A stretch of 64,000 bases of DNA from Candidatus Zixiibacteriota bacterium (GTDB lineage Bacteria; Zixibacteria; MSB-5A5; GN15; JACZUZ01), in contig JAJRPM010000004.1 in assembly GCA_024280775.1 (NCBI GenBank), positions 1 through 64,000 of the forward strand, written 5' to 3'. Positions 1 to 64,000 of the stretch are shown here, piece by piece. The notes beneath the pieces are model-generated. The model did not search any database and was not told the DNA's origin. It was given only the letters and a program-made list of their open reading frames with translations. Position 1 is the stretch's first letter, and each line of letters opens with the position of its first letter. The position numbers and the translations under genes were made by a program.

Positions 1-1009
<1,009 letters not shown>

Positions 1010-1237
1010 ATTTTAGCTATTATACTATTTTTACTTACTTTGTAAGTAGATTGCTTGCCAGTAATCTCCGAAAGACTAGCCTCCGAAGATACTACTAGCA
1101 AAGCATAACTCTTTAGAAATTGTGGATTCGACCTCTAGTGTTCTTGCTATCTCATGCTTGAACACCGAGTCGATCCCGCAACATACAAACGATTTGCGTT
1201 ACTAATTCGGGCCCCTTATTTGGGGCTCGCTATTGAG

Positions 1238-1250
1238 TTGTCAAAGATCG
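1238..1250 (-). promoter_or_regulatory. boxA-like antitermination element in the rRNA leader
   Basis: On the minus strand the leader contains CGATCTTTGACAA, close to the bacterial rRNA boxA consensus (TGYTCTTTRACAA). It lies about 230 nt upstream of the 16S 5' end, where NusB/S10-dependent antitermination sites usually sit. A short hairpin (gcccc/ggggc arms, 1210-1225) follows just downstream in the transcript. Confidence 0.6.
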
Positions 1251-1303
1251 CACAAAAATGCCCTCAACCGAAATCCTGTTACCGGATTACGGCCAGGCAA
1301 AAC

Positions 1304-1359
1304 CCGCTAAGACTTGATTAGCGGACGGCCATTATACCGCCCCCTTGAGTAAGTGTCAA
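1304..1359 (-). promoter_or_regulatory. rRNA operon sigma70 promoter with 5' leader hairpin
   Basis: The minus strand shows a perfect -35 TTGACA (1354-1359), a 17-nt spacer and a perfect -10 TATAAT (1331-1336). The predicted start is near 1324, giving a leader of roughly 315 nt before the 16S gene. The sequence upstream of -35 (about 1360-1400) is A/T-rich, like an UP element. A 7-bp hairpin (1304-1324, CCGCTAA/TTAGCGG) lies at the expected transcript 5' end. A double-consensus promoter fits the high expression of rRNA. Confidence 0.85.
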
Positions 1360-1705
1360 GCATGTGTTTGCGTTTTATTGAGTTTTTTTCAATTATTTTT
1401 ACTAAGGGGAAAAATCTGCCGTTCGCTCGCCCATTTGCCTATGGGACAACAGGATAACTTAGGGCTCAAGTCGAGCCTTTTGGGCTTTCGGATCGCCCTT
1501 GGACTATTTGGTGAGCGTTGATTGAATTAGGTGTCCGAATATATCTAGCAGGCCCTTGGAGAATGTGACGCCTGCAGAGCTTGGACGCGGAGCACAACAC
1601 CTCTCAGCTAACTCGAAGAGCAACATTGCATTAACGTCATTGCTCGCTTACCAAACTAACCCGTCACTTCAGAGGCATGGCCGAGAAGGAAGATATTGTG
1701 CTAGA
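1360..1705. other. intergenic stretch upstream of the rRNA promoter
   Basis: Apart from the A/T-rich tract next to the rRNA promoter I see no gene, RNA or clear terminator here. It separates the rRNA operon from the end of the receiver gene on the same strand. Confidence 0.5.
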
Positions 1706-2134
1706 TTACTTCTTTTCTAAGGCTTTCAATTTAACCATTGTGCGCTGTAGCGCGTAGCGGATGTCATGGTTTTTGAAGGGTTTTACGATAAAATCCTCAG
1801 CTCCGGCTTCCATGGCCTGCTTACCGGTGAATTTCCCTGAAAAGCCAGTTATCAGGATGACTGGGATAAGAGGGTAATTGCATTTAATCTCCACCAATAA
1901 CTCCATGCCGTCCATATTGGGCATCATTATATCAGAGATGACAATATCGATTCTTGTGCCGCTGAGACGTTCAAGCGCCTCCACACCATCAGAGGCGGTC
2001 ACAACTCGGTATCCTTCGCGATCTAAGGTTCGTCTTAGTAAATTTCTTATGACACGTTCATCATCCACCACCAAGACTGTTTTACCTTGAAGAGATTCAA
2101 CGCCTACTGAGTGTCTGTCATAGCTATCTATCAT
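1706..2134 (-). CDS. single-domain response regulator (CheY-like receiver)
   Basis: The 142-aa product is essentially one receiver domain. It has the acidic pair in LVVDDE, the phospho-acceptor Asp in SDIMMPNMDG, the switch Thr in LITGFS and the conserved Lys in VKPF. There is no output domain, so it should act by protein contact after phosphorylation by a histidine kinase. No kinase is encoded nearby. I placed the start at the internal Met of MIDSYDRH. The frame stays open 24 codons further up (to 2206), but that extension looks non-coding and neither start has a strong ribosome-binding site. It resembles the receiver at 52930-53334, which shares the KPFKN ending, so the two are probably paralogues. 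Confidence 0.9.
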   Translation of the reverse strand: MIDSYDRHSVGVESLQGKTVLVVDDERVIRNLLRRTLDREGYRVVTASDGVEALERLSGTRIDIVISDIMMPNMDGMELLVEIKCNYPLIPVILITGFSGKFTGKQAMEAGAEDFIVKPFKNHDIRYALQRTMVKLKALEKK

Positions 2135-2468
2135 CGAGTGTGTCACTTTGCGTGTGGAGAAGCGCTGATTGCCATAAATCAGGCACAAGCATCTATTGTG
2201 TCTCATGGCCTATGCGCTAATGCGCTTTCTATCCATGTTCTCGGCGTTGATATACGCCTCTTGACAATAAAACGAATATCAGAAAATGTATCTTGAGTCG
2301 AGTTTCAGAGTTGGAGTAATGTTTTGATGCGGAACTGTGAAACTGCGACAGTGAGTTTCAAAACTATACACGCGCCTCGTAGTGAAAGCTTTTACCCACA
2401 TTTTCTCTTGGGTCGGTTGCGTATGTTCTTACCAGCCACGGCAAGTCTACACAATCAGCCACACAACC
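2135..2468. other. intergenic stretch with no assigned content
   Basis: It lies between the receiver gene and tRNA-Thr. It presumably holds the receiver promoter, but I could not pick out convincing hexamers. Short open frames here look random. Confidence 0.4.
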
Positions 2469-2541
<73 letters not shown>

Positions 2542-2686
2542 GAGATTAGTATTCTGGAGAAGTGATTCTATTGCCGAAAGCGGTGAGATTTCTTGCCTCA
2601 GAGCATTGACGCTTCAAGCATTTTCTGAAATCGCACATTGCTAATTCGCATGCTAATAGTAGTTGTGATTGAAGAGTCTAAAAAAA

Positions 2687-2759
<73 letters not shown>

Positions 2760-2995
2760 GAGAGTTGAATGGTACTTCCAAGTTTTGTTTCGCCTTCAAG
2801 CGCTTCGGTGTTAATAGAAAAACTGAATTGCGCCAAGGCTGACTATCGGCGGTCAAAGTTTGGAGCAAGTTCATCAGGCTCAGAGCTTACCGCAGATAAG
2901 CGGCAGGCAATGTACTCTTTAGATGGCGATATTGTCAATACGAATTCTCGCCAAAGATAGCCTGAAAATGATAAATGTTATAGTCCAAGTTAGTT

Positions 2996-3391
2996 TCAAG
3001 CTGGCTGTCTTCTTTGCCTGTTGTTTCCCGGCTTGGATTGAACCAGCAAGGCTATCATTGTAGCCGAACCAAGCGCGACAATTATGGCCGTAGGCAGAGC
3101 CATCTCCTCGGCGGGGCCGGAAATGGCTTTGTAGACCGAGTATACAATCCATAGCGAGTATAGGGTCAACAAGCCGGTCCTCCCCCATGGGCGATTAGTT
3201 TTGAAAGCCACATTGGTTACCAGGTGCAAGATTCCATATGACGCAAAAAAGCCGTAGGCTACAATATGTTCATAGTTGGAATCAAGGACAGATAGAACAA
3301 TCAGGACGAACATGATTAGGATAAACATTAGCGAAACCAGTAAGCCGCCTATCCATATCAATCGCTTTGTTCCAGTAAGTTGTTGTGTCAT
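2996..3391 (-). CDS. small multi-pass membrane protein, unknown function
   Basis: The 131-aa product starts MTQQLTGTKR and has about four hydrophobic segments, a NRPWGRTG loop and a short basic tail (PGNNRQRRQPA). This looks like a small integral inner-membrane protein. The frame is open a further 41 codons upstream (to 3514), but that part is polar and unlike the rest, and AAGG sits about 7 nt before the chosen ATG. I recognise no family. It lies 132 bp downstream of the ROK kinase gene on the same strand and could be co-transcribed. Confidence 0.7.
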   Translation of the reverse strand: MTQQLTGTKRLIWIGGLLVSLMFILIMFVLIVLSVLDSNYEHIVAYGFFASYGILHLVTNVAFKTNRPWGRTGLLTLYSLWIVYSVYKAISGPAEEMALPTAIIVALGSATMIALLVQSKPGNNRQRRQPA

Positions 3392-3523
3392 CAGGTAGCC
3401 TTGTTTCTGTTTTCTATTGTTGTGTTTGTTATCGACTAGTTGTTGAGACTCATCACTTGATAGGTCATTCAGTAATGAACCATCATTACAAGGGCAAATC
3501 AATTCCAAAATCAAGATAACAAA

Positions 3524-4633
3524 TCATTTGTGTTTCGACTTGCTCTGTAGTAATTCTTTCCAGAACGGTTCCTTCCCAAGCAGGGCGGCTCCCAGTAATC
3601 CGGCGCTATTGCCCAGCTCGGCTCGGCGGACACTTAGATTCTCACTGGCCGAGGATAAGGCTGTTTGCTTGATTTCTGCGGCAACCCAATCCACTATTTC
3701 GGGGATGGCGTCGGTGACGCCTCCACCTATTATTACCATTTCGGGGTTAAGAAGATTCACAAAACCCGCCAGGGCTTTCCCTAGTATCTCGCCGGTCTCT
3801 TGCAGGGATTCGATTGCCAGGCTATCACCTTGATGATAGGCCTCAAATATCTGCCGCGCGGACAGCGAATCCAGGCTTGCTCCGTCTAGTATCTCTGCAA
3901 ATACTTTGCTCACTCCGGCGTTTTCCAGTTTGCTCTTGGCTCTGCGCTCGATGGCGCGGGCTGAAGTGAGGTTCTCTAATGTGCCACTAAGCGTTTTTTT
4001 GTGCGATGAATTTGAAGGACTTGAGGCTGTCAATGAATCATCTACATCAATTATTGTGTGCCCTATTTCTCCGGCGGACTGGCCATGTCCGCGCCAGAGT
4101 TGGTTGTTGATGATTATTGCTCCGCCTATGCCGGTGCCAACTGTTATCGACAAGGTTGAACTAACATCCCGTCCGGCCCCCAAGCGGAATTCAGCGAGGG
4201 CCATCCCGCGAGCATCGTTTTCTACCAGTACCGGAATATCGAGACGTGATTCGAGAGTTCGTGAAATTTCGGCCCCTACCCAATCGGGGATATTCGGACT
4301 ACCAGCTATGATTGTGCCGGTTCCAGCATCGACGGCTCCGGGAGCTACAATACCGATGTAGGGCGCTGTGAAGCCGCGCTGAAGAGTTTCTTTGACTAGA
4401 GACTCTCCTATATCACCCAATTGCCTAAGTAGCGCGTCGCGGCCTTCTTTCGAGTCTGTGGGGGCCTGTGATTGGTATTCGATTTCTCCTGAATCTGTGA
4501 CACGGCCGAATTTGATACTGGTTCCCCCCAAATCGATTCCGAGGTATCTGACACTTGAGTCTATTGGTTCGGCGCTTGTGTTTTGTGCGTTCATTGTTCG
4601 AACATAGGGAAATTGTTTGTCGATGGCTATCAT
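3524..4633 (-). CDS. ROK-family sugar kinase (glucokinase-like), zinc motif absent
   Basis: The 369-aa product has the ROK/ASKHA layout: an ATP phosphate-binding loop LGIDLGGTSIKFG (about 31-43), the catalytic Asp in LVENDARG (about D140), the second phosphate loop TVGTGIGG (165-171) and the GEIGH motif (188-192). Such enzymes phosphorylate glucose, N-acetylmannosamine or related hexoses in the cytoplasm. ROK kinases normally carry CxCGxxGCxE after GEIGH. Here the equivalent stretch (about 198-221) is rich in Ser and Asn and contains no Cys, although the terminal LE is kept. Substrate cannot be named. Start is uncertain: Met14 (MNAQNTS) is an alternative to Met1, and neither has a strong ribosome-binding site. 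Confidence 0.88.
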   Translation of the reverse strand: MIAIDKQFPYVRTMNAQNTSAEPIDSSVRYLGIDLGGTSIKFGRVTDSGEIEYQSQAPTDSKEGRDALLRQLGDIGESLVKETLQRGFTAPYIGIVAPGAVDAGTGTIIAGSPNIPDWVGAEISRTLESRLDIPVLVENDARGMALAEFRLGAGRDVSSTLSITVGTGIGGAIIINNQLWRGHGQSAGEIGHTIIDVDDSLTASSPSNSSHKKTLSGTLENLTSARAIERRAKSKLENAGVSKVFAEILDGASLDSLSARQIFEAYHQGDSLAIESLQETGEILGKALAGFVNLLNPEMVIIGGGVTDAIPEIVDWVAAEIKQTALSSASENLSVRRAELGNSAGLLGAALLGKEPFWKELLQSKSKHK

Positions 4634-4660
4634 GATTTACGTTCTAAACGCTACGGGTAC

Positions 4661-4694
4661 AAAAAAGCCCCGACCTGAAAACCAGGTCGGGGCT
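4661..4694 (-). terminator. intrinsic terminator of the outer-membrane barrel gene
   Basis: A 12-bp G+C-rich stem (arms 4666-4677 and 4683-4694) with a 5-nt loop is followed on the minus strand by six T. It lies 51 nt beyond the stop codon of the gene at 4745-5980 and isolates that gene from the ROK kinase downstream. Confidence 0.92.
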
Positions 4695-4744
4695 GTGAAA
4701 GCTTACTAATCACCGCTAGAATCAGCGGCTTGCAGATTCATTGC

Positions 4745-5980
4745 TTAGAAATGCATAGTTCCAGCAAGAGTCATGAACATGTTGTTGGTATTATCACCAG
4801 AGATAAAGTCCGGACCATTAATTGCAAATCTTGGATCAACATAAGCGTCAATCTCAAGATCTCCGAAATGGAGACCGAAACCCAGGAAGGTCTCGTTGTT
4901 ATGATCAGTCATTTTTCTCTTGCCTGTTGATGAAGTGTTATCTTCGATAGTTCCAATTCTACGATAGTTGCTTGCGCCCATACGTAGGTCAAACCAAGGA
5001 AGAACTTCAGCATCAAAACCAATTGTGTAACTTGGTGGGAAGCTGGCATTCTTAGTGGTCCGGTCTTGATTCAAAGTTCCATCACCATTGGAATCGCGTT
5101 GGTCAGTTGCGTTTGAATATTCAAACATTACATCAAGAACTGCAAGAACTTTTGAAGAGGGTGTAAAATTCAATCCCCATCCGAAGTTAGCGGTTGTCGT
5201 TTTCTCTTCAAAAGTGGCTGGGGCATTTGGAGCTACTGTATTCGGATTAGTCCATGCAAGCTTATCGAAGCCTACCATTCCATGTGCAACCCATGTAACT
5301 TTAGAGTTGATAGGGAACCAACGACGACCCTCGACTCCAAGATGCAAGCTACCATCAGGCTCAGTAAGTTGGGTCACAAGACCAGCTCCGTCAATGCTCT
5401 CATCAGTGAATGTCGTGGTACCAAAATTAAAAGCCCAGTCCCAAGCGCCGCCACCAGTCGAAAGACCAAGAGTCACTCCAATAGAAGTTAGTCCAACTCG
5501 GAAACCATTGTTGCCTTCAATCTCTCTGTTGCTATTGAAGCTATAAATGTGTACGCCGAATGGGTTACCGCCAAGATTGCGGCCATAAAAAGCGTTAAAT
5601 TGATGATTATTCAACAGGCCCGCATTATTGTAGAACGGTGCGTCACTATCCGAAGAACTGAAAGGTGTGTAAGTTTGAGCGTTGTCCACATATACACCTA
5701 TGACGAATGGATTGTTACCTTCGTTGAACTGGTAATGCGCTCCAAAGCGACTAAATGTGCGTGAGGTGTTTTCGTCAAAGACTCCTTCAGCCTGGTTTGG
5801 ATACTGATTGATCGTCTGCGGGAAAAGCCAAATATTGCTCTGGCTCTTTGTGATCATGTTGACCGACTCACCACCCATGGTGTAAGGTCTGACTTCAAAT
5901 CTGGCATTAGACATATTTGCGCTGGCTATTGAGGCCAAAAGCAATGTCAATGCTGCTGTAGTCGTTAATAAACGTTTCAT
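4745..5980 (-). CDS. outer-membrane beta-barrel (porin-like) protein
   Basis: The 411-aa product begins with a signal peptide (MKRLLTTTAALTLLL...SANMS, cleavage near residue 21). It continues as alternating polar/aromatic strands and ends in MTLAGTMHF, whose terminal Phe suits recognition by the BAM machinery. I see no plug or OmpA-like peptidoglycan-binding domain. The start is supported by AAGGGAATTCG just upstream. It is a single-gene unit with its own terminator. A general porin or a lineage-specific barrel are both possible; the substrate is unknown. Confidence 0.8.
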   Translation of the reverse strand: MKRLLTTTAALTLLLASIASANMSNARFEVRPYTMGGESVNMITKSQSNIWLFPQTINQYPNQAEGVFDENTSRTFSRFGAHYQFNEGNNPFVIGVYVDNAQTYTPFSSSDSDAPFYNNAGLLNNHQFNAFYGRNLGGNPFGVHIYSFNSNREIEGNNGFRVGLTSIGVTLGLSTGGGAWDWAFNFGTTTFTDESIDGAGLVTQLTEPDGSLHLGVEGRRWFPINSKVTWVAHGMVGFDKLAWTNPNTVAPNAPATFEEKTTTANFGWGLNFTPSSKVLAVLDVMFEYSNATDQRDSNGDGTLNQDRTTKNASFPPSYTIGFDAEVLPWFDLRMGASNYRRIGTIEDNTSSTGKRKMTDHNNETFLGFGLHFGDLEIDAYVDPRFAINGPDFISGDNTNNMFMTLAGTMHF

Positions 5981-6987
5981 CGAATTCCCTTATCTCTTGA
6001 ATTCCGTTGTTTGGTTGTTCGTTTTACTTTGTTTGTTTACTTTTTTATTCATTCTTAACTCTTCTATTATCTGCCTGTAACGCTACGATGGTTTGTCCTT
6101 GACTGGGTGCGTATATTCTTCAAAGCTGTTCGAACATCTATAATCATGTTTAACAAACAGGCCGCCACAACGGCGAATCGCGTACAGGAATATCATACTA
6201 GACTGAAAGTTGCAAGAAAAACTTTGTTATTTTTTACGTTTTTTTTCAGATACTTTTTTGAGTGTTTCTCGGAAAGAACCTGCTTGCCTCGGCTATGAAT
6301 CACCGAGACCTCTATTAACGCAAAGCTCTCTGATTAGTTCCGAGAATATTTCCTCATATAAAAACAAGGAGTTGTTCTAATATTATCGGGTGTTTCCAGC
6401 AATAAGGGAACACGCCCTGAACGGACTTTTCTCATAGAGAGATACTTTCCGCCGCTGTGTTTTTCATAGATGATTTTCTACGAATGCTTTCCTTCAGAGA
6501 TTCAACTTTCAAAAGGTGTTCTTAACTATTGTTTATGTGCTTTCCTCCTCTATCTCTTGGTTGAAACAAGACATCAATTTCAATTCGACGGAGAACATCA
6601 AGCAAAGGTTGCGATTTGTCAACAAGAAAATTGTAATTATTGGGCGCTTTTTTCCTACGAATCGCTCGCTGTCATCCCTTCGGGGATAACGGAAAGTTTT
6701 TCCCCGCCTTTTCCATAATATCTATATCAACTACGCCATCAATCCCGCATGTAACATGTTGTGTTATTACTAGTTGAGTTGAATTCAGCGACTCGAGGAC
6801 AATGCTTCATGAGATCTGAGTTTGCAAGACTACATCAGTCTCTTTATCAATGGGAAGTTTCAAATTATCCGAGTCGGATTTGTTAATACGAGAGCCACTT
6901 TTCAGGTAGGAGAGGACGTAACAGTCAAGAACTCCTAAGCGTCCGGGTATAATTCAGGCGGGATGAATTACAAATACTGATAACAAA
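5981..6987. other. A/T-rich intergenic kilobase, no gene assigned
   Basis: About 1 kb between the barrel gene and tRNA-His. It must hold the barrel promoter and possibly long untranslated leader sequence. The two small plus-strand frames in it (6107-6298 and 6470-6718) lack ribosome-binding sites and have implausible composition. I found no tmRNA, RNase P RNA, SRP RNA or riboswitch signature by eye. Confidence 0.4.
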
Positions 6988-7061
6988 TACTGGGGGACGG
7001 GTTTGAACCGTCGACCTCCGGATCCACAATCCGGCGCTCTAACCAGCTGAGCTACCCCAGC
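6988..7061 (-). tRNA. tRNA-His(GTG) without encoded G-1, with A73 and G1:U72
   Basis: Minus-strand cloverleaf with D-stem GCTC/GAGC, anticodon arm CCGGA-TTGTGGA-TCCGG (anticodon GTG) and T-arm GACGG-TTCAAAC-CCGTC. Counting back from U8-A9, the acceptor 5' strand is GCTGGGG and the 3' strand CCCCAGT, so the first pair is G1:U72. The discriminator is A and the base at -1 is C. Almost all bacterial tRNA-His genes encode G-1 opposite C73. The exception I know of is a group of Alphaproteobacteria with A73. CCA is not encoded. Confidence 0.95.
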
Positions 7062-7235
7062 GTATGCCATACCCAAATGCAGGCTTAGCATTCTCCTCTC
7101 TAGCACGGTATAGCGCACGGCGCTAGAATAAGGATGGGCATAGTAATTCGCTTTGCTGAGAGTGTCAAGCGACAGCGAAAAGACATCAGGCGTCGGCCCC
7201 TGAAAGGGTCAGCCGGGAATCGAATACTCTTTTCT

Positions 7236-10067
7236 TTAGATCCCTGTCGTACCGCAAACTGGCGCGGCGCCATCGCTGAATATTCTCGCAATCAGGAAGG
7301 TAACATCAGCTATATTCACCGAGTTATCTCCGGTGGCGTCTGCCTGGTCGGCGCAAATTGGCGCCGGTCCGGCATCGAAGATGCGGGTAATCAGAAATGT
7401 AACATCGGCGATATTAGTCGAATTGTCGTTGTTTGCATCTCCGGGAGTCAGACAACATCCCGCGCCGGTGCAAGCATCGAGTATTCCATCTGCATCAATA
7501 TCTAATTGCGATTGCGGTAGAAATACTAGTCCGGTCGGGGCGGTCATGTCCGCCTCGTTGCGAATGTAGTAGCGGTGATAGCGACCTTCGGGAACGTATT
7601 CCAGGATTCGCGGTGTTCCACCTGAACGCGAGACGAATACATTGCCGTTGCTTCCCAGAGCCAATCCCCAGGGATGCCCTATAGTTACCAAGTCACTGAA
7701 AGTCTTTACAAAGGCGCCGGTGGAGCCGTCGTATTGTAATAATTCATTGCCGTCATAGCTTGAGACTACATAGGCGCCGATTGACGGAACGAACACCAAG
7801 TCTCTTGGGCCAAAGAGGCCTCCGTCTCCGGCTGTTACGAAATCGCCCATCGAGGCGCCGGTTGCGCCGTTGTATTTCATTATTCTATTGTTGCCGCTAC
7901 TGGTTACCAGCAGATCGCCGGAATTATCAAATACCAGACCATAGGGCAGATTTAGCCCGCCGCCGCCCGAGGGCACAAAGTCTGAGATGAAGGCTCCGGT
8001 TGTGCGGTTGTATTTTCGTACGGCGCTGTTGTCTCTATCGGTTACATACATAAATCCGGCGCTATCGAAGGCTATTCCGGCGGGTTTTGCCAGAGGTCCA
8101 CCGGCTAAGACTAGCGGAGTTGTTGTCCCGGTAAGCGGGTCCATGCGGTAGACTTTGGCGCCGCTGGCGCCGGAGTTGGCTAGATATAGTTGCCTGTCCG
8201 GGCCTAAGGCTACATCGAAAGGTAGCAACACTCCACCGATGTCATCGACAGTTACCGGCCATCCGCTACGCGCATGGTATTCGCGAATTCCACCGACAAT
8301 ATCAGCGACGAACAAATTGTGCTGACGTTGCATGTCGACCCAGTCTGTGATGCCGTTTCCGTTACAGTCCTGGCATATATCGGGGATATTGTCACGGTCG
8401 AAGTCAGTCAGGGTTCCATCGGCGATTTCGATGAAGTCGGCTACGCCACTTCCATCGCAATCCGGCTCGCATACATCCGGGATGTTGTTGCCATTTACAT
8501 CGACAACACCCAGGACGGAGATTTCGTGTTCATCGGGAATGCCGTTGCCGTTGCAATCTGCTTCGCATTCATCGGGTATGCCGTTGGCGTTCACATCAGC
8601 GCTGAAAGAGCTGGCAATATCGGCAGGATCGAGGATTGAGTTGCCGTTACAGTCTTCACATTCGTCAGGGATTCCATTGCCGTTTACATCTACGCTGGTC
8701 ATATCGACATTAATGTCGATTGAATCATCTATTCCATTGTCATTGCAATCGAAGAAAACACAAGCGCCGATAGCTATGTCGTCTTGAATCGTCTGCTGGA
8801 CACGGTTGTGGAATCTTAGATCAATGTTGGTCATGTATCCGGTGTGGATGTGGCAATAGCTCAGGATGGTGCCGCCTGCTGGTGAGGGCACGCCATTACC
8901 GCAATCGTCGATTGTGGGGGTGTAGCTATCATGCGTGTGTCCTGAGCCGGAGTTGTGTCCCAGTTCATGGGAAATCACTGTTACATCCCAGTTATTGAGG
9001 CTACGGTTTTCAGTAGGGGTTGCGAATGCGCCGTTGAGATAGCCACTGATTGCGTAGGCATCAGTATTACAGGCCGAGGAGAAGAATGCGATTCCGCCAA
9101 AAGGCAAATCGCGGCGTCCTGAGAGCAGGTGGACATAGTTTAGTCCGGTCAGGTCTTCATTAGCGACCCACCAATTGCGCAGACTTCCTACGTCATCGGA
9201 TTGATATGGCTCACCACCGGATGACCAAAGCCTAACCCTGTCGATTTTGATGCGCATATCGACATCGCGTTCGTAGATTGCGCTTACCGCTCCGAATAGT
9301 TCTACTATATAGGCGGTGACTGCGGTTTCATCACCGGCAAAAATATCTACGAAGAGTGAATCGGCGTCGATAGCGATGTAGGCGGTTTTAACCCCTCTGT
9401 TAGTAAGATTGGTGGCTTCACTAACTGCGGCTAACTGGGCGGGAGCTGGTTTGTCCAATCCGCAGAACTCTATCCCCTCGGGAAGAGCGCCTTGAGTTAT
9501 GTTGTTAGAGCTGGTAATCAATGCCTCGGAGTTTGCAGTCTGTCCTGCGGTAGTAAGGAAATACTGCTGGCCATTGGCCAGAGTCACAATTCCGTTGCCT
9601 CTTCCCTCTCCAAGAGCCAGGAAGGCTCTTGACCCGGGTTGGCCTTCGATTTCGCCGCGTAGTAATGTTACCAGCGGAATCGGCAGGGCTCTTTCGCCTG
9701 ATGCATCGGCTACTACGAATCTTGTGCGCTCTGTCATTACAGAGAAACGTTTGAGTCTTAGCGGAAGAGTCTCACTGGAGTTTATGGGGAAATCGACACG
9801 CACTACTTGAGCATTCCTTGAAATCTTGCCAGTGGAGCTGACTTGGGTAAGCTTGCTTAACTCGGAGAAATCGAATCCTACTCGCACGCTTTTGGAATCA
9901 TCTGTCAGGCCGATGGATTTCAGAGGATGGATGTCTATTTCTGTGGGGAGCGCCCCTTTTTCTCCGGCTTTGATAGACGTTGATGTGACGAAGAAGCTGG
10001 CTACGAGTAGAAGTGTAGCTAGCCGTATGGAAAACGGTTTTGAAGAGTCCCTTACTTCCTGTTTCAT
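7236..10067 (-). CDS. secreted M12B-like zinc metalloprotease with EF-type and NHL repeats and dockerin-like tail
   Basis: The 943-aa product has a signal peptide (about 1-35) and a propeptide-like region. A reprolysin-type catalytic domain follows with HELGHNSGSGH (H367, E368, H371, H377), the HExxHxxGxxH zinc site. A run of short acidic repeats of the NGNGIPDECE type (about 440-560) should bind calcium. An NHL-type beta-propeller (about 570-850) follows, with repeats such as GFMYVTDRDNSAVRKYN. Residues 873-943 are the Cys-flanked double dockerin-like module seen throughout this window. AGGGG precedes the ATG. It probably cleaves extracellular protein while tethered to the surface; substrate unknown. 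Confidence 0.9.
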   Translation of the reverse strand: MKQEVRDSSKPFSIRLATLLLVASFFVTSTSIKAGEKGALPTEIDIHPLKSIGLTDDSKSVRVGFDFSELSKLTQVSSTGKISRNAQVVRVDFPINSSETLPLRLKRFSVMTERTRFVVADASGERALPIPLVTLLRGEIEGQPGSRAFLALGEGRGNGIVTLANGQQYFLTTAGQTANSEALITSSNNITQGALPEGIEFCGLDKPAPAQLAAVSEATNLTNRGVKTAYIAIDADSLFVDIFAGDETAVTAYIVELFGAVSAIYERDVDMRIKIDRVRLWSSGGEPYQSDDVGSLRNWWVANEDLTGLNYVHLLSGRRDLPFGGIAFFSSACNTDAYAISGYLNGAFATPTENRSLNNWDVTVISHELGHNSGSGHTHDSYTPTIDDCGNGVPSPAGGTILSYCHIHTGYMTNIDLRFHNRVQQTIQDDIAIGACVFFDCNDNGIDDSIDINVDMTSVDVNGNGIPDECEDCNGNSILDPADIASSFSADVNANGIPDECEADCNGNGIPDEHEISVLGVVDVNGNNIPDVCEPDCDGSGVADFIEIADGTLTDFDRDNIPDICQDCNGNGITDWVDMQRQHNLFVADIVGGIREYHARSGWPVTVDDIGGVLLPFDVALGPDRQLYLANSGASGAKVYRMDPLTGTTTPLVLAGGPLAKPAGIAFDSAGFMYVTDRDNSAVRKYNRTTGAFISDFVPSGGGGLNLPYGLVFDNSGDLLVTSSGNNRIMKYNGATGASMGDFVTAGDGGLFGPRDLVFVPSIGAYVVSSYDGNELLQYDGSTGAFVKTFSDLVTIGHPWGLALGSNGNVFVSRSGGTPRILEYVPEGRYHRYYIRNEADMTAPTGLVFLPQSQLDIDADGILDACTGAGCCLTPGDANNDNSTNIADVTFLITRIFDAGPAPICADQADATGDNSVNIADVTFLIARIFSDGAAPVCGTTGI

Positions 10068-10358
10068 TACTTTCCCCTGTATGTTGCCTGTGTATTGTTT
10101 GAAAACTGAGACACTAATCCAAGCTCATTTGAGTGTGAATCATCACTATATGCGAAGCGGTTACTCGAAAGCGCCTCTCCAAACCGCAGATAGGGCTTTT
10201 GGCAAAGTTTTGAATCGATGCCTTATCGATGTATTGCTAAGAACGTGTAATGCAATGAGGTACATTGCCGACTCTTACGTCTAATTCATAGACGAAATCT
10301 AGCAGGACAATGCTGAGCTAAGTATAACTAATGCTACAGAATGAGCAAGGTAATTCGA

Positions 10359-11483
10359 TTAGTTGAGGGAGTGAATAGTATAGTAGACTATTGCCGCTAT
10401 TACCCCGGCTATGGGCAAAGTCAGAACCCAGGACCCTAGAATTTTCGAGATTACCCGATAGTCTGCGCTCTTGTTTACTGCGCCGATACCGAAGAGAGCT
10501 CCTACTGATACATGGGTTGTGGAGACCGGTAGGCCTAGTTTGCTGGCGAAAATGACTAGTCCTGAGGTTATCAGGTTGGCAGTGAAGCCTTGTCCGTGGT
10601 TCATGTAAGTGATATCGCGACTCATCACCAAGGCAACTTTTTTGGCATTTAGAATGCCACCGAGAGCCATTGCCAAGGCGATTAGGAGCATGCTGTATTT
10701 GATGTCGAAGGCCCCGGCAACCAGAATTAGCCCCATGATTTTCGGAGTGTCATTTAGTCCTCGGGCAAATGAAACGGCTCCGGCGCTTAGGAAATGGAGC
10801 GAGTCGAGGAGTTTTTCAGCCCCGATTCCCATCACGGCGCCTTGGTAGCGCTCCTGACAGATTTCGCTTTTGGCGATTCTCGCTTCTATGGGAGTGACGC
10901 TTGAGGATTGCATGACGGTTGCCGCGCCCGCCAGCTCTACGGCCTCTTGCGGCTCGCCGATACACAGGCAGTCTTCTTTGGTGATGCCCAGAGCTAGTCT
11001 GGCCTTGCTGAAAATTAGATAGGCCACCGCTGAGAGGACTACGGCCATGAGCGGGCTAAACAATAGCGGCGCGAGAAAACCGCTGGCTAGAGCGCCGAAG
11101 TTTACCTGGTCTCCTACTGCGGTTAGGCCGGCTCCAATTAGTCCGCCGATTAGCGAATGGGTCGTTGAGATGGGGAACCCGGTTAGGGTTGCCAACAATA
11201 CTGTCAGGCCGGCGCCTATGGCCACTGCCAAAAGGAATGCCGGGTCGTGGGCTACATTCGCAGGGACCAGGCCTTTTCCTGAGAAGACTTCAATGAGTTT
11301 GCTTGCTACAAAGATTGAGAATAGTGAACCGGCTACGGTTGTGATTGTGGCCCAGCCTAGCGCGATTTTGTAATTGGTGGTGTTGCTACCGAAGAGAGTT
11401 GCTACGCCTTTGAAATTGTCATTTGCTCCATTGGCATAGGCCAGGATTAATGTGAAGGCAAAAAGCGCTATGGGGATTAGCAT
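10359..11483 (-). CDS. pit: Pit-family low-affinity inorganic phosphate transporter
   Basis: The 374-aa polytopic membrane protein has the PHO4/Pit signatures in both halves: NGANDNFKG near the N terminus with GFPISTTHSL following, then RGLNDTPKIMG (about 245-255) and GLPVSTTHVSVGALFG in the second half. These duplicated Asn-Asp motifs are the proposed substrate sites in a cation-coupled phosphate symporter. Length and the central soluble loop (about 170-230) are normal. No PhoU-like partner gene is adjacent. The leader contains a strong hairpin (11552-11579) of unknown role. Confidence 0.95.
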   Translation of the reverse strand: MLIPIALFAFTLILAYANGANDNFKGVATLFGSNTTNYKIALGWATITTVAGSLFSIFVASKLIEVFSGKGLVPANVAHDPAFLLAVAIGAGLTVLLATLTGFPISTTHSLIGGLIGAGLTAVGDQVNFGALASGFLAPLLFSPLMAVVLSAVAYLIFSKARLALGITKEDCLCIGEPQEAVELAGAATVMQSSSVTPIEARIAKSEICQERYQGAVMGIGAEKLLDSLHFLSAGAVSFARGLNDTPKIMGLILVAGAFDIKYSMLLIALAMALGGILNAKKVALVMSRDITYMNHGQGFTANLITSGLVIFASKLGLPVSTTHVSVGALFGIGAVNKSADYRVISKILGSWVLTLPIAGVIAAIVYYTIHSLN

Positions 11484-11551
11484 TGGGACTTCTTTCTATT
11501 GGTGTGCGAAGTTCATTTTTAGTTCGGTTTAGTGTTGTTTGATAATTTTCC

Positions 11552-11579
11552 CGGCCCCCGATCTGAGCGCTGGGGGCCG
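11552..11579. other. strong G+C-rich hairpin in the phosphate transporter leader
   Basis: An 8-bp stem CGGCCCCC/GGGGGCCG with a 12-nt loop lies about 70 nt upstream of the pit start. In the plus direction it is followed by TTTCTT and would look like a terminator, but no plus-strand gene precedes it. On the minus strand it would be part of the pit 5' leader. I could not match it to a riboswitch class I know. Confidence 0.5.
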
Positions 11580-11767
11580 TTTCTTAGAACCGGAGTCAGG
11601 CGGGTTGGTTCCCGCACTGCGCGCTTTGACAGGAGGTTAGGGATCGTGTCGTAAAAGTGGCAAGCTAAAACATATTAGTATTTAGTGGATAGAGCGCCTC
11701 TTAGCGTTTATTGTGCCGTGGTGAATTGTTCGTCAATGAACTGGATGGTTACGATAAGAAACTGATT

Positions 11768-12622
11768 ATGTTGAAGACACTGCAATATGGATTGATTTGG
11801 TGTATGATTGTCGGCGGATATTTCTTACCTGCAAGCGCCGAAGCGAGTGGCTATTTGTCTGCCTCTGAGATTGGCGCTGTGAGCTTGGGTACTGCTGGTA
11901 TAAGTATTATTGGAATGAAGGTCAGGAAGATTCCTCTCGATAAGAAGCCTGTTATTCGAGGACATCTTCCCTTTGAGCAGAGCTTTCAAAGATGGCTGGG
12001 TGGCAAAGGTACCGTGCAGAAAAGTAATTTCCTTGATACTAAGTTTGGTGGATTTGCGACACCGCTAGCCAGCGGAATTGCTTTGACTCTAGTTAATGTC
12101 AGTTATCCGCGCGGTAGTCGTGGTAAGGATGTTTCGCAAGATATGTTTTTGTTCGCTTCGGGCGCATTGGCGACTAAAGGGATTACTGATATTGCCAAGG
12201 GGATATTTGCGCGTGAGCGTCCGTTTATGCATTTGCTATCTGATAGTCTCACGGCTGAGTCTCGCTATGGACATTCATTTCTTCAGCACTCTTTTTTTTC
12301 GGGGCATACTTCAGGGGCTTTCTTTTCTGCGAGCTTTTTGAATCTTAGGCTTCGCGAGACGATGCGTCGGCGCATGACGCAATCAGAATATAGAAGTTGG
12401 AGATGGGTTTCTTCGGGATTGCTCTATAGTTGGGCTTCATTTGTCGGGCTTAGCCGGGTGCAGGCGTATAAGCATCATCCCAGTGACGTACTGGTGGGGG
12501 CGCTGGCGGGAGTATTGATTTCGGAGCTGTTCTTTAACTTCGGCAATAAGGCCAACGCGCCCAACAACTCATCAGGTAACAACAATGCGCCGCTTCTATT
12601 ACAAATCAGCGTACCGTTTTAG
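11768..12622 (+). CDS. PAP2-superfamily membrane-associated phosphatase
   Basis: The 284-aa product starts with a signal-type segment (MLKTLQYGLIWCMIVGGYF...). It carries the three PAP2 motifs: KGIFARERP (KxxxxxxRP), SFFSGHTSGAF (PSGH-like, here FSGH) and SRVQAYKHHPSDVLVG (SRxxxxxHxxxD). Family members dephosphorylate lipid pyrophosphates such as undecaprenyl pyrophosphate, phosphatidic acid or lipid A on the periplasmic face. The frame extends upstream to a TTG (11711), but the ATG at 11768 gives a proper exported N terminus. It stands alone and divergent from pit. Confidence 0.9.
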   Translation: MLKTLQYGLIWCMIVGGYFLPASAEASGYLSASEIGAVSLGTAGISIIGMKVRKIPLDKKPVIRGHLPFEQSFQRWLGGKGTVQKSNFLDTKFGGFATPLASGIALTLVNVSYPRGSRGKDVSQDMFLFASGALATKGITDIAKGIFARERPFMHLLSDSLTAESRYGHSFLQHSFFSGHTSGAFFSASFLNLRLRETMRRRMTQSEYRSWRWVSSGLLYSWASFVGLSRVQAYKHHPSDVLVGALAGVLISELFFNFGNKANAPNNSSGNNNAPLLLQISVPF

Positions 12623-13513
12623 AGATTTTAATCAGTGTGTTTGATACTGACTGTGCGAGTCGGTTCGTCGGATGCGCCTGGTAAGAGAGTGGAGACAGCG
12701 AGCATTCTCCAGCGTTTGTCATCATCGATTTAATACACCGAAATCTCAAAAGACATGCGCTCTTGACGCCCGCCCACCCTCTAGCTAATTGTTGCATCAC
12801 TTTCATGGTCATCACTATCGAGTTCCAGGCGAGCTGTCACAATTAGAAATATCTGTTCCTTATTCTGCATCGCCTCCATTTCACAAAGAAACGTGGCTCT
12901 TGGTCTTGAATCTTATCTCTCTCATTGTTTCGTACTGTTTCTGGAGCACAGCTATCCTAATAATCTTTGTGCCTATCGTTGGGGCATCGATCTGCACGTT
13001 TGCGCCATATAAACAAACCGCGTTGCAATTGGCGACTTAATTGTTCGTAACAAAAACTTGCTTAACTTCAGATTATAGCCATTGAAGCTCCTAATTCCTG
13101 TCAATTGTTAGCGTTTGGTTAGGATTTGATTAGCGTGACGCTAAGTATGCCTGAATCTATGAAAGTTAGTTGTAATACATCCATTGTTTTGTGACGATAC
13201 ACATTGGTGTAGCGTATAATTCACGCGTGAATGAGTCCGCATTTATATTTGTAAACACATTTATGTTTGTAAAAACTAGTGAAAGGAAACAGCAGAACAC
13301 TTTTCAAGAGCGCCGAGGCATTTTTTGCTTGACGAAGTAAGGCTAATGCGTTATCAATGAATACAGCGTTGGCATTTAGCCTGCCGTCAGACTAACTTCC
13401 ATGTGTCAGAAGCATATGCCTTCTCTAAGAATCCATCAGCCTACATTATCTACTTTCGTAGCGCCGCCCCGAAAAGCGTTTTACTAAACCCACAATCACA
13501 ACAGGTCTAACCA
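12623..13513. other. intergenic stretch upstream of the propeller/pgs region
   Basis: About 890 bp with no gene I can support. A TATAAT lies at 13215-13220, roughly 300 bp ahead of the next start codon, but its -35 position (TGACGA, 13192-13197) is poor. An 83-codon TTG-initiated frame (12789-13040) contains one hydrophobic stretch but lacks a ribosome-binding site, so I did not call it. Confidence 0.4.
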
Positions 13514-16066
13514 ATGAACTTCTTACGAACATCACTTCGTCGCGCGCGCCTCTGCGGAACCTTGCGCACCACTACTTCAGTTTCATCACTAGCGCTTCTC
13601 ACTTCATGTACACTGATATTGCTGTCACTATCGCCTCGCTTGGCATCGGCTCAGTGGACTGAGCTAGGTCCTTACGGAAAAAACATACACGCATTAACCC
13701 AGGCTCCTGATAATCCGAGCATTCTCTTTGCAGGTTCATTCGGCTGGGGAACGTTTTCCAGCTTTGACAATGGCGCAACTTGGGTCAATCACCGCCTTGG
13801 CCTGACAAACAGTTTTGTGCGCTCGATTAAGGCTCGTAGTTCGGCGGTAATAATCTGCGGCTCGAATGACAACATAGCTAGAAGCTCAGATAGCGGGACG
13901 ACCTGGACTATTGTCCAGACAACTCTCAAGTCGGTGCGTTCGATAGATTGGGATCCGGTTACCGGTAAGTGGTATGCAGGAACCTTTGGTGACGACCTCT
14001 ATGTTAGTGTCAATGATGGTATAACCTGGACCAAGCAAGTTGTCAGTGATGCAATAAGTTTGCAAACGCAACGCAAGATTCGGTCGGTTAAGGTATTCGG
14101 CGCTGATTCGATTTATGTTGCAGGTTCAATTACGAATATTACGACGGGTGGAGCGCTTTTTCGCAGTATTAACGGCGGCCTGACCTGGACTCAGGTGCAA
14201 CAAGGTATTGGTGTGCGAAGCACAGTTAACTCTTTGTCGATTTCTCCTAACACGCACGCTACAAGTTATATTTTCGGCACGGCCTCAAATGGCGTGTACA
14301 AGAGCACAACCGGTGGTATTACAACAGTCAAGACTAACGCTGATAGCACATTGCATCCATTGGCTGACCTTGATGTGTCAACTACGGGATTTACCAGCGC
14401 CTATCGTATGGCAGGAACAAACACTCTTGCGAATCTATATCTTCGGCATCTTGGTGACACAACTTTGGGCTGGCTAAGCTCCATCGGACTTCCCGGTGGC
14501 AAAGCGGTCCCGAAGACGATTCTCGACGCCAACGGCGGCGGGAGAATAATCGCGGGCTTGGAGGAAGATGGCGCTTATGTCTCCAATGACAGTGGATTGA
14601 ATTTCAGCCCACTATCACAGAGTCTGTTGCGTACCGCAGTTCGCGGGTTGGCTTTCACTTCAACCGGTAGAGTTGTTGCCGGCCTGGGGTTTGGCGATAA
14701 GATATTCCGCAGTGACAATCTTGGCGTTAGCTGGACTCGCGACTCGTTAGGTTCATTCAACTCCATTTTTGGTATCGAAAAATCTCCGGCGGGTGAATTG
14801 TATGCGGCGCAATACGGCACAGGTGTCCTTAAGAGTTTAGACAACGGCACATCCTGGGCCAAAACAGATACATTGGTAATCAATAGGTTTGTGCGTGCGA
14901 TTGCGCCGGATCCTTTTAGCTCCGGTGTAGTGTATGCCGGGACAGGTAACGGCGTATTCAAGACATCAAATGGCGGACTGACCTGGGTTGACGCTAAAGC
15001 CGGGATGATTCCTTTCAGCACCTCTATTCGCTCTCTCGGAGCCTCGCCACTAACTCCGGGGTTACTACTTGCTGGAACCGATGTCGACAATTTGTATCGT
15101 AGCGCTAATGGTGGTTTGAGTTGGACGCATGTTACTTCGGTCAACGGCTTTGCCCCTCAGGATGTGTTTGTGCGTAGTATAGGATTTGATCCGCTGGCGG
15201 CGAATATCGCCTATGTAGGTTCGGACAGTGGACATGTATATAAGAGTGTTGACGCCGGAAACAACTGGAGCTTGCTGGTTGACCTCCCTACTGTGAATTC
15301 GGTGCGTAGGATTATAGTTGACCCAAACAACACTTCGAACATTTTTGTCGCAACGTTTGGCGGCGGGGTGTTTGTCAGTGAGGACGGCGGTGTGTCATGG
15401 TACACTTACAACGATCCACTGGTAAGTTTGAAAGTATACACAATTGAGATTCGTCCCGGCACAAACCCTCCTGAGCTTTGGGTTGGCACACGCTGGGGCG
15501 TCTGGAAGCAAATTTTCACCGGACCGCCAGCGGATATTCTTCCGGTAATATCCGGCCCGGCGACCTCATGCGTGACTGCCGGTTCAATGGTCAACCTGAG
15601 CTATACCGCCACTGACCAGAATACTAATGACATATTGCAGTTTTCGCTTATCGGCCCGGGAAGCGTTACCTGGTCTGCAGCACAGAGTCCCAATAGCGTA
15701 ACATATCAATGGTTGACGTCTATTTCAGATGTAGCCGGGTCTCCCTACACAGTCGACATTATTGTTGACGACGGCGCAGGTGGACTCGATACTGCTTTTG
15801 TTGAATTAACTATCGTCGACCCGGCAAACCCAACAGGCTGTACGTGCTGCGTGGTAGCCGGTGACGCTAACCATGATGCGAAGTTCAATATTGCCGATGT
15901 AACATTTATGATCAATCGCATTTTCGCAGGGGGGCCGGCTCCGTTTTGTTCCGACGAAGCGGATGCTAATGGGACTAATAGTTTTAATATTGCCGATGTA
16001 ACGTATTCGATAGCGCGGATATTTTCTGGTGGCCCGGCCCCGGTTTGTGGTTCTACCGGGATTTAG
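13514..16066 (+). CDS. secreted Asp-box (BNR/sortilin-like) beta-propeller protein with dockerin-like tail
   Basis: The 850-aa product has a signal peptide ending near LASA|QW (about residue 46). Many Asp-box repeats of the form S-x-D-x-G-x-T-W follow through about residue 650, for example SSDSGTTW, SINGGLTW, SLDNGTSW and SVDAGNNW, as in sortilin/Ycf48-type propellers. An Ig/cadherin-like segment (about 675-770) precedes the double dockerin-like module (777-850), which is flanked by CTCC and CGSTG. No catalytic residues identify an enzyme, so it is more likely a binding scaffold. Its stop lies 50 bp before pgsB with no terminator between, so the pgs operon could be partly read from this gene's promoter. 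Confidence 0.85.
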   Translation: MNFLRTSLRRARLCGTLRTTTSVSSLALLTSCTLILLSLSPRLASAQWTELGPYGKNIHALTQAPDNPSILFAGSFGWGTFSSFDNGATWVNHRLGLTNSFVRSIKARSSAVIICGSNDNIARSSDSGTTWTIVQTTLKSVRSIDWDPVTGKWYAGTFGDDLYVSVNDGITWTKQVVSDAISLQTQRKIRSVKVFGADSIYVAGSITNITTGGALFRSINGGLTWTQVQQGIGVRSTVNSLSISPNTHATSYIFGTASNGVYKSTTGGITTVKTNADSTLHPLADLDVSTTGFTSAYRMAGTNTLANLYLRHLGDTTLGWLSSIGLPGGKAVPKTILDANGGGRIIAGLEEDGAYVSNDSGLNFSPLSQSLLRTAVRGLAFTSTGRVVAGLGFGDKIFRSDNLGVSWTRDSLGSFNSIFGIEKSPAGELYAAQYGTGVLKSLDNGTSWAKTDTLVINRFVRAIAPDPFSSGVVYAGTGNGVFKTSNGGLTWVDAKAGMIPFSTSIRSLGASPLTPGLLLAGTDVDNLYRSANGGLSWTHVTSVNGFAPQDVFVRSIGFDPLAANIAYVGSDSGHVYKSVDAGNNWSLLVDLPTVNSVRRIIVDPNNTSNIFVATFGGGVFVSEDGGVSWYTYNDPLVSLKVYTIEIRPGTNPPELWVGTRWGVWKQIFTGPPADILPVISGPATSCVTAGSMVNLSYTATDQNTNDILQFSLIGPGSVTWSAAQSPNSVTYQWLTSISDVAGSPYTVDIIVDDGAGGLDTAFVELTIVDPANPTGCTCCVVAGDANHDAKFNIADVTFMINRIFAGGPAPFCSDEADANGTNSFNIADVTYSIARIFSGGPAPVCGSTGI

Positions 16067-16116
16067 GCGTCACTAGTCACTAGTATAGCAATAACTTAAT
16101 CACGGATGAGGGTACA

Positions 16117-17328
16117 ATGACAGCGCTGGGCATTTCAATTCTTCTGCTTGTGATTGTATCGTCATATGTGATAGCTCAGGCGTCACGACACGAAAAACAT
16201 TTGCGCGAGATTCCAATTCGTGTGCATGTCAACGGCACTCGTGGCAAGTCATCAGTTACTCGTCTGATTGCCGCCGGTTTGCGCGCAGGCGGAGTCGCAA
16301 CTATCGCCAAGACCACCGGCACCAAGCCCAGATTTATTTACACAGACGGCTCGGAGGTTCCAGTAGTCCGCGCCGGAAAAGCCAACATTATTGAGCAGGT
16401 TCGTATAGTGCGCCGCGCCGCTGAGCTAGGGGCCGAAGTGTTGGTGGTCGAGTGTATGGCTATCAAACCGGAACTGCAGTCGCTTCTTGAAGACCGTATT
16501 GTCAAATCGACTCATGCGGTAATAACCAATGCGCGTGCAGATCATCTCGACGAAATGGGCCCTACTGTCACCGATGTAGCATATAACCTCTCCAGGACTG
16601 TAGCGCGAAATGGCGCGCTGTTCACTGCAGAACGCGAGCGTCTGCCAATGCTTTGCGAAAGGGCGGCAGAGCGCAATTGTTCGGTGAACGTTGCAATAGA
16701 AGAATCTATCACCGACGCGCAGATGATGGGGTTTTCATACTTTGAACACGCTGAAAATGTGGCTCTTTCACTATCGGTTTGTCAGTCATTGGGGGTTGAC
16801 TGCAAAACAGCGCTTGAGGGAATGTACGAATCCACACCTGACCCCGGGGCTTTGCGGATGTTTCGACTGGAGGTTTTCGGTAAGAAAATCACCTTCATTA
16901 ACGCCTTCGCGATAAACGACCCGGATTCCTATATTATGGTATGGAAACGAATGAAAGCGAGAGTGCCCGCTGACGCTCGCTTTGTGACTATTGTCACATC
17001 ACGTTCGGATAGGGCCCAACGCGCAGAACAATTGAGTGAACTTATCGCCGGTGAGCTTCAGGCGGATTTGAGTTTGGTTGCAGGCGAAGGTTCACGTCCG
17101 GTTATTGTGCACGCAAAACGTAACAAAACTTTTACCGGCATAGTGGAGGATTTTGGAGACGCCTCTCCTGCCGATATATTTGAACGAGTGCTGGCATTTG
17201 CCGCAACAGGGGAAGTTGTTGTATATGGTATTGGCAATATAGTTGGCGCAGGAGAAGACATAGTTAATTATTTTCGTAGTAGGGGAAAAGAAGTTGTTTA
17301 CGGAAACACTACAAGATCTGATAATTAA
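16117..17328 (+). CDS. pgsB: poly-gamma-glutamate synthase subunit PgsB (CapB)
   Basis: The 403-aa product has one N-terminal transmembrane helix (about 3-20) followed by a Mur-ligase-like ATPase domain. The P-loop is NGTRGKSS (39-46), with VECMAIKPE and TNARADHLDEMG further on, all characteristic of PgsB/CapB amide ligases. These enzymes extend a poly-gamma-glutamate chain at the cytoplasmic face of the membrane using ATP, together with PgsC. Length is close to the Bacillus protein (about 393 aa). GAGGG lies 6 nt before the ATG. The 3' end overlaps pgsC by 35 bp, a sign of translational coupling. Glutamate as substrate is inferred from the family. Confidence 0.95.
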   Translation: MTALGISILLLVIVSSYVIAQASRHEKHLREIPIRVHVNGTRGKSSVTRLIAAGLRAGGVATIAKTTGTKPRFIYTDGSEVPVVRAGKANIIEQVRIVRRAAELGAEVLVVECMAIKPELQSLLEDRIVKSTHAVITNARADHLDEMGPTVTDVAYNLSRTVARNGALFTAERERLPMLCERAAERNCSVNVAIEESITDAQMMGFSYFEHAENVALSLSVCQSLGVDCKTALEGMYESTPDPGALRMFRLEVFGKKITFINAFAINDPDSYIMVWKRMKARVPADARFVTIVTSRSDRAQRAEQLSELIAGELQADLSLVAGEGSRPVIVHAKRNKTFTGIVEDFGDASPADIFERVLAFAATGEVVVYGIGNIVGAGEDIVNYFRSRGKEVVYGNTTRSDN

Positions 17329-17785
17329 GTCCGTTGGCCTGGGCTTACTTCTGAGTCTGCTATTTAGCGAGACGCTTGGCCTGGCCGCCGGCGGCATGGT
17401 TGTGCCCGGCTACATCGCCCTGATGCTTCATGATCCAGGCAGGTTATTGGGTACAATTCTAGTTGCTCTGGCTACGTTTGGTGCAGTTAAGTTGCTAAGC
17501 TCGGTAGCCTTCATCTATGGGCGTCGACGAATTGTGTTTACGATTCTCATAGGCTTCATTCTTGGCCTGGTGTCTCGCGACTTACTGGTTTTTGATATTA
17601 ACGGTATCAATTTCGAATTACACACAATCGGCTTGATAATCCCGGGACTAATCGCCAACTGGATGGAACGTCAGGGTGTTATCTCTACCCTGTCGATGAT
17701 GATTATCGCCGCAGTGTTTATTCGCTTGCTGTTGATGATACTTTCCGGCGGTGATATTGGTCTCGGGGGGACAGAATTATTATGA
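17294..17785 (+). CDS. pgsC: poly-gamma-glutamate biosynthesis membrane subunit PgsC (CapC)
   Basis: The 163-aa integral membrane protein has about five hydrophobic segments and the family pattern LGLAAGGMVVPGYIAL near the N terminus and GLIIPGLIANWMERQG in the second half. PgsC partners with PgsB in the membrane-bound synthase and probably forms the export path across the inner membrane. The start is TTG at 17294, preceded by AGGGG. The gene begins inside pgsB and its end overlaps the pgsW start by 4 bp, so the three genes are tightly coupled. Bacillus PgsC is about 149 aa, so this one is full length. Confidence 0.95.
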   Translation: MFTETLQDLIIKSVGLGLLLSLLFSETLGLAAGGMVVPGYIALMLHDPGRLLGTILVALATFGAVKLLSSVAFIYGRRRIVFTILIGFILGLVSRDLLVFDINGINFELHTIGLIIPGLIANWMERQGVISTLSMMIIAAVFIRLLLMILSGGDIGLGGTELL

Positions 17786-18780
17786 AGTGGAAAGAGAACA
17801 AAGCTCCCAACTGGCATTTGCTGGCGCTCGCAGTACTATCTCTGATAGTCTTTATGCTGGCAGAGAAAACCGCAACTCAGGTCAAGCAACCTCGCTATCG
17901 CAAAAAAATCCGCGCCGCTCAAACAACGCTTGCGGCTCAACAAGCTATTCGAGATGAGTTGAGCAAGAGAAACATCAAAATTGACTTGCGCAACGACCCT
18001 TGGGGAACCGGGCTAATTGGTGAGAAGCGCACAGTTATTACCTCCGATAGAGGTGTGATTTCCGCAAAGGTGTTGGCGACTAATCCGAATTTTGCCGCGG
18101 CTTTTGTGGACTTGTTGCATCGCGCCGGTGTCAGGAAAGGTGACAAAGTTGCCATTGGTATGACCGGCTCATTACCGGGCTGGGATATAGCGATGCTTGC
18201 GGCCTGCAAGGCATCCAAAGTTGAACCGGTTGTAATCTCATCTGTCGGCGCCTCTGACTGGGGAGCCAATCGTCCTGATTTGACCATACTGGACATGGAA
18301 CGGCTTATTCGCGACAAAGACATTATGCCATTCAAATCTATTGCGGCGTCGATGGGTGGCGGTGGTGACTATGGCCGCGGTCTCTCTCCTGAGGGCAGAA
18401 AACTCATTCGTGAATCTATGGCTCGTAATGGCGTGCCAGCGCTTGAAGGCAAGTCGCTGGAGGAGAATATTCAATTGCGCATGGCATACTACGAGAAACA
18501 CAGCGATAGCGCAGGCTATGCCGCATATATCAACATTGGTGGCGGTCTCTCCAGCTTGGGAGGCCGTTACAACAATCAGATTATTCCTTCAGGGTATTCG
18601 CGGCGCTTGCCGCCGGCGAATTATCCGGTTCTGGCGGTAATCAATCGAATGTCCGAGAAGGGTATACCGATTATCAATCTGACAAATGTACTAAAGATTG
18701 CGGGGAAATACGGGTTGACGACAATTATCAGCCCCGAAGCGCCTGATATTGGCGAGGGAACTCTGTACTTCAAAGGATAG
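17782..18780 (+). CDS. pgsW: poly-gamma-glutamate system protein PgsW
   Basis: The 332-aa product has one N-terminal transmembrane helix (about 12-27), a short basic helix and a soluble domain with GMTGSLPGWDIAMLAACKA and ASMGGGGDYGRGLSPEGR. I recognise this as the PgsW family that accompanies pgsB and pgsC in some bacteria in place of the Bacillus PgsA/CapA. Its biochemical role is not known to me. It overlaps pgsC by ATGA. Topology suggests the soluble part is periplasmic. No CapA-type phosphoesterase and no CapD/gamma-glutamyltransferase gene lies nearby. Confidence 0.88.
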   Translation: MKWKENKAPNWHLLALAVLSLIVFMLAEKTATQVKQPRYRKKIRAAQTTLAAQQAIRDELSKRNIKIDLRNDPWGTGLIGEKRTVITSDRGVISAKVLATNPNFAAAFVDLLHRAGVRKGDKVAIGMTGSLPGWDIAMLAACKASKVEPVVISSVGASDWGANRPDLTILDMERLIRDKDIMPFKSIAASMGGGGDYGRGLSPEGRKLIRESMARNGVPALEGKSLEENIQLRMAYYEKHSDSAGYAAYINIGGGLSSLGGRYNNQIIPSGYSRRLPPANYPVLAVINRMSEKGIPIINLTNVLKIAGKYGLTTIISPEAPDIGEGTLYFKG

Positions 18781-18801
18781 TACAATATCTCGACGACTAT
18801 C

Positions 18802-18915
18802 ATGCTGACAATAGCTCTCGCTTTGATTGTGTTTGCAGTGATACGAATTGACATCAAACATTACTTTGGTCGCCGCAAACGTGTCACAGCGCCGAGGCCC
18901 GGCGAGGGAGTTTAG
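18802..18915 (+). CDS. tiny single-helix membrane protein in the pgs operon (PgsE-like position)
   Basis: A 37-codon frame fills the gap between pgsW and the next gene and ends 8 bp before that gene's GTG. The product has one hydrophobic helix at its very N terminus (MLTIALALIVFAVIRI), then a basic patch (FGRRKR) and a Pro-rich end, as expected for a tail-in small inner-membrane protein. Bacillus pgs operons also end with a small protein, PgsE/CapE (about 55 aa), but there is no clear sequence identity. No good ribosome-binding site is visible; translation may depend on coupling. Plausible rather than proven. Confidence 0.5.
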   Translation: MLTIALALIVFAVIRIDIKHYFGRRKRVTAPRPGEGV

Positions 18916-18923
18916 GACTAATA

Positions 18924-19844
18924 GTGAAAAGTTGCATATTAGGGAAATACTATCTTGCGCGCTTGGCGTTTGGCGCTGTCTTAGTGACACTTGTTTCTCT
19001 GTCTATTGGCGCCGGGAGTGTTTCGGCCAAGCAGATAACACCTGAATCCGGCGAGTTGATGACACTGGAGATTGCCGGTAAGCAAAGCGCCTATTATCGA
19101 ATACCTAAAGACAGCTCGCTGTATGTGACATTGACCGGCCCGGGTACACTCACTGGTATTGTTCGTTTGATTACTCCATCTGATGGAGATACTCCTGTCA
19201 GTTACACGTTGATGGTTAGCAATGGCGTTGAGATAGTCAAGACACTCAACTCCACAACTTCTGCCAGTGATTGGCATTGGCTGGGTAATTCGGAGAACGC
19301 GGGTAAGTCACGTAAGTTTCATGTTAGAGTTGGCGAGGGTAAACATCGACTGCGTTTCGCTTTGAAGAACACTGTCGCTTCGAGCGCGGCAATCAAATTT
19401 GACTATAATAAGCGCGCGCCACATGTAGGTGAGTCTCCCCTGTATCCTATCGCAATGAAAGAACAGGTGACGGTGCAGGTTCGTGAGCGTGCGCTCGACT
19501 ATGCGATAATGGACGATACTATTCCTGTTGAAGTTCGGGTAATTGGCCCGACTCGCCTGCGAGTGGTTTCGCGCTTGCTTTACTCGGGGCTGATGAAAGG
19601 CCCTAAGCAGTATTCGATTGTTTCAAAAATGGATAGCCGAGAGCTACCGATAAAAACATTGAAAACGAAAAAGTCATTTACTACCAAAATAATTAATCAC
19701 CCGGAATGGATTTCTGGCCGAAGCAGGACGTTCTATGTGCCGATACCAGAAGGAGAGCATACTATATCTTTCCTGATGGACGCCATTGAGGCCCCGGGAA
19801 TCGCACTACGTTTTTCAATACCTAAAGAGGACACGAGAAAGTGA
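18924..19844 (+). CDS. exported protein of the pgs operon, unknown family
   Basis: The 306-aa product starts at GTG, with TAGGAC upstream, and has a signal peptide (cleavage near SVSA|KQ, about residue 35). The mature part reads as beta-rich, possibly two similar sandwich domains: both halves contain a SRxF-V/HVRVGEGKH or SRTFYVPIPEGEH motif (near residues 130-142 and 272-284), which suggests an internal duplication. I know no family. Its position between the synthase genes and an outer-membrane barrel suggests a periplasmic partner of polymer export. The stop codon overlaps the next start (GTGA), so the two are translationally coupled. Confidence 0.8.
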   Translation: MKSCILGKYYLARLAFGAVLVTLVSLSIGAGSVSAKQITPESGELMTLEIAGKQSAYYRIPKDSSLYVTLTGPGTLTGIVRLITPSDGDTPVSYTLMVSNGVEIVKTLNSTTSASDWHWLGNSENAGKSRKFHVRVGEGKHRLRFALKNTVASSAAIKFDYNKRAPHVGESPLYPIAMKEQVTVQVRERALDYAIMDDTIPVEVRVIGPTRLRVVSRLLYSGLMKGPKQYSIVSKMDSRELPIKTLKTKKSFTTKIINHPEWISGRSRTFYVPIPEGEHTISFLMDAIEAPGIALRFSIPKEDTRK

Positions 19845-21007
19845 GACAGACAAGAACAACTAAGACGCTTCCAGGTGGCGCTTCAGGTAGCGCCAGACTG
19901 CGCTACGCGATTTGCGCATTGCTTTTTGCTTTTTTGGTTACCGGCCTGCAAACATCCCAAGCGCAAATCATTCCACAGGGGAAAACGACTGGAATCAAGA
20001 CCAAGAAGCGCAGAAAACACGTAAAACGCCCGACGAAGCTCGACGGTTACATTACATTAAGTAGTTACTATGATGACAATGTATTTGGATACTCGGACGC
20101 TGATAAGACTTTGTATAACAGTGGCGTTAAGCCGGAGCGTTTTCCTATTGACCAGATCGAAGATGTTGTCACGACTGTTGCCGCTCGCGGCGATATTCTT
20201 TGGAGCAGAAAGAGACGCTCTAATTGGCGTTTGCGTTTCCGCTACGACGCTTCTCTCTATCAGAGCAATACTTTCCGTAACAATAATCAATTCGGTGTTG
20301 AACTGCGTCGCAAAAAACGACGTTCCTACACTGAGCTTTCAATCTTGTGGACTCCTAACTACTATCTGCGTCATTTGTTCTGGAGTAGCGTGAGAGCATC
20401 GACATTACGCACCGCAACCGATCCGACTTATATAGCGGCCGACCTGTCAAAAGTCGGTTTGTACCTTGAGCGTGAGCAACGTATCGCTCGTCGCCTGTAC
20501 GGACGTCTAAAAGTCGGATATATTTCAAAAAACTACGGGGCGCCATTTGATGAACGTGACAACAAGACTCTCTTCTTCGCCGCGCGTCTAAGAAAAATCA
20601 TGAGCCGTCGCGTTGAAGCATATATAGGAGCCTCTATCGCTTCGGTGAGTTCGAGCGCCTCGGACTACAACATCGCCGGTATCTCAGATATTAGTAATAC
20701 CGAAACCGGATTCCGTGGCGGGTTGGAGGTCAAACTCGACAAGCGTGGAAGATTGGTCTTGAATGAATCATTTTCGTACAAACACCAATCCTACAATACT
20801 TCTGATGTCGCCGATGTGTTCCATTACAATCGCTCGGACAATGAAGTCCTATGGAGCAACCGCCTGACCTGGCGCGTACATCGCAGTTGGCAGCCGAGAG
20901 TGTTCTACACTCTGCGCAACAGCACCAGCAATGTGCCGGTCGGGGTCAGCGATGTCGGCGCCTACAGCTCAAACCGTTTTGGGATGCAGATTCTGCATTA
21001 TTTCTAG
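19841..21007 (+). CDS. Arg/Lys-rich outer-membrane beta-barrel of the pgs operon
   Basis: The 388-aa product starts at GTG and has a signal peptide (about 1-41, ...QTSQA|Q). A strongly basic linker follows (KTKKRRKHVKRPTK, about 53-66), then amphipathic strands ending in MQILHYF with terminal Phe, typical of BAM substrates. The strands are unusually rich in Arg and Lys (SRKRRSNWRLRFRY, VELRRKKRRSY, REQRIARRLYGRLK). AlgE, the alginate exporter, uses an Arg-rich barrel lumen for a polyanion; by analogy this barrel may conduct anionic polyglutamate. That is inference from composition and operon position, not homology. It is the last gene before the terminator at 21052. Confidence 0.8.
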   Translation: MRQTRTTKTLPGGASGSARLRYAICALLFAFLVTGLQTSQAQIIPQGKTTGIKTKKRRKHVKRPTKLDGYITLSSYYDDNVFGYSDADKTLYNSGVKPERFPIDQIEDVVTTVAARGDILWSRKRRSNWRLRFRYDASLYQSNTFRNNNQFGVELRRKKRRSYTELSILWTPNYYLRHLFWSSVRASTLRTATDPTYIAADLSKVGLYLEREQRIARRLYGRLKVGYISKNYGAPFDERDNKTLFFAARLRKIMSRRVEAYIGASIASVSSSASDYNIAGISDISNTETGFRGGLEVKLDKRGRLVLNESFSYKHQSYNTSDVADVFHYNRSDNEVLWSNRLTWRVHRSWQPRVFYTLRNSTSNVPVGVSDVGAYSSNRFGMQILHYF

Positions 21008-21051
21008 CCAAAGAATCGCGCACAGGTAGCGCATATATCTTCGTTCTGAAT

Positions 21052-21090
21052 AAATCGCTCGCTTGATTCCAAAAACCAAGCGAGCGATTT
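21052..21090 (+). terminator. terminator of the pgs operon
   Basis: A perfect 14-bp inverted repeat (21052-21065 and 21077-21090) with an 11-nt loop lies 45 nt after the last pgs-operon stop. The T tract is weak (ATTTACTTGT), but the stem is symmetrical and A-rich at its base, so it may work in both directions. Confidence 0.75.
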
Positions 21091-21158
21091 ACTTGTGGGC
21101 CGATTTCGCGGTTGTTGATATTGCGTAAACCAGCTTAACTGGTTACTCTGCACCGTCC

Positions 21159-21243
21159 GCCGGAGTGGTGGAATGGTAGACACCAGGGACTTAAAATCCC
21201 TTGGGAGGTAACTCCCGTGCCGGTTCAAGTCCGGCCTCCGGTA
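21159..21243 (+). tRNA. tRNA-Leu(TAA)
   Basis: Class II cloverleaf: acceptor GCCGGAG/CTCCGGT (terminal G:U), anticodon arm AGGGA-CTTAAAA-TCCCT (anticodon TAA), a long variable arm (TGGGAGGTAACTCCCGT) and T-arm GCCGG-TTCAAGT-CCGGC. Discriminator A, then a T run; CCA is not encoded. Confidence 0.97.
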
Positions 21244-21488
21244 TTTTTGTTAGATGCCTAGTTTTGGCGATTCTGATGGTATTGGGAATGTGGCAATAAA
21301 TAGAGCTATTTGCTATAACCTGCTGTACTGCATAGGACAAGGCCGTTTCGGCGCCATAGGCGCCTCTCTTTTCGCTGGCTTTTCTTTGAGAATACCTTAT
21401 ACTAAGCGGCCTGCAGGAGTTTTGGCAGGGCGCAGTTTATTGCATAGAAGACAATTATTTATCATACAGCTTTACTGGAGAGTTACTG

Positions 21489-21656
21489 ATGGCCAAGAAA
21501 AAAGGCGACCAGCGTGTTCATGTCAAATTGAGAAGCACCGAGAGTACCTATGTGTATCATACGGTCAAGAACAAGCGCAACACAACCGAGCGGATTACAA
21601 TCAAGAAATATGACCCGATTTTGCGTAAGCATGTCAATTTCAAGGAAGAGCGCTAA
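21489..21656 (+). CDS. rpmG: ribosomal protein bL33
   Basis: A 55-aa basic protein starting [20 protein letters not shown] and ending HVNFKEER matches bL33 of the large ribosomal subunit. It contains no Cys, so it is the zinc-independent (C-minus) form. GGAGAG precedes the ATG and an intrinsic terminator follows. In many bacteria rpmG leads into tRNA-Trp, secE and nusG; here it is a single gene behind tRNA-Leu. Confidence 0.93.
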
Positions 21657-21700
21657 ATCGAGTAAATCGTTGTAGCTAATTCGAATCAGATTTATTTTTC

Positions 21701-21730
21701 AAGACCTCCAGGTATTGGAGGTCTTTTTTT
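21701..21730 (+). terminator. intrinsic terminator after rpmG
   Basis: A 10-bp stem (AAGACCTCCA/TGGAGGTCTT) with loop GGTAT runs into a T tract. It lies 45 nt after the rpmG stop. Confidence 0.93.
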
Positions 21731-21789
21731 AGGGGGCGCTACTTTTTAGTAGAGGGCAAAAATACGATTAACAAAGGCAGGCAATGTAG

Positions 21790-22272
21790 ATGGCAAAGAT
21801 ATTCAGAGATAGAATGACAGCGGATGTGGATCATGAATTTGTTGTGTTCTTGATTGGCATGCGGCTCAACAAGATTTGGAAAATACATAAGTGGCTCCCT
21901 GTAGCGTTAGCTATGCCCAAAATGCTTAAGGAGCTTTATGGCAATCCCGAGTTGGGCTTCCTAAGCGGGGAATCCTGGTTTGGGCGAACCACTATTATGG
22001 TTCAGTATTGGAAATCTTTCGAGTCTCTTGATAATTATGCCAAGAGCAGAGATTCAAACCATCTTCCAGCTTGGCAAGACTTCAATAAAAAAATCGGCTC
22101 CGACGGTGACGTTGGAATCTGGCATGAAACGTATTCGGTCAACAAGGGTGAGTATGAAAGCGTCTATGGCAACATGCCCAAGTTTGGTCTCGCGAAATTC
22201 GGCAAACATGTGCCAGCTACTGGTAAGTTCAAATCCGCTAAAGACAGAATCAAACATAAATCCCCGCAATAG
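21790..22272 (+). CDS. DUF4188 protein (ferredoxin-like barrel, monooxygenase/OxdA-like)
   Basis: The 160-aa cytoplasmic protein contains the signature block of DUF4188: FLIGMRLNKIWKIHKW, MLKELYGNPELGF and TIMVQYWKSFESL, ending with HETY. The family resembles dimeric alpha/beta-barrel proteins such as phenylacetaldoxime dehydratase and small heme monooxygenases. I cannot assign a reaction. Its start ATG has only a weak GGCAGG-like site. It may be the first gene of the run that continues with the hydrolase at 22356. Confidence 0.85.
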   Translation: MAKIFRDRMTADVDHEFVVFLIGMRLNKIWKIHKWLPVALAMPKMLKELYGNPELGFLSGESWFGRTTIMVQYWKSFESLDNYAKSRDSNHLPAWQDFNKKIGSDGDVGIWHETYSVNKGEYESVYGNMPKFGLAKFGKHVPATGKFKSAKDRIKHKSPQ

Positions 22273-22355
22273 GGATTGGAGTCAGTGCTACCCCAGGAAT
22301 TACATCGAGTTCTTTTTGTTTGTGAGAGACTAGCTTGTGCGTATCATTGGGACCT

Positions 22356-23231
22356 ATGAGAGTTCTCATCGCAATAGTCGGCATCCTGGGGATTGGTTAT
22401 CTTGGAATCTGCGCTTGGCTATATTTTCGCCAATCATCATTGGTGTTTTTCCCCTACAAGACTATTGAAGCAACCCCTGCAAGTTTTGCCATGCCCTATG
22501 AAGACGTTCGCATTAAGTCTGCGAATGGAACAAAGCTACATGGCTGGCTGGTATTCGCGGATTCTTCGGTTGGGACGATTTTGTTCTGTCACGGGAATGG
22601 CGGCAATATATCACATCGTCTGGACTTGGTGTCTGTGTGGCGCTCTTTGGGTTATGATGTGCTTATCTTTGATTATCAAGGGTATGGAGAAAGCGAGGGT
22701 AGCCCAACCGAAGCAGGTACGTACGCGGATGTTAAGGCTTGCTGGAATTATCTTACGAACACTCGCGACATCAACCCGAATAGAATAGTAGTTCTCGGCC
22801 GCTCGCTCGGTGGCGCAGTGGCGTCACATTTGGTTTCTGATTTATCTCATGTATTTCCGTTTCCGGTAAAGCCGACTAGATTCGCGCAAACCACTCCCGC
22901 CGGATTGATACTTGAAGCGCCATTCACCTCTATCCCGGATATGGGCGCTCGTCTCTATCCTTTCTTACCAGTGCGCTTACTGTCGCGAATCACCTATGAC
23001 AATCAAGCTAATCTTGCGAATATCCACACGCCGGTATTGATAATGCACGGGACAGATGATAAGGTTGTTCCGCTGGCGATGGGCAAGGAAGTGTTTGCAT
23101 CAGCGAATGAACCCAAGCGTTTTGTTGAATTACCTGGAGGCCATGAGGACACTTATCTTGTCTCTGAGGAGTTGTACCAAAGAACACTCACTGACTTTAT
23201 TGGCTCATCCCTACCGACGGAACAGAAATAG
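22356..23231 (+). CDS. membrane-anchored alpha/beta hydrolase (Bem46/ABHD13-like)
   Basis: The 291-aa product begins with a hydrophobic helix (MRVLIAIVGILGIGYLGICAW), then an alpha/beta-hydrolase fold. It has an oxyanion stretch CHGNGGN, the nucleophile elbow GRSLGG, the acid in HGTDDKVV and the catalytic His in PGGHED. These match the Bem46/ABHD13 group of serine hydrolases, whose substrates are mostly undefined. The frame extends 7 codons upstream to a TTG, but the ATG at 22356 gives the natural membrane anchor. It is followed 9 bp later by a methyltransferase gene. Confidence 0.9.
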   Translation: MRVLIAIVGILGIGYLGICAWLYFRQSSLVFFPYKTIEATPASFAMPYEDVRIKSANGTKLHGWLVFADSSVGTILFCHGNGGNISHRLDLVSVWRSLGYDVLIFDYQGYGESEGSPTEAGTYADVKACWNYLTNTRDINPNRIVVLGRSLGGAVASHLVSDLSHVFPFPVKPTRFAQTTPAGLILEAPFTSIPDMGARLYPFLPVRLLSRITYDNQANLANIHTPVLIMHGTDDKVVPLAMGKEVFASANEPKRFVELPGGHEDTYLVSEELYQRTLTDFIGSSLPTEQK

Positions 23232-23240
23232 GTTTAGAAC

Positions 23241-24035
23241 ATGCATGGGGTGAATCCTAAAGACGGTGAACGAGTAGTTGATTGGAGCCATGCTTCAAAA
23301 GATTATGCGTTACATCGGCCCGGCTTCCCTGATAGTTTCTTTGCGAGGCTTAAGAAACATGGCGTAGGAATTCCGGGACAGAGGATTCTTGATTTGGGAA
23401 CCGGGACAGGTACACTGGCGCGTAGGTTTGCTAGTTTGGGGTGTGAGGTAGCGGGAATTGACATTGCATCAGGGCAGATAGCTGAGGCGCAGCAATTGGC
23501 GCAACAGGAGGGGTTGAATATTGATTTCAAAGTTGGCCCCGCTGAGGATACTGGCTTCCCTGCTGATTCATTTGATGTGATTAGCGCGGCGCAATGCTGG
23601 TTGTACTTTGACCGCGAGAAGATGTTATCTGCAGTAACTCGACTTCTTGCCCCCGGCGGGGTTCTGCTTACCTGTCACATGAGCTGGTTACCCAGGGTTG
23701 ACAGGATCACTGCTCTTACCGAGGGATTGATTCTCAAACACAATCCTGATTGGAGCGCCAATGACTGGGATGGCATTGTGCCGATTTTCCCCGACTGGAT
23801 GGATTCGCGGTTGTCGTTGAAGGCGATGTTCTACTATGATGAGGAGATTCCTTTCACACATGAAAGCTGGCGCGGCAGGATTCGCGCGTCGCGGGGAATC
23901 AGCGCTACTTTGACACCTGATGCGGTTAGCGAGTTTGATAATGAACACAAGGAATTACTAGCGAAGTCGACTTCGCGTGAGTTTAGTGTATTGCATCGTA
24001 TTGATGCGCATGTAATGGCTCTACCGTCCTCTTAG
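23241..24035 (+). CDS. class I SAM-dependent methyltransferase
   Basis: The 264-aa soluble protein has motif I ILDLGTGTGTLARRF (about 48-62), the acidic residue of motif II in VAGIDIASG, and LLAPGGVLL as motif III. This is the Methyltransf_11/25 layout of small-molecule methyltransferases. The target is unknown. The start is close behind the hydrolase stop and the next gene follows after 17 bp, so the three genes (hydrolase, methyltransferase, glycosyltransferase) likely share a transcript. Confidence 0.92.
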   Translation: MHGVNPKDGERVVDWSHASKDYALHRPGFPDSFFARLKKHGVGIPGQRILDLGTGTGTLARRFASLGCEVAGIDIASGQIAEAQQLAQQEGLNIDFKVGPAEDTGFPADSFDVISAAQCWLYFDREKMLSAVTRLLAPGGVLLTCHMSWLPRVDRITALTEGLILKHNPDWSANDWDGIVPIFPDWMDSRLSLKAMFYYDEEIPFTHESWRGRIRASRGISATLTPDAVSEFDNEHKELLAKSTSREFSVLHRIDAHVMALPSS

Positions 24036-24052
24036 ATATTGGATTTCGAAAC

Positions 24053-26116
24053 ATGAGCAAACAAAACGACAATTCGCCAGCACAATTCCCAAAGCGCATA
24101 GCTATTGCCCTCGGAGTGGTCGCTCTGCTATTTCTGGCGCTGAGATTTGTAGCGTTGGATAATGATCCTCCTTTGTATTTTGTTAAGCATGGTCAGTCAT
24201 TACTTACTGACCCTTATCATCTGACGCATCATGCGCGACAACATGCGCTATTTGATAATTCCAATTTATTTGAAATACATCGCTGGGACAATTTCAAGAA
24301 CTCGATGGTCTCTGCAGTGGCCTATGTGACATTCGCGGTCGCCGGAGTTTCACGCAGTAGCGCGAACTTTGCCGCGGCCCTGCTTAGTGTTTGTGGCATA
24401 CTGTTGTTTTCATTGGGAATTTATCGGCGACGCGGGCAGAAAGAGGCGTTGTTGACGGTACTATTGTTGTCGGTCAATAATTTGCTGTTTTTCTATGGGC
24501 GTGTTCCCTTGCTGGAGAATGGACTAATTTTTCTCAGCGGGTCTTTGTTCTATGTTTACATCACCTATGGGAAATCAATAGCCGGACAGATTGTTTGTGG
24601 CGCTTTGGTGGCTATCGCGGCGCTGGCGGGGAAAGTGTTTGGGGCGCTGTTGATTGCTCCGCTTATTGGGGCGTTGATATATGAATACAGAAGTAAGGCG
24701 CTGATGCCCTCGCTGTATGTCATAGCTGGCGCTGTGGGAGGCGCGGCTTTGTATGCGCTGGTGTTTTATGGCGGTGATATGTCTCGAGTTTTCTCCTACT
24801 ATCTTGAACAAACAACTGGCATGTACGGCTCTCCCCCGGGGCTGGCTTCGCCGCTTAACTTTCTGAAAATGTTATTCACTTATGGCGGTGAGTCAGGGAT
24901 GATTCAGTATCAGCCACTGTGGTTTTCACTGGCCGGGCTGGCGCTGATTTTCGCGACTTTGGTAGCGCCGTCAAAACTGAAAAACGATGAATCTTTTGCG
25001 CCAATAGTTTTTTGTGCGTTGTGGTTGCTGGTCGGCATTGCCGGTCTTTCACCATTTTTCTACAGACCGTTGCGCTATGGACTGTTCTTGACCTTGCCTG
25101 CAGGAGCGCTCTCTGCATTTCTTCTAGCACAACTACTTAGCTCCCGAATTCGGTTGCAGTCGTTTGCCCGTTGGGTGGGTCCTGCAATCGTTTTTGTCGT
25201 GCTATGGTATTTGATAGTGCAGGCGGTAATGTACTTGGGACCGGAGCAAGGCAAGTTTGCCGCAGGAGTGGGTGTGATGCTTAAGAGCGGAATATTCGCG
25301 GCAGGACTCGCCGCCCTATTGGGTTGGTTCTTCAATCGAGCGAGGAGCTTCAAGCTGAAGCCTTTTGGATGGATTGCGCTCGGGCTAATAGTTGCGGTCA
25401 TGGCGGTGAATCAAGGCTCTTACTTATATCGCGGACTTTTCAAGGCCGGTAAGGCGCTACAGGGTTATAATCATGACCTTGCTGAAATCATTCCGGAGAA
25501 TGCTGTCATTACTGGACCTTATGCGCCAGCGCTGACTATTGACAATTCTCTAAAGTCTGTGATTTACATGTTCGGGCTTTCTAATGTTGATAGCTCACTT
25601 TTTGACGACTACCCGATTACACATATCGCAGTCGAACCCAGCAACTGGAGAGTTGCGTTGAAAGACTTTCCGAAATTGAAACACTCTCAGATTGTTACTG
25701 AAATGGTGGTGCGTGACCAAGGGATTAGACTGTATCGGATTTCGGATTCTACTTTTCCCAAGACAGATTTTGAAATGAGCGCTGAACTTCTCAATCGCAA
25801 TCAACCGGATTCGGCCTTGGTTTTTGTTAACCGTTTCCTGGAGAAATACCCGGGCAACCTTTTTGCGAGAATGGGGCAGATTACCGCTACGCTTGGTAAA
25901 GGCGATACGAAAAGCTCCCCAGCGCTGCTAAAGAAATTGACGAATGATTTTCCGGAGAATTATTTTGCCTTGGCGTACGCGATGGGAATGTACCGTCGCT
26001 TGGCGGGGCTTACTCAATCGCGAAGTTACTTACAGATCGCCGAGACTCTGCGCCTGCGAGTTGAGGAGCTTAACCCCTATATGCCCACAGGCAAGATATC
26101 AAAGGTCGGTAGCTAA
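24053..26116 (+). CDS. GT39/ArnT-like integral membrane glycosyltransferase
   Basis: The 687-aa product has about a dozen hydrophobic helices from residue 14 to about 460, with an acidic first periplasmic loop and GRVPLLENGLIF, typical of the PMT/ArnT-like fold that uses polyprenyl-phosphate sugars. The C-terminal 200 residues are soluble; the last 110 look like TPR-type helices (LLNRNQPDSALVFVNRFLEKYPGN). Such enzymes transfer a sugar onto lipid or protein at the outer face of the inner membrane. Donor and acceptor are not deducible. It ends the three-gene run. Confidence 0.82.
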   Translation: MSKQNDNSPAQFPKRIAIALGVVALLFLALRFVALDNDPPLYFVKHGQSLLTDPYHLTHHARQHALFDNSNLFEIHRWDNFKNSMVSAVAYVTFAVAGVSRSSANFAAALLSVCGILLFSLGIYRRRGQKEALLTVLLLSVNNLLFFYGRVPLLENGLIFLSGSLFYVYITYGKSIAGQIVCGALVAIAALAGKVFGALLIAPLIGALIYEYRSKALMPSLYVIAGAVGGAALYALVFYGGDMSRVFSYYLEQTTGMYGSPPGLASPLNFLKMLFTYGGESGMIQYQPLWFSLAGLALIFATLVAPSKLKNDESFAPIVFCALWLLVGIAGLSPFFYRPLRYGLFLTLPAGALSAFLLAQLLSSRIRLQSFARWVGPAIVFVVLWYLIVQAVMYLGPEQGKFAAGVGVMLKSGIFAAGLAALLGWFFNRARSFKLKPFGWIALGLIVAVMAVNQGSYLYRGLFKAGKALQGYNHDLAEIIPENAVITGPYAPALTIDNSLKSVIYMFGLSNVDSSLFDDYPITHIAVEPSNWRVALKDFPKLKHSQIVTEMVVRDQGIRLYRISDSTFPKTDFEMSAELLNRNQPDSALVFVNRFLEKYPGNLFARMGQITATLGKGDTKSSPALLKKLTNDFPENYFALAYAMGMYRRLAGLTQSRSYLQIAETLRLRVEELNPYMPTGKISKVGS

Positions 26117-26166
26117 ACTCGCTTTTCAGGGATTGACTTGATTCTTGGGATTATCATTTTTTTCAC

Positions 26167-26586
26167 TTGTCTTGGCATAGTAGTTACCTGTATTACTTCT
26201 ACCTCGCTGTTGAGCTCTGTGGCGCTAATGATGAGTCTAGGGTTATCCGGCTGAATGCAACTATGGATTCTATTGTGACGAACGCAAGCGCTACAATTGT
26301 TGTTGCAGGTACTTTTGCAAACTCTCCGTTGGAGTATGCTATTAGTTACTCCATTGTAGCGACATGCTGTTTTGTACCGGGTGACTTTGATAGTGACGGG
26401 GCTTTCAACATAGCCGATGTCACAGCTGGCATCACTCGCATTTTTGCCAGTGGTCCTGCGCCATTGTGTCAGGACCAGGCTGACGCCAACGGTGATAACA
26501 CTTACAATATTGCTGATGTTACTTATGGGATAAACCGGATTTTTGGCGGCGGGCCGGCGCCGATTTGTGGAACTACGAATGGCTAG
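26167..26586 (+). pseudogene. orphan dockerin-like tail, probable remnant of a secreted protein gene
   Basis: The frame encodes 139 residues, of which the last 73 are an intact double dockerin-like module (CCFVPGDFDSDG... to PAPICGTTNG). The part before it reads like the final strands of a beta-sandwich (about 29-65). There is no signal peptide, and the frame opens at a weak TTG with no ribosome-binding site. Every other copy in the window sits at the end of a full-length exported protein. The simplest reading is the 3' relic of a deleted or frameshifted gene. Confidence 0.65.
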
Positions 26587-26976
26587 CTAATGTGTTTGTA
26601 CTAGCCTGTTTCTTCGTAGGCCGCCTTTGCGGTTCGTAGCTCATTTGCAAAAACAAAGTCATTGGCCCAAAGAATCCTCTCATGATCTTCGCAGAATAAG
26701 CGCAGTTATAGCCCGCGGAAGGTGGCTGTTAAGCGTATTGTCGCTTTACGCTTACGTACTTTGGATTCACTAGAGCGCTCTTCTTTTTGCCCTTGGCATT
26801 CGTCAAACTCTCCGTACTGGTCGTAGATATATACGGTTTTTGCTACGCGCATTTTGCCAGCGGATGGGAAGGTTTTACTTGCCACTGATTTCTGTAGTCT
26901 CTAGATTTTGTAGTACTCGGCTATTTGTGTGGCGACTAATACCGCGGTGATTGAGACTTGAGAAAGCAGCAATGCA
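26587..26976. other. intergenic region containing one small minus-strand frame
   Basis: 390 bp between the dockerin relic and the DUF2339 gene. Its only notable content is the small open frame annotated at 26706-26885. An ATGCAATGA mini-frame directly overlaps the lead-in to the DUF2339 start. Confidence 0.4.
26706..26885 (-). CDS. possible small basic protein (59 aa), unknown
   Basis: A GTG-initiated 59-codon frame (an internal ATG at 26852 would give 48 aa) encodes a charged peptide. It contains KTVYIYDQYGEFDECQG, an acidic/serine stretch, a basic cluster KVRKRK and the ending TIRLTATFRGL. Composition looks protein-like rather than random, but there is no clear ribosome-binding site and I know no homologue. 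It could equally be the end of a decayed gene. Confidence 0.35.
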   Translation of the reverse strand: MASKTFPSAGKMRVAKTVYIYDQYGEFDECQGQKEERSSESKVRKRKATIRLTATFRGL

Positions 26977-29151
26977 ATGACACAAGACAATGAGCGAATT
27001 GAGAGCGTAGAGCGGCGACTCGCGGCGCTGGAGGTTGAGATCTCAGTGATGCGAAAGACCCTTGTGGGGATGACTCAAGCATCTCAGCCGACATATCAAA
27101 CCCCAACCAAGAGTCAACCGCCTGTCACACAACCCATCTCACCTCCTCCCCCTATCCCAGCTCCTCCGGCTTATGTAACTTCAGAACCGAAACATTCTTC
27201 GCGAGACGCTCGGTTCAAGACTGACGGGTTCACAAAGCAATTTGGCTCAAGTGAATTCTGGATAAACAAAGTCGGTATTGGACTCTTGTTGTTGGGTGTT
27301 ATTTTTCTATTCAAATACTCTATTGAACAGGGTTGGATAACTCCAGCTATAAGAGTGGCGTTTGGTTTAGCTTTGGGATTGGGACTGGCGGTTGCTGGCG
27401 CGAAGATGTATGCAAAGAAACGTCATCAAAGTTTGGTGGCGCTGGGCGGGTCGGTGGCTACTTTTTATATATGTAGTTTTGCAATGTATCAAATGTATGC
27501 GCTGACACCTTACTATGTCGCTTTCGCGCTTATGGCGCTGGTTTCGGCTTCGGCATTTGTGTTCTCAATCAAGCAGGACGAACCAGTACTTTCATTCATC
27601 GCAGCGCTTGGCGCATTTGTCGCTCCGTTCCTTTTGTATACCGGCCAGAATAATGTTCCAGGGCTTATGCTATACACATCTTTGGTTATAACTACTTCCT
27701 GTTGCGTTTATCTGGCGCGCGGCTGGGTGTCACTTATCACTCTCTCTGCTATCAGCGGTTGGTTGATTATGATCATTACCGTTGACTCTCCGCTTGACGG
27801 TCAATATGAAAGACTGGCTACGCAATCCGGGATAGCGTTGAGTTGGCTCTTCTTCTGGGGTTCGCCGTTGCTTCGTTTGAGCTTCTTGACACGTGATAGT
27901 TTCCCGCGTTGGCTGACAAAAGCTTCGGACTCAAGAACACTCTCAGAAGCAAGCCCTAGAAACACTCTGCCGAGTCACGCACACACTCTTACCATAACTT
28001 CACCAGTAATCGCTTTGGCGCTTTCTATGGAGATTTGGACTTTGGCGGATTGGAATTGGAGTTTGATAAGTTTAGGGCTCGCGGCATTGTACTTCATTGT
28101 TTGGCTGAGAATCCGCGGGGCCGGGCGAATGCTAGAGATAGCGACTACGCAGATGGTAGCAGGGTTCTTGATGCTCACTGCTGGCGCTATCGCATTGCTC
28201 AATGATACTACTACACCAGCGTTCATCGCGGCTCAGGCGCTGGCCTTGCGCTTTGCCGCCAAACGTTTGACAGGTGGACCTGCGTCATCGGTGCGGAAGT
28301 GGGCTCTGGCTTATCTTGTTGTTTCACTGGCGTGGATAGGCGTTGAGATAATCTTTGGGTCGCTGTTCAACAGTTCGCACAGGAGCGCGATTTCGGCTGA
28401 AACATTGGTAACACTATTCATAGCAGGAGTGGCTTTTGGTTTTGCGTATCTTGCGGAGAATAAAGAGGAGCGAGTCGGGCTCACTTCTGTTGGGGCTATC
28501 ACACTTGCTATTATTTGCCTGGATGTGAGCGATAGTAACGGCCTGTTTCTCGCTGTGACGCTTACGGGATTCGCTGTTTTGATGTTGGCTCAGCGGTACG
28601 ATAAAGAGTCGTTGTTTGGTATTGGGCATGGGATATTTGCGGCGCAGGGGTTGTGGCTCTTTGCGCGAATCACAGGGATTGAGGCAATTGGAACTCCGCT
28701 GGTGAACGCACAGGCTGGAGTTGAGGGGCTGGCGATAGTCGGCGGGATTGCTTTATCTCGATATTTTTCGCGCGCGGAATTACCCGCCAACTTTTCGAGA
28801 GCCTATGGACTAATCGCCCATCTGGCGTTCTTGGCGCTGATTTTCCGTGAGTTTGTTCCCTTGGATAATGGACACGGAATTATCACTAGTATTTGGGGCG
28901 CTTACACAATTACGCTGATAATACTGTCATTGCGTCAACGTGACACTCGTCTCAAACAGGTCGCCACAGCAACGTTAGCGCTGGTAATCGGCAAGTTGTT
29001 TTTCGTCGACTTGGGCAATCTTGAATCTCTATGGCGCATACTCTTGTTTATCGGCCTTGGCGGATTGCTGATGGGTGTTAGCTATTTCTACCAACGAATC
29101 TGGAACAGCGCGCCACCGGACGAACAATCAAATCCACCACCAAATCAGTAA
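26977..29151 (+). CDS. DUF2339 multi-pass membrane protein
   Basis: The 724-aa product begins with a short coiled coil (about 5-32, ERRLAALEVEISVMRKTL) and a Pro-rich linker. The DUF2339 core begins at FWINKVGIGLLLLGVIFLFKYSIE... (about 93) and continues as some 18-20 hydrophobic helices to the C terminus. The family is widespread in envelope-rich bacteria and has no established function. It ends 10 bp before the stop of the opposite-strand gene at 29162, with no terminator in between. Confidence 0.9.
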   Translation: MTQDNERIESVERRLAALEVEISVMRKTLVGMTQASQPTYQTPTKSQPPVTQPISPPPPIPAPPAYVTSEPKHSSRDARFKTDGFTKQFGSSEFWINKVGIGLLLLGVIFLFKYSIEQGWITPAIRVAFGLALGLGLAVAGAKMYAKKRHQSLVALGGSVATFYICSFAMYQMYALTPYYVAFALMALVSASAFVFSIKQDEPVLSFIAALGAFVAPFLLYTGQNNVPGLMLYTSLVITTSCCVYLARGWVSLITLSAISGWLIMIITVDSPLDGQYERLATQSGIALSWLFFWGSPLLRLSFLTRDSFPRWLTKASDSRTLSEASPRNTLPSHAHTLTITSPVIALALSMEIWTLADWNWSLISLGLAALYFIVWLRIRGAGRMLEIATTQMVAGFLMLTAGAIALLNDTTTPAFIAAQALALRFAAKRLTGGPASSVRKWALAYLVVSLAWIGVEIIFGSLFNSSHRSAISAETLVTLFIAGVAFGFAYLAENKEERVGLTSVGAITLAIICLDVSDSNGLFLAVTLTGFAVLMLAQRYDKESLFGIGHGIFAAQGLWLFARITGIEAIGTPLVNAQAGVEGLAIVGGIALSRYFSRAELPANFSRAYGLIAHLAFLALIFREFVPLDNGHGIITSIWGAYTITLIILSLRQRDTRLKQVATATLALVIGKLFFVDLGNLESLWRILLFIGLGGLLMGVSYFYQRIWNSAPPDEQSNPPPNQ

Positions 29152-29161
29152 GAGTCCTAGC

Positions 29162-30145
29162 TCACGGACCGCAAATCGGAGCCGCACCGCCTGTAAATAT
29201 ATGCGCTATTCCATACGTAACATCTGCGATATTCGAGAATCCATCGCCATTTACATCTGCGGCCTGATCACATATCGGAGCGTCTCCTCCTCTGAATATT
29301 CGCTCTATCAAGAATGTTACATCAGCGATATTGAATGCGCCATCATTATTAGCATCACCTGCCACAATACAGCACTGCGCAGTAAGAGCTGGCACAAATC
29401 CGTCATCACCGACGAAAGTATGAAACAAGGGATACACCGAGCTATCGGCGGTCGGCGCCTGAGCCGGCGATAGTACCGTCCAATCCAAACCTAAACTTGT
29501 TACATTGATTGACATCGGAACCGACAAATGTAGAATCACTGGCACATCAAATGCGCCTGACCGGGAAGCCGCATCAACGATTCCTATGCGTACCACGCCG
29601 GGGCCGTCAACTGAGTAGAACCCAAGTCCTGTACCGTTATCGAATACCGAACCCGGAGCCGGAACCGTCACTGAATCTATTATCGCCGGCGCTCCATCCA
29701 GGGTAATAGAAAGCGGGGCTGTAAAGGCTGAAAAATCTGGCGCGCCGACTATGGTCAATGGCACATCCACCGATGTTACCCCTGGGGAGATACTACTCAC
29801 ATAACGAAGTTCAATCGACGGGTCTATTGGCGGAGCCAGCGCAGGTAGTGTTGGCGGACAAGAGCCTCCTGGATTGGCAAAGGTGCAGTTGAAGAAGCAA
29901 TTCCACAGACCCTGCACATCTGATATGGTAAATATTTGGCGCCCGTCAAAATCAGCGACATCAAGGTCAGCAGGCGGTATTCCGGCGTTGAAAAGGTATT
30001 CGATACTTATAATTATATCCTGGATCTTGATTACGCCATCGCCATCGGCGTCCCCACACAAGGTGGCCTTCACAGGAACCGGTTGCATACAGAACAGAAC
30101 TCCGATTACCAACCCTAGTACAAAGTTTTTCTTTTTCATTATCAT
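29162..30145 (-). CDS. secreted protein with N- and C-terminal dockerin-like modules (tandem paralogue 1)
   Basis: The 327-aa product has a signal peptide (about 1-28), then immediately a dockerin-like pair (CGDADGDGVIKIQDIIISIEYLF and a degenerate second motif, about 30-80). A central beta-sandwich follows (about 105-240) with a PLSITLDGAPAIIDSVTVPAPGS stretch reminiscent of cohesin-type folds. The C terminus is the standard CC-flanked double module (258-327, ending CGP). AAGGG precedes the first ATG; a second ATG lies two codons later. It is the same length as the gene at 30226 and aligns along its whole length, so the pair arose by tandem duplication. No enzyme motif is visible. Confidence 0.85.
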   Translation of the reverse strand: MIMKKKNFVLGLVIGVLFCMQPVPVKATLCGDADGDGVIKIQDIIISIEYLFNAGIPPADLDVADFDGRQIFTISDVQGLWNCFFNCTFANPGGSCPPTLPALAPPIDPSIELRYVSSISPGVTSVDVPLTIVGAPDFSAFTAPLSITLDGAPAIIDSVTVPAPGSVFDNGTGLGFYSVDGPGVVRIGIVDAASRSGAFDVPVILHLSVPMSINVTSLGLDWTVLSPAQAPTADSSVYPLFHTFVGDDGFVPALTAQCCIVAGDANNDGAFNIADVTFLIERIFRGGDAPICDQAADVNGDGFSNIADVTYGIAHIFTGGAAPICGP

Positions 30146-30225
30146 TTCTACCCTTTCCTGAATTGCTGCGTTTATGATACGAGTTGATTATATATAACAA
30201 AATCAGTTGCGAAACTGCGCCAACC

Positions 30226-31209
30226 TTATGGCCCGCAAATCGGAGCCGGGCCGCTTGAAAATATTCTAGCGATGCCATAGGTGACATCTGCGATATTCAT
30301 ATCGCCGTCACCGTTGGCATCGGCGGATTGCGCGCAATGCGAGGCGACTCCTCCGGTGAATATCCTTGCTATCAAGAAAGTTACATCAGCGATGTTGAAT
30401 GAGCCGTCATCATTGGCGTCTCCGGGAACGATACAACAACTACTCACTAGTGCAGGGACAAACACAGGATCAATGTCGTTTCGATAGAACAATGGATACA
30501 CGGAGTTATCCGGGGTCGGCGCCTGCCCCGGAGAGAGAACGGCCCAGTTGACGTCAAGAACACTTTCTGACCCGGACGGCGGAACAGTCAGGTGGATAAG
30601 AGCGGTGACGTCCGCCTTGACCGGAGAAGGGGCGTTGATAGTTATCACGCCGAATCTGACCTCACCCAGACTAGAGACAGATGAGCTGGGAAGAGAGGGA
30701 TCGAAGATTGACCCGGGAACCGGAAAAGTAATGGAATCAACCACTGCTGGCGAACCATTTATATTTATCGTGAGGGGAGTGATAAAAGCTTCGATTCGAG
30801 GAAAATCCACTAAAGTCAACGGCATATCAAAGGAACTTACATTGGCCGGGATACGATTGGGGAAATGTAGTTTTGCCGATAAGTCCGTAACCGGGGCCAG
30901 CGGAGGTTCGCTTGATGGACAAGCGCCAAAGGTACCGGGTCCACATGAAAAAATGCAGGTCAGCGCGAATTGCGCATCAAGTATACTAAGAAACTGAGAG
31001 CCATCGTATTCAGCTGAGTCAAAATCATTTGGCGGCGGACCGCTCTCGATGAGATATCTCATTGTTGACACGATGTCCCCGATATTGTTGATTCCATCAC
31101 CGTTGAAGTCACCGCATGCCAAGGGCTCCTTTGGGGAGATTACGCCGAAAAACACCACCGCCATAAGAAATGGCGCTATTACTCGATTTACATTACCCAT
31201 TGCATTCAT
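30226..31209 (-). CDS. secreted protein with N- and C-terminal dockerin-like modules (tandem paralogue 2)
   Basis: The 327-aa product is the paralogue of its downstream neighbour: signal peptide, N-terminal CGDFNGDGINNIGDIVSTMRYL module, central beta-domain with PLTININGSPAVVDSITFPVPGS, conserved NWAVLSPGQAPTPDNSVYPLF, and a C-terminal CC-flanked double module ending CGP. The first Cys site of the tail differs (GGVASHC instead of GGPAPxC). A strong AGGAG precedes the ATG. The two genes are 80 bp apart and probably form one operon. Divergence is moderate, so the duplication is not recent. Confidence 0.85.
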   Translation of the reverse strand: MNAMGNVNRVIAPFLMAVVFFGVISPKEPLACGDFNGDGINNIGDIVSTMRYLIESGPPPNDFDSAEYDGSQFLSILDAQFALTCIFSCGPGTFGACPSSEPPLAPVTDLSAKLHFPNRIPANVSSFDMPLTLVDFPRIEAFITPLTININGSPAVVDSITFPVPGSIFDPSLPSSSVSSLGEVRFGVITINAPSPVKADVTALIHLTVPPSGSESVLDVNWAVLSPGQAPTPDNSVYPLFYRNDIDPVFVPALVSSCCIVPGDANDDGSFNIADVTFLIARIFTGGVASHCAQSADANGDGDMNIADVTYGIARIFSSGPAPICGP

Positions 31210-31572
31210 TTTTCTCTCCTAGAAGAGTTAGAATTGTCCCGCAATACATTGTTTGATGTAACTTTGATGTAACTCGGCCCGCTATGGTAGATTAAATGCT
31301 CCAGCGCAATATAGCAAGGGAAATTTGACGGGCCCGACCTCTCGGGGCCTGCTGGTAAAGCCGTATCTATTGTGTGGGACTTAACTTACGCTTTTTGAGA
31401 ATTGTGACAGCACACTATTTTCATAGAGAAAGTGTGGGGTCACTCAACAGCAAAAAGCGCGATAGCATGACCCGACGCAACAGGTTCTACTCTATCAATC
31501 AACCCTAGGGGCAGGCCGCAAATCGAACAAGAAGGAGGAGGGAATAGGCCAAATCAGCCTACGTTTTGTAAG
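31210..31572. other. intergenic stretch with no assigned content
   Basis: 363 bp between two same-strand secreted-protein genes. It should hold the promoter of the tandem pair. I see no clear hexamers, terminator or RNA. Confidence 0.4.
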
Positions 31573-32439
31573 TCATGATCCGCAAATTGGAGCCGGGCCA
31601 CCGCTGAAAATTCGCGCAATCAGGTATATTACATCTGAGATATTGAAAGAGCCGTCGCCGTTTGAGTCGGCTTGCCGTGGACAGAACGGCGCGGGGCCGC
31701 CACCGAAGATATGGTTTATGCCTTGTGAAACGTCCACTATATCAACTGAGCCATTATTGCTGAAATCGCCAGGGACATCACAGGTTGTGCACTCGGTGAT
31801 TTCGATACAGAAGCCACCGACCGGATAGCCGCCTACGGTTCCACCCCATTCCACATCGATTAGGCTCCCGCTGAATCCGCTACCTTCTGAGAATAACCAA
31901 ATCCCTGATGGCGGAAACAGAGCAGTATCAACACACAAAATGCCTTCTTGAAGAACAGTGAGGTTTCCTGCGAATATATCCTGCGGAGACGTTGGTCCAT
32001 AGCCACCCGAAACTAGTATTGTCCCTCCTGTAAAAAATGAACTAGGAAGACTACCGCCAAATGCATCCGGACCCGGGGTAATACTCGCTCCGCCAAGGGT
32101 AAACACGCTTGGGTCAGACCATGCGGGGAAGGTAGTTACAGGTGCATTCCAGATAACCTGCGTAATCGATCCGTCAGGACTATATATCTTGAATGGAACA
32201 GTAGAGCTTCCAACTGTTATCTTCGATTCGAAATTCCATATAATGTCAAATGGCGAGCCGGGGGCAATTCGGGCAAACACGCTGTCCGGCTGAGTAGCGT
32301 TGAAAACGGAAGCTCCCTCGACTCTCACTTCTATGTTGTTCCTCATTTGTGAGACGCTCAACTGTGGGAATAGAATCAACGCTCCAACTAACAACAGCAG
32401 GAATTGATACATAGTATTGGGCATCGAACGTTCGTACAT
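31573..32439 (-). CDS. secreted beta-domain protein with dockerin-like tail
   Basis: The 288-aa product starts MYERSMPNTMYQF and has a signal peptide ending near LSVS|QM. A single beta-rich domain of about 190 residues follows (VEVRVEGASVFN... to ...GFCIEITECTTC), and the C-terminal double dockerin-like module (about 220-288) ends PAPICGS. The first motif of this module is divergent (FSNNGSVDIVDVSQGINHIF) and only one Cys precedes it. GGAG lies 8 nt before the chosen ATG; the longer frame to 32508 has no such signal. Function unknown. Confidence 0.85.
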   Translation of the reverse strand: MYERSMPNTMYQFLLLLVGALILFPQLSVSQMRNNIEVRVEGASVFNATQPDSVFARIAPGSPFDIIWNFESKITVGSSTVPFKIYSPDGSITQVIWNAPVTTFPAWSDPSVFTLGGASITPGPDAFGGSLPSSFFTGGTILVSGGYGPTSPQDIFAGNLTVLQEGILCVDTALFPPSGIWLFSEGSGFSGSLIDVEWGGTVGGYPVGGFCIEITECTTCDVPGDFSNNGSVDIVDVSQGINHIFGGGPAPFCPRQADSNGDGSFNISDVIYLIARIFSGGPAPICGS

Positions 32440-32987
32440 GACAGTAACTCCTTGAATTGGATGTGTTAGTTGAAATCCATTTGTAGACGGCTTTACCCAA
32501 GCCGCCATAGCGATTTCTGCTTTCGCAGTAAATCATTAAACTGTGAATCATCTAAATTGATTATCACGCACTTGTGAGGCAGTATCGCAATATCTTCCCA
32601 ACAGTTTGAAAATAGACCTATAATTGCCTAATTGTCAAGAACTTTATGGAGTGAATTAGGCTCCGAATCTTTTCGAGCGTTCTCAGTTACCCAAGTTAAG
32701 TCATGATTAGTAACCATTTGGCCTTCTGAAGTGATCCACATTTCCTGTTGTTATTCTGCTGTTTTGTATTATCTTATTAGCGGCCGTATTTAGTACTTGC
32801 CGTCGGCCAAGGGATTGTCCCTGCTCAACTTGCGTATAATCGCGCCTAACCTCATTTTGTCGCCGCCTATTACTTTGGCTCTATTTCGCGCCTTATCCAA
32901 TTGCGGTTAATCAGGCGCTATTTTTGCAGGACCGTCTATTGACATGAACTTCCGAAACTTACTCCGAGAGATTGAATTGAACCGAAT
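32440..32987. other. divergent intergenic region, no gene
   Basis: About 550 bp separating divergent secreted-protein genes. It probably contains both promoters. Nothing else is recognisable. Confidence 0.4.
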
Positions 32988-35915
32988 ATGAGAATAGCCG
33001 TACGTAAATTACTGATAGCAAGCGCCTTAGTTCTTTTGGGCTTTCTTGCGTCCCCGGAAAAAGGTTACTCCCAATGCACATCAGGTATTGCATTATCTGG
33101 CGAGGTTGCAGGAGATTACTTCGGCAGATCAGTTTCCGGAACCGGAGATTTTGACGGCGACGGCTTTGATGACATACTTGTCGGTTCGGGCGCAAACGAC
33201 GAAGCCGGTGCTAACGCCGGCAAGGTATACATTTACTCTGGAACGACCGGAGCGCTGATAACTTCCTTTACCGGCCGTGCGGCAGGAGAAATCTTCGGAA
33301 GCTCCGCCAGCTTTATCGGCAATGTGAACAATTCGCCTTTTACCGATGAGTTCATTGCCGGCGCCAAGAGTTCTGATGTTGCAGGGGCTGATGCTGGACG
33401 CGCATATGTATTTTCCAATGGGAACAGCTTCCCAATTTACACCCTGACAGGAGAAGCCGCAGGAGATGAGTTCGGTTTTTCGGTATCTGGCGCAGGTGAC
33501 GTAAACAATGACGGCTTCATGGACTTTATTGTCGGCGCCCCGTTCAATGACGCCGGAGGAGCGAACGCCGGACGCGCTTATGTTTATTCCGGGCAATCAG
33601 GCTTAATACTCTACACTCTGACTGGATTGACCGCCGGTGACGAATTTGGTTTTTCTGTTTCCGGGGCCGGTGACGTTAATAGTGACGGTTTCGCTGATGT
33701 CATAGTTGGCGCTCCTTCAAGTGATGCGACGGGAACTGACGCCGGCCGGGCTTTTGTGTTTTCCGGAGCGACAGGACTGGTTCTTTACACTTACACCGGC
33801 ACAAACTCATTCGATTATCTAGGCCGCGCTGTTGCCGGTATTGGTGACGCTGACGGCGACACATTTGATGATTACGTTATTGGCGCTTCTCAGTCGGTGC
33901 TAAGTGGCGCAGGACAAGCATTCATTTATTCCGGTCAAACCGGCGTTCTAACTCGCACACTCAGCGGAGAGTTTGCATTTGACTCATTTGGGGCAACTCT
34001 TTCTCCTGCTGGTGATGTCAATCAGGACGGACTGGCCGATGTGCTTGTCGGCGCATACGCTAACGATGTGGGCGGCAATCTAGCAGGACGAGTCTATGTC
34101 TACGATGGCTCAACTGGCTCTCTCCTTTTCCAGCTTACAGGTTCAGCGGCAGGAGATTATTTTGGCATTGCCATAACTGGCGGTGGAGATTTCAACAACG
34201 ACGGTTTCGAGGACATGGCTATCGCCGCATATGGTAGCGACCTTGGCGGAGTTGATGTAGGTCGTGTTACAATCTATACCTGCACACCAGATTCCGACCT
34301 TGATGGAATACAAGACCACCTGGATAATTGCCCTTCCATTGCAAATCCCACCCAAACTGACGCTGACAACGACGGTGTCGGTGACATCTGCGACGGCTGT
34401 CCGTTTGACCCGAACAACGACATTGACGGTGACGGAATTTGCGGCGATGTGGATAATTGCCCAACTACGGCAAACCCTACACAGATAGACACGGACGGCG
34501 ACGGCATTGGTGATCTTTGTGACGCTTGCCCTAACGACCCGCTCAACGATATTGATGGTGACGGAGTCTGTGGCGATGTTGATATTTGCCCTAACAATCC
34601 GGACCCGGGACAATTCGACACTGATGGTGACGGTATTGGTGATGCTTGTGACGCTTGCCCGAATGATCCGCTAAATGACATCGATGGTGATGGCGTCTGT
34701 GGTGACGTTGATAACTGTCCGACCACAGCCAATGCAACACAGCTGGACTCTGACGGTGACGGAATTGGCGACTTCTGCGACACTTGCCCACTTGACCCGG
34801 ACAACGACATTGATGGTGATGGAATCTGCGGCAATGTAGATAACTGCCCCACAATAGCCAATCCTACCCAATTGGATTCTGACGGAGACGGCGTTGGTGA
34901 TGTATGTGACGCATGCCCCAATGATCCGCTTGATGATATAGATGGTGACGGCATCTGTGGTGACGTAGACAATTGTCCCACGACAGCTAATCCGACACAG
35001 TTGGATACTGATGGAGATGGAGTCGGTGATATATGTGATATTTGTCCTACCATTTCAGATTCTTTGCAAATCGACACCGATGGAGATGGGATTGGTGATG
35101 CTTGCGACGCCTGTCCGAATGACTCGCTTAACGATGCAGACGGTGATGGAATTTGCGGAGATGTTGATAATTGCCCGACGCCTAACCCGGCCCAGACTGA
35201 TACTGACGGTGACGCCCTAGGTGATGTTTGCGATAACTGCCCAACCATTTTCAACGCCAACCAAACAGACACTGATGGAGACGGCATAGGCGATGCATGT
35301 GACACTTGCCCGAACGACTCGCTAAACGATATTGACGGCGACGGCATCTGTGGTGATGTAGACAATTGTCCTACCACCGCGAATCCGACACAGGCCGACT
35401 CAGATGGGGATGGCATTGGTGATATTTGTGACGCATGTCCTAATGACCCGGACAATGACATAGACGGTGATGGAATTTGTGGTGATGTAGACAATTGCCC
35501 GAGTGTTTCAAATCCATCTCAGCTGGACACCGACTTGGACGGCATAGGTGATGCATGTGACGCCTGCCCACTTGATTCTCTCAATGACATTGACGGTGAC
35601 GGAGTTTGTGGCGATGTGGATAATTGCCCGACAGATTTCAATCCTACTCAGTCAGATATAGATTTCGATGGCTTAGGTGATGTATGTGACTTCTGTTGTA
35701 TTGTTCCCGGTGATGCAAACAATGACGGTACGATGAATATAAGCGATGTAACATTCATCATTGCCAGAATCTTCTCAGGAGGCCCGGCGCCTCCCTGCCA
35801 GGATCAGGCAGACGCCAATGGCGATAACACGGTTAATGTCGCTGATGTCACTACGCTCATAGCTCGTATTTTCGCCAGTGGTGTTCCACCAGTTTGTGGC
35901 GCCACCGGAACTTGA
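32988..35915 (+). CDS. secreted FG-GAP propeller with thrombospondin type 3 repeats and dockerin-like tail
   Basis: The 975-aa product has a signal peptide (about 1-28). Seven FG-GAP/integrin-alpha-like blades follow (about 35-430), six of them with a DxDxDG-type calcium loop, e.g. [15 protein letters not shown] and [16 protein letters not shown]. Residues about 435-900 are thrombospondin type 3 repeats of the form [17 protein letters not shown], each with several calcium-binding Asp and paired Cys. The tail (about 903-975) is the double dockerin-like module ending CGATGT. Such proteins are rigid, calcium-loaded surface or adhesion stalks. No catalytic site is seen. It sits alone, with a terminator at 35957. 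Confidence 0.92.
34291..35690 (+). repeat. tandem array encoding thrombospondin type 3 repeats
   Basis: The DNA repeats with a period of roughly 125-130 bp, encoding about 42 residues per unit around CDxCP...[16 protein letters not shown] count eleven CDxCP starts, two of them short units. Units differ at many synonymous positions, so the array is old enough to have diverged but still prone to slippage. Because GAC/GAT/GGT/TGC codons dominate, the complementary strand is open for 406 codons; that is a side effect, not a gene. Confidence 0.85.
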
Positions 35916-35956
35916 TGCTAACTTAGTGGATTAGCTATCAAGAACAGTTACTAGAG

Positions 35957-35987
35957 AGCCCTGTATTGGACAATTTGATACAGGGCT
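35957..35987 (+). terminator. intrinsic terminator after the FG-GAP/TSP3 gene
   Basis: A 10-bp stem (AGCCCTGTAT/ATACAGGGCT) with an 11-nt loop is followed by TTCGTTC. It lies 42 nt after the stop codon. The remaining roughly 260 bp to the subtilase gene hold no other feature I can name. Confidence 0.75.
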
Positions 35988-36247
35988 TTCGTTCGAGAAA
36001 CAGCGCTTTGGAGAGCGCAACATTTAGTAGCAACGCCCGACATTCACTTGCAGAAACCGGCATTTGTGTTATATTCCAATCTGTGCAGGGGGATGTCACA
36101 GGGAAATGCATTAGCTTCCCGTAAATCTTAGTTGAGTAATTTTAGCAGTGTCTTGCTTGATGATTGTAGCGCTCGTGTCATTAGCTACTGATGAATGCAA
36201 GAACTATGTGGGCTAAGCAACTCAAACCTTCTGCAGAGGAAAGCGCC

Positions 36248-38680
36248 ATGTGCGAGGCCCGAACTTTATTCTCCAAAACATTCAACAAGCTTACTTCAGC
36301 TTTACTTTTTGGTCTTCTTATCGGCGGTTATGCCAATACTGCTTTGGCTGTAGTTAACACTTCTAACGGCGCGAATCCCAGTCCTCCTAAGCCTTTCATC
36401 ATCCAAGGCTCTCTTGAAGTGCGTTTCAATGATGATGTAATGGTGCGCTCGGCTGTGAGGTCGTTTGGACGCGTCAGCATTTCCAGTCCGGCAGTGAATG
36501 CGGTATTGGATGCATACTCTGTTACAGACATGCAACCGGTTTTCCCCTGGCGCAAGGAGACTTCAACGAACTCTACTGAGAGACGCATGAGTAAGTATGA
36601 ACGCCTCAGTTTCCCGCTTACTGTTGATTTGGATGAAATGATAAATGATTTACTGGCTACCGGAAAAGTAGCGACAGCAGAGAAGATTTGGGCGGTCCCG
36701 GTGATGGAGAGTCAAGCGTTACCTGATGACCCTAAATGGAACCTACAATATGCGCCGTCACTAATTGGAGCTACAAGTACTTGGGATGTTGAAGCAGGTT
36801 CTGATACTGCAAAGATTGGTGTGACAGATACCGGTGTAAATTACTTGCATGAGGATCTCAAGAATCAAATATGGGTTAACCCCGGTGAGGACCTCGATAA
36901 CGATGGCGAGGTGTATGACCTTGATGATCTCAATGGAATCGACGACGACGGTAACGGTGTTATCGACGATTTGATTGGCTATGATTTCTTCACAGGATTC
37001 GGCCAACCGATATTCCCGGGTGAAGACGGCGGCATTCCTGATCCTGACCCAAATGATTTCAATGGACATGGCACACATGTAGCCGGTATCGCCGCCGCGG
37101 CAACAAACAACGCCAAGGGTGTCGGGGGTATGGCCGGCGGCTGGGGTGTGAATCCTCAGACCTATGCCAGTCGCGGGGCTCGTATTATGTGCCTGCGAAT
37201 TGGTGGAACCGCCTCGGACGGAAACGGGTTTATCAATCTTTCGAATGCGGCAACCGCATTCGATTATGCCGCACGCATGGGAGCCGATGTGATGAACGCC
37301 TCATGGGGTTCATCAGCGCTGTCCTCAATGGCGGACGCAATCAACATGGCTAATGACAGCGGTATTTCCATTGGCAAGGCCGCTGGCAATGATAACAACG
37401 ATCTAGCGGATTGGATGAACCTCTTACCGGAAGTTATTTCTGTCGCCTCTGTCAATTCGAGCGACGTTCGATCGGGTTTTTCGAGCTTCGGTTCATGGGT
37501 CGAAATTTCCGCTCCGGGATCAGGGATTTACTCTACAAATTCAGTGCAATACACACCGACCTACGGATACAAGAGCGGCACTTCTATGGCAACTCCAGCC
37601 TATTGCGGAGCGGTGTTGCTCATCAAATCATTGATGCCAAGTTTCACGAAAGTTGAAATTGACTCTCTATTGCTAGCTACCGCTGATAATATTGACGCGC
37701 AAAACCCGGTGTACATCGGGAACTTGGGTTCAGGACGTGTCAATGTCGCAAACGCCATAGCTAATCTTCCAGTGGCGAAGTTCAGTGGTGGGCCAATACT
37801 CGCCGGGACACCGGGCCTGACCGTTGATTTCGTAGATAACTCTCCGAACTCGCCCAGCGCCTGGCTGTGGGATTTTGGCGATGGCGCAACTTCGACCATG
37901 CAGAATCCTTCACACATTTACAATCAAGCAGGGCTCTTTACTGTGACTTTGAACGCCACCGAGCCGCGGGGAGTTGGATTCGAGCAGGCAAAGCGTATGG
38001 TTTTTGTGCATGCTGATACAGCCGGTGGCGACAACGGCGCAGGTATTCTTTCACAGGGGGTTGTCGTTCCCATCACTTTGCGAAATGATTTCCTGGTGAA
38101 GTCAATGACATTGCCATTGGGTTATGCCGATGCGAACGGAGTCTCACTGGTGTTTGATTCATTTTCTACTGCGGGGCTACGCACCGAGGACTGGGATGTA
38201 CAATCGCTCGAACTCGCTGACCCGATCAACAAAGAGCTTCTCATCAAGCTACAAAGTGATGTAGTCTTCGGACACTCTCGCTATTTGCAACCGGGTTCCG
38301 AGCCCGTTGTAAATCTGTACTTTACGTTTGACCCGTCGTCTTTGCCAGCCTCTATGCCCATAACCAGCCCTACGGTTCTAAGCCAATCATTACTTGTTGA
38401 AGCTCAACAAGGCGCATATACGCCGACTTATGTTCCGGCTCTGGCAACCATGTCCGGTTGTTGCGATCTGCCAGGTGACGCCGACAACAGTGGCTCAAGT
38501 AACATTGCAGATGTGACCTATTTGATTGCCAGAATATTCTCTGCCGGGCCTGCTCCGATTTGCGCTGACGAAGGAGACGCTGACAGCAGTAATTCGGTTA
38601 ACATCGCTGATGTTACTTATCTCATTGCGCGTATATTCAGCGCAGGTCCTGCGCCTTCTTGCGGTACAACTGGGTTATGA
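36248..38680 (+). CDS. secreted subtilisin-like (S8) protease with PKD, cohesin-like and dockerin-like domains
   Basis: The 810-aa product has a signal peptide (about 1-35), a short propeptide and an S8 catalytic domain with Asp194 (GVTDTGV), His274 (NGHGTHVAG) and Ser446 (GTSMATP). A PKD domain (about 507-595, LWDFGDGATS) follows, then a beta-domain with cohesin-like features (VVPITLRNDFLVKSMTLPLGY, about 605-730) and the double dockerin-like module (737-810). AGAGGA lies before the ATG at 36248; the frame continues upstream to 36191, but the extension would bury the signal peptide. It is probably a surface-attached protease with a broad substrate range. Confidence 0.93.
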   Translation: MCEARTLFSKTFNKLTSALLFGLLIGGYANTALAVVNTSNGANPSPPKPFIIQGSLEVRFNDDVMVRSAVRSFGRVSISSPAVNAVLDAYSVTDMQPVFPWRKETSTNSTERRMSKYERLSFPLTVDLDEMINDLLATGKVATAEKIWAVPVMESQALPDDPKWNLQYAPSLIGATSTWDVEAGSDTAKIGVTDTGVNYLHEDLKNQIWVNPGEDLDNDGEVYDLDDLNGIDDDGNGVIDDLIGYDFFTGFGQPIFPGEDGGIPDPDPNDFNGHGTHVAGIAAAATNNAKGVGGMAGGWGVNPQTYASRGARIMCLRIGGTASDGNGFINLSNAATAFDYAARMGADVMNASWGSSALSSMADAINMANDSGISIGKAAGNDNNDLADWMNLLPEVISVASVNSSDVRSGFSSFGSWVEISAPGSGIYSTNSVQYTPTYGYKSGTSMATPAYCGAVLLIKSLMPSFTKVEIDSLLLATADNIDAQNPVYIGNLGSGRVNVANAIANLPVAKFSGGPILAGTPGLTVDFVDNSPNSPSAWLWDFGDGATSTMQNPSHIYNQAGLFTVTLNATEPRGVGFEQAKRMVFVHADTAGGDNGAGILSQGVVVPITLRNDFLVKSMTLPLGYADANGVSLVFDSFSTAGLRTEDWDVQSLELADPINKELLIKLQSDVVFGHSRYLQPGSEPVVNLYFTFDPSSLPASMPITSPTVLSQSLLVEAQQGAYTPTYVPALATMSGCCDLPGDADNSGSSNIADVTYLIARIFSAGPAPICADEGDADSSNSVNIADVTYLIARIFSAGPAPSCGTTGL

Positions 38681-38820
38681 CGCATTTCTCTTCTTAACTG
38701 CTCTTGTCTTGTAATCCACCATTCCCTCCACATTTTTTCCATTGCTTGAACTGGCTCAATTGCTTATTCATTGCTTGCCAGTTTCATTGACACTAAACTT
38801 GCAATTCAAAAGGGCAATCA

Positions 38821-40059
38821 ATGAGTCCGTTTACTATAGTAGCCATTTTCATTACCGCCGCGGCTCTCGCGAGCTATATCAACTACCGCTACACCAAGCT
38901 TCCCTCAACAGTGGGTGTGCTAGCGATTTCACTAGCGATGTCTCTGCTGTTGATTGCACTCAATGCGATGGGGCTGGACATACAGGGCCCGGCGCAAGAA
39001 TTCCTGGCGCGCACAGATTTCAGCGTCACTCTAATGCAAGGCATGCTTAGCTTCCTGCTTTTTGCCGGAGCGATTAGGATTAACCTCAATGATCTGGTGA
39101 AGCAGAAATTTGTAGTTAGCACATTGGCGACTGTGGGCGTTGTGTTGAGTACCTTCCTGATTAGCGCAACCTTGTACTACACGTTGCAACTATTCTCTGT
39201 CACCATGCCATTTATTTACTGCCTGCTCTTCGGGGCGCTGATTTCGCCGACTGATCCGGTCGCCGTTTTATCGATTCTGAAATCTTTGAAGGCGCCGAAG
39301 ACATTGGAAACCAAAATCGCTGGCGAGTCGCTTTTCAATGATGGAGTGGGTGTTGTTGTATTTTTGACGATTCTCGGGATTGCAAACTCCGCGCCTGAAC
39401 ATTCAGCGACAGTTTTGTCAGTTGCTACGCTGTTTTTGCAAGAGGCTGTGGGTGGAATCGTATTTGGTTTGGTTATCGGATTCGTGGCATATAAAGCGCT
39501 CAAGCAGGTTGATGATCACTCGGTGGAGGTTCTTATCACTTTGGCTCTGGTGTGTGGCGGTTTTGCGCTGGCCACTGCGATTCATACATCCGGACCGATT
39601 GCAATTGTAGTAGCAGGATTGCTAATCGGCAACCATGGACGTCAGTTTGCAATGAGCCAAAGAACCCGAGAGCGGCTCGATGACTTTTGGGAGATGCTTG
39701 ACGAGATTCTCAATGCGGTGCTGTTTGTCTGGATAGGCCTTGAGGCGCTGACTCTCGACTTTACACTCAACTATGTATTGTTGGGCGGTGTCACCGTTAT
39801 TCTGACATTAGGCGCTCGTTACATCAGCGTTTGGTCAGTGATTAGTTTGCTCAAGTTTCGTAGAGAATTCACAGATGGAGCGATTCGCATTCTCACTTGG
39901 GGAGGATTGCGCGGCGGCATCTCAGTGGCGCTGGCGCTTTCAATTCCTCAAGGCCCCGAACGAGACTTAATTGTCTCGCTCACCTATATGGTTGTGATAT
40001 TCTCAATACTCGTGCAGGGGCTAACAATCAAGCGCCTGATACCTCAAACAGCTTCCTAA
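38821..40059 (+). CDS. CPA1-family Na+/H+ antiporter (NhaP-like)
   Basis: The 412-aa protein has about 12-13 transmembrane helices. It shows the CPA1 hallmarks: ISPTDPVAVL (142-150) with the discontinuous-helix Asp and GESLFNDGVGVV (168-179) with the Asn-Asp ion site, then LRGGISVALAL near the end. It exchanges cytoplasmic Na+ (or K+) for protons across the inner membrane, for pH and salt homeostasis. It lacks a long C-terminal regulatory domain. It is a single gene convergent with the DUF1028 gene. Confidence 0.95.
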   Translation: MSPFTIVAIFITAAALASYINYRYTKLPSTVGVLAISLAMSLLLIALNAMGLDIQGPAQEFLARTDFSVTLMQGMLSFLLFAGAIRINLNDLVKQKFVVSTLATVGVVLSTFLISATLYYTLQLFSVTMPFIYCLLFGALISPTDPVAVLSILKSLKAPKTLETKIAGESLFNDGVGVVVFLTILGIANSAPEHSATVLSVATLFLQEAVGGIVFGLVIGFVAYKALKQVDDHSVEVLITLALVCGGFALATAIHTSGPIAIVVAGLLIGNHGRQFAMSQRTRERLDDFWEMLDEILNAVLFVWIGLEALTLDFTLNYVLLGGVTVILTLGARYISVWSVISLLKFRREFTDGAIRILTWGGLRGGISVALALSIPQGPERDLIVSLTYMVVIFSILVQGLTIKRLIPQTAS

Positions 40060-40084
40060 CAAGCTCACACGCTTAGTCTATTCG

Positions 40085-41344
40085 TTACAACGGTGGGCAT
40101 TGGGGCGGCATACCCGAAGCAAATATGCGGGCAATGAGGTATGTCACATCGCCAATATTAACCGAACCGGAGCCGTCTGCGTCTCCTGCGCCCTCGGGAA
40201 TCGGCCCTGGGCCTCCACCGAAAATTCGCGCTATTAGAAAAGTAACGTCACCGATGTTGACGGAGCCTGAAGCATCCGCATCACCGCATAGATAGTAATG
40301 AACAGATGCAGTGACGCTAATTGGAGTTACAACTCCACCTGCGGTAACAGTCGCGCTAACAACGTCATCACCGATAAATGAGATTGGCGAAGTTAGTATG
40401 ACAGTGAAGGTACCGTCTCCATTGTCAACTACAGCGCTTAATGTTCCAGCTCCACTGTTGGCTACCGTCACACTCGCTCCGAAAATTGGAGTTTCATCGT
40501 TTTGATTTCTGGGAGTCACAACTATTGTTGCTGTATGTGCGCCCGATGAAGGAAGCGTATCCGGGGCTAGCGTAACCAACGATAGACCTGCATCTGCAGT
40601 TTGTGAGAGTTTCCAGTCATCGAATTTTGATTGCAAAACATCTATCGGATCAGTCGAGCCAACAGTGCTTGGAACTTCAAGAAACAAGAATGGAGTTGCT
40701 CCGTCGCCTGGGTGAAAAACACGAATGAACGAAGATATCGCTGACTTTCCACTGTTTATGCAACGCCTGTCAGCTCCGACACGTTTGGCGCCCTGCAAAG
40801 CGGCCATAAGCTTCTCTTCTAACGGCCCACTGGTTAACAGGAATTGAGTTTCCATGTCATCAAGCACATCCAGGCCGTTAAGAATATTTCCAGCAATCGC
40901 ATATTGCGGTCCTGTCAAATGGCCGCGAAAATTGTCAGTGTCGAAACCGGTATAGGCCGCCGAGGCGCCTCCGTTGGCAAGTGTCACTGCCAAGTACTGG
41001 CGAAAGGTCGGGTTGCTCTGGATATCATTGCCAACCATCCAGCCAATTATTGAATCAGGAGTGAGTCCTTCAAGCAGCCGCAGGTGGGCGTTATCTTTGT
41101 TGGCCTGAATCCAAAACGCCTGAGTATGAACAGCGCCCAGTGATTCCACTACGTCATTGATGATGAATGAATTGGCTATACAGGATGCGCCAGCTCCTCC
41201 TACAGCTCCAGTTAGTGTGTCCACTGCGACAATTGAAAAAGTCGCCGAGGCGTTACGAGGAGTTACGATAATAGAAGAAACAACTACTGAAGTAAAGACG
41301 ATAATCCCTGCCAGGACTCGGATGCTTTTAAGATTTTGTGTCAT
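40085..41344 (-). CDS. secreted DUF1028 (Ntn-hydrolase-like) protein with Ig-like domain and dockerin-like tail
   Basis: The 419-aa product has a signal peptide (about 1-34, cleaving near NASA|TFSIVAVD). The DUF1028 domain begins right after it (FSIVAVDTLTGAVGGAGASC, about 36-220). That family is related to Ntn hydrolases and is often exported, function undefined. Cleavage would expose a Thr at the domain's first residue, as in self-processed Ntn enzymes, but that is speculation. An invasin-type Ig-like domain (about 250-345) and a tail (355-419) follow. This tail lacks the usual CC and central Cys (GGGPGPIPEGAGD). AAGGAGG lies 5 nt before the ATG at 41344. Confidence 0.88.
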   Translation of the reverse strand: MTQNLKSIRVLAGIIVFTSVVVSSIIVTPRNASATFSIVAVDTLTGAVGGAGASCIANSFIINDVVESLGAVHTQAFWIQANKDNAHLRLLEGLTPDSIIGWMVGNDIQSNPTFRQYLAVTLANGGASAAYTGFDTDNFRGHLTGPQYAIAGNILNGLDVLDDMETQFLLTSGPLEEKLMAALQGAKRVGADRRCINSGKSAISSFIRVFHPGDGATPFLFLEVPSTVGSTDPIDVLQSKFDDWKLSQTADAGLSLVTLAPDTLPSSGAHTATIVVTPRNQNDETPIFGASVTVANSGAGTLSAVVDNGDGTFTVILTSPISFIGDDVVSATVTAGGVVTPISVTASVHYYLCGDADASGSVNIGDVTFLIARIFGGGPGPIPEGAGDADGSGSVNIGDVTYLIARIFASGMPPQCPPL

Positions 41345-41535
41345 GACAACCTCCTTTTGCAGTTGGCGCCACGATTCCCGGATTCTGTTTGTTGGGATTG
41401 ACATTGCAGGTCGCATCTGCGCCTGCAAGCGCTCCACCGGTTGAGGTGAATCGCGGCGGCTGGCCAAAAACAGCTAACCTCAATAATATACTCTTATTTT
41501 GAAATTCGTCAATACGGTATTCACATCAGAAGCGT

Positions 41536-42045
41536 TTACCAGTCTTTGCTTCTCTCGAAAAACACTGCGGCTTGGGCGTTTATGCCATTGAGAAAAAGCA
41601 TGCGCAGTTTCTTGCGCTCAATGAAACAACGATAGAATCCCGCTTGATTTGTAATCGCCAAACTATCGGTGATTGTCTTAGCCAAAGCCACTCGAACAGA
41701 GTCTGGCAAATCCAGGACCACATCAAATACTGTTCCACGCGGAAAATCGCGCAGGATGTCATAGTCATATTCCTCTATAGGGTGAAATTCTGCGCTACCG
41801 AGGAAACGTTGGTACCAAGCTTTATCAACATAGCATAGCTGAAACTCTTTGTCAGTTAGTGGAGCTTGCTGGAGTGAGCGCATAGAGTCGAGAGTAATTT
41901 CCATGCCTTGTGAGAGCAGGCTATCTGGCGGCGGATGATACTCTCTTAGGCGGACTCTATGGTTTTGCGGCTTTGCGCATCCAATCGCCAACAGTGTCAC
42001 TACCACACTCAACGCTGCGACTATTCTAAGCAGTCTTAGCAACAC
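41536..42045 (-). CDS. small lipoprotein encoded behind serC
   Basis: The 169-aa product starts at GTG and has a lipoprotein signal peptide with lipobox LAIGC (Cys23). The mature protein contains two Cys (LCYVD and YRCFIE) and no domain I recognise. The gene overlaps the end of serC by 20 bp and is read from the same strand, so it is probably co-transcribed with the serine genes. That does not show that it shares their function. Confidence 0.8.
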   Translation of the reverse strand: MLLRLLRIVAALSVVVTLLAIGCAKPQNHRVRLREYHPPPDSLLSQGMEITLDSMRSLQQAPLTDKEFQLCYVDKAWYQRFLGSAEFHPIEEYDYDILRDFPRGTVFDVVLDLPDSVRVALAKTITDSLAITNQAGFYRCFIERKKLRMLFLNGINAQAAVFFERSKDW

Positions 42046-43195
42046 TTACTTTTTCGAGAGCGTCAATTAGTTCTTTGTGGTCAGCTAGGGTGTGCGCCGG
42101 GAAATTGGCTATGCGTAGCATCGTACCGCGTAAATGACCATAACCTAAGCCTGTTTCAAAACCGGATTTGGAGAGTGTTTCTAGCGCCTGCGCCTCCTCT
42201 ACTCCCTCTGCGAATGCAACCGCTACTGCGGTGTTCGCGCGAAGTTCAGCGTCTTTAACAGCCGGAAAATACAAGTCTGATTTCTCCAGCCAGTCGTAGA
42301 GCTGTTCGGCTTTGGCGATTGTTTCGGCTTTGATAACTTTCAGACCTTTGGCGTTGAAGCGCTCGAAGGCCTTACCTATCAGATAGATTTGCAGGACATT
42401 GGGAGTATCGAGTGTTGCGTCTTTGACTGCGTATTCTTCCATGGTCGTCAGCGCACGGTTGGCGCCGATGTCGAATCCGGCTTTTTGCAGACCTTCGGCT
42501 TTGGCATACGCCTCCGGTGAGCACAAAGCAATACTCAAACCCGCCGGCAATCCACAGGCTTTTTGCACACCGAAAAAGTAGAAGTCCGCGAGTTCGGGGT
42601 CAAGCGGCTCGGTCGGGGCAACAGATACTACATCGCATACAACTGTCACATCCGGATTGGCCTGACGAAACTTCCGCATGTAGTCCCAACTGGTTGCCAC
42701 TCCGGTTGCGGTTTCAGTCTTTGTGAAAAACGCGCAATCTACACCGGCTGGAACCGCCTCCGGCTCACCGGAGAAACCCTGCATATCAGGGCGTTCGACT
42801 ATTTGCGCGTCTTTACCGATTAACTTCGCGAAATTGTAAGCGCGTCTGGAGAAGTTTCCATTTACAAAATGCAAAGAGCGCTCACGTATCAATCCACGAC
42901 AGGCGGTCTCCATTGCTTCGCTACCAGAGGCCAGGAAATACATCTTCCAATCGTCGGGCAAAGAGAAATAGGTAAAGACCTCACGACGAACTTTGGCGAA
43001 GTATTCATAGAAACGTGGTGAGCGATGTGAGATAACTGTCACACCTTGTTCCAGCGCTTCTCGTATATCAGATGCTACTTCCGGGCCGTTTTGTGAGGGG
43101 CCGACATTGAAGTTCATTTTGATCATTTGGCCATTGCCATTAGGAAACATTTTTCTTGAGTCCATTGCGTTAGAATCCGTTGCATTAGAGGTCAT
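42026..43195 (-). CDS. serC: phosphoserine aminotransferase (class V, non-classical)
   Basis: The 389-aa PLP enzyme has a class V aminotransferase fold with FNVGPSQ near the start, ASGSEAMETACRG in the cofactor-binding region, VVCDVVSVAP and the Schiff-base Lys in FFGVQKACG (K212). It would convert 3-phosphohydroxypyruvate and glutamate to phosphoserine and 2-oxoglutarate. The sequence differs from the E. coli-type SerC; assignment rests on fold, the FNxGP start and its place in a serB-serA-serC operon. GGAGG lies 9 nt before the ATG. A generic alanine/serine-glyoxylate aminotransferase is the alternative. Confidence 0.87.
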   Translation of the reverse strand: MTSNATDSNAMDSRKMFPNGNGQMIKMNFNVGPSQNGPEVASDIREALEQGVTVISHRSPRFYEYFAKVRREVFTYFSLPDDWKMYFLASGSEAMETACRGLIRERSLHFVNGNFSRRAYNFAKLIGKDAQIVERPDMQGFSGEPEAVPAGVDCAFFTKTETATGVATSWDYMRKFRQANPDVTVVCDVVSVAPTEPLDPELADFYFFGVQKACGLPAGLSIALCSPEAYAKAEGLQKAGFDIGANRALTTMEEYAVKDATLDTPNVLQIYLIGKAFERFNAKGLKVIKAETIAKAEQLYDWLEKSDLYFPAVKDAELRANTAVAVAFAEGVEEAQALETLSKSGFETGLGYGHLRGTMLRIANFPAHTLADHKELIDALEKVSVAKTA

Positions 43196-43239
43196 TGTGT
43201 TGGCCTCCTCTCTTTTCGTTGATGCGCTGCATGTTCATA

Positions 43240-43362
43240 CAAGATGCTTCGCTTTGCTCAGCATGATATTTGTTTTTTTCGCTTCATGTCAGAAATGTAA
43301 TCTTTTGATTGTAATCAAGCATGTCGGGTTTCTCTTTCGCTTAAGCGAATTCGGAACCCGAC
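43240..43362. repeat. dispersed repeat units in the serA-serC spacer
   Basis: The 179-bp spacer holds two repeat-like parts. Bases 43240-43270 (CTTCGCTTTGCTCAGCATGA core) match 48086-48116 at 28 of 31 positions. Bases 43323-43362 form a hairpin with arms GTCGGGTT/AACCCGAC around the palindrome CGCTTAAGCG. Both look like intergenic dispersed elements inserted within an operon; the hairpin might affect serC expression. Confidence 0.65.
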
Positions 43363-43374
43363 CTACTGCCAAAT

Positions 43375-44571
43375 CTAATATAGCACGCGCACTCTGATTG
43401 TGTTTGGAGTGGCGGTTAGGTCCTGCAGGAGACCACCTTTGACTGGATGGTCGATATCTGTGACAAGATAACCCAGTTTGTCGGTGGTTTCCAAATGCTG
43501 GCCTTCGATATTTATTTTGTGGCGCTTGAGAACTGAGCCGATATGCGAAATTACGCCGGGTACATTTTTATGTACATGGATAATCCGATGGCGTCTTTCC
43601 AGCGGCGGTAATTCCATTTGGGGGAAATTCAATGAACCGGTGGTAGTTCCTTCGGTCAGAAATCGGGTGAGCTTGGCGCTGGCGCTGGCTCCGATTTCTC
43701 TTTGGGCCTCCATGGTGCTCCCGGCTATATGCGGAGTCAGGATTACATTTGGAAACCCGCGCAACGGACAATCCCAACCGGGCCCGTTTGAACCGGGTTC
43801 ATTGGGGAAGACATCGATTGCCGCGCCACGCAGATGTTTCTTGAGCAGAGCGTCTTTGAGCGCATCGATTTTGACTACTTTCCCGCGACTGGTGTTTATC
43901 AAGACTGAGCCTTTTTTCATGGCGCGAAGTTCAGCGGGGCCTATCATCATTCGTGTCGCGGCAGTATCGGGCACATGCAGTGTCACTACATCGCTGAGTT
44001 TGAGTAACTCTTTCAGAGAACGCACGCGACGTGCGTTTCCCAGCGCCAGCGACTCTCGAATATCATAGAATAGGACTTCCATTCCGAGGGCCTCGGCCAA
44101 AATCGAAATCTGTGAACCGATATGTCCATAGCCGACAATACCGAGAGTTTTCCCGCGTACTTCATTGCTGTGGTTTGCGGATTTTTTCCAGGTTCCCTGA
44201 TGCATCGCGGCGTTTGAGTCTATCACGCCGCGCATGAGCATAATGATATGACCTAGTGTAAGCTCAGAGACCGAGCGGGTGTTGCTGTAGGGGGCGTTGA
44301 AAACTACTATCCCCCGCTCCGTGCAGGCATCCATATCGACTTGATCGGAGCCGATACAAAAGCAGGTGACACTGAGCAGGTCTTTGGCGTTGCTGATGAC
44401 CTCTGCGGTCACTCGCGTCTTGGAGCGTATACCCAGCGCCACGACTGTGCGTGTCGCTTTGAGGAGTTCATCGCCAGCTAGTGATTTGTTCACTGTCGTG
44501 ATTTGTAATCCCTGCGCCCGTAAAGAGCGAGCGGCGATAGAGTGTATTTTTTCGAGTAGAAGAACGTTCAT
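43375..44571 (-). CDS. serA: D-3-phosphoglycerate dehydrogenase with ACT domain
   Basis: The 398-aa protein has the D-isomer-specific 2-hydroxyacid dehydrogenase layout: NAD-binding loop GIVGYGHIGSQ (144-154) with Asp170 after strand two, catalytic Arg229 (TSRGKVV), Glu258 (FPNEP) and His281 (TPHIAGST). A C-terminal ACT domain (about 325-398) suggests feedback control by serine. It oxidises 3-phosphoglycerate to phosphohydroxypyruvate, the first step of serine synthesis. The length and single ACT domain match the E. coli type. The start is 31 bp after the serB stop. Confidence 0.95.
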   Translation of the reverse strand: MNVLLLEKIHSIAARSLRAQGLQITTVNKSLAGDELLKATRTVVALGIRSKTRVTAEVISNAKDLLSVTCFCIGSDQVDMDACTERGIVVFNAPYSNTRSVSELTLGHIIMLMRGVIDSNAAMHQGTWKKSANHSNEVRGKTLGIVGYGHIGSQISILAEALGMEVLFYDIRESLALGNARRVRSLKELLKLSDVVTLHVPDTAATRMMIGPAELRAMKKGSVLINTSRGKVVKIDALKDALLKKHLRGAAIDVFPNEPGSNGPGWDCPLRGFPNVILTPHIAGSTMEAQREIGASASAKLTRFLTEGTTTGSLNFPQMELPPLERRHRIIHVHKNVPGVISHIGSVLKRHKINIEGQHLETTDKLGYLVTDIDHPVKGGLLQDLTATPNTIRVRVLY

Positions 44572-44602
44572 CAGAGATATTCTTGTAGTAATTGTCTTAG
44601 GT

Positions 44603-45289
44603 TTATTTCAGTTTGAGCAAGTCGACTACTTCATCAAAGCTGGTGACCACTTCATCGGCTTTGGCCAACACGGACTCTCGCCGGACTACTCCGGCATAAC
44701 CGAAAAAGTAATCTGCCTGAGACATTTCGGCAACCTGATAGTCGGTGAAACCATCGCCAATCATAACTATTTCGCGTTGCAGGGCCAGAGTTTTTGCTAG
44801 TTTGGGCTTTCCATTGTCACCGGCTAGTGGATTGCGGCGATCTACTCCAACTATTACTCCGGCCTTGTCTATCTCCAAATCGTTGCAATGAAGTTTCTCA
44901 AGCGCAAATCCGGTCCCATCCAGCGCCGGTTCAATCAAACGCCGAAACCCGCTGGAGATTATGTGGCAGTCGAGTTTGAACAGAAGCGGGATATTTGCCA
45001 GAAACGATGCAGAAAGTCGTTCTTTGATTCTTCCCGCGGCGCGGAGGAATGGCGCAGGGCGATTTGGCAAGAGTTTCAGTCGCTCCGCGAGTGATTCGGA
45101 AAAAGAGATTTCGCCGCTCATCCCCTGGTTGGTGATTTCTTGAATCCTCTGCAGAGTTTCCCGGCGTTCACTCTCGGAGCTATTCTCCAGCATCTCAGCG
45201 AAGAGAATATCCATGCTCTCAACCTCGCAGATTACGCTGTCAAAATCTATCAGGAGAGTCTTCACATTGGAATATGATTTGGCGGCCAT
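44603..45289 (-). CDS. serB: phosphoserine phosphatase-like HAD hydrolase
   Basis: The 228-aa HAD-superfamily phosphatase has motif I DFDSVI with the nucleophile Asp15 and Asp17, motif II in IISSGFRR and motif IV GDGFTD, plus a helical C1 cap (about 25-95) as in SerB. It would remove phosphate from phosphoserine, the final step of the pathway. Its position ahead of serA and serC on one strand makes the assignment strong; together the three genes encode the whole route from 3-phosphoglycerate to serine. Confidence 0.9.
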   Translation of the reverse strand: MAAKSYSNVKTLLIDFDSVICEVESMDILFAEMLENSSESERRETLQRIQEITNQGMSGEISFSESLAERLKLLPNRPAPFLRAAGRIKERLSASFLANIPLLFKLDCHIISSGFRRLIEPALDGTGFALEKLHCNDLEIDKAGVIVGVDRRNPLAGDNGKPKLAKTLALQREIVMIGDGFTDYQVAEMSQADYFFGYAGVVRRESVLAKADEVVTSFDEVVDLLKLK

Positions 45290-45499
45290 CGGTATCTAGT
45301 CGGGATTCAGGGTGTACTTATCTTCGGAAATTCTCCGGTGCATTGCAAGCCAATATAAGGTGTTTATGGGAGGTTGGAAACTCGGCGCAAAGTGTGTATC
45401 TTTGGAAATATCGTCGAAGTCCTCCAGGTAATTCTCTCGATTTCGGCGACAGCTAAGATACCGTCAATAACATTTCTGTTTGAATAGGAGAATTTACTA

Positions 45500-47344
45500 A
45501 TGACTAATGCAGAAGCCACAGCTGATTTTGAAAGCAAAAAGGCTGAGCCAAAATCCGTATCTCTAACCTGGGACCTAGACTCCCTTTTTCCGGGTGGCGC
45601 CGGAGGCGCCTCTTTCAGCGCCTTTCGTCGTGAATTGAAATCTATGATTGAGCAGGCTGATACGCAGCTCAACAAGTTACCAAAGACTTTGAACGGCGAT
45701 AGCGCCGCAACCTGGGAAGAATTTGTACTGCTGGTGCAGGGTATCGCCGCTCGTCTTGAGCAAGGCGGAGCCTTTGCTGGTTGCCTTATCAGCGCCAGTG
45801 TTTCTGATGCGCTCGCCGGACAGGCGCATGGCGAAATCAATGATTTACGCGGTCTGTTTCTCAAGAGCATGACCGGCTTTGAGGCTCTGACTGCCGATGC
45901 CAGCGACGCCGAATGGAATTCATTTGTGGAGCGTCCGGCGCTCAAACCGGTGGCCTTTCCGCTGAATGAAATGCGCAAAGAAGCGCAGATCAAAATGTCT
46001 CCGGAGCTTGAAGCTCTAACTGAGGAGTTGGCTGTAAACGGCTATCACGCATGGGATCATCTTTACACCAAGATGGCCGGTGAGTTGACTGTGCAATGGG
46101 AGGAAAACGGCGAAACCTCTGAGATTTCACTCGGCCAGCTCGCTACCAAATTCAACAACGCTGACCGTGAGATTCGCGCCAAGGCCTTCGCCAAACTAAC
46201 CGAGGCCTGGAAAAGTCGTGAATCACTGGCGGCGATGGCCTTGAATAATCAGGCCGGATTCCGCCTGACTCTGTATGAGCGTCGCGGCTGGAAGTCGCCG
46301 ACTGATGAGCCACTGCGGATGAATCGCATGACTCGCGCTACGGTCGATGCTATGTGGAGCGCGGTGAACGAATGCAAGCCGAAACTGGCTCAGTATTTGG
46401 ATGCTAAGAAGAAATTGTTGGGGATCGATGGATTCCGCTGGTATGACGAGTCCGCGCCGATTGGAAGCTCCTCGGCGGAGTTTTCCTGGGATGAGGCCTG
46501 GGATTTTGTTATCAAAAATGTCGGGGATTTCAGCCCGGATATGAAGACTTTCTGCGAGATGGCCCGCGATAAACGCTGGGTTGAAGGCGAGGACCGTCCC
46601 GATAAAGCCGGCGGTGGATTCTGTACTTCATTTCCTTTGAACAAGGAAAGCCGGATTTTCATGACATTCGGCAACACCTATGGCGACCTAAGCACTTTGG
46701 CGCATGAGTTGGGTCATGCATACCACAGCCATGTGCTCAAAGATCGTGATTTTTTTGCCACTCAGTATCCGATGAACCTTGCTGAGACTGCCTCGACATT
46801 CAATGAGTTGCTTATCATCGATGCGGCGTTGAAGCAAAGCTCTGATAAGCAGGAGAAGCTGATGTTGCTGGATCAAAAGATGCAAAGCGCGCTGACTTTC
46901 TTCTGTAATATCCAGACGCGGTTTATCTTTGATGAAACGTTCTATGCCGCGCGCGCCAAAGGCGCTTTGACATCACAGGAGCTGGGCGAATTGATGACCA
47001 ATGCTCAGCGCAAAGCCTATGGCGACTTGCTGGCCGATGACGGACTGCATCCGCTGTTCTGGGCCGCGAAATTGCATTTCTTCTTCACCGATGTGCCGTT
47101 CTACAACTTCCCGTATACATTTGGCTTCTTGTTCGCCACCGGCGTGTATGCCCATGCGCAAAAGCAAGGCAGTTCATTCGCGCAGAGCTATAGCGCTATG
47201 CTAGCGGACACCGGCTCAATGATGGCCGAAGAAGTAGCGCAGAAACACCTGGGAGTTGATTTGACGAAAGTAGACTTCTGGCGCAGCGCAGTAAACGGAG
47301 CGCTTGAAGGGTTGGATGAGTTTGTGGAGTTGGCTAAGGGGTAA
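45500..47344 (+). CDS. pepF: M3-family oligoendopeptidase F
   Basis: The 614-aa cytoplasmic zinc peptidase has the M3 site HELGHAYH (H402, E403, H406) and the third ligand Glu in MNLAETASTFNE about 25 residues on. GVYAHAQKQG and the FPYTFGFLFATG block near the C terminus are typical of the PepF/pz-peptidase group. It cleaves short peptides, supporting peptide recycling. AATAGGAG precedes the ATG. It is divergent from the serine operon and no signal peptide is seen. Confidence 0.95.
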   Translation: MTNAEATADFESKKAEPKSVSLTWDLDSLFPGGAGGASFSAFRRELKSMIEQADTQLNKLPKTLNGDSAATWEEFVLLVQGIAARLEQGGAFAGCLISASVSDALAGQAHGEINDLRGLFLKSMTGFEALTADASDAEWNSFVERPALKPVAFPLNEMRKEAQIKMSPELEALTEELAVNGYHAWDHLYTKMAGELTVQWEENGETSEISLGQLATKFNNADREIRAKAFAKLTEAWKSRESLAAMALNNQAGFRLTLYERRGWKSPTDEPLRMNRMTRATVDAMWSAVNECKPKLAQYLDAKKKLLGIDGFRWYDESAPIGSSSAEFSWDEAWDFVIKNVGDFSPDMKTFCEMARDKRWVEGEDRPDKAGGGFCTSFPLNKESRIFMTFGNTYGDLSTLAHELGHAYHSHVLKDRDFFATQYPMNLAETASTFNELLIIDAALKQSSDKQEKLMLLDQKMQSALTFFCNIQTRFIFDETFYAARAKGALTSQELGELMTNAQRKAYGDLLADDGLHPLFWAAKLHFFFTDVPFYNFPYTFGFLFATGVYAHAQKQGSSFAQSYSAMLADTGSMMAEEVAQKHLGVDLTKVDFWRSAVNGALEGLDEFVELAKG

Positions 47345-47372
47345 ACAAGCGCCAAAACACCAAACTGTTGTG

Positions 47373-47411
47373 TCGGGTCTTGGGGCGGCGTTCAGCCGCC
47401 GTGTGACCCGA
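47373..47411. repeat. nested palindrome downstream of pepF
   Basis: Outer arms TCGGGTC/GACCCGA enclose inner arms GGCGGC/GCCGCC. It lies 28 bp after the pepF stop and could act as a terminator-like or REP-type element. The outer arms resemble those of the hairpin at 43323-43362. Confidence 0.6.
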
Positions 47412-47485
47412 TGCTTGATTGTTGAGCTATCCAATAAGTCGTAAGCCAGCACTCCTACTTCCAACGGTGCACTAAACATAAAGCT

Positions 47486-47646
47486 GGGTCGCCCACAGCT
47501 TGCTGTAGGTTCATTTGCATCGAGCGTGAATGTGTGTCTTACAAAAGGTATCGTCTATGGGACTATGTACGATTGGAACTTGAAACCGCTGAAAGTTGAA
47601 GGGGTATCATTGGCGGAGTGTACCCACAGCAAGCTGTGGGCGACCC
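47486..47646. repeat. inverted pair of 24-bp hairpin-forming repeats
   Basis: The left copy (47486-47509) and the reverse complement of the right copy (47623-47646) match at 23 of 24 positions. Each copy is itself palindromic (CCCACAGC..GCTGTGGG). This two-headed arrangement is typical of bacterial interspersed mosaic elements. The 113 bp between them encode nothing evident. Confidence 0.75.
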
Positions 47647-47708
47647 TGCCGGACTATATTGATGTTAGTGAAATGGAATGATCGGAAGAGAGATGCAATA
47701 TTAGAATA

Positions 47709-47930
47709 TTGGCGACCGTAATAAACGTATGCGCGTTGGCAACTGTAGTCTATTTGCTCCTAGAAAACAATACTTGGCATATAGCCGAGCTATTGATAGT
47801 CTCTATCTTTGCCTTGGCTCCTACAATAAACATTCTGTACCTGTACTCGGTAGGTCATGAACGCCGGTCACTGGAAGAGCAGAAGCGTATTGCTATCCTT
47901 AAGAAAGAGATCAAGGAGATTGGTGAGTGA
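47709..47930 (+). CDS. small membrane protein with charged C terminus
   Basis: A TTG-initiated 73-codon frame encodes two hydrophobic helices (about 3-18 and 27-46) and then a charged helix (RRSLEEQKRIAILKKEIKEIGE). Composition and topology look like a genuine small membrane protein. The start is uncertain: the nearest GGAAGAGAG is about 15 nt upstream. It is surrounded by palindromic repeats; a repeat copy begins one base before the end of its stop codon. Confidence 0.5.
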   Translation: MATVINVCALATVVYLLLENNTWHIAELLIVSIFALAPTINILYLYSVGHERRSLEEQKRIAILKKEIKEIGE

Positions 47931-48046
47931 GTCGAGTAGGGCAGGAGCCCTGTGCTCCTGACTTGTTTGGTAGAATTACAATAGTAGAATCCAAGAATTC
48001 TGCTTGATCAAGGAAAGTCGGGAGCGCACGGCTCCCAACCTACCGA
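47930..48046. repeat. 117-bp BIME-like repeat, copy A
   Basis: This copy differs from copy B (48396-48512) at three positions. It has a hairpin at each end (CAGGAGC/GCTCCTG and GGGAGC/GCTCCC), and the two ends are themselves imperfect inverted repeats of each other (GTAGG...CCTAC outside). This is the structure of a paired REP element. Confidence 0.85.
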
Positions 48047-48085
48047 CTTACTTGTCTTCTCTCGATTCATTCTGCTGACATCTTG

Positions 48086-48116
48086 CAAGATACTTCGCTT
48101 TGCTCAGTATGACATT
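48086..48116. repeat. short dispersed repeat (CTTCGCTTTGCTCAG type)
   Basis: It matches 43240-43270 at 28 of 31 bases. A related form, GAGATTGCCGCGTCGCTTTG..., lies at 48195-48230. These look like remnants of a family of intergenic elements sharing the CGCTTTGCTC core. Confidence 0.6.
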
Positions 48117-48138
48117 TTGGGGTTCTTGTGCAAAGAGA

Positions 48139-48168
48139 AAACCGGCGCCACTTGATTGGCGCCGGTTT
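48139..48168 (+). terminator. terminator-like hairpin between repeats
   Basis: A 12-bp stem AAACCGGCGCCA/TGGCGCCGGTTT is followed by TTTTGCG. It could end a plus-strand transcript from the small membrane gene at 47709, or be the original terminator of the duplicated gene end at 48254-48398. Confidence 0.6.
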
Positions 48169-48253
48169 TTTTGCGGGTGTGTTTTTGTGACTGCGAGATT
48201 GCCGCGTCGCTTTGCTCCTGGCAATGACGCTCTCTTTTGTGGCGGCCTTGTAG

Positions 48254-48398
48254 TTAGTGTATATCAGCAGTCAGGGCTTTTTGTACTGCTTTTTCCAGGT
48301 TTTCTCCGTGGGCTTCTTCGCCCATTGCTACTAGTGAGCCGTCGCGGCCTATTAGGAATACTGAGGGGATAGATTTTACCATGAACCTCTCGGCTAGT
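48254..48398 (-). pseudogene. duplicated 3' end of the TlpA-like lipoprotein gene
   Basis: These 145 bp repeat 48584-48728, the last 47 codons and stop of the neighbouring thioredoxin-lipoprotein gene, at a distance of 330 bp. I see three differences, all at synonymous third positions. The copy stops abruptly within a codon at the shared AGT where repeat copy B begins. It has no start, so it is a gene fragment. Confidence 0.85.
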
Positions 48399-48512
48399 CG
48401 AGTAGGTCAGGAGCCATGTGCTCCTGACTTGTTTGGTAGAATTACAATAGTAGAATCCAAGAATTCTGCTTTATCAAGGAAAGTCGGGAGCGCACGGCTC
48501 CCAACCTACCGA
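48396..48512. repeat. 117-bp BIME-like repeat, copy B
   Basis: Second copy of the element at 47930-48046, in the same orientation. Its left end overlaps the junction of the duplicated gene fragment by 3 bp, suggesting that the repeat took part in the rearrangement. Confidence 0.85.
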
Positions 48513-48524
48513 TTGACACACAAA

Positions 48525-48556
48525 AAGACCAGCGCTTGTTTCCAAGCGCTGGTCTT
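48525..48556 (-). terminator. terminator of the TlpA-like lipoprotein gene
   Basis: A 14-bp stem AAGACCAGCGCTTG/CAAGCGCTGGTCTT with a 4-nt loop. On the minus strand it follows the stop codon at 48584 by 27 nt and runs into TTTTTG. Confidence 0.9.
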
Positions 48557-48583
48557 AATGAATCTAGATTGTGACGTACAGTC

Positions 48584-50173
48584 TTAGTGTATATCAGCAG
48601 TCAGGGCTTTTTGTACTGCTTTTTCTAGGTTTTCTCCGTGGGCTTCTTCGCCCATTGCTACCAGTGAGCCGTCGCGGCCTATTAGGAATACTGAGGGGAT
48701 GGATTTTACCATGAACCTCTCGGCTAGTTCGATGTTCCAGCCTTTGCCTTCGTAGATGTGGCGCCAGGGCATTTCGTTTTTCTTGGTCCATTGTTGCAAT
48801 TGTTCGGGGCTCACGCGACTGTCGTAGTCCAGTGAGACTCCAACAACCTCAAAACCCTGATTGTGGTATTTTTTGTAAACTGCTTTGAGGTTGGGAAGTT
48901 CTGCGATACAGGGGCCGCACCATGTCGCCCAAAAATCTACCAGCACAACTTTGTCCTTGTACTCATCGAGCGAAACGTTCTTGCCGTCAAAATCCGGCTG
49001 ATTCAAATCCAACGGCCATAGTGATTGTACGGCATCATTATGAAAGCCGACAGAGATGATACGCATGGCATCCTGATCATTGTCCTCGCGACATTTCTTG
49101 ATGAGCTTCCGCACATCGGCGTAGAGCGCTTGCACCTCTGCTTCACCCTTTTCGGAAGCGTTGTCCAGCTTGTAGTCCATCAGCCATGCATCAGCCGATC
49201 CTTTCAGAGGAGAATCAGCGCTTACTTTGGCGAAATACCCCTGCGCTTTTTCTAGCGCCGCAGTTTGCGCCGGCGTGGACTCGTCGTCGCATAGCTTCTT
49301 GGCCAGCGCCATGCCAGCGAGATAATTCGCCTCGTCGGCTCCTACCTGCACAGGGTTGGTGGCTAGATATGATTCGGCTTCTTTGACAACTCCATCGGAG
49401 AGCGAACCCCAGCAATCCCAGATGGTCTTGATTGTGCCAATAGTCCGCACTCGGGTCAGGGCGTAGTCATAAGTAGGGTCATCTTTGCGCAGGGCTTTTT
49501 CGGCGGCCAGACGTTTGGCGTAGAAATCCAGCTTGGCGGCGGCTTGCTGCCAATTCTGCCAAATCGAACGATTGGCTTTTAGAATCGAGTTCTGGGCATC
49601 AGACCACTCGTCCAGCTCTTCCTGTGTCGCGAAAGAAACCGGCGGGATTTTGTATTCGGGCAATCCGATGGCGAACATTTTATCTTTCTCATCACGAGTG
49701 GCTTTGCTTTGCGCGAGCAATGCCTCAAACTCAGGACTCTTAGTCAGCGACGCTAAGTCTGAGTCATAGATTAGATCATCAGGGCTATCCCATCCGTTGT
49801 TGACTGTCTCTTCGAGCCAGTGGATTCCCTTTTCTAAATCACCGGTGCGTCCGTAGACACAAGCCAGGTTGTAAGCCCCAAGCTTGCCTTCGGGAATGAG
49901 GTTTAGCTGTTCGGTGAAACTGGCAACGGCTTTCTCGATGTCACCGTCATTCAGGGCTTTGTAGCCATCATTGGCAAGTTCGCGATATTTGGCTACATCC
50001 TTGGCTTCATACACCTTCGGGAGCTGTAAACTGGAGCTTGCGCCAGAGCCTCCCGATGATGAGCACCCACTGACAGTTATCGAAAGTAGAATCGCCAAAG
50101 AAGCCGTTACCCAATAGGCGCTCCGGGCTGATCCTCTTGCTTGTCCTGATAGTTCTGCTAGAATTGTCTTCAA
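48584..50173 (-). CDS. lipoprotein with TPR-type region and TlpA-like thioredoxin domain
   Basis: The 529-aa product starts at TTG, with GGAGG 8 nt upstream. It has a lipoprotein signal peptide (lipobox VSGC, Cys37). A TPR-like region follows (about 60-150, YKALNDGDIEKAVASFTEQLNLIPEG), then a helical middle part. The C-terminal TlpA/ResA-type thioredoxin fold has VVLVDFWATWCGPC (active-site WCGPC about 418-422) and the cis-Pro in KSIPSVFLI. It is probably a periplasmic membrane-attached thiol-disulfide reductase acting on exported or cytochrome-type Cys proteins. The 3' end is duplicated next door. The many Cys-containing secreted proteins here are possible clients, an inference only. Confidence 0.9.
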   Translation of the reverse strand: MKTILAELSGQARGSARSAYWVTASLAILLSITVSGCSSSGGSGASSSLQLPKVYEAKDVAKYRELANDGYKALNDGDIEKAVASFTEQLNLIPEGKLGAYNLACVYGRTGDLEKGIHWLEETVNNGWDSPDDLIYDSDLASLTKSPEFEALLAQSKATRDEKDKMFAIGLPEYKIPPVSFATQEELDEWSDAQNSILKANRSIWQNWQQAAAKLDFYAKRLAAEKALRKDDPTYDYALTRVRTIGTIKTIWDCWGSLSDGVVKEAESYLATNPVQVGADEANYLAGMALAKKLCDDESTPAQTAALEKAQGYFAKVSADSPLKGSADAWLMDYKLDNASEKGEAEVQALYADVRKLIKKCREDNDQDAMRIISVGFHNDAVQSLWPLDLNQPDFDGKNVSLDEYKDKVVLVDFWATWCGPCIAELPNLKAVYKKYHNQGFEVVGVSLDYDSRVSPEQLQQWTKKNEMPWRHIYEGKGWNIELAERFMVKSIPSVFLIGRDGSLVAMGEEAHGENLEKAVQKALTADIH

Positions 50174-50436
50174 GGTACATCCTCCGGTTAGTTAAGCGGG
50201 AGTTCGTTGCTGATTCCATCGGCCTTGTTCAACGATAGGATGTAGTTCCTATCGATTGGACAAAGTTCGGCATTCATTTATTTAGTAACGCCAGTTACGT
50301 CTAATCTGTTTCACAAACGCTAGAGATTCTTTGCCATTTGTCATGTTAGTTGTTATGCGCTAATCACCTTCTAGATTCAGTAGAAGTCGTTAATCATAGT
50401 GAATCAGCCAAGAGCTTAAAGTAGCACTTCAACAGA

Positions 50437-51363
50437 TTAGAAGGTCTTGACCGCCTCGGTTGTCTGATACAGGTATTCTAGTTTCACCGTGCGGTCTTTT
50501 CCGTCGCCTGCCAGAGCCGCAACTCGCACTCGGGCATAATGTTTGTTTTCGGTGAGAAGCTCATATACATCGCCGACTGAGATTTTGACTTCATCAGACT
50601 TGGCGCCTTTGGACTTCACTCCAGTGGCATCCAGCAAAGAGCCGAAAGAGCCTACTTTTTGGAAGCGGGTGGATTTCAGACCAAAACTCAATTTGGATGG
50701 TGAGGCAAGAAAGTCTCCCTTTGCGGAGCTTGAAAAATATAAATCATTGAGAGCATCATCAGCCCGTCGCGCCGAGGAGCTTGCGAATTCGAACCCGTCA
50801 TTTTCGCCCTTGTATCTTATTTGGAGAGTGAATTCCCCGGACGGCATGGGGATGAAATGTATGATATTTGAGGGCTTGGATTCTGAGCCATCGGCTGAGA
50901 TATTGCGCACTACCGCAGTATAGGGTACACCGTTGAGCAGTGAAGTCAGATTGGCGGTTTCCAGGAATTGATTCGGATCAGTGTCACCCGGGTAGGGCGC
51001 ATTGTTGTGGGGTTTGGTTACGTCTTTGGGGAAACTGGAGGTCAACTCAGAGTCGGGAACTATGTAGAACTGATAACCGCGACTGGCTCCGTTTTCTCCG
51101 CAGTTGGGTTTCCACTGGAGGAACACTCCATTGTCTTGCGCTAAGTACTTTAGGCCACTGGGGATACAGGAACCGTCGCTTGCAGACTGATAGTCTCCCT
51201 CTCCGCTCTTTTTGGGACCACCGCATCCGGCCAGGCTCAATGATACCAACAACAATGCGAAAGTCAGGAACATTCCAGAGCTAAGAAAACGTAACAGTTT
51301 GGACAGTTTTGTTGATGAGTGATTCTTCTTGAAAGGCTTAGAGGATTGGCTAAGAGTATTCAT
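50437..51363 (-). CDS. lipoprotein with fibronectin III-like domain
   Basis: The 308-aa product has a long basic N-terminal extension and then a lipoprotein signal (FALLLVSLSLAGC, Cys at about 47). Residues about 65-170 look like a fibronectin type III domain (LKYLAQDNGVFLQWKPN ... SADGSESKPSNIIHF). The rest is a beta-rich domain with alternating charged and hydrophobic residues. Met31 is a plausible alternative start that would give a standard signal peptide. Function unknown. Confidence 0.78.
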   Translation of the reverse strand: MNTLSQSSKPFKKNHSSTKLSKLLRFLSSGMFLTFALLLVSLSLAGCGGPKKSGEGDYQSASDGSCIPSGLKYLAQDNGVFLQWKPNCGENGASRGYQFYIVPDSELTSSFPKDVTKPHNNAPYPGDTDPNQFLETANLTSLLNGVPYTAVVRNISADGSESKPSNIIHFIPMPSGEFTLQIRYKGENDGFEFASSSARRADDALNDLYFSSSAKGDFLASPSKLSFGLKSTRFQKVGSFGSLLDATGVKSKGAKSDEVKISVGDVYELLTENKHYARVRVAALAGDGKDRTVKLEYLYQTTEAVKTF

Positions 51364-51456
51364 AATTATGATAGATAAGCTCGCTGTGTTTTTGATTTGT
51401 TGGGTAGGTTGAGGTTGTTTGATACTAGAAACGGCTATTAGTGATATTTTTTTGCG

Positions 51457-52407
51457 CTAGAAATCATCAGGTCGAAACTTAGGGTCTGAACGCGCAATGC
51501 GCTCTAGTTTTGAGATACCATTGGGGCCAAAGTAATTATCTTTTTTGCGGTAAATGGGGTCCTTTATGGCTTCCTCGAAACTGATGAATTTATACCCCTG
51601 CCCTGCAATTGCGTCGAGCAGGTCGCCGAGAAACATAGCGTTTAGGCGATTGACGTGCAAGAGCATGATTTGTTTGATTGGCCGGTGAGCGATTTTGTCG
51701 GAAAGGAATTCGGCTTTGCTCAGCGCCTCCATAATGTGCTCCAGATATTCCTGGCGCAGTTTATCGTATGTGGTCGAGTCGGTGGAAAACCTGATGCTTT
51801 CCATTGTGAGATTGTAGAGATAATCCTCAGTGTCGATTGAGACATCGGCGATGATGATATGGTTTTCTTTGAGCATTGAAGCTATGCGCGAGCGAACTTT
51901 ATTGGTCTCGCCATAGTGCAAGAAAGGATAGCGGAAGTAGCGCTTTTTCTGCCCGAACCCCGCTAGGAATGATTCAATTGTTCGGGCTCCGGTTATTATG
52001 TCACGGATAAACAACTCCGGCTCAGTTGTGTGTAAGTCCTGATGCGAGTTGGTATGATTGCCCAGCACATGGCCGTCTTCAAGCCACGCGGCCAATAGTT
52101 CCCAGTCAGAGTCTATGTTGTCCCCGATTACAAATCCGGCGGAGATTATCTTCCTTTGATGGAGAGCATCGAGAATGCTACGAGTAATGGCGCGGCGTTC
52201 TTTGGATTCATAGACACGCACTACTGGTAGATCATCGAAGGTTACCGCAATAGTCTTCACTGGCTTAGAGGTCTTTCCGCCAGTTTTCTTTTTGGTTTCA
52301 GAGAGAGCTGTTCCGCTGGTGAGCGTCAGGAGCGCGAAGAGTCCGGCTATCAGACACACTGAGATTCTTGTCATGCCAGCGAATGTATTTCTTTTGCTGT
52401 GGTTCAT
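51457..52407 (-). CDS. exported polysaccharide deacetylase (CE4/NodB fold)
   Basis: The 316-aa product has a signal peptide (about 1-36) and a NodB homology domain. This contains catalytic TFDD (56-59), the metal-binding HTNSH motif, RYPFLHYG as motif 3 and MLLHVN near the end. Such metal-dependent enzymes remove N- or O-acetyl groups from cell-wall or exopolysaccharide. A shorter start at Met12 is possible. It lies 93 bp downstream of nothing on its own strand except the receiver spacer, so it is probably monocistronic or heads a unit with the lipoprotein at 50437. Confidence 0.9.
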   Translation of the reverse strand: MNHSKRNTFAGMTRISVCLIAGLFALLTLTSGTALSETKKKTGGKTSKPVKTIAVTFDDLPVVRVYESKERRAITRSILDALHQRKIISAGFVIGDNIDSDWELLAAWLEDGHVLGNHTNSHQDLHTTEPELFIRDIITGARTIESFLAGFGQKKRYFRYPFLHYGETNKVRSRIASMLKENHIIIADVSIDTEDYLYNLTMESIRFSTDSTTYDKLRQEYLEHIMEALSKAEFLSDKIAHRPIKQIMLLHVNRLNAMFLGDLLDAIAGQGYKFISFEEAIKDPIYRKKDNYFGPNGISKLERIARSDPKFRPDDF

Positions 52408-52533
52408 AGTTGATAGTGTACGCTCTAGTTGGAGTTTTCTTCAAGATAAAATACGCTAGACGACGCCTTGAGATTCATGAAATGGAATTGACATTCATCC
52501 TGTAAGAGGCTAGCCTTTAGCCGGAGATAATAA

Positions 52534-52914
52534 ATGAACAAAACCGCCTTAGTTTCTACTACCAATCTAATGTTTTCCAGCAAGCTCTCGTTGATGTTGC
52601 AAGAGGTTGGGTTATGCCTTGTCAAGCTACGCACTGATGACGACTTGCTGGAAGTATTGCATAAACATAATCCGGTTATTGTGATATTCGATTTGGGAAA
52701 AGAGCCGCAGGTATCTATATCCAATATAGAGAATTTGCGAGATTCGGCCATAGGATACAGCGGGCCTATTCTTTGCTTTGGTCCGCATGTAGCTACAGAT
52801 ACAATGGCCGCCGCTGAGAAAGCCGGAGCCGACCTTGTGGTCCCAAATTCGGTGATTTCAGTGCGAGGCGCTAAACTCATTGACAAACTGTTGCAAACAA
52901 CAAGCGAAGGCTAG
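52534..52914 (+). CDS. degenerate receiver-like protein
   Basis: The 126-aa product follows the CheY pattern of alternating strands and helices. One acidic residue sits at the expected phosphorylation strand (VIVIFDLGKEP). The N-terminal acidic pair is missing (KTALVSTTN), the switch Thr position reads CFGPHV, and the strand-5 Lys is replaced (LVVPNSV). It is unlikely to work as a normal phosphorelay receiver and may be a pseudo-receiver that binds a partner. GGAG lies 9 nt before the ATG. It converges, 15 bp apart, with a true receiver gene. Confidence 0.72.
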   Translation: MNKTALVSTTNLMFSSKLSLMLQEVGLCLVKLRTDDDLLEVLHKHNPVIVIFDLGKEPQVSISNIENLRDSAIGYSGPILCFGPHVATDTMAAAEKAGADLVVPNSVISVRGAKLIDKLLQTTSEG

Positions 52915-52929
52915 TTGTGAGGCAAAGTT

Positions 52930-53334
52930 CTATTTCTTGGCGCTTGCGCGGAGTTTGGCGGTCATTGAAAGCGCTTTACGAAGCGAATGGATGATCTCTA
53001 CATTCTTGAAGGGTTTGATAATAACATCGGCAACACCCATTTCTTGGGCCTCCTTGCGCGTGAGAGTATCGGAGTATCCGGTGACCAATAGCGCTGCAAG
53101 ACCCGGTTGGCGTTTTAGCGCTTCACGTACGAAGGTGATGCCGTCCATCTTGGGCATTCGGATATCACTAATCAAAACATCAATATTGTTTCCTTCCAGC
53201 TTATCCAGTCCAGAGAGACCATCCTCGGCAATGATTACCTGACATCCGGTTGGCCGCAGTGAGCGACAAAGCAGATCTCGCATGATTTTCTCATCGTCGA
53301 CAACCAAAATGTGTTTGTTCGATAGGTTATTCAA
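52930..53334 (-). CDS. single-domain response regulator (CheY-like receiver)
   Basis: The 134-aa protein is one complete receiver domain with LVVDDE, the phospho-acceptor in SDIRMPKMDG, LVTGYS and IKPFKN. No output domain is present. It resembles the receiver at 1706-2134 and faces a degenerate receiver gene. No kinase is encoded in the window. It likely acts in a phosphorelay or by direct protein binding. Confidence 0.93.
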   Translation of the reverse strand: MNNLSNKHILVVDDEKIMRDLLCRSLRPTGCQVIIAEDGLSGLDKLEGNNIDVLISDIRMPKMDGITFVREALKRQPGLAALLVTGYSDTLTRKEAQEMGVADVIIKPFKNVEIIHSLRKALSMTAKLRASAKK

Positions 53335-53507
53335 GAATTGCGCCTTCGGTGTAGCTTTGGGGTTTCAATCGGATGTCACAAACTACGCTTCATACTATGA
53401 ATCAGCGAGTGATTCACAATGAATCATAGCCTCTCCTAAACTAATCGGCGAGAACCGGGGAAACTTTACCGGGAGTCCCCGTTTGACCTGGCGAGCATCT
53501 ATGAAAC

Positions 53508-55943
53508 TCAGGGACCGCAAACTGGAGCGGGACCGGCGTCAAATATCCGTGTGATTAGGAAAGTCACATCAGCGATATTTACGGAACTATCGGCGTTTGC
53601 ATCCGCGGCGGCAGAACAAGGAGGCGCGGGACCAGAGCTGAAAATACGTGTTATCAGGAAGGTGACATCAGCTATGTTAGCGCTGAAATCGAAGTTGGCA
53701 TCTCCTGGAACTATACAACACGTCGAATTCAGCGTTATCGAACCTGACAAAGTATCCGGTGTGAAATTCACAATATCAGTGGCGAAGAGCGGAGTGATGC
53801 CGCTGAAGGAAGGCATGGTAATCGGGTGCGGTGTATTACCCGGTCCGCTGGTGACAGTAAAGTATAGAGTTAACACAGGGCCTGCTCCCGGCGGCAGAGA
53901 CGCTCCGGGATTTATCTCTGTCATAGTGTATGCGGCTCTCTTGTTGATAGGATCGAAGTTTATTTGGCTTATAACTCCGAAGGACTCGGTGCGAATACCG
54001 ACTCTTGAGGCGCTATCGAAACCCATCGACAAAGGCCCATCCCAGGAGAACGGAATCACTATTTGGCTAAGCGGGCGAGTGTTGCGCGCGTAGATTTCAA
54101 CTGCAACCTGAGAGCCTGCAGCGCCTGACACATCCTGCGAAATCAAAGTATCAGCGACAATCAGCAGACGCTTGGGTTTTCTGATTGTGAGCGTCTCTGC
54201 TCCGCGTGTTATGGCCACGTTTAGGTCATACAACCCCGGAGCCTGGTAGGTGTGGTTTGCGGTTTCAGTATTTGCAGTAGCGCCATCGCCGAAATCCCAG
54301 AGATAACTATCAATTGGCCTCAGAGGTGTCGCTGTGAAAGAAAGCGCCGCAGGAGCTCTGGCAAATTGTGGAGCGGCTCCAAGGTCTGCGTCGACAATCA
54401 TACCAAAAAGCGAATCCAGCGCTTCACGCAGATTGGGCAATGGCCCGATGTGCTGGAGAGTGTCTGCTTGTTGTGGCGAACCTGTGGCATAGAAGATTGT
54501 GCGAATCTCATCGGCATCAAGTGTAGCGCCTCCGCTGGCGGCTTTGTATACTGATTGAATTGCTATTACCGCTCCGGTGACTATTGGCGAGGCTGACGAA
54601 GTGCCGTTGAAACTATTGGTGAACCAGGTGTTTGCTGATGCGCCTCCCTGCAAGTCACCGTAGCCGGTAGTTGTGACTCCGCCGCCATAGCCTTGTAGAT
54701 TTACTCTTTCGCCATAGTTGGAAAAACTCAAACGGTGGCGAGCTATACCAAAGTTGGCAAATTGATTTGCAGGAGCCCCGGCGCCACACATTATTGCATG
54801 TGAGTTTCTAAATGTTGTGTCGAATACCTGCTGATAGATAGTTGTATCATCATAGTTTTCGCTACCATTGCCTGCGGCCTCGCAGACTATCATCCCCATA
54901 GCCCATAGCTGAACAAAGACATCGAAATTGGCCTGAAAGTATTCCATCGCCACAAAGCCCACCTGCCCGGAGACCACTTGAAAATTGAAATGCGGGCCAG
55001 GTGTGTGTAGCTCAATTAGAAAGACATCACCGGGATTCATGTTCTGCGCCGCATTGAGCATAGTTCCCAATGACGAATGTCCCCACTGGGCGGCGGGAAC
55101 AATTCCCCGTGTGCCAGAGCCATCGTCGGCCGCTAGTATCTCCCCCATCACCGCTGTGCCGTGATTGTTATCAGAGCTATTACCGGCTGTGGCAATAATT
55201 GGCAGATTGTTTACCAGTTCTTCATGGGTGATGTTCCAGCCGTTTTCAATATCAACTATTATCATACCAGCGCCATCACCATCGGCGAATTCATTGGCAT
55301 AGTAGGCGTCGACGCCATCCGGCGCAGGTTCCAAGTAATCCTGGTCAGATTGAAAACTGGGAGAGCTGGCAGAGGTTGCCAGCGAGGATGATGCGTAGGC
55401 GCTTGGCGCCTCCCCTGTCTCGAAAGTTTTTAGTGTAGCCAGATATGCGCGCGGCTCCGGGTAGGCGATTTCAATGTAGTCCAGAGCGTTTAGCTCATTG
55501 CAGAGCTTTTCGCACTCTGCGGGGTCAGTCAGTTCTATTTGATAGTAGTTTGCAAGGTCTGCGAGTTGCTGATTGGTCTTGCTTTGCAGAAGCTGACGCT
55601 GCCTATCTAGCTCTCCTGCGGGAGTTGTAAATAGCGGCCTGACTGTTGCAATGCCCTCACGACTTTTCAAAGCAGTGAGTGATGATGATATATCGATTCC
55701 AGCGAGTGAACGCATACCGACTGCGCCACGTCCTACTGCGCTTCGCACTTTGGCTCCTTCGGCATATTTGACTACTACTCTGATAATATCCGCATTCGAA
55801 CCTATCGTGGTTGTTTGCGGCTTTCTGACTACGGCTCTGGGATTCAGTTTCGCAAACGCCGATGTCGTAACTCCGGCCAAAAGCAAACAAAGAGCTAAGG
55901 CGATGGCGACTTTGGTATTGCAGGTATGTATTATGTTACGCAT
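53508..55943 (-). CDS. secreted subtilisin-like (S8) protease with PKD, cohesin-like and dockerin-like domains
   Basis: The 811-aa product has a signal peptide (about 1-31) and a propeptide-like region. The S8 domain has Asp231 (IVDIENGW), His261 (NNHGTAVMGE) and Ser449 (NGTSSASP). The triad order is normal, but the Asp motif is unusual (DIENG instead of DTG) and there are long insertions. A PKD domain (about 530-600), a cohesin-like domain (VAVEIYARNTRPLSQIVIPF, about 605-735) and the double dockerin-like module (741-811, ending CGP) follow. AGGA lies 9 nt before the ATG at 55943; a TTG two codons earlier is too close to it. Domain order matches the subtilase at 36248. Confidence 0.92.
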   Translation of the reverse strand: MRNIIHTCNTKVAIALALCLLLAGVTTSAFAKLNPRAVVRKPQTTTIGSNADIIRVVVKYAEGAKVRSAVGRGAVGMRSLAGIDISSSLTALKSREGIATVRPLFTTPAGELDRQRQLLQSKTNQQLADLANYYQIELTDPAECEKLCNELNALDYIEIAYPEPRAYLATLKTFETGEAPSAYASSSLATSASSPSFQSDQDYLEPAPDGVDAYYANEFADGDGAGMIIVDIENGWNITHEELVNNLPIIATAGNSSDNNHGTAVMGEILAADDGSGTRGIVPAAQWGHSSLGTMLNAAQNMNPGDVFLIELHTPGPHFNFQVVSGQVGFVAMEYFQANFDVFVQLWAMGMIVCEAAGNGSENYDDTTIYQQVFDTTFRNSHAIMCGAGAPANQFANFGIARHRLSFSNYGERVNLQGYGGGVTTTGYGDLQGGASANTWFTNSFNGTSSASPIVTGAVIAIQSVYKAASGGATLDADEIRTIFYATGSPQQADTLQHIGPLPNLREALDSLFGMIVDADLGAAPQFARAPAALSFTATPLRPIDSYLWDFGDGATANTETANHTYQAPGLYDLNVAITRGAETLTIRKPKRLLIVADTLISQDVSGAAGSQVAVEIYARNTRPLSQIVIPFSWDGPLSMGFDSASRVGIRTESFGVISQINFDPINKRAAYTMTEINPGASLPPGAGPVLTLYFTVTSGPGNTPHPITMPSFSGITPLFATDIVNFTPDTLSGSITLNSTCCIVPGDANFDFSANIADVTFLITRIFSSGPAPPCSAAADANADSSVNIADVTFLITRIFDAGPAPVCGP

Positions 55944-56274
55944 TCGCAAAATTCCTATTATTCCAGAGTTTCAGAATAGAACGTCTAGCCGCCCGAATAG
56001 AGACGGAAGTACATGCTATACTATATGAATCGACCTGTGAGGAGTCAGCTTAACGGTATGTAGGGCTGACGAAAACGTGACGTAAATGTATGTGAAGGTA
56101 TGCCCGTGGAGAATTCGCTCTCCGGCCAGACAAAAGTTAAGATACTACAAATCTACTCCACGGCCAAGCAAATTATCATAGCTAGGGAATATCGCGCGGA
56201 AAGGCCGTATCCAGCCTTTTAGGAAACTGTAGTTCGTAGGGAGATGTGAGAGTAGAAAACTGCTAATGATTCAT
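55944..56274. other. intergenic stretch with no assigned content
   Basis: About 330 bp between the subtilase start and tRNA-Leu. It should contain the protease promoter. I found no other feature. Confidence 0.4.
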
Positions 56275-56356
56275 TGCGGAAGGGGGGACTTGAACCCCCA
56301 TACCTTGCGGCGCCACCCCCTCAAGATGGTGCGTCTACCAATTCCGCCACTTCCGC
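56275..56356 (-). tRNA. tRNA-Leu(GAG)
   Basis: Minus-strand class II cloverleaf: acceptor GCGGAAG/CTTCCGC, anticodon arm CCATC-TTGAGGG-GGTGG (anticodon GAG), long variable arm and T-arm GGGGG-TTCAAGT-CCCCC. Discriminator A; no encoded CCA. It lies 79 bp downstream of secG on the same strand, the same neighbourhood as secG-leuU in E. coli. Confidence 0.95.
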
Positions 56357-56435
56357 GTTGAATCTACTTAGCTTTGAGTGTTGACCAAAATCTTGTCGCT
56401 TAGAAAAGTTCTTGTAAGGGTTAGCGACCTTGAGT

Positions 56436-56882
56436 CTAGTCTCCGGATGAAGTTTGGGTTGCGGTAGTGGTGTCAGTAGGTTGCACCTTTATCAGGCTAT
56501 CCAGATTTAACGCGCCATCCTGTGTCGAAGAGGTATCGACAAATGAACCTGCGGCGGCTTGATTCGCCTGAATTTCTTTTTGCATTTTTTCGGTGACAAT
56601 GGAACTTGCATTCGGATCTAACTGCCCACCGGGCACTGACGGATTCTGAGCGCTTAGCAATGTTAGTCCGATGCTGTTGAGCATAAAAATAATTGCAAGG
56701 ACTGTTGTCACTTTCGAAAGGAATGGAACTCGCGCGCCACCGAAAGAGCCGCCTCCGCCTCCACCACCTCCACCACCAAAAGCAGAACCGGAAAGAGCCT
56801 CACCCTTGGAAGACTGCATTAGCACAACCAAGATTAGCGAGATAGCTATGATTACATGAAATATAACGACTCCAAAAAACAC
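56436..56882 (-). CDS. secG: protein-export membrane protein SecG
   Basis: The 148-aa product has two transmembrane helices (about 4-24 and 57-77) separated by the SecG loop LMQSSKGEALSGSAFGG, here expanded to a poly-Gly tract (about 36-46). A C-terminal polar extension rich in Ser/Thr/Gln exceeds the usual 75-110 aa. SecG joins SecYE in the Sec translocon. The start is GTG with GGAGG 8 nt upstream. It is co-directional with tpiA (41 bp) and tRNA-Leu(GAG), a conserved grouping. Confidence 0.93.
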   Translation of the reverse strand: MFFGVVIFHVIIAISLILVVLMQSSKGEALSGSAFGGGGGGGGGGSFGGARVPFLSKVTTVLAIIFMLNSIGLTLLSAQNPSVPGGQLDPNASSIVTEKMQKEIQANQAAAGSFVDTSSTQDGALNLDSLIKVQPTDTTTATQTSSGD

Positions 56883-56923
56883 AGGTGATTCCTCCGACTA
56901 TTGATACTTTGTTTACTCTATTC

Positions 56924-57745
56924 TCAAGCGCTCTTGGCGGCTCCAGATTCGGTAACCACCTCCGGTGTATATCCGGGAGTCGCTTCAATTATCGCACTGA
57001 ACTCGCTGGACTTCAAACTACATCCGCCGACCAAAGCGCCATCTATGTCTTCTTGCGCCAATAATCCTGCGGCATTGTCCGGCTTGACCGAACCGCCGTA
57101 GAGTATACGTGTTGAATCCGCTATTGTGGCGCTTAAATTTTCTCTCAACCAGCCACGTACGAAACTGTGGCTATTCTGTGCAATCTCCGGGGTGGCAACT
57201 TTGCCGGTTCCTATGGCCCAAACCGGCTCATAGGCGATTACTATTTCCTGGCCTGCTTTCACATTCTCTTTGACTGAATCCGGGAAAGCGCCTTTCAACT
57301 GTCGGGCTAATACTGATTCGGTCTCAGATCTGTCTCTTTCATCGGCGGTTTCTCCTACACAGATAATCGGCATTAGCTTATTCGCCAACGCCAGGGCCAC
57401 TTTTCGGCCTATTGATTCATCTGATTCTGAGAAATGTCCCCGCCGCTCAGAGTGGCCAAGTATAACGTCGCTACACCCCGAAGTCAATAACATACGCGGC
57501 GAGACATCACCAGTGTAGGCCCCGGATTCGAACTCACTCATATTCTGCGCGGCGACTCGTATCTTGCTCCATTTCAGCAGATTAGCAATCTCGTGTAGAG
57601 CGACAAATGAAGGCCCCACGACTACATCGACCGAGGTCTGACGGCCTACCTTGCTGTCCAGCCGCTCAACTAGACGCAAACCTTCATCGACAGTGAGATT
57701 CATCTTCCAATTGCCGGCAATCATGTATTTTCGTGCGTTTGCCAT
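56924..57745 (-). CDS. tpiA: triosephosphate isomerase
   Basis: The 273-aa protein shows the TIM-barrel signatures: AGNWKMN with the active-site Lys, GHSERR with the catalytic His, YEPVWAIGTG with the catalytic Glu, and YGGSVKPDN in the phosphate loop. It interconverts dihydroxyacetone phosphate and glyceraldehyde 3-phosphate in glycolysis. A short C-terminal extension of about 20 residues goes beyond the normal 250 aa. The start is ambiguous between ATG (57745) and a TTG two codons upstream; AGG lies 9 nt before the TTG and 15 nt before the ATG. Confidence 0.96.
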   Translation of the reverse strand: MANARKYMIAGNWKMNLTVDEGLRLVERLDSKVGRQTSVDVVVGPSFVALHEIANLLKWSKIRVAAQNMSEFESGAYTGDVSPRMLLTSGCSDVILGHSERRGHFSESDESIGRKVALALANKLMPIICVGETADERDRSETESVLARQLKGAFPDSVKENVKAGQEIVIAYEPVWAIGTGKVATPEIAQNSHSFVRGWLRENLSATIADSTRILYGGSVKPDNAAGLLAQEDIDGALVGGCSLKSSEFSAIIEATPGYTPEVVTESGAAKSA

Positions 57746-57811
57746 AACCAATAGATAAACCTGTATGGCCTTTGAGGCAAGCTTCTATTCACAGGAAAAA
57801 TATCGGATTTC

Positions 57812-57887
57812 GTAGGGGCGTCGTTTCGGCGCCCTTATGCTATTGAAATGAAATGAAACGAAAAGGGCGCCGAAACGACGCCCCTAC
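57812..57887. repeat. 25-bp perfect inverted repeat (long hairpin element)
   Basis: The arms 57812-57836 and 57863-57887 are perfectly complementary, with a 26-nt A-rich spacer (core GTAGGGGCGTCGTTTCGGC). It lies in the 318-bp region between divergent tpiA and the gene at 58070. No open frame or promoter is evident within it. It looks like a mobile or dispersed palindrome rather than a terminator, since no gene ends here. Confidence 0.85.
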
Positions 57888-58069
57888 AGAAGCAAGCATA
57901 ACCAGAATCAAATAGGCAACATATTTACCCCCAATAATTCTCCTTGCCAAAGCGCCTTTCAAACCATAAATTGACTTTGATATTATCACTGCGCCCAATT
58001 GCCGCTACGACGCAAGTTGACTACTACCAATAATCTCGTATTTCCCTCACGAGACATGGAGGTTGGCGC

Positions 58070-61000
58070 ATGAAACTATTTCTAAGTAACCGCTTTTCCC
58101 GTTTAGTATTCGCTTCTCTATTGTTGTTAGTTTTCTCTGCGAATTCCGCCCTCAGTATCGACAAAGACACTTCAGAGAAACTACGACTACAGGCAATCAA
58201 CACAATCCGCTACGTATTGCCAGTTGATGGACTGAAATCCTCCGCTACCGGACGCTCTGATGCGGGGCAATTTCTGGGCGCCACTTCGGCTAGCTCGAAT
58301 CTTGGTTGCACGCCGGGACTTCAGGATGCAACTAGAGGTTTGACAATTGGCTGTACGTATTTTGATTTCCAGCGCAACGGCTCTATGAATCGGATGGTTG
58401 TGACCAATGAACCGGGACATATCCTTAACTTCACATGGACCAATCAAGATAACAATTCAGCTACGGGAAGCGTAACCGTTTACTACGAGGGTTATGACCC
58501 ATCTATTGGAACTCTATCAGATGGAACCGGTGGAATCTGCTTGAACTGTGGAATCATTCCTCCCAATCACGCGGGGTTCCCATCAATGGATACTCGCGGC
58601 GCCAACGGTCTTGCTGTTCATGTCCACCAATGGGATCCAGCTTTCGGAGTGGGTGGTACTTTCAATACCTGGATTTTCTATAATTCTACTCCCGGACTCG
58701 CGGATTTCGTCGGCCAGATACTTGACACTGCCGTTGTCAATACCTTCATGCTTGGCAATGCCACTGAACTAAAATGGCCAGCCGTAGCATATACGAATGA
58801 CGGCGCAGGTACGGAGGTCACTCACGTCTTGATATTTAGTAACCGCACGGATGCTGATGGACGGATTCTCTACACGCGCAAAGTTGGAATCGGATCTGCT
58901 GGTGTATGGGATACTCCAATCGAGGTTGGCGCTGGCGGGTTTCATCTTAGCGGAGCTATTACCGCATCACGAAAAGCCGGTTCTCAAAAAGTTGTGATTG
59001 CCGCGGCGCTTGGGCGTGGTGATGGAACGCAGTTTGGCGGCTATTTGCGGCGCTTCAATGGTCAAATCTCAGGACAGTCTGACAATGATATTTTCTATAT
59101 GGAATCCAATGACGCCGGAGCTTCATGGAGTCAACTGAGCAATGTCACTAGGCGCCCGGATTCACTGGCGCACCCCGGTGATCCGATTTTCCAGTTCGCG
59201 GCCGGAACCAAACTCGATGTGCTTTATGACCAGGCGGATGTATTTCATATTGTATGGCAAGCGGCGGTTTGGAATGGTTATCAGGGGCCGTTTACTATGC
59301 AGGGGCGGTTGTTCCACTACGATCCCCTCAATGACAAGATTCGTGTAGTGCATGATTTTGTGTGGAATCAGACAAAGTGTAATGGAGGATTGTTTAACCT
59401 CAACGCCACCAATCCGCAAATCTCCGAGTGTGACAACAAACTCTATGTGACATTTGAACAGTTTAATGATATTCCAAGCGGTATTGAAGATGATTGCAGT
59501 CAGCGAGCATCGTCATCACCTAACGGCGCAGCCAATGGTGACATCTATGTCACCGTCTCTGACAATGGCGGTTTGAATTGGGACCTCAAACGAAACTTGA
59601 CTGCAACCTACACTCCCAACTGTGACACTATCACAGGCGGCGCTTTTCCCGACTGTGATTCGGATGTCTGGCACTCAACCACACGGTATGGTGTGAACAT
59701 TGATACAAACTTCGATGACTTTAATGCTATTGCGGACCTGAGCGCCAATATCGGCGGCTATGCGGGATCGAATTATTTGTTCGTGCAGTATGTCAGCGAC
59801 TCCGACCCTGGCGGAGCAGTCAACGCCGAAGGCGGCTGGACCAATAATTCGCTGAGGGTTTTCCGCTTCGGGTGTGTGGAGAAGGTTTCTAACCCCATTA
59901 TTAATCCTAATCAATTAGTGAGAATTTCAGATCCGGCATTTACGCCTCCAGGTGAGGACTCTCTTTTGAGTTGGGTACTGACGAACGTAAGTAACCAGCC
60001 CGCGAGCTACTCCATCTCTATCTTGAACGATGTTCCACCCGGGAATGTGACGGTAACGGGAGCGCCGTTGAATGGTGTAATCTCCGAAGGTGATCCTAAC
60101 TTCGTTTCATTTATCATAACCCTCAATGCGAACCTTGAGACACAATTACAACACGCGCACGCCGAAATAGTAGTTGACGGCGACCTCATAGGAGCGCCAT
60201 TTACAATTCCCATCGACTACACAATAGGGGACCTTGAACTACGCAAATTCGACACGCTAGGCAATCAACTGGTCTTCAGCAATCAAGGGGGAGCGGGATT
60301 GCAAAATAATGGTGGCGCTGATGGTCTAACAATGGACTTCCAAAACACGCCTGCGTCATTGGAGTGTGACACTACCGGCAACGCAGACAACTATCTCTTT
60401 GACGCATCGCCGATTGTCTCCTATAACAATGGACAGGTTGTTTCAGCGATGTTTAGCAATAGCATTGTAGATTCATTCCAATTCAGACCGCTAACCCCTC
60501 CCTCATCGGATGAGGTTTCCAACCCTGATTGGTATTTGGGGAATTCGGGACAGTTCACGACTCAGGACTCTACGCTATGTTTCAGCATTGATTGGTTTTC
60601 TCCAAAGCCAACGATTTTCTCCAATCCTAACTGGAAAATCGTAATCGGTCAGGTGTGCTATTACAACAACTCATCCTCACCAATAGACAGCGTATTCTGC
60701 GCCTATGCCTGGGATTGGGATGTGCCTTCGGATACTGGGGCTCGAAATACTTCGAAAATCGATATAGACAACTTCGCGATTGTAATGCGCGGCGCTGAAT
60801 ATAGTCAGGATACAGGAAACACAACGTGCATTCCAAACAACGAACGCTATGCCGCAGTGATGTATGTTCCTACTACCACCAACTCACTGCCTGATTATAC
60901 TGACGGTGGTAGTGGCGTAATGGGAGTCGGCTTCCAGTCGCTATACACTCGCGACAATGATTCATTTGTAGGAGGAGACTGGGAACATACGAAACTGGAT

Positions 61001-61456
61001 AGCGCTCTGCGGTCAATAAGTGGTTTCTCCACCTACAATAGCGCAGCTCCTGACAGTCAGGAAGTTGATTTGCATCTGGTTCTCAATGGCGGCGCTTATC
61101 GTATTGACCCCGATGATTCGCTATACCTGACTTTCATCATGATTACCGGCATAGGTGACTCGGCTAGTTACGTTGCATGTGCCAGTTTAGCCAAACTCCT
61201 TAAACCTCCGACAACACCGGCATGGGCGGTTGATTGTTGTGACACACCCGGCGACTTCAACAACGACGGAGTATTCAACATCGCTGATGTAACTGCCTGC
61301 ATAGCGCGTATTTTCAGTGGCGGCCCGCCTCCGTCATGTATGGATGAAGCTGACGCCAACGGAGATAATGCAGTGAACATTGCCGATTGCACTTACGCGA
61401 TAGCGCGTATTTTCTCTGGCGGCTCAGCGCCGGTGTGTGGCACGACCGGACATTAA
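58070..61456 (+). CDS. large secreted protein with dockerin-like tail, family unknown
   Basis: The 1128-aa product has a signal peptide (about 1-30) and a long Asn/Asp-rich beta region. Residues about 180-620 contain Asp-box-like pieces (ESNDAGASWSQL, VSDNGGLNWDLKR), suggesting a sialidase-type propeller without identifiable catalytic residues. Residues about 625-720 look Ig-like, the next 330 residues form one or two further beta domains with several Cys, and residues about 1054-1128 are the double dockerin-like module ending CGTTGH. GGAGG lies 8 nt before the ATG. The gene stands on the opposite strand between gap and tpiA. Confidence 0.87.
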   Translation: MKLFLSNRFSRLVFASLLLLVFSANSALSIDKDTSEKLRLQAINTIRYVLPVDGLKSSATGRSDAGQFLGATSASSNLGCTPGLQDATRGLTIGCTYFDFQRNGSMNRMVVTNEPGHILNFTWTNQDNNSATGSVTVYYEGYDPSIGTLSDGTGGICLNCGIIPPNHAGFPSMDTRGANGLAVHVHQWDPAFGVGGTFNTWIFYNSTPGLADFVGQILDTAVVNTFMLGNATELKWPAVAYTNDGAGTEVTHVLIFSNRTDADGRILYTRKVGIGSAGVWDTPIEVGAGGFHLSGAITASRKAGSQKVVIAAALGRGDGTQFGGYLRRFNGQISGQSDNDIFYMESNDAGASWSQLSNVTRRPDSLAHPGDPIFQFAAGTKLDVLYDQADVFHIVWQAAVWNGYQGPFTMQGRLFHYDPLNDKIRVVHDFVWNQTKCNGGLFNLNATNPQISECDNKLYVTFEQFNDIPSGIEDDCSQRASSSPNGAANGDIYVTVSDNGGLNWDLKRNLTATYTPNCDTITGGAFPDCDSDVWHSTTRYGVNIDTNFDDFNAIADLSANIGGYAGSNYLFVQYVSDSDPGGAVNAEGGWTNNSLRVFRFGCVEKVSNPIINPNQLVRISDPAFTPPGEDSLLSWVLTNVSNQPASYSISILNDVPPGNVTVTGAPLNGVISEGDPNFVSFIITLNANLETQLQHAHAEIVVDGDLIGAPFTIPIDYTIGDLELRKFDTLGNQLVFSNQGGAGLQNNGGADGLTMDFQNTPASLECDTTGNADNYLFDASPIVSYNNGQVVSAMFSNSIVDSFQFRPLTPPSSDEVSNPDWYLGNSGQFTTQDSTLCFSIDWFSPKPTIFSNPNWKIVIGQVCYYNNSSSPIDSVFCAYAWDWDVPSDTGARNTSKIDIDNFAIVMRGAEYSQDTGNTTCIPNNERYAAVMYVPTTTNSLPDYTDGGSGVMGVGFQSLYTRDNDSFVGGDWEHTKLDSALRSISGFSTYNSAAPDSQEVDLHLVLNGGAYRIDPDDSLYLTFIMITGIGDSASYVACASLAKLLKPPTTPAWAVDCCDTPGDFNNDGVFNIADVTACIARIFSGGPPPSCMDEADANGDNAVNIADCTYAIARIFSGGSAPVCGTTGH

Positions 61457-61487
61457 CACGCTGGCTCTAAAACCTTATAGAAAATAA

Positions 61488-61516
61488 AGGCTCCGCTATC
61501 AATGATAGCGGAGCCT
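61488..61516 (-). terminator. intrinsic terminator of gap
   Basis: A 13-bp stem AGGCTCCGCTATC/GATAGCGGAGCCT with a 3-nt loop. On the minus strand it follows the gap stop by about 30 nt and runs into TTTATTTT. It may also stop plus-strand transcripts from 58070-61456. Confidence 0.88.
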
Positions 61517-61547
61517 CTGTCAATCTGTGTATTCGGTAAGAACAGAG

Positions 61548-62597
<1,050 letters not shown>

Positions 62598-62690
62598 TTA
62601 CTAATACAAATTCTCATTGGTGTGACAGGTAAATCTCACAAGATGAAAACTAACTTCTTGCATTGTTGTCTGAGTCTATTTCCTATCCAC

Positions 62691-63395
62691 CTATTTTTTC
62701 TTGGCTCCGGTTCCCGGTATGATATACGAAACCCCTGCAGTAATAGAATACCCAGAATAATCCTGCAGTCCCAAGAATTTGCCGGAGCCAAAATCAATTT
62801 TGTAGAATTTCGCCGCGGTCGAAATCGCAATTGTCTCGGCAACTGGAATATCAATACCGGCGCCTATTACATAATTCAAATCAGTAGCGGTCTTGCTGGC
62901 CGAAGTGAAACTACGGAAACTCGATCCGGTTTGGCTACCAATATAGAGACCTGCTCCGCCCAATATATAGGGATAAAGCTTCCCCAAACCGAAGCCACCC
63001 AAGGGATATACTCGCAGGGCTACCTGTATCGGATAGATATTGATTTGTCCGGTAAAAGAATTACCAGTTGCGGTGATGTCACTGCGATTGGAAACTCCCA
63101 GACCAACATCGGCGCGAAAGAAATTTGAGAGTGCGTGGCTATAATGCAACTCGCCATAGAGATTAGCGCTGGAGACCTTTTGGTCTAAACCTGTAATACT
63201 GATTGCGGTTCCATCATCGCCAGTATTCACCCAAACGCCTACTCGTCCGCCCATCATATCTTTACCACCAAACGGCCCGGCTGTAGCATTTGTCCCAAAG
63301 CAAGCGCCAAGAACTACTGCAAACGCGAATACAACTCGAAAGCGAAATTGACTCTCTTGCCCGTTCTTCAGACTGCTCTTCTTATCGTTTTTCAT
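62691..63395 (-). CDS. small outer-membrane beta-barrel protein
   Basis: The 234-aa product has a long basic N-terminal region and a signal peptide (cleaving near NATA|GPFGG, about residue 40). An eight-strand OmpX/OmpW-like barrel follows (GGRVGVWVNTG ... YPYILGGAGLYIGS ... GYSITAGVSYIIPG). The last residues are GTGAKKK, so the usual terminal aromatic lies a few residues before the end. GGAGGAG precedes the ATG. No function is known; such barrels are common abundant envelope proteins. Confidence 0.82.
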   Translation of the reverse strand: MKNDKKSSLKNGQESQFRFRVVFAFAVVLGACFGTNATAGPFGGKDMMGGRVGVWVNTGDDGTAISITGLDQKVSSANLYGELHYSHALSNFFRADVGLGVSNRSDITATGNSFTGQINIYPIQVALRVYPLGGFGLGKLYPYILGGAGLYIGSQTGSSFRSFTSASKTATDLNYVIGAGIDIPVAETIAISTAAKFYKIDFGSGKFLGLQDYSGYSITAGVSYIIPGTGAKKK

Positions 63396-63704
63396 ATCAT
63401 CTTCTCCTCCGGCTCAATTGGCTATAGTGTTTACTCGTAATGTCGTCTAAAACCCCAGACCTCCAAAGACTACAACCGCAAGATGTACTAATATGAGCCG
63501 GAAGCGCTCATAATATTCTCCCATATTATTTTTCTGCTTCGCTCATTTTGCCGCTAAAAACTCCCGAAATTGAGAGAGGCTACTAAAGAAGCGTCCCTCT
63601 GGAGAGTTTTCATGGCTCTGAGCCACCACAATTTGTGAAAAAAATCACAAAAGTCAAGGATTACAGGAAGGCTCTCGGGTAACGACGAGGAAGTCTATGC
63701 CGAG
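63396..63704. other. intergenic stretch with no assigned content
   Basis: 309 bp between the barrel gene and the end of the next minus-strand gene. It probably carries the barrel promoter. No terminator hairpin for the upstream gene is obvious. Confidence 0.4.
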
Positions 63705-64000
63705 TTAGTCACGGGCCGGATGATGGAGGATCAGTCTCCGGTGGGGATAATCTAGAGTTACTTTGTATTTGTCCAGGAATCCATTGCCGAGGTTACCGGC
63801 GAGCAGTTTTGAGGCGGCGATTCCTGCCGAACCATCAATTATCCATGCAGGTTGATTGGATATACTCAAAGTCCCAACCCCGAAATTCGTTATAGTAACT
63901 GTCTTCGTGGCTAGGGAACCGCCTACCCCTCCTACGTAGCCCTTGTCATTGGGAGACCCTCTTTCTGGAAGGTCCTCAAGCGAGTTGGCGCGAATAAAAG
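63705..64000 (-). CDS. retropepsin-like aspartic protease, C-terminal end (gene runs off the window)
   Basis: The last 97 codons of a minus-strand gene. The translation contains a DGSAGIAASKLLAGNLGNGF stretch followed by LDKYKVTLDYPHRRLIL. This matches the end of bacterial gag-type (clan AA) aspartyl proteases, where the hydrophobic-hydrophobic-Gly-N-x-F and VTLDYPRRRL motifs close the second lobe. The catalytic DTG should lie beyond the right edge. In bacteria such domains are often paired with a PDZ domain. The frame is open to the window end. Confidence 0.7.
   Translation of the reverse strand, partial: FIRANSLEDLPERGSPNDKGYVGGVGGSLATKTVTITNFGVGTLSISNQPAWIIDGSAGIAASKLLAGNLGNGFLDKYKVTLDYPHRRLILHHPARD

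Follow-up and report, generated by a model that had tools for sequence, protein, structure and literature searches.

The window, a 64,000-nucleotide stretch of a Zixibacteria genome, contains a five-gene poly-gamma-glutamate (PGA) operon consisting of pgsB, pgsC, pgsW, a gene for an exported protein and a gene for an outer-membrane beta-barrel (Table 1). With a probability of roughly 0.75, this operon directs both the synthesis and the secretion of PGA in a diderm bacterium, the barrel and the exported jelly-roll protein forming the putative exit path of the polymer. PGA genes have been recorded in the majority of bacterial phyla, including many diderm ones, and the published PGA capsule model includes neither of the two outer-envelope proteins nor any other outer-membrane component (PMC5542703). 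A literature search found no paper naming an outer-membrane route or component for PGA, and an outer-membrane channel that travels with diderm PGA genes is previously undescribed.

Table 1 Features of the PGA locus in the window.
Feature	Position	Strand	Description and evidence
Propeller gene	13514..16066	+	Exported propeller of BNR/sortilin type, dockerin-like repeats at its C-terminus; possible accessory; PF15902, weak PF00404
pgsB	16117..17328	+	Poly-gamma-glutamate synthase, Mur-ligase-like amide ligase; TIGR04012 and Mur_ligase_M
pgsC	17294..17785	+	Membrane subunit; TTG start within pgsB; TIGR04011 and PF14102
pgsW	17782..18915 (17782-18780 up to the TAG)	+	TIGR04332, 300.4 bits
Nonsense codon TAG in pgsW	18778..18780	+	CAG in same-genus relative L046
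Exported basic periplasmic protein gene	18924..19844	+	Two tandem jelly-roll domains (AF2)
Outer-membrane 14-strand beta-barrel gene	19841..21007	+	Putative polymer exit; AF2, Foldseek
Strong hairpin 3' of the operon	21051..21091	+	-24.7 kcal/mol, z -4.5; probable terminator

Operon organization

The products of pgsB and pgsC exceed the equivalog cut-offs of TIGR04012 (415.8 versus 222.7 bits) and TIGR04011 (128.4 versus 96.45 bits), and the operon supplies both the CapB and the CapC required by the CapsuleFinder model of PGA capsule systems. An earlier reading of the DNA, the first-pass annotation, had pgsB, pgsC and pgsW overlapping one another, followed by an exported protein and a barrel whose start overlaps the preceding stop. 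The three profile matches confirm the synthesis genes, which overlap successively (pgsB/pgsC and pgsC/pgsW), and the GTG start of the barrel gene does overlap the TGA stop of the exported-protein gene. The terminator proposed in the same annotation stands in part: a strong hairpin is present, with a tRNA-Leu downstream of it, but it has no clear U tract and a consensus terminator scan gives no call.

The arrangement shares with Bacillus PgsBCA/CapBCA(DE) the PgsB and PgsC homologues that make the polymer and their overlap in a single operon. It differs in having PgsW, in the addition of two outer-envelope proteins and in a genome devoid of CapA, CapD and gamma-glutamyltranspeptidase (GGT). The absence of these genes, claimed at first for the operon, extends to the entire 97.5%-complete genome, where neither CapA (PF09587) nor GGT/CapD-type (PF01019) genes were found. 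Thus, the accessory CapA and the loner CapD of the CapsuleFinder model, both non-mandatory (PMC5542703), are missing. Diderm pgsBCW loci fall into two kinds, those with the barrel and no nearby transpeptidase (type A) and those with a gamma-glutamyltranspeptidase and no barrel (type B). Type B loci lack the pair of barrel and exported protein and are marked by GGT, AstE-like and DctM-like genes, none of which occurs in type A loci.

The interrupted pgsW reading frame

PgsW is composed of an N-terminal transmembrane (TM) segment, a periplasmic domain and a C-terminal TM segment with a basic tail; two TM segments are predicted. In this assembly the frame is interrupted by an in-frame TAG. A 37-codon membrane ORF at 18802-18915, initially taken for a separate gene, was rejected as an extra subunit because it lies in the pgsW frame and aligns with the PgsW C-terminus of 16 relatives. 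It encodes the final TM helix and the tail of PgsW, both of which lie within the 365-389 residues of type A homologues. The operon therefore comprises five genes, one of which, pgsW, carries a nonsense codon in this assembly. Reassignment of the TAG codon was also rejected; other genes here, for example the barrel gene, terminate with TAG and give no sign of a changed genetic code.

Because pgsW is interrupted, the operon may have lost part of its function in this genome, and its earlier description as complete is doubtful as long as pgsW carries the nonsense codon. A genuine nonsense codon in a decaying locus, the operon no longer working in this organism, is a possible but unlikely reading and one compatible with the export explanation at the level of the family. 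The TAG takes away the C-terminal TM helix and tail of PgsW; however, all five genes are otherwise intact, and conservation persists past the TAG, 39 of 44 residues being identical to those of the same-genus relative and 23 of the 28 differing codons being synonymous. This conservation implies that the TAG is recent, is a sequencing or assembly error, or is tolerated with the N-terminal TM segment still anchoring the PgsW domain.

Predicted structures of the two terminal proteins

The AF2 model of the barrel (pLDDT 87.5) has 14 strands, with long loops on one side and short turns on the other. The N-terminus is a hydrophobic segment and the C-terminus reads HYF, a final F also being found in about half of the relatives. 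Foldseek matches CymA and OmpG with E values of about 1e-9 to 1e-6, TM-scores of 0.43-0.55 by query length and about 10% sequence identity. The barrel thus shares fold and strand number with these 14-strand porins, whereas conservation in its own family is highest in the extracellular loops. No Pfam porin family (BBP2_2, OMP_b-brl) matches the window barrel above the gathering cut-off, and weak matches to the two families occur in 8 and 13 of 53 barrel relatives, respectively.

Lumen-facing strand residues, assigned from hydropathy on the AF2 strands and not from model coordinates, carry a mean net charge of +5.2 versus -5.7 for the loops and termini of 53 barrels, and the lumen so assigned is net positive in 49 of them. 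The lumen charge is +8 to +12 in three pgs-linked barrels left out of the lumen assignment and -2 to +3 in five relatives lacking pgs linkage; within Planctomycetota alone the contrast is small, the pgs-linked lumens ranging from +1 to +6. The checks suggested by the first-pass annotation, a barrel model and its pore charge, thus gave a confident 14-strand fold and a lumen predicted to be positive. Its description of the barrel as Arg/Lys-rich, with a basic linker at residues 53-66, did not hold for the family: the linker was rejected as a family trait, as was overall basicity (family median pI 6.4).

The exported protein begins with a hydrophobic, signal-peptide-like segment and is modeled as two tandem jelly rolls (AF2, pLDDT 90.5), with Foldseek matches to tandem CBM22 domains and to BcsB. 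Its mature pI is 9.7 (family median 9.3); 46 of 58 family members are basic and 57 of the 58 have no lipobox. AlgK of the alginate system is a TPR lipoprotein and its partner AlgE an 18-stranded barrel, and the BcsC barrel of cellulose secretion has 16 strands. The AlgK analogy drawn earlier, and with it a TPR partner, was rejected on the AF2 fold, which resembles BcsB or CBM pairs, and BcsB is, as judged from the model, the nearer analogue. With the alginate system the locus has in common a synthase operon and a dedicated basic-lumen barrel for a polyanion; it differs in its jelly rolls, mostly without lipobox, and its 14 strands, and the two proteins do not classify as an AlgE/AlgK pair. Cellulose BcsB/BcsC likewise pairs a tandem jelly-roll periplasmic protein with the outer-membrane barrel that it feeds; here, in contrast, no TPR scaffold was found, the barrel has 14 strands and the expected polymer is a polyanionic peptide. 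The BcsB match is at the fold level only, and neither terminal family has a Pfam or PDB sequence match to BcsB or BcsC.

Linkage of the terminal genes to pgs genes

Homologues were collected by targeted profile searches; phmmer clustering of all neighbours yielded singletons only. Barrel homologues occur almost only with pgs genes, the outcome anticipated by the first-pass annotation. Among 132 Zixibacteria genomes, strong matches to the barrel and to the exported protein are found in the identical 16 genomes, all with type A pgsBCW, and are absent from the remaining 116 (Fisher p about 6e-18). Weak barrel matches of 18-25 bits in six Zixibacteria were discarded as generic barrels on account of short coverage and the lack of an exported-protein match in those genomes. 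The 125 Cloacimonadota genomes comprise 102 with PgsW and barrel, 4 with the barrel only, 3 with PgsW only and 16 with neither; in all seven exceptions the contig breaks next to the operon. Of the 107 barrel genes in this phylum, 99 follow pgsW directly and in the same orientation, at a median gap of 1098 bp. The same phylum-wide operon was described by Calusinska et al. 2026 (PMC13082233), whose main text reports a near-ubiquitous PGA biosynthesis gene, an operon of three genes (CapB, CapC and CapA-like) and enrichments with cells in a DAPI-stained matrix interpreted as PGA, and mentions neither outer membrane, export nor barrel.

The pair of barrel and exported protein is found in about seven phyla and is usually translationally coupled, with stop and start overlapping at 35 of 52 loci; in L116/L117 the two proteins are fused as a single ORF. 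In Eisenbacteria, Gemmatimonadota and Planctomycetota the barrel carries an additional fused domain of the jelly-roll type; in the last of these the gene order is rearranged and the linkage retained. Two genomes of Fidelibacterota that contain a pgsBCW without barrel, and the unclassified genome G151, encode the barrel in a second cluster; this cluster has its own pgsBCW in two cases, and in the third it lies at a contig end together with the gene for the exported protein. Not all carriers have the jelly-roll protein: in genomes G208, G212, G213, G217 and G271 no gene for it was found next to pgs; wherever the barrel sits at the operon in these, it is directly 3' of pgsW.

The Planctomycetota genomes G483 and G604 have PgsW and no detectable barrel, as does G469, on a short contig. 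Four Planctomycetota without PgsW carry a divergent barrel, which in two adjoins a VTC-domain gene. Speculatively, the barrel could be one member of a broader family whose channels let linear polyanions out across the outer membrane, with a PGA branch in the pgs operons of the seven or so phyla and a divergent branch, beside genes of the VTC-domain (polyphosphate-polymerase) family in some Planctomycetota, that might export another polymer.

It is improbable that the barrel instead takes up gamma-glutamyl fragments for re-use or anchors the capsule at the surface, the polymer leaving by another way. Uptake channels, CymA and OmpG among them, provide the closest solved folds, the conserved extracellular loops would also fit capsule binding, and the known anchoring genes are absent from the genome. 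However, type A loci are without the genes typical of type B, the genes for the barrel and the periplasmic protein are coupled to those of the synthase, the two proteins also occur as a fusion, and fold-level resemblance at such low identity is expected for any 14-strand barrel.

Proposed export path

On the preferred reading, secretion through the barrel, PgsB and PgsC would build the glutamate chain at the inner membrane and drive it into the periplasm, where PgsW, its large domain predicted to be periplasmic, would stand in for PgsA/CapA. The basic tandem jelly-roll protein, docked on the barrel, may bind the polyanion or guide it across the periplasm. The chain would then exit via the positively charged lumen, past the conserved extracellular loops, which probably form a gate. 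The dedicated exit proposed in the first-pass annotation passes the comparative tests, while four of its details (separate ORF, basic linker and Arg/Lys richness, AlgK, completeness) fail. It is quite unlikely that the operon yields, and the two proteins export, a related gamma-linked polymer or an oligomer in place of classical PGA: PgsB and PgsC are assigned by family score only, PgsW is present and not PgsA, and no polymer has yet been purified from Zixibacteria, but both equivalog models are exceeded by a wide margin and the matrix reported in the main text on Cloacimonadota (PMC13082233) is PGA-like.

Found in most Cloacimonadota and several other phyla, this specific pair of candidate proteins makes PGA exit directly testable. 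If the proposal is true, the principle of secretion by synthase plus barrel extends from polysaccharides to a peptide polymer.

The propeller gene ends 50 bp 5' of pgsB, and its product is a possible pgs accessory; full-length relatives are encoded directly 5' of pgsB at loci L046/L054, L055, L056 and L045. Propeller-related proteins are also encoded near pgs in L068 and L071.

Operon organization and the interrupted pgsW gene

The genome that holds the window spans 3.17 Mb at 97.5% completeness, and its closest relative belongs to the same genus. The operon comprises five genes on one strand. The products of pgsB and pgsC score above the cut-offs of the NCBIfam equivalog models for poly-gamma-glutamate (PGA) synthesis, and the product of the third gene, here named pgsW, exceeds the TIGR04332 cut-off ('poly-gamma-glutamate system protein'). 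The fourth and fifth genes, encoding an exported protein and a putative outer-membrane barrel, have no family match in Pfam or NCBIfam.

The first-pass annotation had listed a 37-codon membrane ORF as a separate item of the operon. The ORF is in the pgsW frame, and an alignment of 17 PgsW sequences identifies it as the C-terminal transmembrane helix and basic tail of PgsW; in relatives whose pgsBCW is accompanied by the exported protein and barrel (type A), the same helix and tail belong to a single PgsW of 365–389 residues. One TAG, an ordinary stop codon in this genome, separates the ORF from the rest of pgsW and is replaced by CAG in the same-genus relative. Beyond the TAG, the two genomes share 39 of 44 residues, and of the 28 codons that differ 23 encode the same amino acid; the interruption is thus either recent or an assembly error. 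Uninterrupted PgsW would have two transmembrane segments flanking a large domain, which the positive charges at both protein ends suggest is periplasmic.

Fifty base pairs upstream of pgsB lies a gene for an exported BNR/sortilin-type propeller with dockerin-like C-terminal repeats, a candidate surface accessory. Full-length relatives occupy the same position in other Zixibacteria, and related ones occur near pgs genes at loci L068 and L071.

Coordinates of the operon, its features and related loci
Locus	Feature	Position	Strand
Window	Propeller gene	13514-16066	
Window	Five-gene operon	16117-21007	+
Window	In-frame TAG of pgsW	18778-18780	+
Window	C-terminal segment of pgsW	18802-18915	+
Window	Exported-protein gene	18924-19844	+
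Window	Barrel gene	19841-21007	+
L184 (Planctomycetota)	Divergent barrel region	6782-8604	
L186 (Planctomycetota)	Divergent barrel region	3709-5592	
L189 (Planctomycetota)	pgsBCW region	3249-11702	
L190 (Planctomycetota)	pgsBCW region	3264-11904	

Linkage of the exported protein and barrel to pgsBCW

As a lone query, the window barrel matched 15 of 132 Zixibacteria genomes, all within the 19 that encode PgsW; each match lies on the same contig, ~ 1 kb downstream of pgsW, except in G112, where the contig is broken. With family profiles, strong barrel and strong exported-protein matches coincide in exactly 16 of the 132. The other three PgsW genomes (G063, G081 and G082) carry a divergent pgsBCW, with PgsW 26–27% identical to that of the window, and the profile search gave no strong match to either protein there. 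Local barrel matches of 18–25 bits in six Zixibacteria genomes, including G082, were counted as generic barrels. Among 125 Cloacimonadota genomes, 102 have PgsW and barrel, four the barrel only, three PgsW only (including loci L088 and L112) and 16 neither (Fisher p about 7e-14); the contigs of the seven exceptions break beside the operon. The barrel directly follows pgsW in 99 of 107 cases.

A scan of named genomes yielded 80 PgsW loci of two kinds, which separate on the PgsW tree. Of the 64 type A loci, 62 encode the exported protein and 58 the barrel; five of the six barrel-less loci are cut by a contig end, and at L067 a barrel lies ~ 12 kb distant within the same contig. Type A loci are labelled Zixibacteria, Cloacimonadota, Eisenbacteria, Gemmatimonadota, Planctomycetota and Calditrichota, with Fidelibacterota added by later searches; two loci labelled Armatimonadota fall inside Cloacimonadota. 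Neither protein is encoded at the 16 type B loci, 13 of which have a gamma-glutamyltranspeptidase gene nearby and 13 an AstE/AspA-like gene (no type A locus has either). The barrel is also encoded, in a second cluster, by the Fidelibacterota genomes G148 and G152, which carry a type B operon, and by the unclassified G151. In G151 and G152 this cluster has a pgsBCW of its own; in G148 it lies at a contig end with an exported-protein gene. DUF6305 and DctM-like genes are also associated with barrel-less pgsBCW (L118–L133 and Zixibacteria L049, L052 and L053).

The exported-protein stop overlaps the barrel start in 35 of 52 loci, and in two Cloacimonadota loci (L116 and L117) the two are a single ORF of 641–642 residues. 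Barrels of Eisenbacteria, Gemmatimonadota and Planctomycetota have an extra N-terminal domain matching the exported-protein profile, and in Planctomycetota the barrel gene is shifted 5' of pgsB within the cluster. In five Cloacimonadota genomes, the neighbourhood of pgs yielded no exported-protein gene; the barrel is therefore the more constant member of the pair.

Predicted structures and barrel charge

AlphaFold2 (53-member alignment) predicts a 14-stranded barrel with a mean pLDDT of 87.5; Foldseek relates the model to CymA and OmpG, with sequence identities of about 10%. When family hydropathy was used to decide which strand residues face the lumen and which the lipid, the inferred lumen was net positive in 49 of 53 barrels, with a mean net charge of + 5.2 for lumen residues and − 5.7 for loops and termini. 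Three pgs-linked barrels left out of the assignment have values of + 8 to + 12, and five Planctomycetota relatives without pgs range from − 2 to + 3; this contrast is partly phylogenetic, because pgs-linked Planctomycetota barrels reach just + 1 to + 6. Excluding the initiator Met, the top 25 positions by conservation map without exception to extracellular loops or outer strand halves, an alignment pattern that is unusual for a porin and that we infer to mark a conserved gate.

The exported protein is predicted to form two tandem jelly rolls (pLDDT 90.5), with uncertain domain orientation because pTM is 0.61. Tandem carbohydrate-binding modules and BcsB, a protein of cellulose secretion, are among its structural matches, a likeness at the fold level only since all TM-scores are low. 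The mature pI exceeds 8 in 46 of 58 relatives.

Proposed export route

In Bacillus, synthesis and extrusion of the chain are the work of PgsB and PgsC. Here, these two proteins would do the same, PgsW would occupy the place of PgsA/CapA, the basic jelly-roll protein would guide the polyanion and the barrel would release it to the outside. The system is classed as synthase-dependent polymer secretion with its own putative barrel exit, in this case for a peptide polymer. The published genetic model of the PGA capsule has no outer-membrane component (PMC5542703), and the main text of a paper on Cloacimonadota PGA describes three genes and mentions neither outer membrane nor export (PMC13082233). 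We found no named outer-membrane partner for PGA in the open-access literature. Cloacimonadota cells within a DAPI-stained matrix, as reported in the same paper (PMC13082233), lend independent support to a polymer outside such cells, DAPI being not fully specific.

Variant loci in Planctomycetota and Cloacimonadota

The co-occurrence of the barrel with pgs genes, tight in Zixibacteria and Cloacimonadota, loosens in Planctomycetota. In a sample of 343 genomes, eight encode PgsW, five of them with a barrel within about 3 kb, and four without PgsW encode a divergent barrel (62–175 bits). The divergent barrels of L184 and L186, Planctomycetota loci without pgs, adjoin a VTC-domain (PF09359) gene and are possibly exits for another polyanion; at L183, which has a divergent barrel relative, no VTC gene was called. 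No recognisable barrel lies beside pgsBCW at L189 and L190, and these two Planctomycetota may have a different polymer exit. Their pgsBCW is flanked by genes for a VIT/VWA protein and a TrkH-type transporter.

In many Cloacimonadota, a short conserved ORF of about 90–115 codons (KEFLDLVE...RHYK-like) follows the barrel, directly 3' of it at L081, L192, L196, L197, L200, L202 and L203.
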